A stretch of 40,832 nucleotides of DNA, from the IMG/VR virus record IMGVR_UViG_3300025853_000216, positions 1 through 40,832 of that record. One strand, given 5' to 3'. The stretch's first letter is position 1, and every line of letters begins with the position of its first letter. A program made the position numbers and the translations under genes. Below the pieces are notes generated by a model. The model had not been told where the DNA came from and made no database searches. It saw nothing but the letters and a program-made list of their open reading frames with translations. Shown piece after piece: positions 1 through 40,832 of the stretch. Source of the stretch: a virus.

Positions 1-147
1 TTCTCACGCCATGTAGTCGCACCAGATGCAGACATCACAGGTGAAAGCACAGAGGTGCAAGCCATCTGCGCAGCCGTTCATACGCAAGCAGTAAAAGACG
101 CATACGCAGCCCACATTGCGGCACAGGAACAAACGGCAGCAGAATAA
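1..147 (+). CDS. C-terminal fragment of an unidentified phage protein
   Basis: The frame is open from the left edge to a TAA at 145-147, giving 48 residues that end in an Ala/Gln-rich tail (...AAQEQTAAE). The piece looks helical and contains a VQAICAAVHTQAVKDAYAAH-like stretch. No domain can be named from so little. Its stop overlaps the next start codon (TAATG), so the two are probably translated together. By position, upstream of scaffold and capsid genes, it belongs to the head-assembly side of the late operon, where terminase or portal genes are usual. I cannot say which protein it is. Confidence 0.75.
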   Translation, partial: FSRHVVAPDADITGESTEVQAICAAVHTQAVKDAYAAHIAAQEQTAAE

Positions 148-395
148 TGGAAATCGACGGCATGCTATTCTGGAACGTCCTCTTGACGCTGGTCATTGCG
201 CCAGCCTTTTGGACGTTCCGTCAACACACAGCAGAGGTGAAACGACTAGACATCTTACTGAACAAGACGCGGGAAGAGCTTGCCAAGCAATACATTACCA
301 AAGAGGAAGTCCACATGGACATCGGTCGCGTCATCGACCGCCTCGAAGCTCTCGATGCAAAGCTCGACCGCATCTTGGAGTTAAAGGGACGATAA
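147..395 (+). CDS. Small membrane-anchored coiled-coil protein
   Basis: This is an 82-residue protein with a hydrophobic segment at about residues 7-23 (LFWNVLLTLVIAPAFW) followed by a charged helix, rich in Lys/Glu/Arg and heptad-like Leu/Ile, to the C terminus. The ATG overlaps the preceding stop (TAATG), which supports this start and implies coupling. The shape, one N-terminal membrane span plus a cytoplasmic coiled coil, is common among small unclassified phage proteins near terminase and portal genes. It could be a lysis accessory or an envelope-interacting protein. I do not recognise a family and give no function. Confidence 0.75.
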   Translation: MEIDGMLFWNVLLTLVIAPAFWTFRQHTAEVKRLDILLNKTREELAKQYITKEEVHMDIGRVIDRLEALDAKLDRILELKGR

Positions 396-442
396 CCCTG
401 TTCCCTCAGTGTAAGATGATCTCGTCTACATAGGAGGACACC

Positions 443-535
443 ATGAAATCATCAGCAACTAAGAACCGTGCCTTTGGCACCGTCGTCGCAGGCGCAGCAA
501 AAGCGAAGAAGGGCAAGAAGCAGAAACGCAAATGA
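443..535 (+). CDS. Tiny lysine-rich basic protein (30 aa)
   Basis: This ORF starts at an ATG with a strong Shine-Dalgarno sequence (AGGAGG, about 433-438) and encodes 30 residues ending in a basic tail (KAKKGKKQKRK). Its stop overlaps the ATG of the next gene (ATGA at 532-535), so it sits properly in the operon. About eleven of 30 residues are Lys or Arg. It resembles the other tiny basic proteins at 32586-33241 in size and charge, though not clearly in sequence. A nucleic-acid-contacting role, for example in the head, is plausible but is only inference. Confidence 0.7.
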   Translation: MKSSATKNRAFGTVVAGAAKAKKGKKQKRK

Positions 536-792
536 AGCCAGCCAGTAAGATCAAAGCCATCGACGGTCTTACGAAATCGCAAGGTTGGCGCGTACTGCGC
601 GAGGTAATGGAGCAAGAAATTCTGCAAGCAGCAATGCAAATCGCAGAAACCCCTTCCATGCCACTCGATGAAATAAACTTCAGACGCGGTTCCATATGGG
701 CCGCCAAAACAATGTTGGAGTTACCCGAACGTCTGCGCATGAAACTCGAAGCCGAAGCTGTACTCAGCAAGGACGACAGCCCAGACATCTAG
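532..792 (+). CDS. Small helical hypothetical protein (86 aa)
   Basis: This 86-residue, predominantly helical protein begins at the ATG that overlaps the previous stop (ATGA). It is mixed-charge, contains a repeated MEQEILQAAMQIAE / AKTMLELPERLRMKLEAE style of amphipathic helix, and ends SKDDSPDI. There are no cysteines, membrane spans or catalytic motifs. It lies just upstream of the scaffold gene within the same transcription unit. I recognise no family. Small helical proteins here are often terminase- or portal-associated, but nothing in the sequence proves that. Confidence 0.75.
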   Translation: MKPASKIKAIDGLTKSQGWRVLREVMEQEILQAAMQIAETPSMPLDEINFRRGSIWAAKTMLELPERLRMKLEAEAVLSKDDSPDI

Positions 793-821
793 CGTGCATA
801 CTCGCAACATTAACGCAAACC

Positions 822-839
822 GTCCCGCTTCGGCTGGAC
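822..839 (+). promoter_or_regulatory. Small TTCG-loop hairpin before the scaffold RBS
   Basis: GTCC (822-825) pairs with GGAC (836-839), with GC/GC inside and a TTCG loop at 829-832. It is followed within two bases by the AAAGGAG ribosome binding site of the scaffold gene. There is no T-run, so it is not a standard terminator. It may stabilise the mRNA 5' of the scaffold reading frame or be a processing site. Confidence 0.35.
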
Positions 840-852
840 AAAGGAGATAGAA

Positions 853-1887
853 ATGGCAACACCGCAATCACCCGACCAGATGGCCGCAATGGTAGACAAC
901 ATCGCCGCCAAGCAGATGGGGGTCGCTCCGCAGCAAGCCGAGCAAACACAGCAAGCCAAAGAACCACCCAAAGAAAGCCCTCAAGAAAAGGCAGCAGAAC
1001 AAGGCTCGCCTGAAACAGAAGGCGATAAAATAGGCGCAGACGCCGTCATTTATGAGGTTCAGTTCGCAGACAACGACACTCGCAAGCTGACCCCGCAACA
1101 AATTAAATCGACATTCGAACGCTACAGCGCGATGAACTACAAGAACGCGCAGTACAAACCCATCATGGACTTGCTTGAGCAGCACATGCGCCAGTCTGGC
1201 GAAAGCCCCAAGCAGATGGCTGAACGTCTGGCTTCTATCCAGAAAGCCCAGCAGTCCAACCCGCAGATGGGCAACACAGAGGGCGATAAATCTGGCCCTC
1301 CCTACGACAAAGCTCCACAGCAAGGCGACCTAGACGCGACCCTGAAGAAGTGGGAAGAAGAGAACGCAGCGTCTCTACCCCCTGGATACCGCGACATGAT
1401 GGTCGGCAGCCAGCAGCAGATGCAAACAATGCAGCAGCAACTGGCTCAAACTCAACAGATGCTTCGCCAAGTCTTGGGCAATGCACAAGGTATGACGGAC
1501 GCCGCCCGCGCTGGCATGCAGCAGGGCCAAGCAAAGCAAGCAAACGCAGTGCGCCAACAAATCGCAAACAACATTGACCGCAGCCAGCAAGCTCTCAAGC
1601 TCCCAGACGACAAGGCGCAAGACTTCATGGTCTTCGCAGCAGAGCGTGGCTACACAATGGAAGACTTTGCAGACGTCCAGCTAACTTTTAAAGTTATGTC
1701 AGACTTCAAAAACAACATGGACAGCCCAGAGATGGAACGCATGCGCCAGATTGCCCAGCGCAGACAAGCCTTCACTGGCTCTCTTGGCTCAACTCCAGCG
1801 GCAGGTGCGGCACCAGAGGCAGCACCAGAGGGCGACCGCTTCGATCAATTCGCTTCTGCCGCTATGGCGAAGCGCGGGATGGGATAA
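853..1887 (+). CDS. Putative capsid scaffolding protein
   Basis: This 344-residue acidic protein is rich in Gln, Ala and Met. An N-terminal Gln/Pro/Glu-rich disordered region (about 1-65) leads to a short conserved-looking segment (VIYEVQFADNDTRKLTPQQI). A long Gln-rich coiled coil follows around 175-235 (MVGSQQQMQTMQQQLAQTQQ), then a helical C-terminal part ending AAMAKRGMG. Position immediately before the major capsid gene, low complexity and coiled coil are the usual marks of a podovirus scaffold, which directs procapsid assembly and is then removed. The start has an AAAGGAG site. A terminator follows the gene, separating it from capsid expression. The family cannot be confirmed without a profile search. 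Confidence 0.75.
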   Translation: MATPQSPDQMAAMVDNIAAKQMGVAPQQAEQTQQAKEPPKESPQEKAAEQGSPETEGDKIGADAVIYEVQFADNDTRKLTPQQIKSTFERYSAMNYKNAQYKPIMDLLEQHMRQSGESPKQMAERLASIQKAQQSNPQMGNTEGDKSGPPYDKAPQQGDLDATLKKWEEENAASLPPGYRDMMVGSQQQMQTMQQQLAQTQQMLRQVLGNAQGMTDAARAGMQQGQAKQANAVRQQIANNIDRSQQALKLPDDKAQDFMVFAAERGYTMEDFADVQLTFKVMSDFKNNMDSPEMERMRQIAQRRQAFTGSLGSTPAAGAAPEAAPEGDRFDQFASAAMAKRGMG

Positions 1888-1912
1888 TTTACCTCGTATT
1901 CTCCCTGACACT

Positions 1913-1938
1913 GCACCGCTTCGGCGGTGCTTTTTTTT
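1913..1938 (+). terminator. Rho-independent terminator after scaffold gene
   Basis: A perfect GC-rich stem (GCACCGC / GCGGTGC) with a TTCG loop is followed by eight T residues. It lies 25 bases after the scaffold stop. Capsid expression must therefore come from readthrough or from a separate promoter in 1939-2092. Confidence 0.92.
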
Positions 1939-2092
1939 GATAGGGACGAAAAACTTAAAACAACCGTCTACAATCACATCAATGCCACACGTCGCGCTAC
2001 GGCCTGACAGGCAGCACTGGGCATCGCGATGGTTTTGACCGCGTAGCTCGCTGAACCGCTAAATGTAACCAGCCTTATAAGGAGACACTCTC
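1939..2092 (+). promoter_or_regulatory. Capsid-gene leader with possible promoter and stem-loops
   Basis: This is a non-coding stretch of about 150 bases between the terminator and the capsid start. A TACAAT hexamer at 1969-1974 could be a -10 box, though I see no good -35 upstream of it. Downstream, GCTACG pairs with CGTAGC around a region holding smaller self-complementary pieces (GCC/GGC, and the palindrome ATCGCGAT). The capsid ATG has a strong AAGGAG site. A structured leader between a terminator and the most highly expressed phage gene suggests dedicated capsid mRNA production. The promoter call is weak. Confidence 0.4.
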
Positions 2093-3289
2093 ATGGCTGC
2101 TATCCAAGGACTTCGCGGATCAGGCGAGTTTTCGACTGATTTCCGCCCCAAGAACTACCGTGAGCTTTTCACGCTTATGGAACCAAACGGCAACGCGCCA
2201 CTGAACGCACTTTTGGCAATGGGATCATCTGAACCTACAGACGACCCTGAGTACAAAAACTTCCGTGACGAACTGCCTGACCGCAAAATGACTGTGAACG
2301 GTGCTGTCGCTTCGACATCTACTGGCACAATCACTATCGACGCGTCTGACGACAACAAGTTTGCTGTCAACGGATCAATCGTCGTGAACAGCGAAACTGG
2401 CGAAGTAATGCACGTTACTGCTGACACTACAGCGACCACGCTGACTGTCACCCGTAACATCGGCGGCACTACGCACCAAATCGCTGACAACGCGGAATTG
2501 TTCATCGCTGGCTTCGCCGCACAGGAAGGTGGCTCATCGCCAACTGCAATCAGCTTCGACGCAACAGTTGCATCGAACTACACGCAAATCTTCCGTACAG
2601 CGTTCCAAGTATCGAACACTCTAAACTCAACCTTCTTGCGCACTGGCGACAAGATGGACGAAGCAATGACCAAAGCTCTAAAGCTACACATGTCAGACAT
2701 CGAACGTGCGATGTTCTTCGGCGTGAAGCACGAGAGCAACGGTTCTTCTGCGCAACCAACTCGCTTTACTGGCGGTTTGTTGAACAGCTTGACTAACGTC
2801 GTCGACATCACCACAGACTACGGCTCTTATGGCGGTTCTGCGGCTGGCGAGATGACTGAAGAAGGCTTCGACCAGCTTCTGATTTCAACCATCTTCAAGT
2901 ATGGTTCTAAGCAGAAGATCGCTTTCGTAGGCGAGAACGTAGCGAACCATCTACAACAGATGGGTAAAGATCGCTGGCAACCAACTGCACTAGAAGGTGC
3001 GTATGGCGTGAACCTAACTCGCTATAACACTTTCGCAGGCGACCTAATGGTTCACTTGCACCCGCAGTTCCGTCAGGTTCCAAATATGAAGAACGCGATG
3101 ATTATCGTCGACTTCCCATATTTGACATATCGCTACCTAGAAGGTCGTGACACACAACTGTTGGAAAACCGTCAGTCACCTGACGCCGACAGCGTCAAGC
3201 ACGAGTACCTAACTGAATGTGGCCTTGAGCTTCTTCAGGACAAAGTACACGGCTATATCAAAAACTGGAGTACACGCACTGCATCGTAA
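2093..3289 (+). CDS. Major capsid protein
   Basis: This 398-residue protein has the layout of HK97-fold capsid proteins of the DUF5309/SU10-like kind. It has an N-terminal FSTDFRPKNYRELFTLMEPNGNAPL segment. A Thr/Val-rich beta insertion lies at about 75-140 (TSTGTITIDASDDNKFAVNG...). The rest is a helical and mixed core (LSDIERAMFFGVKHE-like, GEMTEEGFDQLL, KQKIAFVGENVANHL). It is flanked by terminators at 1913-1938 and 3320-3349, so it forms its own transcription unit apart from readthrough, as expected for the most abundant virion protein. The start has an AAGGAG site. Placement right after a scaffold-like gene agrees. Capsid identity is strong; the exact family is from memory and less certain. 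Confidence 0.88.
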   Translation: MAAIQGLRGSGEFSTDFRPKNYRELFTLMEPNGNAPLNALLAMGSSEPTDDPEYKNFRDELPDRKMTVNGAVASTSTGTITIDASDDNKFAVNGSIVVNSETGEVMHVTADTTATTLTVTRNIGGTTHQIADNAELFIAGFAAQEGGSSPTAISFDATVASNYTQIFRTAFQVSNTLNSTFLRTGDKMDEAMTKALKLHMSDIERAMFFGVKHESNGSSAQPTRFTGGLLNSLTNVVDITTDYGSYGGSAAGEMTEEGFDQLLISTIFKYGSKQKIAFVGENVANHLQQMGKDRWQPTALEGAYGVNLTRYNTFAGDLMVHLHPQFRQVPNMKNAMIIVDFPYLTYRYLEGRDTQLLENRQSPDADSVKHEYLTECGLELLQDKVHGYIKNWSTRTAS

Positions 3290-3319
3290 GGACGACCGCA
3301 GTCAACAAGTAGTTCATTA

Positions 3320-3349
3320 TAGGGGGCGTAGACACGCCCCCTATTTTTT
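3320..3349 (+). terminator. Rho-independent terminator after capsid gene
   Basis: AGGGGGCG pairs with CGCCCCCT around a six-base loop (TAGACA), followed by ATTTTTT. It ends just before the GGAGG site of the next gene, so downstream tail genes rely on partial readthrough. This is a common way to keep capsid levels high. Confidence 0.93.
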
Positions 3350-3358
3350 GGAGGAAAC

Positions 3359-3712
3359 ATGGCAACTGCACCTAAAAAACCAACCGCCAAAGCAGCACCC
3401 AAGCGCACCCGCGCACGCACTGCTGATGGCCACTTCATCGCTGACGATCCATCCACACCAGACGTGAATGAGGCTTACGTTCAAGAAGAGCCAAAAGCCA
3501 AAGCAGCACCAAAGCCAAAAGCAGAACCTGAACCAGACCACATCTGGTATCAGTCTCGCGAGAAAGAGCCATCAATGTTTGCGGTGGCTGGCATCAATCC
3601 AATCCGCAACTTCAGCAATGGTCGGCTTGAGTACAAAGTGAAGAAAAGCGATGTGGCTCGTTTCGAAGCCAACCACTTCGTTCAGAACGCCCGTATCGTC
3701 AAGAAGGTATAA
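3359..3712 (+). CDS. Capsid-adjacent protein with Lys/Ala/Pro-rich N-terminus
   Basis: This 117-residue protein has two parts. Residues 1-60 are a disordered Lys/Ala/Pro-rich tract with a repeated KAAPK / KAKAAPKPKAEPEP motif. The C-terminal ~55 residues look folded (DHIWYQSREKEPSMFAVAGINP...YKVKKSDVARFEANHFV). It begins 10 bases after the capsid terminator with a GGAGG site and precedes the tail adaptor gene by three bases. Location suggests a head-completion or decoration protein whose basic tail could touch packaged DNA. That is inference; I do not recognise the family. Confidence 0.75.
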   Translation: MATAPKKPTAKAAPKRTRARTADGHFIADDPSTPDVNEAYVQEEPKAKAAPKPKAEPEPDHIWYQSREKEPSMFAVAGINPIRNFSNGRLEYKVKKSDVARFEANHFVQNARIVKKV

Positions 3713-3715
3713 CCT

Positions 3716-4177
3716 ATGGCACAGAGCAACACCAACCCCCACATCCGCGAAACGAACGCGCCACTAAACGCATTGGCCATGCAGGCTTTGCGACGCTATG
3801 GCGACTTCCATGCTGGCACAGTGGACGGTGACGTAATGCTCATGTTCATTGAATTTGCCAACATGATTATCGACGAGATACGCATGCACCCCTACTACGA
3901 CGGTGTGGAAGTTGACTACTATCAGTCTCCCACAGACGTCAGAGCCATCAATGACCAGATCGTCGTGGCAGGTTTGCTGTATCACTATGCCGCTCAACAG
4001 ATGAGCGACAAGCTACAAATCTATACGCCTCAATTCCAGCGCATCCTGAATGCTCGGATGTGGGAGCAATACAACGGCAACACCAAACTTCAGATGCGTA
4101 CTGTCGATGGTGGCACTAACAAGCGCAACATCAACGGTGGCACAACCAACACCAAGAACGGGACGGTTAGCTACTAA
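3716..4177 (+). CDS. Putative head-tail adaptor (tail tubular A-like) protein
   Basis: This 153-residue protein is helical through about 120 residues (MQALRRYGDF..., DVMLMFIEFANMIIDEIRMHPYYDG, QIVVAGLLYHYAAQQMSDKL). It ends in a Gly/Asn/Thr-rich tail (NKRNINGGTTNTKNGTVSY). A short helical protein placed directly between capsid-completion and tail-tubular genes fits the adaptor ring that joins portal and tail in podoviruses (T7 gp11-like role). The stop overlaps the start of the next gene (TAATG at 4175-4179). Assignment rests on position, size and helical content rather than a motif. Confidence 0.6.
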   Translation: MAQSNTNPHIRETNAPLNALAMQALRRYGDFHAGTVDGDVMLMFIEFANMIIDEIRMHPYYDGVEVDYYQSPTDVRAINDQIVVAGLLYHYAAQQMSDKLQIYTPQFQRILNARMWEQYNGNTKLQMRTVDGGTNKRNINGGTTNTKNGTVSY

Positions 4178-5688
4178 TGTCGAGCAACACACGTTCAACC
4201 ACTGGCCTCAAGACCAAGACGTTCGTTTACGAGAACTTCCAAGGTCTCGACACGTCGCGCGACATCACATCGCTCGACACTGGCAAGGAACAGCATCTTT
4301 CCAAGATCAACAACGCGACCGCAGACTGGCGTGGCCAGATTGTGCGTGACGCATCTTGCCTCGAACGCGGCGGGGAATATCGCGTCCAACATGTCCGTTT
4401 CTTTGGTAAAGACGAGTTGGTCTGGGTGGAACGAACGGGTGCTGGCATTAACTTTAACTCAGAGCGTGGCCACGTCTTGGAGAATGTCCATGAGGCCACA
4501 GCTATCGTAACCAGTACCGTCTTCAACCAGAATGTGGTCTTCGCTTCTCGCGCGAGACCGATGTATTCTTACGACGGCATCAACTTTAATCGCAACCAAT
4601 CGCCAGCAGCAGACCTGCTGCGCCCTGCATACATCACGTCTGTACAGCGACGTCTTGCGGTTGCAGGCATCCCAGGTCGCGAGACCCAAGTCCACCTTTC
4701 TCGCGTCGACCAAGACCAAATCTTTCCAGACGACGAGGAAGCAGACAGCACAAGCGTCTTACGCGCTGGCTTTATCGACGTCGCAAACCTTCTAGGTACT
4801 GCCGACCAGATCACTGGCCTTGGCTCATTCGAACAAAACCGCCTTGTCGTTTTCACGGCTGACCGCGCTATCATCTATCGTGTCGACCCAGACCTAACGC
4901 GCTGGGTGATCGACGATAACGCCAACATCAACATTGGCTGCGCATCTCACAACACTATCGTAAACGCTGGCACCGACCTTCTGTTCTGCTCACGCTCTGG
5001 CGTCCATTCAATCAAGCGCTCAGAGGAAAACGGTATCCTCGTTTACAGCTATTCGATGTCCGACAAGATCGACATCCTCTACCGCGAACTGTTCAACTCT
5101 GTCGCTGACCCTGAAACAATCAGTGCGGTGTTCGATCAGGACACAGCGCAATATCACGTCTTTTTCCCGCAGGGTAGCGGCACCACATGTAAGCGCCTGA
5201 CCCTTGCAACCAATCCAGAGGGCGGACAGCCCCAGCCAAAGTTCAGCACTGGCGATTTCCTCAACGCAAACTGCGGTACATTCCTTGGCGGCAAGCTCGT
5301 CTTAGGAACAAACGGTGGCGCATACGAAGTTCTCAAGATTGAAGACGACCGTGATGATGCGTTTACCCCTGAAATGGAAGTCGTCACACCGTTCCTTTGG
5401 CACGGCAGCTTGATGGATACAAAGGAAACGACAAGCGTCATCTTGCAGGCAACTGGCAAGGGCATCATTGAGATGGACGCGGTCGACTTAGATGGGCGTG
5501 TAATTGGCTCACTTGTCATCGAGGTAGATGACACATCGGACGACAACTACTTTCTCGATGTGCCATTATCCAAACAATATGAACGCAAGTGGTCACATCG
5601 CTATCTCGCAGCCCAATATCGCTTCAAGACCAAGGGCGGTGGCGGGCTACTTAGGATAATTGGCTTCGCAGTGACCGTGAGGACGTAA
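4177..5688 (+). CDS. Tail tubular B-like / DNA stabilisation protein
   Basis: This 503-residue beta-rich protein has repeating short strands of the type LVWVERT, VVFASRARPMYSYDG, QNRLVVFTADRAIIYRV, DLLFCSRSGVHSIKR and GGKLVLGTNGGAYEVL. This is a beta-propeller-like pattern, as in T7 gp12 and P22 gp10-type tail proteins that close the tail channel. It starts in the TAATG overlap with the adaptor gene and ends two bases before the fibre gene, as in a podovirus tail cluster. There is no signal peptide or membrane span. Family-level identity is inferred from architecture and order. Confidence 0.68.
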   Translation: MSSNTRSTTGLKTKTFVYENFQGLDTSRDITSLDTGKEQHLSKINNATADWRGQIVRDASCLERGGEYRVQHVRFFGKDELVWVERTGAGINFNSERGHVLENVHEATAIVTSTVFNQNVVFASRARPMYSYDGINFNRNQSPAADLLRPAYITSVQRRLAVAGIPGRETQVHLSRVDQDQIFPDDEEADSTSVLRAGFIDVANLLGTADQITGLGSFEQNRLVVFTADRAIIYRVDPDLTRWVIDDNANINIGCASHNTIVNAGTDLLFCSRSGVHSIKRSEENGILVYSYSMSDKIDILYRELFNSVADPETISAVFDQDTAQYHVFFPQGSGTTCKRLTLATNPEGGQPQPKFSTGDFLNANCGTFLGGKLVLGTNGGAYEVLKIEDDRDDAFTPEMEVVTPFLWHGSLMDTKETTSVILQATGKGIIEMDAVDLDGRVIGSLVIEVDDTSDDNYFLDVPLSKQYERKWSHRYLAAQYRFKTKGGGGLLRIIGFAVTVRT

Positions 5689-5689
5689 A

Positions 5690-7249
5690 ATGGCTCGAAT
5701 AAGACAACAATACCCACAGAACTACGGTTCATCGGGAAACATCAATACTGAATTTGAAAATGTAATTCGGTATCTAAACGCAGCAGAACTCGGCAACAGT
5801 ACCGTTGGCGAATTGCTGCAAAAGATTTTTGATGCAGACGGCAACTTCGATGGCCCCATCGAACTACGCAAGGACAGCGCAGCTGGCATTCAGTACCGCG
5901 TCGGAGAGTACACCGACCCTGAAAGTGGGTGGGTAACTCTAGCCACTCTGGCTGAACTGCGAGGCGAAAGCGGCCAAGACGTTGGTGAGATCGGTGCGCC
6001 TATTATTTTTGGCCGTGTCGACTACACAGCAACCTCTGCACAGACAGACTTTGACTACGCTCACGAAACAACTGACGAAATCCTCGTCTACGTCGACGGT
6101 GTCTTGCAGCGCGAAGGCGCGACACACGACTATACAACAAGCGATACTGGCGGATCAGCATCTGCTGGCGTCGTCACGTTCAACTCTGGCCGCACGGCAG
6201 GTGAGATTGTAGCGCTGTTTAAAATTCGAGCCACAGCGATTACAGGCTACACCCGCACAGATGCGGACACAGTGAACGCGCAGGCCGTGTTCCCCTTCGT
6301 ATTTAATGAAGACACCAAGCTGCAAGTTTACAAGAACGGCATCCTTCAGCGCGAAGGTGGTGCGAACGACTACACGCTACAGCCAGCGAACAATACGGTC
6401 ACATTCACAACGGCTGTTCCTTCTGGCAACGTGGTCACAATCCTAACCGTTGAAAACACCTCGGTCCAAGCCGTTACTGGCATGATGTTCGAGGAAAACT
6501 ATGTCGACACTGCCTCTGGCTTGATCCGCTTTGACAAGATCACAATCGCCAATGGCGACATTGCTCAAGCGAAAGTCAGCGATCTTGTTACAGACCTTGG
6601 CTCAAAGGCAAAACTGACTGTTTCGTCATCCACTCCAGTCACCGTGGCAACGGGCGATTTGTGGCACGACACATCGGTAACGCCGAACCAACTTAAATTC
6701 TACGACGGCACACAATGGCTGCGCACGTCTCCAGACAGTTCTCTCCCTACCTTTACGACATCAAACTCAGGGCAGTTTGTGAAGGTGAACGGCACTGGTA
6801 CGGCGCTTGAGTATGGCACGGTCGATCTCTCCTCGGTCGTCCCTGTCACACAAAAAGGCGCAGCCAATGGCGTCGCGTCATTAGATAGTTCTGGTCGACT
6901 ACCTTCCTCCCAGTTACCAGAAGTGCTTTCATCAGATAGCTTGTATCTAAATGTCGCGACGCCTTCCGCTCAAAACTATGCGATCAAACGCATCTACCGC
7001 CAAAAACTGCGGGTCGATGGTATCTCCATCCAGACCACGTCTGGCACATGTACCGTTCAAATCTCATTTGACGGCGTGGGCTATGGCTCAACATTCAGCG
7101 CCTCATCCGTCGTGAACGAAAGTGTTCTTGGTACACCACTAGAAATCGACGCAACCACTGTCTCTCACGAGATTGGCTTCCTTGTCACTAACGTCTCATC
7201 GACGTCGCAACTTGAAGTCACGCTCGCGGTCAGTGTGGTTGCGAGCTAG
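5690..7249 (+). CDS. Tail fibre / appendage protein
   Basis: This 519-residue protein has an N-terminal attachment-like region (about 1-100: QYPQNYGSSGNINTEFENV, a segment common in podovirus fibre N-termini). Two copies of a beta module follow at roughly 105-178 and 195-262. Each carries a YVDGVLQREGATHDYT / VYKNGILQREGGANDYT signature and ends in a TF-rich strand. The C-terminal half is Ser/Thr/Val-rich and probably trimeric, ending in a beta domain (about 415-519). This is the expected build of a receptor-binding fibre. The C-terminal part is the likely host-specific portion. There is no obvious chaperone domain or depolymerase motif. Confidence 0.8.
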   Translation: MARIRQQYPQNYGSSGNINTEFENVIRYLNAAELGNSTVGELLQKIFDADGNFDGPIELRKDSAAGIQYRVGEYTDPESGWVTLATLAELRGESGQDVGEIGAPIIFGRVDYTATSAQTDFDYAHETTDEILVYVDGVLQREGATHDYTTSDTGGSASAGVVTFNSGRTAGEIVALFKIRATAITGYTRTDADTVNAQAVFPFVFNEDTKLQVYKNGILQREGGANDYTLQPANNTVTFTTAVPSGNVVTILTVENTSVQAVTGMMFEENYVDTASGLIRFDKITIANGDIAQAKVSDLVTDLGSKAKLTVSSSTPVTVATGDLWHDTSVTPNQLKFYDGTQWLRTSPDSSLPTFTTSNSGQFVKVNGTGTALEYGTVDLSSVVPVTQKGAANGVASLDSSGRLPSSQLPEVLSSDSLYLNVATPSAQNYAIKRIYRQKLRVDGISIQTTSGTCTVQISFDGVGYGSTFSASSVVNESVLGTPLEIDATTVSHEIGFLVTNVSSTSQLEVTLAVSVVAS

Positions 7250-7258
7250 GAGTAGTCT

Positions 7259-7786
7259 ATGGGGCAGCAGCTTGTCGCACCATCAAACACAAAGGCAGAG
7301 GTAGAGCTTCGCGAGAAGGTCTCTCTGCTTGAACGCTTGATGCAAGACGGCATCGAGGCAGGCGAACTACAAGACGCGTCTGGCACTCACATGGAATACG
7401 AACACATCTTCACACCAAAGTACGATGAGTTCGGCTGCCACAACTACATTCGTGTCTTGCACATGGACGCTGGCCAAGTGGTCGTTGGGGAAATCCACAA
7501 AATCCCGATGATCCACATCATTATGAAGGGGCGCGTTCGTTGCGCCACAGAGAAAGGCACAAAGGTTTTTTCTGCTCCTTCGATCTTCGTCACCCCTGCT
7601 GGCGGCAAACGCTGCGGCGTGGTTGAGGAAGATTGCATCTGGGTAAATGTCTTACCCACAAAACACGGAAGCGAAGAGGACTTAGACCTCATCAAAGCCG
7701 AAGCTATCGCCAAATCTTTTGATGAGGTTGGCCTAGTCGGTTCCTCTTCCGAATTGAAGAAGCTGGAAGAGGAGAAGGGCAAATGA
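7259..7786 (+). CDS. Cupin-fold protein in the tail gene cluster
   Basis: This 175-residue protein has a central beta segment (about 60-135) with the short-strand and Gly-rich turn rhythm of a small cupin: VLHMDAGQVVVGEIHK, HIIMKGRVRCATEKG, PSIFVTPAGGKRCGVV. Histidines (HMEYEH near 44-49, and HK and MIH around 80-86) could bind metal, but a complete cupin H-x-H...E...H set is not clear. N-terminal and C-terminal ends are charged helices. It begins with an AGGAG site and ends in an ATGA overlap with the next virion gene, so it is co-translated with structural genes. Enzyme, virion part or assembly factor are all possible. Confidence 0.6.
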   Translation: MGQQLVAPSNTKAEVELREKVSLLERLMQDGIEAGELQDASGTHMEYEHIFTPKYDEFGCHNYIRVLHMDAGQVVVGEIHKIPMIHIIMKGRVRCATEKGTKVFSAPSIFVTPAGGKRCGVVEEDCIWVNVLPTKHGSEEDLDLIKAEAIAKSFDEVGLVGSSSELKKLEEEKGK

Positions 7787-10194
7787 GCTTTTTCGTAGCA
7801 GCGATTGTTACTGTCGGCGTTGGCGTTGCAGTCAACGAAAGCGAAAAGAACAGAAAAGAAAAGAAGGCGGCGGAAGAGCGCGAACGTCAGCGCCTCGCAC
7901 GTCTATCCGATGCGGTCGACGCACGCGAAGCTGAGTACCAAACTCAAGCCGACGCCTACAACACAGCCGTCGATAGCTATAATGCAAGTTTTAACAACGC
8001 TATCTCTGGCCTGACTGGTCTGCGCAACAACATCGGCGGTCTTACAATCGCCGATTTGTACGACGACCCAACCACATCAGCAAACGAGAACCAGTACGAC
8101 AACTACCTAACGTCTCTTAACAACATGGAGACGGCTCTAGGAAATCTGAGCTTCAGCGCAGATCGCCCAACATTCAGCAGCGTACTGACGACAGATGACG
8201 GGACAGCCACAGTTGACGACATCCCAACCCTTGGATCGGCGATGACAGGCAACGTCCCTGACTATCTAGACACAATCGACAACCTACGCACATCTTTGAA
8301 AGGTCTAAGCCGTGATCGTCGCAAAGAAGAAAACAGAATTAGCGACTTTCAATCTGACCTAAATTTCGATCTTGGCCAGATCAACCGCGACGTAGGTCGC
8401 CTAGACATCTCCCAAACAGATCGGCTTGGTGGATACGAGGATCAGCTTGCTGACCTAGAACGTGGATATAACGCATTTTCATCAGACATTCTTGGCCAAG
8501 TTGGCGGCCTGTCATATGACGACAGCGGTATTGAAAGTGCAATCCAAGGATTGCGTGATGCACGTTCGGCAGAAGAAACCCGCATAGAAAACTTTGGCAC
8601 AAACCTTGGTAACTTTGCCGATACTTACGCCGACAACCTGTCTGGCTACAACATCACCAACCTTGATGATCTAAACAATCTGCAAGGTTTGATCGACACG
8701 CAGCAAGACGCAGCGAGCGACTTCGACAGTTTGCTAGACTTCGACTTCAGCAACCAGCTAAATAGCCTGGGGCAGACAGAACGCGGCGTCGGAAACTTGC
8801 TTGACGACCGAGAGGCAGAGCTAGACCGCATCTCAGCAGCGGAACTGGAAGCCCAGCGCCGCGCAACTGGCTTGAGCCGTTTTGCAGACAGCCTTGGCAT
8901 TGCTGACATCGACAGCATGAACGACCTTGGCTACGACATTGACGACTACAACACAGACATCGGCAACTTTGAAAGTTTGCTAGACTTCGACTTCTCTGGC
9001 GCAAACGCAACTGCAACAGGCGCAGCAGAAGCTCTGGCTCAACTTCGCACTGACCGCAAGACAGAACTAGATCGCATCGACCAGTTCGGCACTGACCTTG
9101 GTGGCTTCGCATCTCAGTATGCAACAGACCTCGGCGGCTACAACATTGCGAACATCGACGAGATGGACGCACTGCAAGAATTGATCGACCAGCGTCAGAA
9201 CGAGGCTCGCCGCTTTAGTTCAGAGCTAGACTTTGACTTCGGCACTCAGCTAGATGACCTTCGCAACGTCGAAGGCGATCTCGGCGACTTATACCTAGAG
9301 CGTCAGCTTGAGCAGGGTCGCATCGAAGACGCAGAGCGAGACTACTTGCGCACAGCACAATCGCTTGATCGCCTTGCAGACAGCACAGGCATCTACAGCA
9401 AAGCTGGCATCGACGCTCTACAAGAAGACCTCGACAATCTAAACGCCGACATCACTGGCTTCGAAAGTCTTCTGGACTTCGACTTCAGTGGCTCAGACGA
9501 GTTCCGCAACCAAGCTGGCCTAGACATCTCAGACCTGTATTCACAGCGCGGTGAAGCCCTAGACGCAATCAACAACCCAATCGCAGGCATCTCTGAAGGC
9601 GCAGCGGGTCTCGAACTGTACGACGAGACAGGGATGCGCGACGCACGAGGCGAACTGTCAGACCTGAACCGCGACCTGTCTCGCTTCTCAGGTGGTCGAG
9701 TAGAGGAAATCCAAGGCAATGTGAACACAGCCATCGGCGACATCGACACACGCTTGGAAGAACTCAACACTTACCGCAACGAACTGGAAACCAAAGCGCA
9801 AGGTCTACTCGAACAGGTCAACAACGCCACATACTATGGCCTTGGCGATCTGGAGGGCGACCTCGGCAGCCTAGACGCGCAGCAAGCAGAGATCGAACTT
9901 TACAACGCACAGGTTGCGATGGACGAACTCGATCAGTTGCAAGAACGTCTGTACGGCGAGCGCAACCGCCTAGAGCAAGACGCTCAGAACGTGGCAGCCC
10001 GTCAGACGAACGCACAAGACGCACTTCTTAACGCGCTGAACGCATTCGGCTTGCCTCAGTTTGACAACTTGTCGCAGATCGACCCGATGACGATGCAACA
10101 GTTCATGGCGATGATCCAGAACCAAGAAGAAGATGAAGACGAATTTACGACCAACCCGAACGCATTTAGCAGCAATGTAATTCGTGTTGGATAA
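7783..10194 (+). CDS. Internal virion protein with 82-residue tandem repeats
   Basis: This 803-residue acidic protein begins with a hydrophobic segment (about 2-16, FFVAAIVTVGVGVAV) and a highly charged helix, then long helices up to the end. The middle carries four exactly spaced repeats of 82 residues, each marked by LLDFDFS or a variant, arranged ABAB (see the repeat entry). The tail is Gln/Met/Asp-rich. The start overlaps the cupin stop (ATGA). In podoviruses this position belongs to internal virion proteins that are ejected through the tail (T7 gp14-16 or P22 gp7/16/20 roles). The hydrophobic N-terminus fits insertion into a membrane. There is no enzyme motif. Confidence 0.7.
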   Translation: MSFFVAAIVTVGVGVAVNESEKNRKEKKAAEERERQRLARLSDAVDAREAEYQTQADAYNTAVDSYNASFNNAISGLTGLRNNIGGLTIADLYDDPTTSANENQYDNYLTSLNNMETALGNLSFSADRPTFSSVLTTDDGTATVDDIPTLGSAMTGNVPDYLDTIDNLRTSLKGLSRDRRKEENRISDFQSDLNFDLGQINRDVGRLDISQTDRLGGYEDQLADLERGYNAFSSDILGQVGGLSYDDSGIESAIQGLRDARSAEETRIENFGTNLGNFADTYADNLSGYNITNLDDLNNLQGLIDTQQDAASDFDSLLDFDFSNQLNSLGQTERGVGNLLDDREAELDRISAAELEAQRRATGLSRFADSLGIADIDSMNDLGYDIDDYNTDIGNFESLLDFDFSGANATATGAAEALAQLRTDRKTELDRIDQFGTDLGGFASQYATDLGGYNIANIDEMDALQELIDQRQNEARRFSSELDFDFGTQLDDLRNVEGDLGDLYLERQLEQGRIEDAERDYLRTAQSLDRLADSTGIYSKAGIDALQEDLDNLNADITGFESLLDFDFSGSDEFRNQAGLDISDLYSQRGEALDAINNPIAGISEGAAGLELYDETGMRDARGELSDLNRDLSRFSGGRVEEIQGNVNTAIGDIDTRLEELNTYRNELETKAQGLLEQVNNATYYGLGDLEGDLGSLDAQQAEIELYNAQVAMDELDQLQERLYGERNRLEQDAQNVAARQTNAQDALLNALNAFGLPQFDNLSQIDPMTMQQFMAMIQNQEEDEDEFTTNPNAFSSNVIRVG
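8485..9468 (+). repeat. Protein-coding tandem repeat, 4 x 246 nt (ABAB)
   Basis: The codons for the LLDFDF motif start at 8731, 8977, 9223 and 9469, exactly 246 nt (82 codons) apart. Higher-order identity has a 492-nt period. The FGTNLGNFADTYADNLSGYN block (from 8593) recurs as FGTDLGGFASQYATDLGGYN (from 9085). The LADSxGI block (8881) recurs at 9373. The DNA has drifted much more than the protein, so the repeat is old and kept by selection on the protein. Confidence 0.9.
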
Positions 10195-10207
10195 AAGGAG
10201 TAGGTAG

Positions 10208-12004
10208 ATGTCATTTTCCACAATGCTCCAAATGGGGATGGGAATACTCGGCACGCGCCAAGCGGGCCAAGAGTATCGTGACGGCATACGCGCTCGCTAC
10301 GATGCCTTGGCAATGCAGCGCGATCAGTACAATCAGAACTACGGCAGCTACCTAGACGCCCTTCGAGCGCAGCAGGAAGAGAACGAGTACATCCGTCAGC
10401 GCGAGATGATGGACCGCATGACGCGGGGGTCAGAGCGTGACTTCGCAGAAAGCCAACTATTCTCTTACCTCGACCAACTAGACGCCGAACGCCAGTATGG
10501 CATGGACAGGCAGCAGGTACTCGACCGAGATGCTGCCCGCCAGAGAGCTTTCCAGCTTCAGCAGCTTCTAACAAACCAAGACTTACGCGCCGATGAACGG
10601 CGCTTTGCTTTAGAACAGCTACGCATTGCCCAAGATATTGCGGCGGGTGAGCGCGACTTCACGATGGGCATCTATCAAGACGAAGCAGATCGTCTTGCAG
10701 AACGCCAATCAATGGCTGACCAAGAAGCGCGAGAGATGCAGCTATATCGCTTGCGCGAAGCTGCACGAAACAGAGACCTAGTGGCAAGCGAACGAGAGTT
10801 CGCTAAAATGCTTTTAGGGCAGGCACAAGACGTAGCGGGTGCAGAGCGCGACGAGCAAATGGCTCGCTTCCTTGAAGATCGCGACACCCGTGCAGACGAG
10901 CGTCAGTTCGTGGTCGATCAATACGAAGATTATTTGCGCCAAGCGCAAGCAGAACGTGACGCTGAGATGGGTATCCGCGAGCAAATACTTGCTGGCGCGG
11001 ATGACCTGCAAAGCCGCCTAGAAGCTACAGCATCTCAGCTTGGCTACATCCCAGAAATCGAACAGATCACACCTGAGATGATTGATGCCGAGGTTGCAAG
11101 GCGTACTGGCGAATATATGTCAGACGTTGACCGTGCAGCAGAAGCAGTTGCATCAGTAAACGAAGCAGACTTGATCCGCGCTGGCATCGACGTATCGACT
11201 GGTGCAACCCAACGTCGTGGCGACATTGCTGGGCGTCTGGCACAGGAATATCAGAACGCACGCTCTCGCGCGTATGACGACGCAATGGGCTACATTTCTG
11301 GCAGAAGTAATGCAATGGCCACAAATGTAGGTAATATCATGGATCGCCGTGCAGCTATCCTTGGTGAGACTGCAAACATCGGTGGCGCAGAGCTTGGCAT
11401 CCTTCAGAACCTACGTCAGCTACCAAGCGCAACTGGCGCATATCAGATGGCAGCCAACATTGGCTCTGGCATCCTAGATCGTAACATCGTGAGTGCGAAT
11501 AACTACAGCGCACCAATCGCAGTTACATCTGGCCTATACGACGCATCGAATGCGATGACATCTGGCATGTCGAACTACGATTACAACCTAATGAACCTGA
11601 TGTCTGGCGTATCAAGCAACAATAATTATAGCTCACCAGTAGCGATTGGCTCCGCTATCTACGACGGCAACATTGGCGGCAACTACGCAAGCACGCTATC
11701 TCCGTCGTCAGCAGCATCAACGGCTGGCTTGAACCTTGGATCATCGGTTATGGCTCCATATAACCAGACGCTTCAGAACCCAATGAACTATCTCAGCAAT
11801 GCTAATGCTTACAACAACAGCATAATTAGCGGACTGATGGGTCAGTACAACCAAGGTCGTGAGCGAATGGCAAATGCAAGCTCACACTTCGGTGACTTAC
11901 TAGATGCGAGCGCGGGTGATCTGGACCCGAATAACGAGCTTTATAATAGGTTTAGCACTTGGGCGACTTCGAAGTTCCCTAGTTGGATGGGAGGCGGCGG
12001 ATAA
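10208..12004 (+). CDS. Internal virion protein with 18-residue helical repeats
   Basis: This 598-residue protein has a short hydrophobic start (MSFSTMLQMGMGILG). A long, extremely charged Gln/Arg/Glu/Asp-rich helix spans about residues 20-260. A third, Asn/Ser/Tyr-rich part with weak repeats (NNYSAPIAVTSGLYDASNAM / NNYSSPVAIGSAIYDGN) lies at about 430-500. The helix shows an [A/S/G]-[D/E]-E-R-x-F motif every 18 residues. An AAGGAG site precedes the start by about 10 bases, and the stop overlaps the next gene. The placement between two other internal virion genes suggests a structural ejection protein, perhaps forming a long rod inside the head or a conduit through the envelope. No catalytic motif is visible. 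Confidence 0.68.
   Translation: MSFSTMLQMGMGILGTRQAGQEYRDGIRARYDALAMQRDQYNQNYGSYLDALRAQQEENEYIRQREMMDRMTRGSERDFAESQLFSYLDQLDAERQYGMDRQQVLDRDAARQRAFQLQQLLTNQDLRADERRFALEQLRIAQDIAAGERDFTMGIYQDEADRLAERQSMADQEAREMQLYRLREAARNRDLVASEREFAKMLLGQAQDVAGAERDEQMARFLEDRDTRADERQFVVDQYEDYLRQAQAERDAEMGIREQILAGADDLQSRLEATASQLGYIPEIEQITPEMIDAEVARRTGEYMSDVDRAAEAVASVNEADLIRAGIDVSTGATQRRGDIAGRLAQEYQNARSRAYDDAMGYISGRSNAMATNVGNIMDRRAAILGETANIGGAELGILQNLRQLPSATGAYQMAANIGSGILDRNIVSANNYSAPIAVTSGLYDASNAMTSGMSNYDYNLMNLMSGVSSNNNYSSPVAIGSAIYDGNIGGNYASTLSPSSAASTAGLNLGSSVMAPYNQTLQNPMNYLSNANAYNNSIISGLMGQYNQGRERMANASSHFGDLLDASAGDLDPNNELYNRFSTWATSKFPSWMGGGG
10433..10963 (+). repeat. 18-residue (54-nt) E-R-x-F helical repeat
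   Basis: An E-R (or Q-R) followed by an aromatic or polar residue recurs at residues 76, 94, 112, 130 and 148, then, after one 47-residue interval, at 195, 213, 231 and 249. The regular spacing is 18 residues, five turns of an ideal alpha helix. The same face is therefore presented each time, along a straight helix rather than a heptad coiled coil. Confidence 0.85.
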
Positions 12005-14247
12005 TGTTTTTTGACTACGCATCACGAGGAGCGCAACAAGGTCGAGAAAACCGTAACAGGCAGCGTCGCGAACTAGCTCAAGCGTTCCAGCAATTCCAAG
12101 CCTCGAACCCAGAGGCTACGGTTCAGGACTTTCAGTCTTTCATCGACAGCATGGCGGGCAATGGTCTTGGATCAAACTACATACGAGGCGGCGCACCATC
12201 TCAGGACGTCTTGCAAAGTCTTGCAGAGCAAGGCCAAGCCCGCAAACAGCAGCGTCTTTTGGAGCAAACATCCGCGAACTTCCGTCGTCGCGCCGAAGAC
12301 CTGTCTACTCTCGAAGCCATGGCAGACCGTGCTGTTCTAGGAATGAGCGGCGATGACTTCGACGGAGCATACAATACATTCGTCCAATCACTTGGCCCCA
12401 ACGGTCAACAGATTGTGAACGGCATGAACCTGCGCAATCGCTTCACGATCCAAAACCGCGACACTCTAATGGGCCGTCGCTTGATGGAGAGCATGCCGCA
12501 GATCGACAACTATCTGAATATGTATGGCTACAACACAGAAGCCCTCGACCCAGACCAGATGTCTCGCTTCTTTGGGCTGCCTGCAAATCAGATGCAGCCA
12601 TTTATCGAGGCCGCTAACCGCAAAATTCAGATGAGCATGCAGGAGTGGCGTCAGACCAACAACTCCAACTTAATGCAAATCGCACGCGACGCAGCAACAA
12701 CTCTTGGCCCTGAAGGCGTAGAGCCTGCGCTGCGCAACTACCTGCAAAACTCACCATTCGGTGAGCAGATGCTCGAAGGCTTTGACTTTGCGCCATACGT
12801 TACCGAAGCCGAGCGTCTCGTTTCAGAGCGCGAAGAGCAGAACCAAATCGAAAGCCAAGGTCGTGTAAACCGCATGATCGACGCTTGGGAAAGCAACGCA
12901 CGTCTGCAACGCTTCCTGCGCGATGGCGACAACGACAGCGCGTTACAACAAATGTACGACATCGCTGCCCGCAACCTTTCGGACGAAGACTTCCAGCGCC
13001 TATACGGCAAGACAAAAGAAGAAGTTTCAAGCAACCCAGCACTGGCATTCCAGTCAGACCTCGACCGTTACGTTGGTTCCGAGCGCGACGCACAGGAAGA
13101 AAATTACGCAACTCGCTCACAGGAGTTGGACGCAACACTGGCCGAAGTTTCTCGTACATACGTCACAAACAACCAAGGTCGTCTTACAGAAGTTCTTGGC
13201 AACTACTTCTCAGAGCAGGTTGCTGGCACCTTGGGTATGCAGCTTGGTCAGCGTTATGCTTACTCACCTGAACTGGCGAACGCAGTCTTCGAGATCAACT
13301 CTGGCATGGATGAAGAAACTCGCGAAGCGGCGCAAGACAACCCAGCCGTTGCAGTATCCTACATCTTGGAGCAGCTACAGTCTCGTGGCTTCACGCCAAA
13401 CATTGAACAAACACGCGATCAGTTCATCGAACAGCAGCGTGAGCAGAATGGCCTGTATCAACCACAAACATTCGACGACTGGTTCAACAGTGAGACCGAC
13501 AGCGTGACAACAGCCATGAATGGCTACCGCGAACGCTTCAATCAAATGCTCGAAGCATATGGTAACAACCCAAGCGTCTTGGCTTCAGAGCTTATGAAGC
13601 TCAAGACTGTGGTCGACAGTGTTCCAGCATTGGTTGAGCAGGAGATGGCAGCACGCGCACGCTCAGAGCGCACATGGCTTTATTACAACTCTGGTGGTTG
13701 GGATCAGGCTCGCGTTCAGCAAGGTATCATTGATCCTGCAAACAACGGCGCAGCCGAGCTATCTCGCGTCATCGAGCAAGCGATCACCCAAGCCAACGAG
13801 CGTGCGAATGAAACGCCAGAACCTGTTCCATCTAACCAGACTGTTGATGCACCGTCTGAAGACCAGTCTTCAATCAGCAGATCAGTCAGTGAAAGTGTGG
13901 AAGAAGTATACGGCGTAGGCAATGAAATCCGCAGCAGCGTAAACATGCGTCCTGCGGGTGCAGTTGGTTGGATCACAAGCCCACTTCATGCGGGTCTTCG
14001 CTGGCTTTCGGAAGAAGGCGTGATGAATGAAGCAGATGCGCAAGGTGTGCAAGACCGTCGTGCGTGGGTGGAGCCGCGCTTCGACAGGCTACAAGAATAT
14101 GGCCGCAATCTGAAGAATATGAACCCGCAGCTTTACGCTCAGATGCTGGTCGACTTCCAAAACATGACAGCCGAACAGCTATCGCAGAAATATGATCCAG
14201 TTCTGGATGCACTAGCGAACGATAGACAGATCAGACTTCCTCAGTAA
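12004..14247 (+). CDS. Internal virion protein (helical, 747 aa)
   Basis: I take the ATG at 12004, which overlaps the previous stop (TAATG). A slightly longer frame begins upstream but overlaps the preceding gene without an RBS. The product is 747 residues, almost entirely helical and rich in Gln, Asn, Arg and Glu. It has no membrane span, a low-complexity linker near 620-650 (PEPVPSNQTVDAPSEDQSSI), and a possible amphipathic C-terminal part (RPAGAVGWITSPLHAGLRWL). It is followed by the regulatory hairpin and the giant gene. Size and order match the large ejected proteins of podoviruses. I see no lytic domain, so that activity is probably supplied by the product at 33238-34188 or by the giant protein. 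Confidence 0.68.
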   Translation: MFFDYASRGAQQGRENRNRQRRELAQAFQQFQASNPEATVQDFQSFIDSMAGNGLGSNYIRGGAPSQDVLQSLAEQGQARKQQRLLEQTSANFRRRAEDLSTLEAMADRAVLGMSGDDFDGAYNTFVQSLGPNGQQIVNGMNLRNRFTIQNRDTLMGRRLMESMPQIDNYLNMYGYNTEALDPDQMSRFFGLPANQMQPFIEAANRKIQMSMQEWRQTNNSNLMQIARDAATTLGPEGVEPALRNYLQNSPFGEQMLEGFDFAPYVTEAERLVSEREEQNQIESQGRVNRMIDAWESNARLQRFLRDGDNDSALQQMYDIAARNLSDEDFQRLYGKTKEEVSSNPALAFQSDLDRYVGSERDAQEENYATRSQELDATLAEVSRTYVTNNQGRLTEVLGNYFSEQVAGTLGMQLGQRYAYSPELANAVFEINSGMDEETREAAQDNPAVAVSYILEQLQSRGFTPNIEQTRDQFIEQQREQNGLYQPQTFDDWFNSETDSVTTAMNGYRERFNQMLEAYGNNPSVLASELMKLKTVVDSVPALVEQEMAARARSERTWLYYNSGGWDQARVQQGIIDPANNGAAELSRVIEQAITQANERANETPEPVPSNQTVDAPSEDQSSISRSVSESVEEVYGVGNEIRSSVNMRPAGAVGWITSPLHAGLRWLSEEGVMNEADAQGVQDRRAWVEPRFDRLQEYGRNLKNMNPQLYAQMLVDFQNMTAEQLSQKYDPVLDALANDRQIRLPQ

Positions 14248-14261
14248 GGACGACACCTACA

Positions 14262-14314
14262 GGCGTCTCCAGTTATCATCGGCTTGATTGCTCACGGATA
14301 ACTGGAGAACCGCC
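14262..14314 (+). promoter_or_regulatory. RBS-sequestering hairpin before the giant gene
   Basis: TCTCCAGTTATC (14266-14277) is perfectly complementary to GATAACTGGAGA (14297-14308), with a 19-base loop. The stem can extend by GGCG (14262-14265) with CGCC (14311-14314) across an AC bulge. The GGAGA Shine-Dalgarno sequence of the giant gene lies in the right arm (14304-14308), and the ATG is at 14318. When folded, the site would be hidden from ribosomes. There is no T-run, so it is not a simple terminator. Confidence 0.8.
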
Positions 14315-14317
14315 GCA

Positions 14318-17300
14318 ATGTCGAAGTATTTGCCTGAAGCCCCCGCGCTTATCGACCCAAACACTGTCACACAGACGCAAAATGTGGACTATTTGTCCAA
14401 TACTGGAGGCGCAGACCTGCTTCGCAGCCCTGCTTTCCTCAACGATCTACGCCAACACTACGAAAGCAAAGGCGTCCGCTTCCTAACGGAAGAGGAATTG
14501 ATAGACCGTTTCTACTCAGACAACACTTGGGACGACCTCAACACAGTCAGCGCGATCAGTTCAGCAGCAGAAGCAGCGACAGCGGGTTCCGACGAGAAGC
14601 AGCGACTTAACCGTCTGCAACAAGCATGGCGTTCACTACCTAACTTCTGGCAAGAAGGTGGCCGTGGCTTCCTATCCGCAGCAGGTGACGCCGCAGGCGC
14701 GATCATCGCAGACCCAATCAACCTTATTCCAGGGGTCAACGCATATGCGAAGGCCACAACCGCAGCCCGTGCAGCAACAGCAGCGGGTCGCAGCGCAACT
14801 CGTGCTGGTGTCACAGCAGGCGCACGCTCTGGTGCGCTGTCTGAAGCAGCAATTTCTGGTGGCCAAGAAGCAATCGTAAACGCGGCAAACCAGACGCGCG
14901 ACATCCAACTTGGGCTTCGCGACAACTTCAGCACAGGCGAATTAGCTGGTGCGACAGCAATCGGTGCTGGTCTTGGCGGTACAGTCGGTGGCGCAATCGG
15001 TGCAGGTGCAGGCGCATTGGCCTCCCGTACTGGCGCACAGCAGGCACAGAACCTTGGACGTCTTGGCTACAGCCCAGAAGAAATTGGCGGCATGTCCAAT
15101 CAGGAAGCGCAGCGTCGCATTCCTGCTGAAATGCCAGACTTCCAGATGCCTGCACCTCGTCAGGCAGACGAAGCAGCGGAAGACACACCCGAACTGACAC
15201 CCGAGCAGCAGCGCGATGCCAAGTGGCAAGAGCAGACTGCCCGTGCAACAGCAATTCGCGATGCACTTCGTGATCGCGTGGATGAACTGCGTGCAGATGG
15301 CGCAGACCCAGACGTTATTGAGGCAATGCAGCAAAGACTAGAAGCTGCAACACGACTAATTCCGATGACCCAGCGCCTTGCAAAAGAGGAAGCTGACATC
15401 ATCAACTTCGGCGGGACAAACGACAGCCAGCAACGAGCGCGTCATTCACGTCGAACAAAAGAATACGAGCGCGACTTTTCCGAATGGCGCGAACTCGTCA
15501 GCACAGTCGAGGACGCCTCAGACGTAGATGCAGTGAATGCACGCATCGACGATATTCAAGCGCGTATCGAAGCTGATAGAGCGCAAGAAGCAGAAGCCGC
15601 AGCGGAAACTCCACCAGAAGCAGCGGCTGACGAGGCGGTTGCGACAGGTGGGGAAGATGCTCCATCCCCTGATGGCCCTGATGCAGCCGCCTCACCTATT
15701 GAGACGTCACCAACAACAGAGCCACTAGACGGTGCAGCACCAGAAGCAGAGGGCTTCCCTGAATTTAAGTATCGCTCAGATGCCCAGCGCGACAGTGTTC
15801 GCAGCCTACTCGAACAGGCCGAACTCAGCGAGTACGACCTGTCTGTTATGGTGTCCAATGGCGAAATCAAAGTCAGCAAGCGTGGGAATGTATTAACCCA
15901 GCAAAGCGTCAAAGACCTACGCGCCAAACTCAAGCCTACCATCGACGAACTGGCTGCAAGAAAAACAGACGACGAGCTACCATCAGCGGCTGGCCCTGAC
16001 CCCGTAGCGGTCGAAACTCCTGCACCAAAGCAGGACGTATCTACCGATCCACTGCGTGGCCAAGCCCTGTTCGCTGGCATTGACCCGAACGGCATCACGC
16101 CACCCAAGCGCAGCAAGACTGGCAAGGTCACAAAAGCGCAGGTCAACAAAGCCATTGCGGCACGCGCACCAGACGCGGAGCCTGACGCATATGCAGCACA
16201 GGTTCGCCAAGAGCTAGACGATGCACTTGATCTTATCGGTGCAGAGGAAGACCTCGACGCATTGCGCCAAGCCGTAGCAATGCTTGCCCGCTCATCGAAA
16301 TCAGAAGACGCAGACATTCTGGCTCTGTTCGATCACCTGACCGACATCATGCCAGACGATGGCCCAGAAGTATCTCTTGGCTCTATCGACTTTACCAAGA
16401 CGGAAATCAAAAAGATTGAGCGTCGTGCGAAAGAACTTCGTCGTCAACAGCCTGGGATGGGTGCCGATCTTGCGACAGAAATTGCGACAGGCGAGATCAG
16501 AGCGCAACGCGGTGCCGATACCCAAGCGATCCGTGGCACAGGCGACAGCATCGAAGACGCAAAGAAGTTCACAACTGCTGGACGCAACGTAGCTGGCCGC
16601 ATCCAAGGCTTCCTACGCCGTGGCACCCCCATTGAGAAAGGCAGCGAATACACAACAACTCGCGACATGCGCGTGAAGCGCAGCGAGTTTGGCTTCGAGG
16701 CCGCTCTTATCGAAGCACGCAGCGGCAAGGGTCCAGACGTCGTGGCGTACACCACACTTGGCCCAGAAACTATTATGACCCGTACTGGCAAGGTGCAGGT
16801 TCCAAAAGGCACCGTCGCATATGCAGACGGTTACACCCGCCGTGCCTATGACAGCATGGAACTGGCACTTGAAGCGCGTGGCGATGGCCGCAAAGACCGC
16901 TCGATGCCTAAAGTTACGGATACAGGTCCAACGCAGAACAACATCAAGAAACTTCTCGACGAGTTCGGCGATGATCCAGAGGCATTCCGCCGTGCATTGC
17001 AGGCGGTTCGCGACGGAGGAACGACAGCCAAGGCACCAGCTATCGAAAAGTTGCCACTGGTTCGTGGCGCAAAGCTGGCAATCGCCAAGCACAAAACTCG
17101 CAAGGGCAAGAACGGCGGTCCACTTATCCGCATGGTCGACCCCAAGCAGGCAGACGCTGGAAAGAATATCTCTGCGGTTCTGGGAAAAGACTTAGACGGA
17201 TGGGAAGTAAAGTATGCAGATCGCAGCCGCTTTACCAACAATCCCAAGAAACTGCGCGACCTATGGGAAGCAACATCTGACGATGCACGCGCGGAAATGG

Positions 17301-20300
17301 AAGGCATCCCACCAGATGCCGCACTAAACGAAGCTGGCTACGAAACAAGTCTTGGCCGCCCGATGAACCAAGTCGAGGCGCATTATATAGAGATCACAGC
17401 CGACACGACGCTGACCGAGAAAGAAACAGCGGCGATCCTATACGCAGCGAAGAAGGCAGACCACGTCAAAAAGATCGACGAGGTCACTGTAGCGGACGTT
17501 CTTTACTATGAGATGGCTCTGAACAGCACACGCTGGCAGAAAAATATCAATGAACACCGTGCAATCGGCGAGGCGATCAAGTCACTCAACGACGTTATGA
17601 GCCGTGTCGCACCTGATGGCATCAAGTTGCCCAACGAAAAGCGCGTCGACGCTATGCGTAAGCTGGATGCAATCTTCGCAGGTGTTGGCTCTGACGAACT
17701 ACAGCATGCGCGAGAGTTCATCACACGCATGGGTGGCGACAGAGCGGTAGCGCCTGAACTTCGTACAACCACACCAAGACCCACGATGACGGGAGTGTAT
17801 GAGTTCGGCATCCCATCTGCATCTAGTGGCGCAACTCGTGTTACCGACTTGGGTGTATCACAGCGTGTTGGCGTCGTCCCGACCCCAGCTAAGATGTATC
17901 CGAACCCACGTCTGATGACGTTCTACCATGAGATGGCACACTGGGCGTACTTCAACATTCTGACCCACAAAGATCGTGCCGACTTCTGGACGTCGATGGA
18001 AAAATACTACACCGACGACGGCAAGTTAGACCTTGATCTGCTCGTTGCGAGCGTTCCAAAGATCGACGAAAAGGGCGTGCCTCTTACCAATTCGCTCGAA
18101 GCACCAGCCGAACTGTTTGCTAACCAGTTCGAAGTCTTCATGGCCAATAAGATTAAAGGCTATGCAACTGCATCCGAGAGCTACTGGCGTCGCGTAACAA
18201 ACTACATCAAAGCAGTGTTCGACCGCTACTTTGGTGGCGTGATGATCGACCCTGACCTAGAGCCGATGTTCGCAAAAATCCTACCAGACGAGGACAGCGG
18301 CGCATTCGCAATGGGCAAAGACGCAGTGGCCAAGACGGAAGCGGGCAAGACCTACAACCGTCGCTACGCACAGATCAAGATGGACCGACAAGACTTGAAG
18401 GATGCCATCTTCGATGACAGTCCTGAAGGCATAGTCAACGCATCGCGCACTATCGTCGAAACGCTGCTTACACTGGCACCTCGCGTACACATTGCGATGA
18501 AGCGTGGCACAACTGGCACTCTGATGCCGCTAATCCCAATGCGCACCATGATCCGTCAACGCATTGACGACATCAGCGAAATCCTATCAGGCAAACCGTT
18601 CGACTTTGACGCATACGATAAGGGCGAAATGCCTCGCTGGATGATCGACGAAGGTTTGACCGCCGTCGATGACCCAACGGAAGCCGCAGACATGCTGCGT
18701 GACTTCTACTTCAATGGCTATAACGGAAAGTTCCAACCTTCCAACGGCATCCCTGCTGGCCCGAAAGGTCAGCCCATCAACAAGCAGTACACGTCTCTCG
18801 AAAAACTGTTCGACATGATGGAGAACCGTTTGGAAGCGGCGTACAAAAAAGCAGAAAGCGGAGACCTACCGCCAGAAGCTACGCCGAAGCTGGATACAGA
18901 CGTTGAGCCGTCTGAAAGGCCGAACCCAATTAAGCGGAAAGCTGCCAAGAAGAAGCAACGCATCGAGAAAGCAGCGGATGCAGCGGCGGCAGCCGTCACC
19001 AAGACGCCCGCAGCCAAGCGCACAAGACGCAATCCAAAGTCTGGCCGCGTCGTTGACCCAGCATTCGCAGAGAGCTTGAAGACAAAAGAGCCAAACGAAC
19101 TGCGCTCACTGTTCATTGAACACAAAGGCACAGAGCGTGGCGATCAGGTCGCATTCGAGCTTATGCACCGCGTCAAATCGCAACCAGCATCTAGCTACAA
19201 AGAGGCTCGCATCACCAAAGAAATCAAGGCGATGAAGTCTGACGAGCTTGAGGCGACATTCCTGAATGGCGTCGAGACTGGCGATGCGAACATGACAAAC
19301 ATGGCGATCACCGAGATGATGCGTCGCCAGATCAACAAACGTCGCAGAAAAGAAGGCTTGCAAATTATCCAGCCTCGCATTCTGAAGCGCGAAATCCTTC
19401 AGACAGAGATCGACGACAACGTCGGTCTGGCATCAAGCGATGGTGTGCCGCCCGCAGCGCGTGCATCTGTACGCGAATTGCTAGGTTACATCACGCACCG
19501 CGACCCAGAAATTCAGTACACAGCCCGCACCATGGCATATCGGATGCTGAACCTGATGGGCAAAACCTCGCGCAAGACGCTCGGTGAAGCCAATGTGATG
19601 ACATCCGCAGACCTTGCACGTCTGGCAAACACTGACCCGAACACAGTGGGCAACGCTGCATTTGCAGACTTCCGCGCACCTGAGTTCCAAAAGCTGCGCA
19701 GTGACCTACGCCGCATGTCGATTGGCCTGAACAAAGGCAAGACAAACCCATTCGACATCATGCACGAGATTGGCCATGTCATGGTTCGCTCTGGTGTACT
19801 GGCAGACGACGAGATCGCAGCGATCCGCGAAGCCTACACACTGGCAAACGACACCACCAAGAAGCGTATTCAGAACGCATATGCTGGCAAGTACGGTGGT
19901 CGCACTGAAAACCTAGACGATCTGCTCGCAGAAGAATGGTTCTCAGAAGGTTTGGCTTACTACATGGCGGAGCGTGTAGCCAAGGGCGACATCCTCGAAG
20001 CAGCACTTGATGGCAACATCGGCAACCTTCGCATGCGCAACTCATTCAGCCGTGCGATGGACAAGATGATTGAGTACATCGCCTACGTCTTAAACGGCAT
20101 GGTTGGCCGCAACGACATCAAGCAGCAGTATCGCCGTTTGTTCTTGTTCGGCGACATGTTCCAGTCAGACGCAACTCCGCCACTGGCCACAACGATCCGT
20201 CGCAAGAAGGGCGTGCATTCTTCATACGCAGCGGATGCTGTGGCTGACCACATTGCGACCAGCCCATCTGCACGTCTGGCGAAGATACGAAACTTCGTCG

Positions 20301-23300
20301 GTGAAGGTATGAGCTACGACGGAGAAAGCGGCAGCTTCTTAGAGTTCTATCACGGAACTCCGAATGGCTGGGCGTTCAAGCGAAACACTAACCCAGACGT
20401 CGTCTTGGCGGGATCATCTCGCGGACAAAAGGGTCCAGGGGTTTATCTAACTCGCTCTGCTGCCGTCGCGTCTGAGGTATACTCTCGCAAGCCGACTTAC
20501 GAGAACTTGCTAGGTCAGATCAACAGACTGGTTGAGGAAGGCAAGATCGACGAAGAGACATCTGTCTACATGGTTGACGCTGCTCGTGACCTCATCAACA
20601 CACGTCTGGCTCTATCGAAAGCACGTCGTAAATACTCTGAGTTCACGCAGTTCAACCAAGAGAAAGCGAAGCGCGACCTTATCAAAGAGCGCATCGACTA
20701 CTTCGTTGACGAGGAACAGGAACTTAACGAGTACCTGATCGAGCGCGGTCTTCTGGTCGAGCCAATGGTTATCCCGACATTCGTGCGTGTGATGAACCCT
20801 GCGGACTTCCGCACCAGAACAATCTACCAGCCGAACCAAGCTGGCATCCCATCGCCAATGGCTAAGATATTCATCGACCATGGCGACATGATGCAAATCT
20901 TCAGACCGACTGCTCTGGACAGCTTTTCTCGTGACGCGTCTTCACGTCGATTAGACGGCGAGGAAATGTATCAGCGTATCGTTCAACTCTACACCGACAG
21001 TGGCTTCAGCAAGGAAGAAGGTCAGCGCATGCTGAACGAAGTCCTTGACGACAATGGCTACGACGGCATTCGCTCTACACACCGCAACAGCCTTGGCATT
21101 CAGGGTACAGAGCAGATGCCGAACGGCGACTTCTACGAAGCGTCGATGACTGAGTATGAAGCTCTGACTGTGTTCGACACATCCAACGTCAAGCATGTGG
21201 ATGCCGACGAGTTTGACGATTTCGACGACCGTCTATTCTACCGTGCCTCTGAGGCTATGCCTCGCGGCACTGCTGGCTCTGTCACTGAAGCGATTATGAA
21301 CCGCGCCATCGACAAGACATCTGACATCAACCCTGCCTCACTGGGCGAGGTGATGGAAGGTGACGGCGTGAGTTCGCCAATGACATCGGCAATCATGTCG
21401 ATGATCCGAGGTCGCAAGCTAGACGTCAAAGAAGAACAAGCGATGCGCAAGACGTCACCGTTCTGGTGGTTACAGTCGCAGTCAACTCGCATGTCTGATC
21501 TTGGCGCAAACTGGGTGGCGAAGTGGTATAAAAACAACTTCCCATCCTTGCATCAGAAGTTTGCATCTAAATACTTCCCGATCCACCACCAGCTTCGTGC
21601 GCTGCCAGACGCTGACGGCAAGGTCCGCGCATGGGCGCGTGCTGCATCTGGCAACGTCGGGCAGCAACAACCGAAGTCATACCAGCGTATCGTGAAGGCG
21701 CTGCGTCGTGGCTACGACAAAGACGGAAACGAAACCCGTTACGTCAAAAACCTCAACGAGCAGGAGCGTAAGGTCTGGAACCAAATCCGTAACGCACTGT
21801 CTGCCGAGCGCGATGAGATGATCGCCAAAGGTATGTACGTCGGAGACCGTGGCCCGAACTACCTGCCACAAGTTTGGAACAAGGAGAAAATTCGTGACAA
21901 CAAGCAAGAGTTTCTTGCCTCAATGGCTGACTACTTCCGCATGGAAAAAACGGCGCATGGTGTTCTCGATTATACTGACGAACAGGCTGCTGATTTTGCG
22001 AATGGATTGTTTGAGACTTTGGCTGAAGATGGGGCAGATGGCGTCTTCATTCCGATCCAAGGTGGCTCGCGCAATCCGAAGTTTGACAACGTAGACTTCA
22101 GCCGTGTCATCGAACTAGAGAAGTATCCTGCCGCAATGGACAGCCTAGAGAAGTTCCTTGAGGACGATCTCGAAGCATTGCTGGTTAAATACTTCGAAGG
22201 TTCATCGCGTCGCATCAACCATGCGGAGCAAATGGGCATCAATAGCCACGCGTTCTACGACTACATTCTGGCCGCAGATGCAGGTCGAGAAGGGATCATC
22301 CGCCTGCTGACAACAGCGAAGGACTTCCGCAAGGACATCCGAGCAATCAGCGAGACAGGATACCCAGAATACGCGCAGCTATCAGACGTCGTTCGTATGC
22401 CATTCGAAGGCAAAGACGCAGACGCTGGACGCTTCGTCGACGACTTGATGCGCACCCATGCCGAGCAAGGTGAAGGTGCGGCACGCAAGATGCTCGAAAC
22501 AGTTGCGCCTCGTGACCCAGACGGCAACATCGCTCTGGCTTACAAGCGCCGCTCAGACGCAATCATCGGCGCACTGACTGACTTCAAAGGTCAGAAGGTA
22601 AACTGGAAGCCAAGCGACTTTGAGTTCATGGAGAACTCGATGCGCGTCGCAATGAAGAAGCCTCAGACAGGCACTGGCTCTCGCGGCATGATGAACTTCA
22701 GCCGCGCAATGCGCAGCTTCAACAGCGTCACTCTACTTGGCTTCACAACTCTGACGTCTTTGGGTGACTTGGTGCTACCAATCATCCGCTCTGGCTCATT
22801 CTCTGACTGGGCGAAGGGCGTACACAAGTGGAAGTCTGACCCAGAATACGCGCAGTTCATTCACGATACTGGCGTCGCAATGGAGAACATCGTCCACGAG
22901 CGCATGGTTCACATGTATGGTGCGGTCGATGGAAAGCTGACCAACGCATTCTTCAACGCAACAATGCTAACGCCTTGGACTGACATGAACCGTCAGATCG
23001 CAGGTGCTACTGGCTACGAAGCGATGAAGACCATGCAGCGTAAGGCTCGCAAGCATTACAAAGACGGGCTTCCAATCGGCGAGCAGCCTGTTCAGTACAA
23101 GACAGCAGCACGCTTCTTGAATGGCTATGGACTGGGCGATTACTTGCCGAGCGGTGTGAAGAAAGACATCAGTCTTGGCGACCGCAAGTTGATGGCTGGC
23201 GATCCTGCACTTGGTCAGGCGATGATTAAGTTCGCAGACGAAGCGATCTTCCAGCCGAACCCGAACGACATCCCACTCTGGGCGCAAACGCCTTGGGGTT

Positions 23301-23941
23301 CGATGCTGTTCCAACTGAAGTCATTCCCACTAATGATGACGCGTCTTGGCGGACACGTCGTGGATGAAGCCATGAAGGGCAACGTAAAGCCTCTGGCATA
23401 CTTCGCAACACTTGGCCCTGCATTCGGTATGGGTGCGCTGGCTGCGAAAGACATCATCCAGATGCGTGGTGGCGACGACGAGCGTAGTCCAGAGCTACGG
23501 CGCCGCAACATCCTGAAGGTTCTTGGCTACGACGAGAAGGTCCACGGCAACGAGCAAGACTTCCTTGGCTGGTATGTCGAAGGGATGATGATGATGGGTG
23601 GCCTCGGTCTTATCGGGGACGTCATGCACAGCGCAGTCACTCAGGTGGACAACGGTGCATACGGTAAAATCCGCATCGCCTCCACAGTAGCGGGTCCATC
23701 ATTCGGTGCGTTTATGTCAGCGGTCGATGTGGCTGCTGGCGGCAAAGACGCAGTGATTGGTGGCGACAACAGCAACGCAAAAGAACGGTCAGCCGTCCGA
23801 GAGATGGCCACACGCATTCCTGTCGTTGGCGGCATCAGAGCCGCACGCGAAGGAATTGTCGATACTCTGGCAGGTGAGCCAGACAGCGGCAGACGCAAGC
23901 GCAACCCATGGCAATCAAGCTGGAGTAGCGGTTGGGAATAA
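14318..23941 (+). CDS. Giant polyvalent virion protein (3207 aa): two zincins + ART-like
   Basis: The ATG at 14318 has a GGAGA site (in a hairpin), so I prefer it to an upstream TTG. Residues 1-120 are helical. About 120-250 is a Gly/Ala-rich, weakly hydrophobic stretch (DPINLIPGVN, AGLGGTVGGAIGAGAGALAS) that could penetrate membranes. About 270-700 is charged and low complexity. A zincin module follows with HEMAH at 1204-1208 and Glu1265, then a second with HEIGH at 1816-1820 and Glu1877. An ADP-ribosyltransferase-like domain lies at about 2005-2300 (YHGTP at 2011-2015, GPGVYLT, EYE at 2279-2281). The C-terminal ~850 residues are helical with a GPNYLPQVWN motif. Such fused domains are known from 'polyvalent' phage proteins, injected with the DNA to act on host targets. 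Targets here are unknown. Confidence 0.85.
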   Translation: MSKYLPEAPALIDPNTVTQTQNVDYLSNTGGADLLRSPAFLNDLRQHYESKGVRFLTEEELIDRFYSDNTWDDLNTVSAISSAAEAATAGSDEKQRLNRLQQAWRSLPNFWQEGGRGFLSAAGDAAGAIIADPINLIPGVNAYAKATTAARAATAAGRSATRAGVTAGARSGALSEAAISGGQEAIVNAANQTRDIQLGLRDNFSTGELAGATAIGAGLGGTVGGAIGAGAGALASRTGAQQAQNLGRLGYSPEEIGGMSNQEAQRRIPAEMPDFQMPAPRQADEAAEDTPELTPEQQRDAKWQEQTARATAIRDALRDRVDELRADGADPDVIEAMQQRLEAATRLIPMTQRLAKEEADIINFGGTNDSQQRARHSRRTKEYERDFSEWRELVSTVEDASDVDAVNARIDDIQARIEADRAQEAEAAAETPPEAAADEAVATGGEDAPSPDGPDAAASPIETSPTTEPLDGAAPEAEGFPEFKYRSDAQRDSVRSLLEQAELSEYDLSVMVSNGEIKVSKRGNVLTQQSVKDLRAKLKPTIDELAARKTDDELPSAAGPDPVAVETPAPKQDVSTDPLRGQALFAGIDPNGITPPKRSKTGKVTKAQVNKAIAARAPDAEPDAYAAQVRQELDDALDLIGAEEDLDALRQAVAMLARSSKSEDADILALFDHLTDIMPDDGPEVSLGSIDFTKTEIKKIERRAKELRRQQPGMGADLATEIATGEIRAQRGADTQAIRGTGDSIEDAKKFTTAGRNVAGRIQGFLRRGTPIEKGSEYTTTRDMRVKRSEFGFEAALIEARSGKGPDVVAYTTLGPETIMTRTGKVQVPKGTVAYADGYTRRAYDSMELALEARGDGRKDRSMPKVTDTGPTQNNIKKLLDEFGDDPEAFRRALQAVRDGGTTAKAPAIEKLPLVRGAKLAIAKHKTRKGKNGGPLIRMVDPKQADAGKNISAVLGKDLDGWEVKYADRSRFTNNPKKLRDLWEATSDDARAEMEGIPPDAALNEAGYETSLGRPMNQVEAHYIEITADTTLTEKETAAILYAAKKADHVKKIDEVTVADVLYYEMALNSTRWQKNINEHRAIGEAIKSLNDVMSRVAPDGIKLPNEKRVDAMRKLDAIFAGVGSDELQHAREFITRMGGDRAVAPELRTTTPRPTMTGVYEFGIPSASSGATRVTDLGVSQRVGVVPTPAKMYPNPRLMTFYHEMAHWAYFNILTHKDRADFWTSMEKYYTDDGKLDLDLLVASVPKIDEKGVPLTNSLEAPAELFANQFEVFMANKIKGYATASESYWRRVTNYIKAVFDRYFGGVMIDPDLEPMFAKILPDEDSGAFAMGKDAVAKTEAGKTYNRRYAQIKMDRQDLKDAIFDDSPEGIVNASRTIVETLLTLAPRVHIAMKRGTTGTLMPLIPMRTMIRQRIDDISEILSGKPFDFDAYDKGEMPRWMIDEGLTAVDDPTEAADMLRDFYFNGYNGKFQPSNGIPAGPKGQPINKQYTSLEKLFDMMENRLEAAYKKAESGDLPPEATPKLDTDVEPSERPNPIKRKAAKKKQRIEKAADAAAAAVTKTPAAKRTRRNPKSGRVVDPAFAESLKTKEPNELRSLFIEHKGTERGDQVAFELMHRVKSQPASSYKEARITKEIKAMKSDELEATFLNGVETGDANMTNMAITEMMRRQINKRRRKEGLQIIQPRILKREILQTEIDDNVGLASSDGVPPAARASVRELLGYITHRDPEIQYTARTMAYRMLNLMGKTSRKTLGEANVMTSADLARLANTDPNTVGNAAFADFRAPEFQKLRSDLRRMSIGLNKGKTNPFDIMHEIGHVMVRSGVLADDEIAAIREAYTLANDTTKKRIQNAYAGKYGGRTENLDDLLAEEWFSEGLAYYMAERVAKGDILEAALDGNIGNLRMRNSFSRAMDKMIEYIAYVLNGMVGRNDIKQQYRRLFLFGDMFQSDATPPLATTIRRKKGVHSSYAADAVADHIATSPSARLAKIRNFVGEGMSYDGESGSFLEFYHGTPNGWAFKRNTNPDVVLAGSSRGQKGPGVYLTRSAAVASEVYSRKPTYENLLGQINRLVEEGKIDEETSVYMVDAARDLINTRLALSKARRKYSEFTQFNQEKAKRDLIKERIDYFVDEEQELNEYLIERGLLVEPMVIPTFVRVMNPADFRTRTIYQPNQAGIPSPMAKIFIDHGDMMQIFRPTALDSFSRDASSRRLDGEEMYQRIVQLYTDSGFSKEEGQRMLNEVLDDNGYDGIRSTHRNSLGIQGTEQMPNGDFYEASMTEYEALTVFDTSNVKHVDADEFDDFDDRLFYRASEAMPRGTAGSVTEAIMNRAIDKTSDINPASLGEVMEGDGVSSPMTSAIMSMIRGRKLDVKEEQAMRKTSPFWWLQSQSTRMSDLGANWVAKWYKNNFPSLHQKFASKYFPIHHQLRALPDADGKVRAWARAASGNVGQQQPKSYQRIVKALRRGYDKDGNETRYVKNLNEQERKVWNQIRNALSAERDEMIAKGMYVGDRGPNYLPQVWNKEKIRDNKQEFLASMADYFRMEKTAHGVLDYTDEQAADFANGLFETLAEDGADGVFIPIQGGSRNPKFDNVDFSRVIELEKYPAAMDSLEKFLEDDLEALLVKYFEGSSRRINHAEQMGINSHAFYDYILAADAGREGIIRLLTTAKDFRKDIRAISETGYPEYAQLSDVVRMPFEGKDADAGRFVDDLMRTHAEQGEGAARKMLETVAPRDPDGNIALAYKRRSDAIIGALTDFKGQKVNWKPSDFEFMENSMRVAMKKPQTGTGSRGMMNFSRAMRSFNSVTLLGFTTLTSLGDLVLPIIRSGSFSDWAKGVHKWKSDPEYAQFIHDTGVAMENIVHERMVHMYGAVDGKLTNAFFNATMLTPWTDMNRQIAGATGYEAMKTMQRKARKHYKDGLPIGEQPVQYKTAARFLNGYGLGDYLPSGVKKDISLGDRKLMAGDPALGQAMIKFADEAIFQPNPNDIPLWAQTPWGSMLFQLKSFPLMMTRLGGHVVDEAMKGNVKPLAYFATLGPAFGMGALAAKDIIQMRGGDDERSPELRRRNILKVLGYDEKVHGNEQDFLGWYVEGMMMMGGLGLIGDVMHSAVTQVDNGAYGKIRIASTVAGPSFGAFMSAVDVAAGGKDAVIGGDNSNAKERSAVREMATRIPVVGGIRAAREGIVDTLAGEPDSGRRKRNPWQSSWSSGWE

Positions 23942-23959
23942 GGAGCAAAGGAGCAACTG

Positions 23960-24352
23960 ATGCTACAAGCACTCATCGGTCCTGTAACTGGCTTGTTGGA
24001 CAAGTTCATTGAGGACAAAGACCAAAGGGCGCAACTCGCCCACGAAATAGCAACCATGGCGGAGCGTCACGCGCACGAAGCCGCCATGGCTCAGATCGAC
24101 GTAAACAAACAAGAAGCTCAACACCGATCCGTCTGGGTCGCTGGTTGGCGACCTGCATGCGGATGGCTTTGCGCTGCCGCAATGGGCGCACACTTCGTGA
24201 TCTTCCCGACAATCGCCGTCGTAGCGACGGCGTTCGGACAGACGGTCGACTTCCCAGAGTTTGACATGAACAGCTTGATGACCGTCTTGCTTGGCATGCT
24301 GGGTCTTGGCGGTCTTCGCAGCTTCGAGAAAAGCAAGGGGGTTGCGAAGTAA
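23960..24352 (+). CDS. Holin, 3-TM gene-transfer-agent type
   Basis: This 130-residue protein has an amphipathic, charged N-terminal half (DKFIEDKDQRAQLAHEIATMAERHAHEAAMAQIDVNKQEA). A GWRPACGWLCAAAMGAHFVIFP segment gives one or two membrane spans, and the final span is around MTVLLGMLGLGGL, followed by a short charged tail. The RPxxGW motif and this layout fit the GTA_holin_3TM family (PF11351), which is frequent in alphaproteobacterial phages and gene-transfer agents. It permeabilises the inner membrane so that the endolysin at 24839-25267 can escape. It starts after an AAGGAG site and ends in an ATG overlap with the next gene. Confidence 0.85.
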   Translation: MLQALIGPVTGLLDKFIEDKDQRAQLAHEIATMAERHAHEAAMAQIDVNKQEAQHRSVWVAGWRPACGWLCAAAMGAHFVIFPTIAVVATAFGQTVDFPEFDMNSLMTVLLGMLGLGGLRSFEKSKGVAK

Positions 24353-24852
24353 TGCCTGACTTTGGCGACATCAAGAACATAATTGCTGCGGTGGGTGCGC
24401 TCATCGCTGCAATATCTGGTGGAGCTACATTGTCTGGCAAGTTCGGGTGGGATTGGTTCGACCGTCCTGTACTCGAATGGCACCCAGAGCAGTTCAACGT
24501 CTTCGATGGCTGGATCGACGAAGGTTTCAAGGTCGTCGTCGCACGGCAAAAGCTACGCGACGATTGTGAAGTCACTGGCTTCCGCGTGGAACTTCGCGAC
24601 AGCGAGTATATCGTACACCCACTGACCCCATCAGTAGCGAAGTTTAGTGGGCCAGCAAGCGAGAACGTCGACCTATTTGGATACCGCGTCTACCTCCCTG
24701 AGATGCACGCAGAAAAGGTGGCGATTGGAGAGGCAACTCTTCTTGGCCAGATTAAGTACGCATGCCCAGAAGGCGAGCAAATCGTGACCTATCCATCTCA
24801 CCCAAATCTCACATTCAATATACTAGGAGTAAGCAGCGATGAGACACATTGA
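24352..24852 (+). CDS. Membrane-anchored lysis-cassette protein of unknown function
   Basis: This 166-residue protein has an N-terminal hydrophobic segment (about 8-27, IKNIIAAVGALIAAISGGAT) and a soluble, beta-rich remainder (VLEWHPEQFNVFDGW..., CEVTGFRVELRDSEY, NLTFNILGVSSDETH). The ATG overlaps the holin stop, and the C-terminus overlaps the amidase start by 14 bases. It is therefore firmly inside the lysis cassette. A spanin-like or holin-accessory role is possible by position. I see no lipobox or coiled coil typical of spanins, so no function is assigned. Confidence 0.7.
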   Translation: MPDFGDIKNIIAAVGALIAAISGGATLSGKFGWDWFDRPVLEWHPEQFNVFDGWIDEGFKVVVARQKLRDDCEVTGFRVELRDSEYIVHPLTPSVAKFSGPASENVDLFGYRVYLPEMHAEKVAIGEATLLGQIKYACPEGEQIVTYPSHPNLTFNILGVSSDETH

Positions 24853-25267
24853 TGAGATCGTAATTCACTGCACAGCCACAAACCCAAGCTGGTATGCAGA
24901 CAAGAGTGCGCAAGATGTTGCGCAAGAAATCCGCAGATGGCACACGCAAGAACGTAAATGGAGCGACATTGGCTACCATTTTATCGTACATCGTAATGGG
25001 GAGGTCGCAACTGGTCGCCCTGTCTCGCGTTCAGGTGCGCACGTCGCAGGACATAACAAAAATACGATTGGCGTTAGCTTGGTCGGTGGTCGTGGCGGCT
25101 GCTCAGACGACAGCTTCCTCGACAACTTCACGGAAGAGCAGGAGAAAGCACTGCGTGAACTGATCGAAGACCTAAAGAAAGACCACAAGACCATCACAAA
25201 GGTGACAGGCCACAACGACTATGCGTCAAAGGCTTGCCCCTGTTTTGATGTCGATGAGTGGTACTAG
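24839..25267 (+). CDS. T7-lysozyme-type N-acetylmuramoyl-L-alanine amidase (endolysin)
   Basis: This 142-residue single-domain amidase (Amidase_2/PGRP fold) cuts the amide bond between N-acetylmuramic acid and L-alanine in peptidoglycan. The zinc and catalytic residues line up with T7 lysozyme: His10 (VIHCTAT), Tyr46 (IGYHFIVHRNG), His125 (TGHND), Lys131 and Cys133 (SKACPC). The expected T7 set is His17, Tyr46, His122, Lys128 and Cys130. There is no signal peptide, so it depends on the holin. It starts 14 bases before the previous stop and an AGGAG site is present. Its stop overlaps by four bases the stop of the oppositely oriented gene, so the two operons converge here. T7 lysozyme also inhibits T7 RNA polymerase; no such polymerase is in the window. 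Confidence 0.95.
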   Translation: MRHIDEIVIHCTATNPSWYADKSAQDVAQEIRRWHTQERKWSDIGYHFIVHRNGEVATGRPVSRSGAHVAGHNKNTIGVSLVGGRGGCSDDSFLDNFTEEQEKALRELIEDLKKDHKTITKVTGHNDYASKACPCFDVDEWY

Positions 25268-25590
25268 CGTTTCTTTAATATTTCATCGAGGCGGGACTGA
25301 CGTTCTGCCTCGTTACTTACGAACTCACCACCGAGGGCGCTGTATCCACATTTGTCGATCCAACTATCCTCATGGCCCAGAGAGTTCAAAAGTCTTGACG
25401 TCTTCATCCAGTCAAGCATCAGAGCAACGTGCTGTGCTGTGAGGTATCCGTGAGACGTAAGCGCAGATTTAAGGATAATGTTCCACCCTTCCGCAATGCG
25501 CTCGAAGTTTTCATGTGCGTCGCCATAGTCTTGAGCGCGTTGGCCATTGATATACTCGTTCGCCTTCTCTAGGATTTCATCCCTCTTCAT
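25264..25590 (-). CDS. DUF6378-like small phage protein
   Basis: This is a 108-residue helical protein beginning MKRDEILEKANEYINGQRAQ. The pattern RAQDYGDAHENFERIAEGWN, LTAQHVALMLDWMKTSRLLN and the Trp/Asp-containing SWIDKCGYSALGGEF segment resemble phage proteins annotated DUF6378, possibly related to MazG-type all-alpha NTP pyrophosphohydrolases. The E/D residues expected of a true MazG site are only partly visible, so enzyme activity is uncertain. I chose the internal ATG at 25590 because a GAGGTG site precedes it; the longer frame would extend into the upstream gene. It is the last gene of the leftward replication operon. Confidence 0.65.
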   Translation of the reverse strand: MKRDEILEKANEYINGQRAQDYGDAHENFERIAEGWNIILKSALTSHGYLTAQHVALMLDWMKTSRLLNSLGHEDSWIDKCGYSALGGEFVSNEAERQSRLDEILKKR

Positions 25591-25882
25591 CGTCACGCAC
25601 CTCGTAGTCGACAAGCCATTTGAACCGCATCTTCAGCGCATCAATGTCCGCCTCGACAAGACGCACATCATGCTTCCTGTTTGAAATATCTGCACGCACC
25701 CGCTTACGTTTGTCTCGCGCCTTTGCAATCTCGTCCGAATTGCGAGGTCTTGCGTCTTGCAGTTCCTCGATCCGCTCGGAGATGCTGGTCACTTCGTCTT
25801 CCATATCGTTGACGTGCTTCAGAATACTAGATCGTTTCTGTGATAGCTTCGTAAATTCTTCCAAAATATCCGTAAACTTCAT
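25577..25882 (-). CDS. Coiled-coil hypothetical protein (101 aa)
   Basis: A 101-residue charged helical protein starts at MKFTDILEEFTKL (ATG at 25882). The frame stays open far upstream, but that part overlaps the exonuclease gene and lacks a sensible RBS, so I use this start, four bases after the exonuclease stop. Nearly all of it is heptad-like (LSQKRSSILKHVNDMEDEVTSI..., LVEADIDALKMRFKWLVDYE). It ends DDEEG and overlaps the next gene by 14 bases. A protein-interaction role within the replication operon is likely. No family is recognised. Confidence 0.72.
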   Translation of the reverse strand: MKFTDILEEFTKLSQKRSSILKHVNDMEDEVTSISERIEELQDARPRNSDEIAKARDKRKRVRADISNRKHDVRLVEADIDALKMRFKWLVDYEVRDDEEG

Positions 25883-25886
25883 GCGG

Positions 25887-26708
25887 TTATTCCTTCGGCA
25901 ATGGCTCGTATGTTTCATAGTCTGCACAAGGGCCATTGGCTTCTTTGTCATGCTTGTCGCAATGCCACGCTCCACTAGGATGGGCTGAAGAAAAGCGGCA
26001 TGTTCCGCATCGTACTGGAATGTCCATGCCTTCCCAACATACGCCACGCTTGAAGCATCCGCGACATCTCCAATCAGTCCCGTCGTCGCTGATCTTTCTG
26101 GCTTTTCCAAGGACAACACGTTCGATGCGTTCCTTGATGTGTGCAAATTCAAATTCGTCATAGTCTACTAGCTCCGCATGGTATTCGCAGTTGTTCTTAT
26201 TGATGGCGATGAACAAGGTCTGCGTCATATCGGACATGCCCATCATCATTTGGACCTGCCCGAAATACTGTGGGTGAGATGACTTCACCCCATTTTTCTT
26301 AAACTTATTGAAGCTCGCATCGTTCATGGATTTAATTTCCAAGACGCGCACGATGCCATCGTCAAGCTCGACGTGGCCATCCATATGACAGACGATGTGT
26401 CCGCCCCATGCTTCGTATGTATGCTGTCTGTTTGTTAAGCCGTCTACTTCCCAGACGCGGATGTCCGCTTTCTTCTTGAGGTCTTTTACGACTTCGTCTT
26501 CGAGGATGTGGCCCAACTGGAATATTCGCTTGAGGCGAGGGTCTGGCTCCACATTAGGAAATCCGCGTAAGTTGTACGCGATTGCGGCGTCGCATGCGTT
26601 TCCGATGATGGACGCGCCGATATACTCTCTGGCTCTTTCTTCTCGTTTGGCATTGTCGTACCCTTCGTCAATGGCGAAAACGACTTCTTCTGCTGTCTTT
26701 ACCTGCAC
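25887..26708 (-). CDS. PD-(D/E)XK exonuclease with iron-staple-like cysteines
   Basis: This 273-residue nuclease begins at a GTG with an AGGG site. The core has GH (67-68) with Glu70, Asp110 (CHMDGHVEL), Glu124-x-Lys126 (VLEIKSM) and Gln151 (YFGQVQ). This is the order D-ExK-Q of lambda-exonuclease/RecB-like PD-(D/E)XK enzymes. Cysteines at 39, then 215, 218 and 224 form C...C-x2-C-x5-C around the core, the pattern that holds a 4Fe-4S cluster in AddB and Cas4-type nucleases. A second C-terminal set (Cys234, 237, 250, 261) could bind zinc. Together with the nearby SSB-like and Sak4-like genes it probably resects DNA ends for recombination. Iron binding is inference from spacing. Confidence 0.82.
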   Translation of the reverse strand: MQVKTAEEVVFAIDEGYDNAKREERAREYIGASIIGNACDAAIAYNLRGFPNVEPDPRLKRIFQLGHILEDEVVKDLKKKADIRVWEVDGLTNRQHTYEAWGGHIVCHMDGHVELDDGIVRVLEIKSMNDASFNKFKKNGVKSSHPQYFGQVQMMMGMSDMTQTLFIAINKNNCEYHAELVDYDEFEFAHIKERIERVVLGKARKISDDGTDWRCRGCFKRGVCWEGMDIPVRCGTCRFSSAHPSGAWHCDKHDKEANGPCADYETYEPLPKE

Positions 26709-26731
26709 TGCTTTGCCCTATTCTTGTTAGG

Positions 26732-26756
26732 TTGAGGGGGGCAAAGCCCCCCTCAA
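26732..26756 (-). terminator. Strong GC hairpin between SSB and exonuclease genes
   Basis: An 11-bp perfect stem (TTGAGGGGGGC / GCCCCCCTCAA) with an AAA loop lies in the 55-base gap between the leftward SSB-like and exonuclease genes. No T-run follows on the minus strand (it reads CCTAACAAG). It is therefore more likely an attenuator or an mRNA-stability hairpin than a full terminator. Confidence 0.6.
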
Positions 26757-26763
26757 TATGTCA

Positions 26764-27246
26764 TTAGAACGGGATTTCGTCGTCCATCTTAGTGGGTTTA
26801 GAGGACTTGTCGGAGCTTCCTTCATTATCTGAAGCGAGCGGTTTGAAGCTCTTAATCTCCGTCTGCTGACGTTGGTTTCCATCTCTGTCTTGCCATGGTT
26901 TGCCCAAGCCAATGTAGACCTGACACTTCAGACCTACCAAAGTGGAAACATCATCTGGTTTGTCAGGGTTTGGGTGGCCCCCCGCAACCAGAAATGACTT
27001 CAACTGACGCAAGCCGATCTCAACAGCTTGCGCATTTGAATGGTGGACATTGAAGTTCATTCGAATGTCACCCGCACCATCGACGTCTTCGAAGTCTGCG
27101 ACCACGCGTTTGTTTGCGCTGTCGCCGATGCTTTCGACCTTCGCCGATGTGCATTTTACTGTGTAATTACCTGTGTCCAGACGACGGGAGCCTTCGCTCT
27201 CCTCAACCTTTGAAAGGTCTAAGTCTCCAAAACCACTCCAACTCAT
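26764..27246 (-). CDS. Single-stranded DNA-binding-like protein
   Basis: This 160-residue protein has a beta-rich N-terminal part (LDTGNYTVKCTSAKVESIGDS, VADFEDVDGAGDIRMNFNVHHSN, LVGLKCQVYIGLGKPW) as in phage DUF669/OB-fold DNA-binding proteins. A disordered Ser/Lys-rich linker follows, and it ends in an acidic tip, DDEIPF, like the SSB C-terminal tail that recruits partner enzymes. The start overlaps the stop of the Sak4-like ATPase gene (ATGA at 27243-27246). DUF669 proteins are commonly next to Sak4/Sak3-type recombinases. It probably coats ssDNA during replication and annealing or strand exchange. Confidence 0.8.
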   Translation of the reverse strand: MSWSGFGDLDLSKVEESEGSRRLDTGNYTVKCTSAKVESIGDSANKRVVADFEDVDGAGDIRMNFNVHHSNAQAVEIGLRQLKSFLVAGGHPNPDKPDDVSTLVGLKCQVYIGLGKPWQDRDGNQRQQTEIKSFKPLASDNEGSSDKSSKPTKMDDEIPF

Positions 27247-28049
27247 TTTTCATCTCCTATCTTTTTGTCAGATTGAGCCGATTGATATTTCTCCCACTCG
27301 TCGTCTGGCATAGACATGCGAGACAGGAGTTCAGTTACGTCATCCACCTTTTCATATGGCTTCAGACGTTGGCGGGGATCACGAACCTTGCCGTGCCATC
27401 CGCTTGCCTCATCAGTCACGACGTAACGTGAAACCTTGGGCATACCTTGGTCGTTCTTTTCCGTCGTGCGCACACCGCACAAGACGTGGTCGAACAACGC
27501 AGGGATTTGCTTCGCCACCTTCTGGCCTTTTACAAATGGCCAATACTGGGTGACATCGTTTGCGTCTTGCTCTTCAGCAGCAAGGCAGGTGACATAAACG
27601 TGCATGTCCAGATCGCGTATCCATTTCAGGGTGCCGATCATCATCCGTGAGTAGTCTGCCCATAGCTGAAAGCCGTTGTTGTTATGCTTATGCTCGACCT
27701 CTAGGTGTTCGATCAGGCGTTCAGCCAGTTCGGTCAAGCTGTCGATGGCGATCCATTTGTAACCTGCCTTCTGAAAATCTTCAGTGGCAATCATCTTACA
27801 GATACCTCGGTAAGAATACACGCCGCCCTCTGGATCGTGGCTGCCATCCCATGAGGAGAATGGAACGTAGTCGATGTCGACGTCTTCGACAGACTTCAGT
27901 CCGCTTTCGCCTGAGATAATCAAGCCCTTTCCAAAGCGCTTTTGATAGTACCGACATTGGTACGTTTTACCGTACCCATGGTGAGCGTAGAGCAGCACCT
28001 TTGTGGGGCCATCCTTTGTAATGGATGACGTCTTGGGGAAATTAAACAT
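27243..28049 (-). CDS. Sak4-like RecA-family ATPase (AAA_24)
   Basis: This 268-residue RecA-core ATPase has Walker A HHGYGKT at 23-29, a GESGLKSVED segment after strand 2, and Walker B IAIDSLTEL around Asp103. It also has the long WADYSRMMIGTLKWIRDLDMHVYVTCLAAEEQ stretch typical of phage nucleotide-binding proteins. Sak4-like proteins are short recombinases that act with SSB to promote single-strand annealing or strand exchange. The C-terminus is charged. The gene precedes the SSB-like gene with a four-base overlap and follows the 28042-28476 gene with an eight-base overlap, so this is a tightly coupled recombination unit. Confidence 0.85.
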   Translation of the reverse strand: MFNFPKTSSITKDGPTKVLLYAHHGYGKTYQCRYYQKRFGKGLIISGESGLKSVEDVDIDYVPFSSWDGSHDPEGGVYSYRGICKMIATEDFQKAGYKWIAIDSLTELAERLIEHLEVEHKHNNNGFQLWADYSRMMIGTLKWIRDLDMHVYVTCLAAEEQDANDVTQYWPFVKGQKVAKQIPALFDHVLCGVRTTEKNDQGMPKVSRYVVTDEASGWHGKVRDPRQRLKPYEKVDDVTELLSRMSMPDDEWEKYQSAQSDKKIGDEK

Positions 28050-28476
28050 GTGGGATCACCTTAATTTTCGGTTTGTCTAGCTTTCGAGTGAGAGCAAATT
28101 TCAGCTTCTCCTGCTCGCTTGTTGGAAGTTTAAGGAACTTCCGCTTGTCTACGGTCAACGACCGCTTGACGTGATCGGGCAAGTCACCTTGAGAGAATGC
28201 TTTCTCCAATGCTTCCTTGTCCCACGTCCACCGCTCAGAGCGGTTGACGACGACCTCAAAGCTGTCCGTCGACATTGCGAGTTCGCCTGCCTCTTCTGGA
28301 AAGACATACGCAATTTCTGTTTCGACTTGGGCTAAGAGAATGGTCAGAGCTTCTAGCTGATTAGACACCTCAAGGTGTTGCTTCGCTAAATCCTCCAGTG
28401 TTTTACTTCGCTCGGAAGGTTTGGGGGTCTTCTTGCCTATGCTATCAAAGACATCCCATTCATCGCTTTCGATCAT
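28042..28476 (-). CDS. Recombination-operon hypothetical protein (144 aa)
   Basis: I place the start at the ATG at 28476 because AGGAGGAG lies 4-5 bases before it; a GTG at 28497 lies before that site. The 144-residue protein has a coiled-coil segment (about 30-60, LEDLAKQHLEVSNQLEALTILLAQVETEI). A charged domain with ERWTWDKEALEKAF and VKRSLTVDKRKFLKLPTSEQEKLKFALTRKL follows. It resembles small proteins often found before Sak4/SSB genes, broadly Gp157-like in layout. It is the first gene of the leftward operon, reading from the divergent control region. The exact function is not known. Confidence 0.72.
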   Translation of the reverse strand: MIESDEWDVFDSIGKKTPKPSERSKTLEDLAKQHLEVSNQLEALTILLAQVETEIAYVFPEEAGELAMSTDSFEVVVNRSERWTWDKEALEKAFSQGDLPDHVKRSLTVDKRKFLKLPTSEQEKLKFALTRKLDKPKIKVIPHV

Positions 28477-28520
28477 ATGCTCCTCCTGTGAACTCACCAG
28501 CTACAAAATCGTTTGGTGTC

Positions 28521-28563
28521 TTGTCACACCCACAGGTGTAGTATATATGATACAAGGTGTCAA
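28521..28563. promoter_or_regulatory. Divergent promoter/operator region
   Basis: Rightward, TTGTCA (28521-28526) faces TATATATGAT around 28542-28551. The inverted repeat ACACC-CACA-GGTGT (28526-28539) lies between them. Leftward, TTGACA is read on the minus strand at 28563-28558 followed by CC, though I see no convincing -10 for it. AGGTGT recurs at 28555-28560. The arrangement looks like an operator inside a promoter, placed between the Cro-sized gene and the recombination operon. Confidence 0.6.
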
Positions 28564-28581
28564 CAACATGGAGTAGATAAA

Positions 28582-28809
28582 TTGTCTGCACGATTGAACA
28601 TTGAAGCGTTGATCTGTGATCTTGGAGGAGCAGCCGAAGTGGCCAAGATAGCAGGTGTGGTGCGCACTGCCCCGTATGGGTGGGTGAAACGTAACTACGT
28701 TTCCAGTTCAGTCTTGGAGAAAATCAAAACTGCCAAACCTGACATTGACTTAGACTTATACTTTCACGAGGTGGACGATGACCAAGACAAAACTGGAGGC
28801 CGCACTTGA
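28582..28809 (+). CDS. Cro-sized helix-turn-helix regulator (TTG start)
   Basis: This 75-residue protein begins at TTG (28582), eight bases after GGAG (28570-28573). There is no ATG in a better place. The sequence LICDLGGAAEVAKIAGVVRTAPYGWVKRNYVSSSVLEKIK matches a Cro/YdaS-like HTH: a helix, then AEVAKIAGV as the first helix of the motif and PYGWVKR as the recognition part. The tail is acidic. It overlaps the primase gene by 32 bases. It sits beside the ACACC/GGTGT repeats and is the natural candidate to bind them, repressing one or both divergent operons. The assignment as a repressor is inference from size, fold and position. Confidence 0.72.
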   Translation: MSARLNIEALICDLGGAAEVAKIAGVVRTAPYGWVKRNYVSSSVLEKIKTAKPDIDLDLYFHEVDDDQDKTGGRT

Positions 28810-30688
28810 GTATTTGGATCGCGGCTGGGCCGTTATCCCTATCAAGGGCGACAAGAGACCCGCAATAAAGTGGGCAGATTTCCAACAGAGGCACCCGACT
28901 GAAGAAGAAGTCATAGACTGGTGGACCAAGTGGCCAGACTATGACATCGCAGTCATCACAGGTGAGATAAGCGGCATCGTCGTGGTCGACTGTGACAACG
29001 AAGAAGCCGTGGACGCATCCCAAGAAGCGGGAATGCAAAGTCCAATCAGGGTGAAGACCAAGCGCGGTCTTCACCTTTACTTTGAACACCCAAAAGATGG
29101 CATCCGTCGTGGCCCACGGGCAGGTGTGAACAGCAGAGGAGCGGACTGGCCAAAGATCAATGGCCTAGACTTCAGAGGGGACGGCAGCTATGCGCTGCTT
29201 CCCCCATCCAACAACTATGAATGGATAATACCGCCATACATGGACTGGGATGAGATGCCCATGTGGCGTGACTGGCGTCCGACGCTGAAGGAAGACCGTC
29301 TTACAGCAGACTTCACTTTCTCAAAGCTCGACCTGTCTTCGATTGATCCTCTTGATCCAGACGAGTTCATCAGTGAATGGGATCGCACCGCCAAGTATGT
29401 GATCGAACACTTCCCATCCACCAAAAAGATACCAACTGGTGCAGGCAATGGACGCAACGAGCGTGTGATGCGGTACATCAGCGAGAGTATTCTGGAAGGT
29501 TTCTTTGGGCCAGAGCTACGCGTGCGTGGCTTCGCCTTTATGAATGAGTTCTTTGAGGAGAGCCTAGACGAGCGAGAGTTCGAGGCGACGGTCCAGTCTA
29601 TGGAGCAGGCTGAACGTCGTAACCATCCCGAACGCTTCGACGACAAAGGCCAGTACATATACAGCCGTGACTTGGCCCCAAAGAAAGAAGAAAACAAGAA
29701 ACGCAAGCTCATTCAGATGCGGGATGCGGAGCAACTTTTAGAGGAAGCAGACGCAAAAACCTATTTGATAGAGCCGTGGCTTCCTGCTAATACAATCGTG
29801 CAGGTTTTCGGATATTCTGGGCATGGGAAATCCTTGTTCGTGCAGCACGCTGTAACGGCGTTATGCGCAGGAAGGAAATACTTTGGACCGTTTGAGATCG
29901 GTCGACCTGCACGAGTTCTCTACCTCGACTTTGAAATGGGTATGGCCACGATTGCCAGACGTCTGATGGAGATGCGCCAGATACACGGCGACACTCAAGA
30001 CCGCCTGAACATCTGGACGCCATTCATCGAGGGACGGGAGATCGACTTGCAGACGCGGGAAGGTCTCCTCGATCTACAGGAATGGATCAAGTTCGCTGGC
30101 CCAGACGTCGTCGTGATCGACACCATCCGCTCTGCATACCCAGGGATGGCAGAAAATTCGGCAGACGAATGGGCCAAAGTGAACAAGCTGGCGGTCACGC
30201 TGCGAAACTCTGGTCTTGCTGTTATCCTTATTCACCACAGCAACAAGCCGTCTGAGAGTGGCGTCGGCAGGGAAGCTGGCTCAACCAACCAGTTGACCGT
30301 CTTGGAGACGCAGATCAGGGTGGCTCAAGTCTTCAGGGATGAGGAGACGGCGAAGCAAAACGCTGGCCTGTACGACAATAACTATGACAACCCCGTCTGG
30401 CCATTGCTGGAGAGCAAGCTGCCGCCAGAGTATCGTCTGTATATGGTGATGGAAATTAGGTACGGCAAAGTCCGAGAGTGGACTGATCTGCATGACCGTG
30501 TGCAATGGATTGGATACGCGGCGCACAACACAACAGACGAGAAGATCGTCGTGAGTAGCAAGTCCACCAAGCAGCGTGCAAAAGACATGGCCCTAGAAGG
30601 TCTGTCTGCTCCTGCTATTTCCGATAAGCTGCATCGACCTCTACGGTTGGTCCGTGAGTGGCTCGAACTTCGAGATACTTCTTCCTAG
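28778..30688 (+). CDS. Primase-polymerase fused to RepA-like helicase
   Basis: This is a 636-residue two-part replication protein. Residues 1-170 are a bifunctional prim-pol domain, with acidic metal residues Asp71 and Asp73 (VVVDCDNEE), His99 (RGLHLYF) and Asp131 (LDFRGDGSY). Residues about 320-560 are a RecA-fold helicase/ATPase of the RepA/AAA_25 kind: Walker A GYSGHGKS at 345-352, Walker B VVVIDTIRS with Asp448, and LIHHSNKPS. The C-terminal end looks like an HTH (APAISDKLHRPLRLVREWLEL). It would lay primers and unwind DNA at the fork. No DNA polymerase is seen in the window. Its 3' end overlaps a gene on the other strand by 74 bases. Confidence 0.9.
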   Translation: MTKTKLEAALEYLDRGWAVIPIKGDKRPAIKWADFQQRHPTEEEVIDWWTKWPDYDIAVITGEISGIVVVDCDNEEAVDASQEAGMQSPIRVKTKRGLHLYFEHPKDGIRRGPRAGVNSRGADWPKINGLDFRGDGSYALLPPSNNYEWIIPPYMDWDEMPMWRDWRPTLKEDRLTADFTFSKLDLSSIDPLDPDEFISEWDRTAKYVIEHFPSTKKIPTGAGNGRNERVMRYISESILEGFFGPELRVRGFAFMNEFFEESLDEREFEATVQSMEQAERRNHPERFDDKGQYIYSRDLAPKKEENKKRKLIQMRDAEQLLEEADAKTYLIEPWLPANTIVQVFGYSGHGKSLFVQHAVTALCAGRKYFGPFEIGRPARVLYLDFEMGMATIARRLMEMRQIHGDTQDRLNIWTPFIEGREIDLQTREGLLDLQEWIKFAGPDVVVIDTIRSAYPGMAENSADEWAKVNKLAVTLRNSGLAVILIHHSNKPSESGVGREAGSTNQLTVLETQIRVAQVFRDEETAKQNAGLYDNNYDNPVWPLLESKLPPEYRLYMVMEIRYGKVREWTDLHDRVQWIGYAAHNTTDEKIVVSSKSTKQRAKDMALEGLSAPAISDKLHRPLRLVREWLELRDTSS

Positions 30689-30872
30689 CTTTTATTTCTT
30701 CTGGCGTAAGGTGGCGGACTGACGTCACCTTCGCCTCTGGGAAGTGGTCTCGAACTCTATCAACTAGCTCTGCTATTTCTGGATACTTGCGACGGTTTTC
30801 CTCGACAAGTTTCTTCCGCATAAGCTCTTCGTAACGTAGCTTATCTGCGGCTATTTCTTCCTTGGTTGCCAT
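30615..30872 (-). CDS. Charged helical hypothetical protein (85 aa)
   Basis: This 85-residue, highly charged protein (about a third Lys/Arg/Glu/Asp; MATKEEIAADKLRYEELMRKKLVEENRRKYP) is followed by a small segment with a VTSVRHLTPEEIKARKKYLE motif. A GAGAAAAC sequence stands in for an RBS before the ATG. Its 3' end lies antisense to the end of the primase gene (30615-30688). It is alone on the minus strand here, next to the structured element at 30885-30993, which forms its 5' flank. The family is not recognised. Coding status is supported by amino-acid composition and RBS, not by homology. Confidence 0.6.
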   Translation of the reverse strand: MATKEEIAADKLRYEELMRKKLVEENRRKYPEIAELVDRVRDHFPEAKVTSVRHLTPEEIKARKKYLEVRATHGPTVEVDAAYRK

Positions 30873-30884
30873 GTTTTCTCAGAA

Positions 30885-30993
30885 TTAAAATCGTCTAGGC
30901 GTGTGACTTTGTCACCTCGACGTTGCTGTCGTTTCACGACCGAGGCAGGCACTCCCGTGCCTGTCTCGGCCTAACGTCTCGCGACGATTTTAA
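30885..30993. ncRNA. 109-nt multi-branched structured element
   Basis: TTAAAATCGTC (30885-30895) pairs perfectly with GACGATTTTAA (30983-30993). TAGGC (30896-30900) continues by pairing with GCCTA (30969-30973) after a nine-base bulge. The enclosed part holds GTGAC-TTT-GTCAC (30903-30915), GTCGT-TTC-ACGAC (30928-30940) and a long CCGAGGCAGGCAC / GTGCCTGTCTCGG hairpin (30940-30969) with a TCCC loop and one G-T pair. The region is intergenic. It could be a small RNA, a leader structure for the minus-strand gene, or a replication or transfer origin. Confidence 0.6.
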
Positions 30994-31010
30994 CTTTTCT
31001 GATGGGAAAG

Positions 31011-31062
31011 TCAACACCTTTGACACCTTTGGGTGTTGATTTTTAGTAGTGTTACTTATACA
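31011..31062 (+). promoter_or_regulatory. Operator-like repeats and candidate promoter
   Basis: TCAACACC (31011-31018) and GGTGTTGA (31032-31039) form an inverted repeat. Inside it ACACC-TTTG-GGTGT (31023-31036) repeats the 5-4-5 layout seen at 28526-28539. TTGACA (31020-31025) is a -35 candidate, and TTAGTA (31043-31048) or TATACA (31057-31062) are weak -10 candidates. Only about 40-60 bases remain to the next start, so this would be the promoter for the 31099-34899 operon. Confidence 0.55.
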
Positions 31063-31098
31063 TTTGCACCATGAACAACTGTGCGACAAGGAAATATC

Positions 31099-31392
31099 AT
31101 GCCAAAGATGGTTCACGTCTCCGACGCGGACCTGAGTTGGCTCAAAGATAACCATCACGAACACTCTTACCACGACATGGCCAAGCGTATTGGATGCTGT
31201 GTCGACACCCTGAAGAGAATACTTGTACGAGAAGGTCTTCAGGAATTTGACGGAGCCAAGTATCAGGTTCGCACAATCGACAAAACTAAAATATGGACAC
31301 GTCCCTGTATGTCTTGCGGGGAGGAAGAAGAGCGTCCTCGGTTCTGGTACTTCTGTCGTAGCTGTAGGAAAACAATGGGATATACGGAATGA
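31099..31392 (+). CDS. HTH plus zinc-ribbon small protein
   Basis: I use the ATG at 31099, which has AAGGA six bases upstream; the frame is open from a GTG 18 bases earlier. The 97-residue product starts with a helix-turn-helix-like part (DADLSWLKDNHHEHSYHDMAKRIGCCVDTLKRILVREGL). It ends in two Cys pairs (CMSC ... CRSC), a probable zinc ribbon. Proteins of this size with HTH and Cys4 are common in marine phage accessory regions and may regulate or assist nuclease genes next door. It ends in an ATGA overlap with the resolvase-like gene. Confidence 0.72.
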   Translation: MPKMVHVSDADLSWLKDNHHEHSYHDMAKRIGCCVDTLKRILVREGLQEFDGAKYQVRTIDKTKIWTRPCMSCGEEEERPRFWYFCRSCRKTMGYTE

Positions 31393-31769
31393 CCAAAGCG
31401 CATAAGCGTAAGGGCGACGCATATGAGAGAGAGTTAGCAGCATACATCAACGACGCAACAGGACTTAACTGTTCTCGCGCACCCCTATCAGGCGGGGGAA
31501 AGGTCGGGATGCACGGCACCGCAGACTTGATCGGAACGCCAGCACTATTCGTCGAAGCCAAACGAGTAGAGCGATTAAACTTTCACGACGCACTCAAGCA
31601 AGCAGAAACCAACATCCAAAAGACGAACAGCATGTGCATGCCCGTCGTCGTCAACAGACGATCCAGAATGAAGACGGGCGAAAGTCTCTGCCTCCTAAGA
31701 CTTGACGATCTCCTCAAGCTCTACCGCTGTTACCTCGTCCTCAACGGCTATACAAAGGACGACCACTAA
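31389..31769 (+). CDS. Hjc-like PD-(D/E)XK Holliday junction resolvase
   Basis: This 126-residue nuclease has the Hjc-type signature. Lys8-Gly9 and Glu13 lie in KRKGDAYEREL, Asp46 in TADLIG, and Glu56-x-Lys58 in FVEAKR, with Gln71 downstream (ALKQAE). A basic, conserved-looking SGGGKVGMHG turn lies between. This is the E-D-ExK order of archaeal-type Holliday junction resolvases, also used by phages to debranch replicating DNA before packaging. It begins four bases inside the previous gene. It most likely completes the recombination set made by Sak4, SSB-like and exonuclease products. Confidence 0.78.
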   Translation: MTKAHKRKGDAYERELAAYINDATGLNCSRAPLSGGGKVGMHGTADLIGTPALFVEAKRVERLNFHDALKQAETNIQKTNSMCMPVVVNRRSRMKTGESLCLLRLDDLLKLYRCYLVLNGYTKDDH

Positions 31770-31808
31770 CGTCTTCGATGCCATAATCCTCAAGAAAGCG
31801 AGGACATA

Positions 31809-32084
31809 ATGGCTGCAAAGAAGAAGAAACGCTGTAACGTATCCCTTTCCGTCAAGCGCGGAGAGAAGAAACCTGCTTCTCAGGGCGCAGGTCTGACCGC
31901 AAAAGGTCGTGCCAAGTACAACAAAGCGTGCGGCTCCAAGCTCAAAGCCCCCCAACCATCTGGCGGTTCTCGCAAGAAATCCTACTGCTCACGCTCCGCT
32001 GGCCAGATGAAGATGCACAACATCAGTTGTTCCAAGACGCCAGAGAAACGTATCTGCGCAGCACGCAGACGTTGGAAGTGCTGA
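31809..32084 (+). CDS. Basic DUF6321-like phage protein
   Basis: This 91-residue, Lys/Arg-rich protein has an N-terminal KKKKR, the motif GAGLTAKGRAKYNKACGSKLKAPQP, and five cysteines (Cys10, 41, 59, 74 and 82) plus the C-terminal Cys91 (KC end). The GLTAKGRAKYN motif is one I recall from a recurring phage family (DUF6321), function unknown. A GAGGA site precedes the ATG, and the stop overlaps the next start (TGATG). It opens the run of small basic proteins here. Confidence 0.7.
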   Translation: MAAKKKKRCNVSLSVKRGEKKPASQGAGLTAKGRAKYNKACGSKLKAPQPSGGSRKKSYCSRSAGQMKMHNISCSKTPEKRICAARRRWKC

Positions 32085-32653
32085 TGGCAGACCCCAAAGA
32101 CATAGCAGATGAAATCTTCAAGTGGTCTAACGAAGTTATCGAGACACCACTAGAAGTCTTCGGTGGCCTCCCCGCCTGCCCGTTTGCACGGGCGGCGTGG
32201 GAGCGACAAAACGTCATGCTTCACGTTCTCTACGACATCGACGTCATCACCGACATCAAGCTCGCCATCAACCCCTTCGCTCCCAACGTACACATCTGCG
32301 CATGGGTAGACTACGACGAGATGACAGCCGACGAGTTCCAAGCATGGATCGACCACCACAATGAGAACCATTTCGGTGTCTGGCTCATGGGCTTTCACCC
32401 AGACAGCGACGAAAATGTAATGACACCCGAGTTCGATGGCCTCGTTGAGGACGACTACGCCCTAGTTCTTGTGCAATCATTGCAACATCTGGTGGAGGCG
32501 TCTGACAAACTTCGTCGCACAAGTTACTACGACGCATTCTCACCAGAGGACATGTCATACATCAACTACCGCAAGGAGATTTACGATGCGTGGAATGAAA
32601 AAATCAGTTCGCAAAAAGCCTTCCTCTACCAAGAAGAAGAAGCGATAAACTAG
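32084..32653 (+). CDS. Conserved acidic phage protein, function unknown (189 aa)
   Basis: I place the start at the ATG overlapping the previous stop (TGATG); the open frame upstream overlaps the preceding gene. The product has 189 residues. It opens with a helix (MADPKDIADEIFKWSNEVI), then a GGLPACPFARAAW segment, a beta region (LAINPFAPNVHICAWVDYDE), the helix EFQAWIDHHNENH, and an acidic C-terminus. A CPFAR-type turn and the alternating alpha/beta layout recall thioredoxin- or ferredoxin-like small folds, but there is no paired active-site Cys. The tiny gene at 32586-32648 is nested inside its 3' end in another frame. No function assigned. Confidence 0.7.
   Translation: MADPKDIADEIFKWSNEVIETPLEVFGGLPACPFARAAWERQNVMLHVLYDIDVITDIKLAINPFAPNVHICAWVDYDEMTADEFQAWIDHHNENHFGVWLMGFHPDSDENVMTPEFDGLVEDDYALVLVQSLQHLVEASDKLRRTSYYDAFSPEDMSYINYRKEIYDAWNEKISSQKAFLYQEEEAIN
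32586..32648 (+). CDS. Nested tiny basic peptide (20 aa)
   Basis: ATG at 32586 encodes 20 residues (MRGMKKSVRKKPSSTKKKKR), eleven of them Lys or Arg. It has a good AAGGAGA site ending 5 bases before the ATG. It lies wholly inside the 3' end of the 32084-32653 gene in a different frame. RBS strength and its place at the head of four similar tiny genes argue that it is translated, though a 20-codon ORF could be chance. Confidence 0.55.
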   Translation: MRGMKKSVRKKPSSTKKKKR

Positions 32654-32662
32654 GAGGCCACA

Positions 32663-32842
32663 ATGGCAAGAATGCGTAAAGACAGAGGCGTCGTCTTCGG
32701 CACATCTGCAACATCTAGCCGCAACCAACCAGTGATGGGCGGCAACCAGTTCCAAAATGCTTCGAACGTGTCGTCGCAGTTCGGTTCATCCCTATCCCGC
32801 ACCCCAGTCTACTTGGGTCGTCAACGGTCGATGCGTCGATGA
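32663..32842 (+). CDS. Small basic Ser/Arg/Gly-rich protein (59 aa)
   Basis: This 59-residue protein has the start MARMRKDRGVVFGTSATSSR, a Gly/Asn/Ser middle (MGGNQFQNASNVSSQFGSS) and the end YLGRQRSMRR. A strong AGGAGG site lies 6-7 bases before the ATG. The stop overlaps the next start (ATGA at 32839-32842). Its order in a run of tiny basic genes, and the similarity in style to small unnamed marine phage proteins, support it. Function unknown; a virion or nucleic-acid-binding role is possible. Confidence 0.7.
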   Translation: MARMRKDRGVVFGTSATSSRNQPVMGGNQFQNASNVSSQFGSSLSRTPVYLGRQRSMRR

Positions 32843-32949
32843 AGTCACGTCAAGTCAAAACAGTCGGTCGCAAGACCAAGTCAGCCAACATGCAGCACGA
32901 CATATGTCCCTGCGTCTTGGCTAACAACAAAAGGAGTAAGTCCAAATGA
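32839..32949 (+). CDS. Tiny basic protein with CPC motif (36 aa)
   Basis: This 36-residue protein starts in the ATGA overlap with the preceding gene (MKSRQVKTVGRKTKSANMQH), contains a CPC pair and ends NNKRSKSK. It lacks its own strong RBS and probably depends on coupled translation. The stop overlaps the next start by four bases. There is no family match that I know. Confidence 0.6.
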   Translation: MKSRQVKTVGRKTKSANMQHDICPCVLANNKRSKSK

Positions 32950-33113
32950 TGGGTCGTAAAAAACCAATGCGTCGTGGCGGCGGAGGCATGCAAGCCCCAA
33001 GCCCACAGCAACGTATGCAGGCGAAGATGATGTTCGAACGCATGTCTCCCGCCCAAAAGCGCCAGTTCGCAGCAATGCGCAACGCCATGGCACAGAAGAT
33101 GGGCCGCCGCTAA
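32946..33113 (+). CDS. Small Met/Arg/Gln-rich basic protein (55 aa)
   Basis: This 55-residue protein is rich in Met, Arg, Gln and Lys (MMGRKKPMRRGGGMQAPSPQ, then helical QRMQAKMMFERMSPAQKRQF and a basic end). An AAAGGAG site lies about 10 bases before the ATG. It overlaps the preceding stop (AATGA) and ends with TAATG, which starts the next gene. It is clearly part of the coupled array. Function unknown. Confidence 0.68.
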   Translation: MMGRKKPMRRGGGGMQAPSPQQRMQAKMMFERMSPAQKRQFAAMRNAMAQKMGRR

Positions 33114-33241
33114 TGTCCCTCGTGCGCAACATAAACAAGCGCAAGAGGGCAGGGACCAGTAGGCCGAAGTCGCGATCAACCGTGTCCGCAAAAGCATACG
33201 CGGACATGAAGAACAACTGGGGCAAGAAGAAAAAGAAATGA
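33113..33241 (+). CDS. Small basic protein, SLVRNINKRKRAG family (42 aa)
   Basis: This 42-residue protein begins MSLVRNINKRKRAGTSRPKS and ends in a WGKKKKK tail. Proteins of nearly this form recur, to my memory, among marine podoviruses, always unnamed. It starts in a TAATG overlap and ends in an ATGA overlap with the transglycosylase-like gene, so it is coupled to the gene for the infection machinery. The high positive charge suggests binding to DNA, RNA or a membrane surface. Confidence 0.7.
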   Translation: MSLVRNINKRKRAGTSRPKSRSTVSAKAYADMKNNWGKKKKK

Positions 33242-34188
33242 CTTTCTCGTCTAACATGGAAGGCCGAGACATCGCCTCCCTCATCAACGAAACAGCATCA
33301 GCCCTTGGCGCCGACCCTGTCGACCTAGCAACCGTCATCTCCTACGAGACAGGTGGCACCTTCGACCCCATGGAAGTCGGCCCAACCACCAAGTGGGGAC
33401 AGCACCGTGGCCTCATCCAATTTGGCGAACCCCAAGCCGAACAGTACGGCGCCGACTTCTCATCCGCAGACGCAGCCCTCACCTCACAACTCGGAGCCAA
33501 CGGAGCCATCGTCAGATACCTCCGTCAAAACGGCTATCAAGAAGGCATGGGCATCCTCGACCTGTATTCGATCATCAATGCAGGCGCACCCAATATGTAT
33601 GGCGCATCCGACGCAGCAGCGGGCGGCGCTCCAGGGACTGTCCGCGACAAGGTTACGTTCCAGATGGGCGACCATCGCACAAAAGCCTTGGCCCTGCTTG
33701 GCAACGAACACCCACAACCAGACGCCATGGCCTCTGCCATTGACGCAGCCGTCGCAGAAGCAGTCGACTACGACCCCGACGCACCCAACATCCAAGCATC
33801 AGACGCAATGAACCAAGACCCATCCGCGCCCCCTTCGGGCGCGTCTGGGCAACAAAAACAAATCGACAGCAGCGTCACCGATGCAGCCAACGAAGCCCAA
33901 CGTCGTGAAGCCTACCGTGCAGCCCAAGAATTTATCTTCTCAATGACCCCGCAGCAGCGCATGATGGAGAAGCAACTTTACTACAAAGCGCAGTTGGAAC
34001 AGGGAGAAGCCCGTGGCTTCGACCAGTGGTTTACCAACACGCGCTTTGGCAACTACGCCCAAGAGTATATGAACGGCGACCAAGCCTTCGTGAACCAACT
34101 CTCTGGCCCCCAACAAGTCTTGCTCCAACAACTCACAGCCAACGTCCCCCAAGCTCAGTCCTTCGCCCACTACCTGATGGGAGTATAG
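33238..34188 (+). CDS. Putative lytic transglycosylase-like (lysozyme-fold) protein
   Basis: This 316-residue protein has an N-terminal lysozyme-like domain (about 8-145). The segment VISYETGGTFDPMEVGPTTK has a likely catalytic Glu37 followed by Gly/Thr, then GLIQFGEPQA and a helical region with LDLYSIINAGAP. This is the E...LIQF layout of SLT-type muramidases and transglycosylases. A disordered Ala/Asp/Gln linker follows. The C-terminal helical part (about 215-316) holds FSMTPQQRMMEKQLYYKA and GFDQWFTNTRFGNYAQEYMNG, and resembles virion-associated proteins. It would open peptidoglycan locally during DNA entry rather than at lysis, which the amidase does. No signal peptide. Catalytic assignment is by motif reading only. 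Confidence 0.72.
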   Translation: MTFSSNMEGRDIASLINETASALGADPVDLATVISYETGGTFDPMEVGPTTKWGQHRGLIQFGEPQAEQYGADFSSADAALTSQLGANGAIVRYLRQNGYQEGMGILDLYSIINAGAPNMYGASDAAAGGAPGTVRDKVTFQMGDHRTKALALLGNEHPQPDAMASAIDAAVAEAVDYDPDAPNIQASDAMNQDPSAPPSGASGQQKQIDSSVTDAANEAQRREAYRAAQEFIFSMTPQQRMMEKQLYYKAQLEQGEARGFDQWFTNTRFGNYAQEYMNGDQAFVNQLSGPQQVLLQQLTANVPQAQSFAHYLMGV

Positions 34189-34218
34189 GACGAAACCTTG
34201 GCCCTGTTCTGATACCCT

Positions 34219-34272
34219 AAACACACCTTACCTCACCTGACTTCACCCAACGACGACAGAACAGGTGTGTTT
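34219..34272 (+). promoter_or_regulatory. Inverted repeat with CAGGTGT, before a membrane protein gene
   Basis: AAACACACC (34219-34227) is complementary to GGTGTGTTT (34264-34272) across 36 bases. The right arm contains CAGGTGT (34262-34268) and ends just before the ATG at 34274, so the AGGTG ribosome site lies within it. It may be an operator copy, a translational hairpin, or both. Confidence 0.45.
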
Positions 34273-34273
34273 T

Positions 34274-34726
34274 ATGGACCCTCTCACAACAGGCATAGCT
34301 GCATTCAACGCCATCAAGATGGGCGTTCGCGCGGGTAAGGAAATCCATTCCCTCGGCAAAGAGATCGGGTCTCTCTTCGACGCAATCGACGACAGTCGCA
34401 AGACGCACGAAAAAAAGAAACGTCGCTCCATCCTCACCCCCAACGAGGAAGCCATGGAAACATTCATGGCCAAGAAGAAAGCGGAAGACATGGAGATACA
34501 GCTACGCGAAATCATAATCAACTCGCGTGGCCTCTCCGCATGGCAGGAACTCCTGCAAATAAGACGCGACATCCGCATCCAACGCAAGGAAGCGGAGCGC
34601 CAAGCAAAGAAGGAGCAACAAGAAAAAATCGAGGCTATCGCAATAGGCGCAACCATATTCATCGCAGCCATCGCCGTGATCGGCGTCGTCTATCTTATCT
34701 ATCTCAGAAGTAAAGGTGACATATGA
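34274..34726 (+). CDS. C-terminally membrane-anchored helical protein
   Basis: I use the ATG at 34274 (AGGTG nearby); an in-frame start nine bases earlier has no site. The 150-residue protein has a hydrophobic, helical N-terminus (DPLTTGIAAFNAIKMG), a long charged helix (IDDSRKTHEKKKRRSIL..., MEIQLREIIINSRGLSAWQELLQI), and one C-terminal membrane span at about 126-144 (AIGATIFIAAIAVIGVVYLIYL) with a short cytoplasmic tail. It ends in an ATGA overlap with the next gene. The build resembles small phage membrane proteins of unknown role found near internal virion or lysis genes. An inner-spanin role would normally need an N-terminal span, which is missing. Confidence 0.72.
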   Translation: MDPLTTGIAAFNAIKMGVRAGKEIHSLGKEIGSLFDAIDDSRKTHEKKKRRSILTPNEEAMETFMAKKKAEDMEIQLREIIINSRGLSAWQELLQIRRDIRIQRKEAERQAKKEQQEKIEAIAIGATIFIAAIAVIGVVYLIYLRSKGDI

Positions 34727-34899
34727 CGTGGTATCTCGTACTCATCACACACATGATGGTCCAAACATCCAACGGACCTGCCCTCGCACAAGTCTGCCAC
34801 TACAAGACGGACCCTGAACAAAAATGGGAGGACAGACGCTTTCACGTTGTCCCCCCATCCTACGTTTGCCCGAAGGCATATAAAGAAAAGTCGGCCTAA
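34723..34899 (+). CDS. Small exported-looking protein with two cysteines (58 aa)
   Basis: This 58-residue protein starts in the ATGA overlap with the membrane protein. The first ~20 residues (MTWYLVLITHMMVQTSNGPA) are hydrophobic and signal-like, and two cysteines follow (QVCHYKTDP and YVCPKAY), possibly forming a disulfide in the periplasm. Its end overlaps, tail to tail, the leftward gene at 34896. The coupling with a membrane protein suggests a two-gene envelope unit. I do not recognise it. Confidence 0.62.
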   Translation: MTWYLVLITHMMVQTSNGPALAQVCHYKTDPEQKWEDRRFHVVPPSYVCPKAYKEKSA

Positions 34900-35060
34900 G
34901 TCTTCTTATCCTGACGTTCCAAGAGCAATCGGGCTAAATGCCCGATGCTCTCTGCTCTTTGCTTGATCGTCATGCGATGTGGCCTTCTCTCAGCATCCAT
35001 CGCAATCACTTCTGCTGCTCTAACGATCTGGTCGACAATCTTCTTGTCCTCATCATCCAT
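34896..35060 (-). CDS. Small helical protein (54 aa)
   Basis: The ATG at 35060 overlaps the stop of the upstream wHTH gene (TGATG), so the start is well supported. The 54-residue product (MDDEDKKIVDQIVRAAEVIA..., LARLLLERQDKKT) is a helical, charged protein with a Lys-rich end. It is the last gene of a leftward group of four small genes. No function known; by neighbourhood it may assist regulation. Confidence 0.65.
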   Translation of the reverse strand: MDDEDKKIVDQIVRAAEVIAMDAERRPHRMTIKQRAESIGHLARLLLERQDKKT

Positions 35061-35311
35061 CACAACAGACCTCCCAACCAAGACGTCATGTACTTCATCG
35101 CCTTTGGCCCCACCGAAACACCCTGCGTGTTCTTCGTCACAACGCCAATGTGATCCAGTGTTTCCAAGTTTCTGGCGAGTGTCGAACGCTTGATGTTCGT
35201 CTCGTCTTCAAGCTCACTCAGCGTCAGCTTGTACTTTTTTTCGCTGTTTTTTTCCAGCGCCTTCAGCACCAGTATCGCTACTGTCACTTGCTTGCGTGTC
35301 AACCTGTGCAT
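35060..35311 (-). CDS. MarR-like winged helix-turn-helix protein
   Basis: This 83-residue protein has the order helix (TRKQVTVAILVLKALEKN), LTLSELEDETNIKRSTLARNLETLDHIGVV and a beta-wing (TKNTQGVSVGPKAMKYM). This is the pattern of a single winged-HTH domain as in MarR/ArsR-type regulators, with no ligand-binding part. The recognition helix is about RSTLARNLETLDHI. Its start lies about 98 bases inside the upstream gene (35214-35546) in another frame. The HTH needs nearly the whole sequence, so I accept the overlap. It probably controls phage early or lysogenic genes. Confidence 0.72.
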   Translation of the reverse strand: MHRLTRKQVTVAILVLKALEKNSEKKYKLTLSELEDETNIKRSTLARNLETLDHIGVVTKNTQGVSVGPKAMKYMTSWLGGLL

Positions 35312-35546
35312 CGCCCTGCTCCCGATCTTGCACTCTCATTACCGTGTTCATAGTCCAACCAGTGCTATTCAATGCACCTTTCAAATTGTCCAAGACCAAG
35401 ACTGCGCCCTGCTTATTCAAGACGTTCTCGGTAAACACGGTCTCAACGCCCAGTATCTGCTCACCGTTCTTCACGACATACAGATCACCAACGTGTACCA
35501 TCTTTGGCTGCTGCTGCTCTTGCTGCTGTTCATTCGCCTGTGACAT
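35214..35546 (-). CDS. Gln-rich small hypothetical protein (110 aa)
   Basis: I use the internal start MSQANEQQQEQ (35546); the longer frame overlaps the upstream gene much more. The 110-residue protein has a Gln-rich N-terminus. A small folded-looking centre follows (MVHVGDLYVVKNGEQILGVETVF, GAVLVLDNLKGALNSTGWTMNTVMRV). The C-terminus is disordered and charged (ASDSSDTGAEGAGKKQRKKVQADAE) and overlaps the wHTH gene by 98 bases. Such overlap is long for phage genes, so the 3' end may be loosely constrained. Function unknown. Confidence 0.65.
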   Translation of the reverse strand: MSQANEQQQEQQQPKMVHVGDLYVVKNGEQILGVETVFTENVLNKQGAVLVLDNLKGALNSTGWTMNTVMRVQDREQGDAQVDTQASDSSDTGAEGAGKKQRKKVQADAE

Positions 35547-35757
35547 TATCCAACTCCTCTTTCGTTTCATGGATGTCGACCCTGCAATCAATCAGGGCGT
35601 CTAAAATTTCCTTCAAAAAGTTTTTCACATAAGGAGACTGACTGTCATCGCACTCCCTTTGCGCAGCTTCGATGATGTTATCCAAGATGTTATCCATCTC
35701 GTCCAAGTCCTCTTCATTTGCGACGACCTGAAAGTTTACTCTTATTATGTTACTCAC
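35530..35757 (-). CDS. Small acidic protein (75 aa)
   Basis: This 75-residue acidic protein opens MSNIIRVNFQVVANEEDLDE with a beta-like start, then helices (MDNILDNIIEAAQRECDDSQS, YVKNFLKEILDALIDCRVDI), two cysteines, and ends ELDNVTGE. It is the first gene of the leftward group and starts next to the control repeats at 35782. It overlaps the following gene by 17 bases. No family is recognised. Acidic phage proteins this small are often inhibitors of host factors, but there is no direct evidence here. Confidence 0.65.
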   Translation of the reverse strand: MSNIIRVNFQVVANEEDLDEMDNILDNIIEAAQRECDDSQSPYVKNFLKEILDALIDCRVDIHETKEELDNVTGE

Positions 35758-35781
35758 TGATGCACTCCATCATTTGTATTG

Positions 35782-35797
35782 TTGACACTACAGGTGT
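35782..35797. promoter_or_regulatory. TTGACACT-CAGGTGT site
   Basis: TTGACA (35782-35787) runs into CAGGTGT (35791-35797), giving GACAC-TACAG-GTGTC, a 15-base near-palindrome. It lies 25-40 bases upstream of the leftward small-gene operon and shares the TTGACA plus GGTGT theme of the other control regions. On the minus strand it would cover the promoter of those genes. Confidence 0.5.
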
Positions 35798-35879
35798 CTG
35801 CGACGTCTGTAAACACACCATATTTTGTGCCAAAGTGCGTCACAAAACACCCCTGCTTTGTTGTAGTTGTCAAAAGTCT

Positions 35880-35915
35880 ACACACCTGAAACATTCCAAG
35901 ACGTTACAGGTGTGT
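35880..35915. promoter_or_regulatory. Long CAGGTGTGT inverted repeat
   Basis: ACACACCTG (35880-35888) and CAGGTGTGT (35907-35915) are perfectly complementary. The arms extend inward as AAAC/GTTA with one mismatch, giving about 13 paired positions around a 10-base centre. Both arms carry the CAGGTGT motif seen in other control regions, so the site may bind the same protein. It also overlaps the attachment-like region. Confidence 0.5.
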
Positions 35916-35929
35916 CAATGTGTCAGGAT

Positions 35930-35970
35930 TTTGTGCCATCAGTCCCTTGGTAAGGGTACTGTGGCACAAA
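35930..35970. other. 41-nt hairpin whose tip mimics a tRNA anticodon arm
   Basis: TTTGTGCCA (35930-35938) pairs with TGGCACAAA (35962-35970), CAGT (35940-35943) with ACTG (35958-35961), and CCCTT with AAGGG around a GGT loop. Only one unpaired T is left on each side, giving an 18-bp stem. The tip CCTTGGTAAGG equals the anticodon-arm core of the tRNA-Thr 60 bases later. No T-run follows, so it is not a plain terminator. Confidence 0.7.
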
Positions 35971-35976
35971 CAAGAT

Positions 35977-36051
35977 GCTGTGTTAGCTCAGTGGTAGAGC
36001 GCGTCCTTGGTAAGGACGAGGCCGCGAGTTCAATCCTCGCACACAGCACCA
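35977..36051 (+). tRNA. tRNA-Thr (GGT anticodon)
   Basis: All arms are present. The acceptor GCTGTGT pairs with ACACAGC. The D arm is GCTC-AGTGGTA-GAGC. The anticodon stem CGTCC/GGACG has loop TTGGTAA (anticodon GGT). The T arm is GCGAG-TTCAATC-CTCGC, and a CCA end is encoded (36049-36051). It reads ACC threonine codons. It lies between small phage genes and the integrase, so it may serve both as a working tRNA and as the integration target copy. It is complete, not a 3' fragment as usual in attP. Confidence 0.93.
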
Positions 36052-36081
36052 TTACTCCCTCAACAAAAATGCGTGTGTCAA

Positions 36082-37080
36082 TTATGTGCCACGCACACCT
36101 AGAAGACCTATCGTGTCCTCAAGGTGTGACGGCGCAAGATGACTGTAACGCATGACCATTGACAGTGAACTGTGGCCAAGCAAGTCAGCCACCGCTCTTA
36201 GCGACGCGCCCCTCTGCACCAGTAACGATGCAAAGGTATGACGCATATCGTGCGGCCTAAAGTCTTCAATGGCTGCACGTCTCGTGGCCCTGTAGAAATA
36301 GTCATAGAAACCATCTCTATGCCACATGACCCCTGCGGGGTTCGGGAAGACCAGACCTGTACCTCTCTCCCCTATGGCTCTGGCAGCGTCGTCGACTAAC
36401 GGCACGGCTCTGAACCGCGTCTTGCCCGACGTTCCCTTTCGCGTCCCAAAAGTTGCCCGACCATCCACGATGTCGGACCACTCCAAGCGAAACGCTTCGC
36501 CCAGTCTCGCCCCTGTAAAGAACAGGAACGTGACCAATCCTTGTATGTCTGGCTCACAACATTCGATGAGCGCATCCCTCTCATCTTCATCAAGCCAACG
36601 TGTGCGGCTGTCGTCGACCTTCGGCTTCTTCAACCGCAATTCTGGCACATCCAGTCCCATGTCTCGTGCATGGTTCAGCATGGCCATGATGCTGTTGATC
36701 TCCCGCTTCACGGTCGACGCTTTGTTCCCACGACTATTCACCCACAGCATAACGTCGGCAACAGTCAGCGCATCCAGACGTCTCCCACCCGTGGCCTTAT
36801 CAAAGCGCCCCAGTATTCCCACATCTGTCTCGCCAACCTTGTTTGGCCTGTCCAAGAACAGCCTAATCGCCTGTCCCACAGTCACACTCGACGTCGCGCC
36901 CTTCTCAAGACGTCCGTCTAGTGCATCCCTAAGTATCCGCCCCATGGCTTCTTGCGCATGTGGCTTCATACCCCGACCAAATCCAGTGCTTTTGCGGACG
37001 CGTAGTCGATCACCAGTTGGCGTGACCACGGTGCCACTCACTTGCCAAACATCATTGCGTAGTGTCAGTCGTAGTGTCAT
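36082..37080 (-). CDS. int: Tyrosine recombinase (phage integrase)
   Basis: I use the start MTLRLTLRNDVWQVSG (37080), which gives 332 residues with a normal N-terminus; the upstream extension lies in the LuxR-type gene. An N-terminal arm-binding region (about 1-60, VTPTGDRLRVRKSTGFGRG) is followed by a SAM-like core-binding domain (65-150) and the catalytic domain. The catalytic set is Arg192 (TGARLGEAF), Lys220 or Lys215 in the beta-hairpin, His277-x-x-Arg280 (PHDMRHTF), His303 (LGHSS) and nucleophile Tyr312 (MRYSH). All are intact. It ends 30 bases from a complete tRNA-Thr, the usual setting for tRNA-targeting phage integration. Together with regulators this makes the phage probably temperate. 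Confidence 0.95.
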   Translation of the reverse strand: MTLRLTLRNDVWQVSGTVVTPTGDRLRVRKSTGFGRGMKPHAQEAMGRILRDALDGRLEKGATSSVTVGQAIRLFLDRPNKVGETDVGILGRFDKATGGRRLDALTVADVMLWVNSRGNKASTVKREINSIMAMLNHARDMGLDVPELRLKKPKVDDSRTRWLDEDERDALIECCEPDIQGLVTFLFFTGARLGEAFRLEWSDIVDGRATFGTRKGTSGKTRFRAVPLVDDAARAIGERGTGLVFPNPAGVMWHRDGFYDYFYRATRRAAIEDFRPHDMRHTFASLLVQRGASLRAVADLLGHSSLSMVMRYSHLAPSHLEDTIGLLGVRGT

Positions 37081-37510
37081 TCCTCTTCTCCGCATACAAA
37101 CGAGCGAACGGATCAGGCTCAATAAAATTGGCGTCCCAATCCTTGGGCAGCCCACCTGTCATCATCATGTATCCGTTGTCATCAATCTCGTCGAACTCCC
37201 TATGCAGACGATGGATGAGTTGTGCGCGTGAATTAACATTCAGTTTCCTAAACATCCCTCTCACATGCACCTTGGCCGTGTTGATACTCACGCCCATCCT
37301 GTCTGCAATTCCTTGGTTGTCAGCCCCTCGCATCAGCATTTGCAATGCGACGTGCTGCTTCGTAGTGAACTTGTGCAGCACGCTCTCAAGGTGGACTTGT
37401 GTTTCCATTGGCGAGACCTCGCCGCTTGTGGAAGCGTCGTGTGCTTTCGCCATTAACGCACCAATTATTTGATCGAGCTTCCACTCGATCCGATCCAGTT
37501 GTGTTGTCAT
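37052..37510 (-). CDS. LuxR-type HTH regulator without a sensor domain
   Basis: I take the ATG at 37510 (AGGG about seven bases upstream) over one six bases earlier, which has no space for an RBS. The 152-residue protein has a short N-terminal amphipathic segment (LDRIEWKLDQIIGALMAK). A LuxR/GerE HTH spans about 48-105 (FTTKQHVALQMLMRGADNQGIADRMGVSINTAKVHVRGMFRKLNVNSRAQLIHRL), followed by an acidic and helical C-terminus. There is no acyl-homoserine-lactone or receiver domain. Its 3' end overlaps the integrase start by 29 bases, so integrase translation is probably coupled to it. It may set integrase expression in response to host state. That is inference. Confidence 0.82.
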   Translation of the reverse strand: MTTQLDRIEWKLDQIIGALMAKAHDASTSGEVSPMETQVHLESVLHKFTTKQHVALQMLMRGADNQGIADRMGVSINTAKVHVRGMFRKLNVNSRAQLIHRLHREFDEIDDNGYMMMTGGLPKDWDANFIEPDPFARLYAEKRNDTTTDTTQ

Positions 37511-37516
37511 TTGCAT

Positions 37517-37719
37517 CCCTAGTTCCGTGAGTGTTTCTAGTTATATTTATTTCATCACGGGAACACGGTGGCCCGCAGGGTGGACTGCACCAGTTGGTAA
37601 CTGATAGCCCACACTCGGACGAACTATATGCCTCGTGTCTCATGCCGCTCCTCATGTTAAAGGTGGCACACCCTATGCCACCTGTATCATACGTTATACA
37701 CACCTATCACACCTGTCAA
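37517..37719 (-). promoter_or_regulatory. Upstream region of the LuxR-integrase operon
   Basis: This 203-base gap contains, read leftward, TTGACAGGTGT (from 37719) with TATAAC at 37698-37693, a short 15-base spacer. It also holds a GGTGGCA / TGCCACC inverted repeat (37662-37668, 37676-37682), a CAGTT-GGT-AACTG hairpin (37591-37603), and GTTCCGTGA / TCACGGGAAC (37522-37530, 37555-37564) close to the start codon. The mix looks like a promoter with one or two regulator sites. The promoter call is tentative. Confidence 0.5.
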
Positions 37720-38166
37720 TCACATAAGTTCGTCAAACTTATCAACGATTGCGCTGAACTCCTCTTGTGCGTGCTTGACGGTTAAGTCGCTGAACTGTTT
37801 GTATGTACCGTCTGGCATCTTGACCGATGCGACCATACCCTTGCGCCCAACGGCGATGTAATATTTCTTCGGGTCTGAGCGCACACCAATGAGGTAGTAT
37901 TGATATTCGACTATCTCTTTCTCATCAGCCCAACCACCTGCAAGTTTGTCCATGCCTTTGGCGGATGGGTTCACACTATCCACACGCTTGATCCAGTATG
38001 GCTTGAAGCTCCCCCGACGTTTCTTCTTGGGCGCAGACGTCTTGGCTTCCCACTTGTCTGCAAGACCAGAGCCATCTAACTCGTTCCCGATCCGCAAGAC
38101 GACCTCTTTCTTCTCCGCCTCATCCATGGCCTTGAACAGGCGCATCACAATATTCACAGCTTCCAT
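37720..38166 (-). CDS. Hypothetical phage protein (148 aa)
   Basis: I prefer the ATG at 38166 because AAGGA lies eight bases upstream of it; another ATG nine bases earlier sits directly on that site. The 148-residue protein opens with a helix (MEAVNIVMRLFKAMDEAEKKEVVLRI). A basic SAPKKKRRGSFKPYWIKRVD segment and a beta-like middle (EIVEYQYYLIGVRSDPKKYYIAVGRKG) follow. The C-terminal helix is HAQEEFSAIVDKFDEL. It is the first of a leftward chain of small overlapping genes. The basic, aromatic patch suggests nucleic-acid binding. No family is recognised. Confidence 0.68.
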   Translation of the reverse strand: MEAVNIVMRLFKAMDEAEKKEVVLRIGNELDGSGLADKWEAKTSAPKKKRRGSFKPYWIKRVDSVNPSAKGMDKLAGGWADEKEIVEYQYYLIGVRSDPKKYYIAVGRKGMVASVKMPDGTYKQFSDLTVKHAQEEFSAIVDKFDELM

Positions 38167-38167
38167 C

Positions 38168-38365
38168 TTACTCATCCTTATCGCTTGCTAAATCTGTCCC
38201 ATGCGCCAGTAACACTGGCGCAATGTGTCCCTTGATGAACCAACCCTCGCGAACTGATCCATCCTCGTTGATCGTGAACGTGTCGTTCCCGAACTTGCCG
38301 CCGCTATCCTTCACGGCTTGCGTCACCACGTCGGCTATCGCTTTCAGCTTCTCGTCTGTGTTCAT
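38168..38365 (-). CDS. Small acidic hypothetical protein (65 aa)
   Basis: This 65-residue protein (MNTDEKLKAIADVVTQAVKD, then GNDTFTINEDGSVREGWFIKG, and an acidic end) starts in an ATGA overlap with the upstream gene (38362-38365). GAGAGAAAG stands near as an RBS. The order helix, beta strands, helix suggests a compact small fold. The function is unknown. Its neighbours are likewise unnamed phage genes. Confidence 0.65.
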   Translation of the reverse strand: MNTDEKLKAIADVVTQAVKDSGGKFGNDTFTINEDGSVREGWFIKGHIAPVLLAHGTDLASDKDE

Positions 38366-38868
38366 GGCTTTCTCTCATCGCTATCAATGCGCCCATCCAC
38401 GCTGATGAACCGACGCTTCTTGTCGTATGGGTCTTCGTGCATGAATGCCTCTTGCATCATCAGACTGACGTGCTTGCGCACCGTCGCACCCGACATGCTG
38501 CCCTTGCTTATCAGCCCTGCACCCTCGACCACGTCGAGCATGTAGCCAGACACAACATCGACCAACATGTCCCACTCCTTGCGGCTGTACCCCGCATAGT
38601 TTTTCTGGGGCTTATCGGGCGTCGGCAACTCACGACAACGCATCAGCACCTCATCCACCTTGGCCTTGCTCAAGGCACTCGGCGTCTGTATGGCAGGCAC
38701 ACGCTTGGCATAGTCCGCATAAGACGTGGCAGGCTTGGGTGTATACTTCTGTGTATACGTCTTGCGTGGGGCAGTAGGCTTGGCGGTCGGTGCCTCACGC
38801 TCAATTCCGTAGTCTGCGAGCTTGCTTCCTGCGATCTTGTTCACAACATCATTAGCTTGCTTGGTCAT
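38362..38868 (-). CDS. Hypothetical protein with Lys/Pro/Thr linker (168 aa)
   Basis: I take the ATG at 38868 (GAGGAGAGAAG just upstream); the open frame before it overlaps the previous gene. The 168-residue product has a short helix, a disordered Pro/Thr/Lys/Tyr-rich linker (EAPTAKPTAPRKTYTQKYTP) and a C-terminal helical domain (MLVDVVSGYMLDVVEGAGLISKGSM, HVSLMMQEAFMHEDPYDKKRR). The C-terminal part looks winged-helix-like (VVEGAGLISKGSMSGATVRKHVSLMM), so DNA binding is possible. It overlaps both neighbours by short stretches, as part of one operon. Confidence 0.65.
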   Translation of the reverse strand: MTKQANDVVNKIAGSKLADYGIEREAPTAKPTAPRKTYTQKYTPKPATSYADYAKRVPAIQTPSALSKAKVDEVLMRCRELPTPDKPQKNYAGYSRKEWDMLVDVVSGYMLDVVEGAGLISKGSMSGATVRKHVSLMMQEAFMHEDPYDKKRRFISVDGRIDSDERKP

Positions 38869-39157
38869 ACTCTTCTCTCTCCTCTGGTAAAGTTTGCGTG
38901 CGAAAGAACCCCTGATATTGGGGGTGTTCCCACATGAATAGCCGCGAGTAATACGGCGTGTAATTATTCGACATCTTGAACTCCTCACCTGTGGTCTCCA
39001 CGTCTGTGTGCCACCTGATCCGCTCAAAGATTGCCTTGCTGCTGTACTGGTCATGCCCTCTGGCAATCACCTCAAACGTGAACCGCTTGAACAACTCGTA
39101 AATGTGCGGGTTGTCCTTGTGATACATCCACCACTTGTGCTTGATGCTCTGGCTCAT
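38852..39157 (-). CDS. Hypothetical protein (101 aa), phage accessory
   Basis: I use MSQSIKHKWWMYHKD (39157), which overlaps the upstream stop (38852-39157 ends inside the next gene's start). The 101-residue product is rich in aromatics and His (KWWMYHKDNPHIYELFKRFTFEVIARGHDQYSS, WHTDVETTGEEFKMSNNYTPYYSRLFMWEHPQYQGFF). The middle pattern FERIRWHTDVETTG recurs, as I recall, in small phage proteins of unknown role. No catalytic motif can be claimed. It is co-translated with the neighbouring phage-specific gene. Confidence 0.65.
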   Translation of the reverse strand: MSQSIKHKWWMYHKDNPHIYELFKRFTFEVIARGHDQYSSKAIFERIRWHTDVETTGEEFKMSNNYTPYYSRLFMWEHPQYQGFFRTQTLPEEREEYDQAS

Positions 39158-39660
39158 GCTGCCACCTCGTAGTCTGCCAACCACTCTGGCTGTTCACGCT
39201 TTGTCCACCTGTGCAGGTGACGCTTGTCGCATGCGTAGTACCAACGATAAGACGCAACGTGACACGACATGTCACCACGATGCTCGTCATACGGCACCTT
39301 GTACTCGTCTGGGATGCAGCGCGGCGGATTGCGCCAACCATTCTCTGGCAACAGACGCGAAGCCAGTCCAAGACTTGGCAGCAACTGCATCGAAGCGTGC
39401 GCTTTTCCGTACCGTTTGATCCACTCATCGGCCAACGCAACCGCATGGTCCCAACACCACTCGTAGTGCGACCGACTGGCCCCAACCCACAAGGTCATGG
39501 GGTGACTGACGTGCGTGTCTCCATACCCACCGACGAACCCGTACTCACGGGCCGACGTGGACATCATCTGACAACACTCAATGAGTATCTTCCCGACGTG
39601 CTTGTCCGCATAGTAACGCGCAGCCTGATCGGGATCGTCGTGCAAAAAGAATATGTTCAT
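39154..39660 (-). CDS. Conserved phage protein with DKHVGKILIE motif (168 aa)
   Basis: This 168-residue protein opens MNIFFLHDDPDQAARYYADK and has HVGKILIECCQMMSTSAREYG, THVSHPMTLWVGASRSHYEW, LADEWIKRYGKAHASMQL and a Pro/Tyr-rich PDEYKVPYD stretch, ending with an Arg/Trp-rich helix. Proteins with this same outline (a short beta start, then the DKHVxKxxxExxQM helix and a HPxxxWV segment) are frequent in tailed phages, mainly marine ones, with no settled function. A DNA-base or nucleotide-related activity has been guessed for such proteins; I do not assert it. It starts in an ATGA overlap with the small upstream gene. Confidence 0.72.
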   Translation of the reverse strand: MNIFFLHDDPDQAARYYADKHVGKILIECCQMMSTSAREYGFVGGYGDTHVSHPMTLWVGASRSHYEWCWDHAVALADEWIKRYGKAHASMQLLPSLGLASRLLPENGWRNPPRCIPDEYKVPYDEHRGDMSCHVASYRWYYACDKRHLHRWTKREQPEWLADYEVAA

Positions 39661-39797
39661 ATGTCTAACTCCTCACATATGGCTTTGATGGATTGATAAT
39701 CAGCGTGGCGCACATTGCGCTCACGCACTCTCTTGGACACTGCCAACCAGAACTTCATGTCCTTGCGTGGATGCAGGTGCATCCATGCAGTTCGCAC
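39657..39797 (-). CDS. Tiny basic protein (46 aa), GTG start
   Basis: The frame reads ...KDMKFWLAVSKRVRERNVRH... to a TGA at 39657-39659 that overlaps the next ATG. A GTG at 39797 has AGAGGTGG a few bases upstream, giving a 46-residue basic protein. An ATG 5 codons later is the alternative start. The composition and tight overlap with the following gene argue for a real gene, missed by an ATG-only or length-limited search. Function unknown. Confidence 0.6.
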   Translation of the reverse strand: MRTAWMHLHPRKDMKFWLAVSKRVRERNVRHADYQSIKAICEELDI

Positions 39798-39819
39798 TGT
39801 CCACCTCTTGACGCGCGGC

Positions 39820-40832
39820 CTATACCGCACGGTCAATCAGCTTGCTGTGGTCCAACTCGACACGCTCACCAAGAAGTATCTTGGAAAGCTGACCCATCAC
39901 CTCACCCTCAAGATCGCTGATGCGGTGGACCACGACGTGATTGGTGTAGAAGTGATTGACGGCCTCGCTCTGGATGCCAATGCCCACGATGTCTGTGCCA
40001 CTGTCCTCAATGTCACTCACGACACGACGCAGGTGGTCACGCATCTTGACCATCGAACTCATGGCCGCAGGATACCCATCGCTCAAGACCATCATCACCT
40101 TGCGCTTCTCGGGTCTGTCTTGCAGCCTGTCGAACGCAAGCTGCACAGCCTCGCCGTCCGTGTTGTCACCAATGGCAAGGTCAACCATGCTTGCGATGCT
40201 GCCCTTGGCCTCGAACAGACGCTCGTTGAACTGCTTGAACACAGCCATGTTGAGCGGCTGCAAGCGACCCCACTCGCGCTCCTCGTCCTTGCCGACAATC
40301 TCATCCACACGCTTGCGAAGCTCTGGATGTATCTCGCCGTAGAAATCATTCACGAAGCCAAGCATCTCGTACTTGATGCCAGTGCGATCAATGGCCTCGG
40401 CAATGGCGATGGCACACTGACGTGCAGTGTGGATCGGCGTGCCTGACATGCTGCCACTCAGGTCAATCAGCAAGCTGACCGCCGTGTCCATGTCCTGCCT
40501 GTCAGTGCGCACCTTGAACACATTCTGGCGACCCGCAACCGCAGCAGTCAGACGCTTGGTGTCAAGACGTCCATGCTCTTTGGCCACGTCCCAATCTCTC
40601 GTCTGCTTGGAAATCAGCGCACGCTCCAACTTACGACGCAGCATGTTGATGGTGCCGCTCATGCTCGCAAGCACCCTGTCATACACCTCGGCGTCGTACT
40701 TGCTCATAACGTAGTGGCCAAGATTGTATCGCTGCTTGCGACCATACTTGCTTGGCTCGTCATTGCGGTGCCACCAACGGTCAAACTCTGTCGACAGCAC
40801 ACGATAGCTGCCACGACCTGTCCCTGTCAGCG
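39820..40832 (-). CDS. CobT-like VWA-domain protein (partial)
   Basis: This is a minus-strand frame of at least 337 residues, open to the right edge, so the N-terminus is outside the window. A short basic N-terminal part (RWWHRNDEPSKYGRKQRYN) precedes a helical region. A von Willebrand A domain (from about 100 residues into this piece) carries MIDAS motif DLSGSMSG, TDGEAVQ and VMMVLSDGYPA, typical of CobT-like proteins. In cobaltochelatase CobT forms a chelatase complex with the AAA+ protein CobS and with CobN. In phages, CobT/CobS-like pairs occur with unclear roles, perhaps as a MoxR-type chaperone. A CobS-like gene would lie upstream, off the edge. Cobalamin activity should not be assumed. 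Confidence 0.82.
   Translation of the reverse strand, partial: LTGTGRGSYRVLSTEFDRWWHRNDEPSKYGRKQRYNLGHYVMSKYDAEVYDRVLASMSGTINMLRRKLERALISKQTRDWDVAKEHGRLDTKRLTAAVAGRQNVFKVRTDRQDMDTAVSLLIDLSGSMSGTPIHTARQCAIAIAEAIDRTGIKYEMLGFVNDFYGEIHPELRKRVDEIVGKDEEREWGRLQPLNMAVFKQFNERLFEAKGSIASMVDLAIGDNTDGEAVQLAFDRLQDRPEKRKVMMVLSDGYPAAMSSMVKMRDHLRRVVSDIEDSGTDIVGIGIQSEAVNHFYTNHVVVHRISDLEGEVMGQLSKILLGERVELDHSKLIDRAV

Follow-up and report, generated by a model that had tools for sequence, protein, structure and literature searches.

We studied a virus contig from IMG/VR, 40,832 bases long; below, "the window" means this whole stretch. A single open frame on its forward strand encodes a protein of 3207 amino acids (aa), P0001. 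The frame runs from an ATG at 14318 to a stop codon that ends at 23941, with an alternative TTG start at 14288. The gene, its conserved ends, and its neighbors are as follows.

10208..12004, + strand: 598-aa protein upstream of P0001, candidate internal virion protein (position only)
11983..14247, + strand: 754-aa protein upstream of P0001, candidate internal virion protein (position only)
14318..23941, + strand: giant polyvalent protein P0001, 3207 aa (single open frame; collinear full-length relatives)
14339..15403, + strand: N-terminal region of P0001, residues 8-362 (residues 8-137 resemble pelagiphage "internal virion protein D")
21455..23938, + strand: conserved C-terminal region of P0001, residues 2380-3207 (399-407 relatives among IMG/VR candidates)
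23960..24352, + strand: holin, immediately downstream of P0001 (PF11351, E 1.8e-19)
24839..25267, + strand: N-acetylmuramoyl-L-alanine amidase, the endolysin (PF01510, E 4.9e-17)

The gene order (capsid, tail, large internal proteins, P0001, holin, amidase) is the same in Roseobacter phage CRP-810, the nearest cultured relative. The 598-aa and 754-aa proteins matched no family in Pfam- and PHROG-type profile scans. The N-terminal ∼130 residues of P0001 are 33% identical to a protein of HTVC121P (E 1e-4, the best tblastn match), and other pelagiphages match at up to E 1e-2. The C-terminal region is the most strongly conserved part of the P0001 family and has a weak match to PHROG 6958, "virion structural protein" (E 0.0013). 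No RNA polymerase domain was matched in whole-protein Pfam and PHROG scans, and no N-terminal lytic transglycosylase of the T7 gp16 type was matched in the Pfam scan.

Because the neighborhood resembles that of the T7-type internal virion proteins, we read P0001 as probably an ejected polyvalent protein. Gene order and the weak N-terminal match indicate that it is probably an internal virion protein that is ejected and delivered with the DNA. Several unrelated enzymatic domains, two zincin-like modules plus an ADP-ribosyltransferase (ART) domain, lie in this one very long protein, as is characteristic of polyvalent proteins, and P0001 is probably an ejection-type member of that class from a CRP-810-like marine podovirus. 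The original prediction that one giant phage protein combines gluzincin-like modules with an ART domain is supported by the profiles and the model described below; its terms "virion" and "injected" rest on gene order and the weak N-terminal match.

Three other features of the window were recorded. Positions 7259-7786 encode a tail-fibre-type protein by PHROG (E 2.5e-22), the CRP-810 counterpart of which, in the same position, is annotated as a GNAT acetyltransferase. A 316-aa frame at 33238-34188 has a weak PHROG "peptidase" match (E 3e-6), and a tRNA-Thr gene with anticodon GGT lies at 35977-36051.

Zincin-like modules and the ART domain

The enzymatic domains of P0001 and their key residues are as follows.

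17483..18352, + strand: zincin module 1, residues 1056-1345 (invariant HExxH and E1265; zincin-like core in the AlphaFold model)
17927..17941, + strand: HEMAH, residues 1204-1208, module 1 (motif scan; conserved in relatives)
18110..18112, + strand: E1265, probable third metal ligand in module 1 (95/95 intact modules have Glu; the 10 dead ones have K/Q/R)
19385..20272, + strand: zincin-like module 2, residues 1690-1985 (hhalign to module 1; confident HExxH and Glu helices)
19763..19777, + strand: HEIGH, residues 1816-1820, module 2 (motif scan; conserved in relatives)
19934..19936, + strand: E1873, probable third metal ligand in module 2 (paired with E1265 by profile alignment; Glu in 74/74 intact modules)
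19946..19948, + strand: E1877, probably a second-shell residue, aligned with N1269 (63 intact modules have Glu, 11 have Asp)
20273..21337, + strand: ADP-ribosyltransferase domain, residues 1986-2340, with H2012, Y2043, and D2249 (PF18760)

Both HExxH motifs, at residues 1204 and 1816, were where the original prediction placed them, in the frame that it gave. The composition of P0001 leads one to expect 0.03 such motifs; among 2000 shuffled sequences, 62 had one and none had two.

By profile comparison, modules 1 and 2 of P0001 are homologous, as had been proposed. Deep profiles of 45 module 1 sequences and 28 intact module 2 sequences, with no cross-contamination between the sets, aligned over 105 columns with an hhalign score of 59.6 (P 7e-8, probability 94.6), and the alignment runs beyond the motifs into the next helices. 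Reversed-profile controls scored 14-15 (P 0.3-0.4). Smaller profiles, of 11 and 12 module sequences, gave P 1e-3. Since single-sequence HMM scores between the modules were weak (best real score, 12.0 bits, versus up to 7.4 bits for shuffles in which the motif was kept), the profile-profile result is the main evidence for homology. Homology of this kind points to an origin of the two modules by duplication, after which they would have diverged to the extent seen in the profile alignments, where they are now far apart.

The original prediction also held that each HExxH is followed by a Glu ligand at an identical interval of 61 residues. A Glu does stand at +61 in both modules, but the module 2 equivalent of E1265 is E1873, at +57; the ligand first named, E1877, was misassigned by one helical turn. 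The distance from the first His to the ligand varies among relatives from 52 to 84 residues in module 1 and from 48 to 63 in module 2. Because E1265 and E1877 are not equivalent and the spacing varies, the matching intervals are a coincidence. Conservation and the predicted helices suggest that two of the metal ligands, both His, and the catalytic Glu come from the HExxH of each module, and that the Glu on the next conserved helix (E1265 or E1873) would complete the metal site.

Separate profile searches with the modules, which had been proposed as a check, found that the modules match each other but gave no match between the 11 and 12 module sequences and any curated Pfam zincin profile, including those of polyvalent-protein families, at E values up to 5. 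PDB sequence searches with both modules also gave no match. An AlphaFold model of residues 1056-1990, built from a 43-sequence alignment, had a mean pLDDT of 75.8; an earlier run with 11 sequences had a mean pLDDT of 55. In the better model, three strands were assigned in module 1, at about 1147-1150, 1159-1162, and 1181-1186, together with an HExxH helix (1198-1213) and a Glu helix (1263-1278) that has E1265 at its start; confidence is low around 1153-1179, within the strand region. Module 1 is thus predicted to fold as a zincin core with a small beta sheet before the HExxH helix. Module 2 has its HExxH helix at 1811-1824 and its Glu helix at 1866-1883, in a block with pLDDT of about 92-95, and no strands were assigned ahead of the HExxH helix. 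Structure prediction, another of the checks proposed, supports a zincin core for module 1 and both helices for module 2; the HExxH residues lie on helices in both. A PDB fold search with the 43-sequence model returned no significant match, and the 11-sequence model was too poor for a meaningful search. Three relatives in the viral structure library BFVD, with an E value of 5e-24 at best, carry the name "Large polyvalent protein associated domain-containing protein".

The ART-like domain that had been suggested is present: the segment alone scores 33.4 bits against PF18760 (ART-PolyVal; cut-off, 31.2), and the whole protein scores 24 bits. The same profile matches 19/35 relatives of P0001. The H-Y-D triad is well kept, with H2012 in 33/35, Y2043 in 32/35, and D or E at 2249 in 33/35; D2249 as the third residue is our own assignment. 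The profile match shows the domain after module 2 to be a HYD-type ART.

Fate of the modules across relatives

Relatives were drawn from viral contigs, genome contigs, and annotated phages; outside viral contigs there were only five loci, some of them in MAGs. The module-fate set consists of the 104 members with both regions in view or with enough upstream sequence, and a module is counted as intact if its HExxH residues are present. Both modules were intact in 50 members, only module 1 in 43 (module 2 dead in 34, undetected in 9), and only module 2 in 11 (module 1 dead in 10, undetected in 1); in no member were both lost. With near-duplicates removed (n = 73), the numbers were 36, 29, 8, and 0. 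Some of the 104 members had been found via the module motifs, but searches anchored in the C-terminal region, which are independent of the motifs, alone give the same pattern.

In the ten decayed copies of module 1, HExxH has mostly become HAxxQ and residue 1265 is K, Q, or R, with the module 2 residues kept; the reverse is seen in the other group. Fold-forming residues persist in the dead modules, for example W1209 in 10/10 for module 1 and R1824 in 36/42 for module 2.

Two candidate statements about these losses were discarded. That module 1 is never lost was an artifact of searches with the module 1 motif; the C-terminal-anchored searches revealed dead copies. An apparent double loss (L182) came from a truncated contig with no scorable module 1.

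On a tree of the C-terminal region, parsimony calls for no fewer than 2 changes in module 1 and no fewer than 8 in module 2. When independent, irreversible losses were simulated on this tree, the absence of double losses had a P of 0.41, or of 0.15 at near-observed tip counts, so mutual exclusion is not significant. The tree-based null is not rejected because module 1 was lost only twice. The reciprocal decay without double loss is therefore suggestive but not significant; every one of the 104 members has kept one complete HExxH set.

Several individual relatives deserve mention. One lies in a Roseobacter-group genome scaffold (Poseidonocella sp. HB161398, 10001-11146), so that some members of the P0001 family may be prophages. 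A similar protein on another contig (L064) has a decayed module 2 and a changed ART His. In a further relative (L062, 6682-16538) two breaks, near residues 645 and 1656, divide the protein among three frames, either by a real split or by sequence error. A 3865-aa freshwater podovirus protein (MW202828.1, 10147-21741) contains a clear module 1 relative (60 bits), and its second HExxH, at 2506, resembles neither module; this second zincin-like motif may have arisen separately.

Possible roles of the two modules

The original prediction offered host takeover and self-processing as roles for a double protease. Because either module may lose its catalytic residues in relatives whose other module has its full set, self-processing agrees somewhat better with the family data than does a pair of separate proteases for host takeover. 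We favor redundant copies of one putative protease acting on the ejection apparatus itself. Most likely the two sites share a task around assembly or delivery: they would cut the long ejection chain of the phage or its partner internal proteins, and such cuts might free the ART and other domains. One working copy would suffice, since relatives show decay of one module or the other but never of both, and the dead copy may be retained as a structural part. Zincin self-processing of polyvalent proteins has been proposed before (Iyer et al. 2017, PMC5512222). Several points count against our explanation. Simple redundancy by itself would not lead one to expect that some half of the family has both sites intact; the absence of double losses is not significant under independent loss on the tree; module 2 lacks strands in the model and the PDB yielded no fold match; and the N4 virion RNA polymerase, a zincin-bearing giant that is ejected, is packaged without being cut (PMC5512222). 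We judge the whole reading, duplicated gluzincin-type modules that share one job on the phage's own proteins with one copy enough, to have about an even chance of being correct. A bolder version, about which we are doubtful, is that either copy of the duplicated putative protease, though never both, may decay into a pseudo-enzyme, and that the two form one obligatory processing unit, an active/inactive pair in which the active partner has been swapped between sister phage lineages.

That the two zincins are instead separate effectors, each with its own host protein to cut once injected, as the original prediction suggested, seems to us unlikely. Both sites are intact in half of the relatives, the modules have diverged far from each other, and host targeting is allowed for such domains by Iyer et al. 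(PMC5512222), but whole clades lose all catalytic residues of one module or the other and the protein persists. Two indispensable host targets would be incompatible with such losses, although host-specific loss of a target could allow them. A little less probable again is that the zincin folds serve mainly as structure within the ejection chain, with catalysis incidental or ancestral. The persistence of W1209 and R1824 in dead modules agrees with a structural role, as does N4, in which packaging requires the zincin-containing region and the protein stays uncut (PMC5512222); against it, 104/104 relatives have at least one complete set of HExxH plus Glu, and intact modules invariably have the catalytic Glu. 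Very improbable is the view that the motifs are chance or non-zincin features and that at most one of the modules is a metal site, since, despite the absence of Pfam and PDB sequence matches and of strands in the module 2 model, the motifs and their coupled Glu are conserved in 95 and 74 sequences, the helices are confidently predicted, and the modules are homologous.

Comparison with known systems

A double zincin in one phage protein is already known as a class, and to call it striking was an overstatement. Among the enzymatic domains of polyvalent proteins, zincins occur most often, with 1-5 per protein, and about 8% of the zincin-bearing proteins have more than one copy; ART domains also occur in the class (PMC5512222). 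P0001 resembles these proteins in its great length, its multidomain makeup, its HExxH helix followed by a Glu helix, and its HYD-type ART, and several known members likewise have more than one zincin; it differs in that its modules match no Pfam zincin model. The useful results are the duplicate relationship, the corrected module 2 ligand, and the decay of one module or the other, of which the last is new here; family-wide decay of one of two zincin duplicates was not found in the cited portions of Iyer et al.

At about 3500 aa, the ejected virion RNA polymerase of coliphage N4 (gp50) is also a giant protein; its one HExxH module is the zincin-like C1 domain (PMC12633501). Unlike P0001, it has an RNA polymerase domain and a single zincin. 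Module 1 has a weak profile similarity to the N4 zincin (hhalign P 0.001), and modules 1 and 2 are much closer to each other (P 7e-8); with the similarity only weak, we set aside a common origin with the N4 zincin. The sections used of the preprint on the N4 structure describe the HExxH domain without assigning an activity to it (PMC12633501). P0001 is like T7 gp16 and the pelagiphage internal virion protein D in gene position and in its N-terminal match to the pelagiphage versions, and unlike them in having no detected transglycosylase and in its added zincins and ART.

In CRP-810 (OR671924, PMC11288001), the orthologue of P0001 (gp36/gp35/gp34) is 43-67% identical, depending on the part, and has both HExxH motifs intact. 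It was deposited as three overlapping frames that bear no annotation beyond "internal virion protein D" and hypothetical, and the text of the CRP-810 paper does not mention protease, polyvalent, or ADP-ribosyl. The frame breaks (10062-10090 and 16066-16112) fall near module borders, at about residues 363 and 2360 of P0001; the second coincides with a ∼31-base tandem duplication. The split may be a real fission or a sequence error. Whether the zincins of polyvalent proteins cut phage chains or host proteins is a question on which the P0001 family bears. Close relatives near the cultured CRP-810 provide natural knockouts of each copy with the other intact, which makes the question testable.
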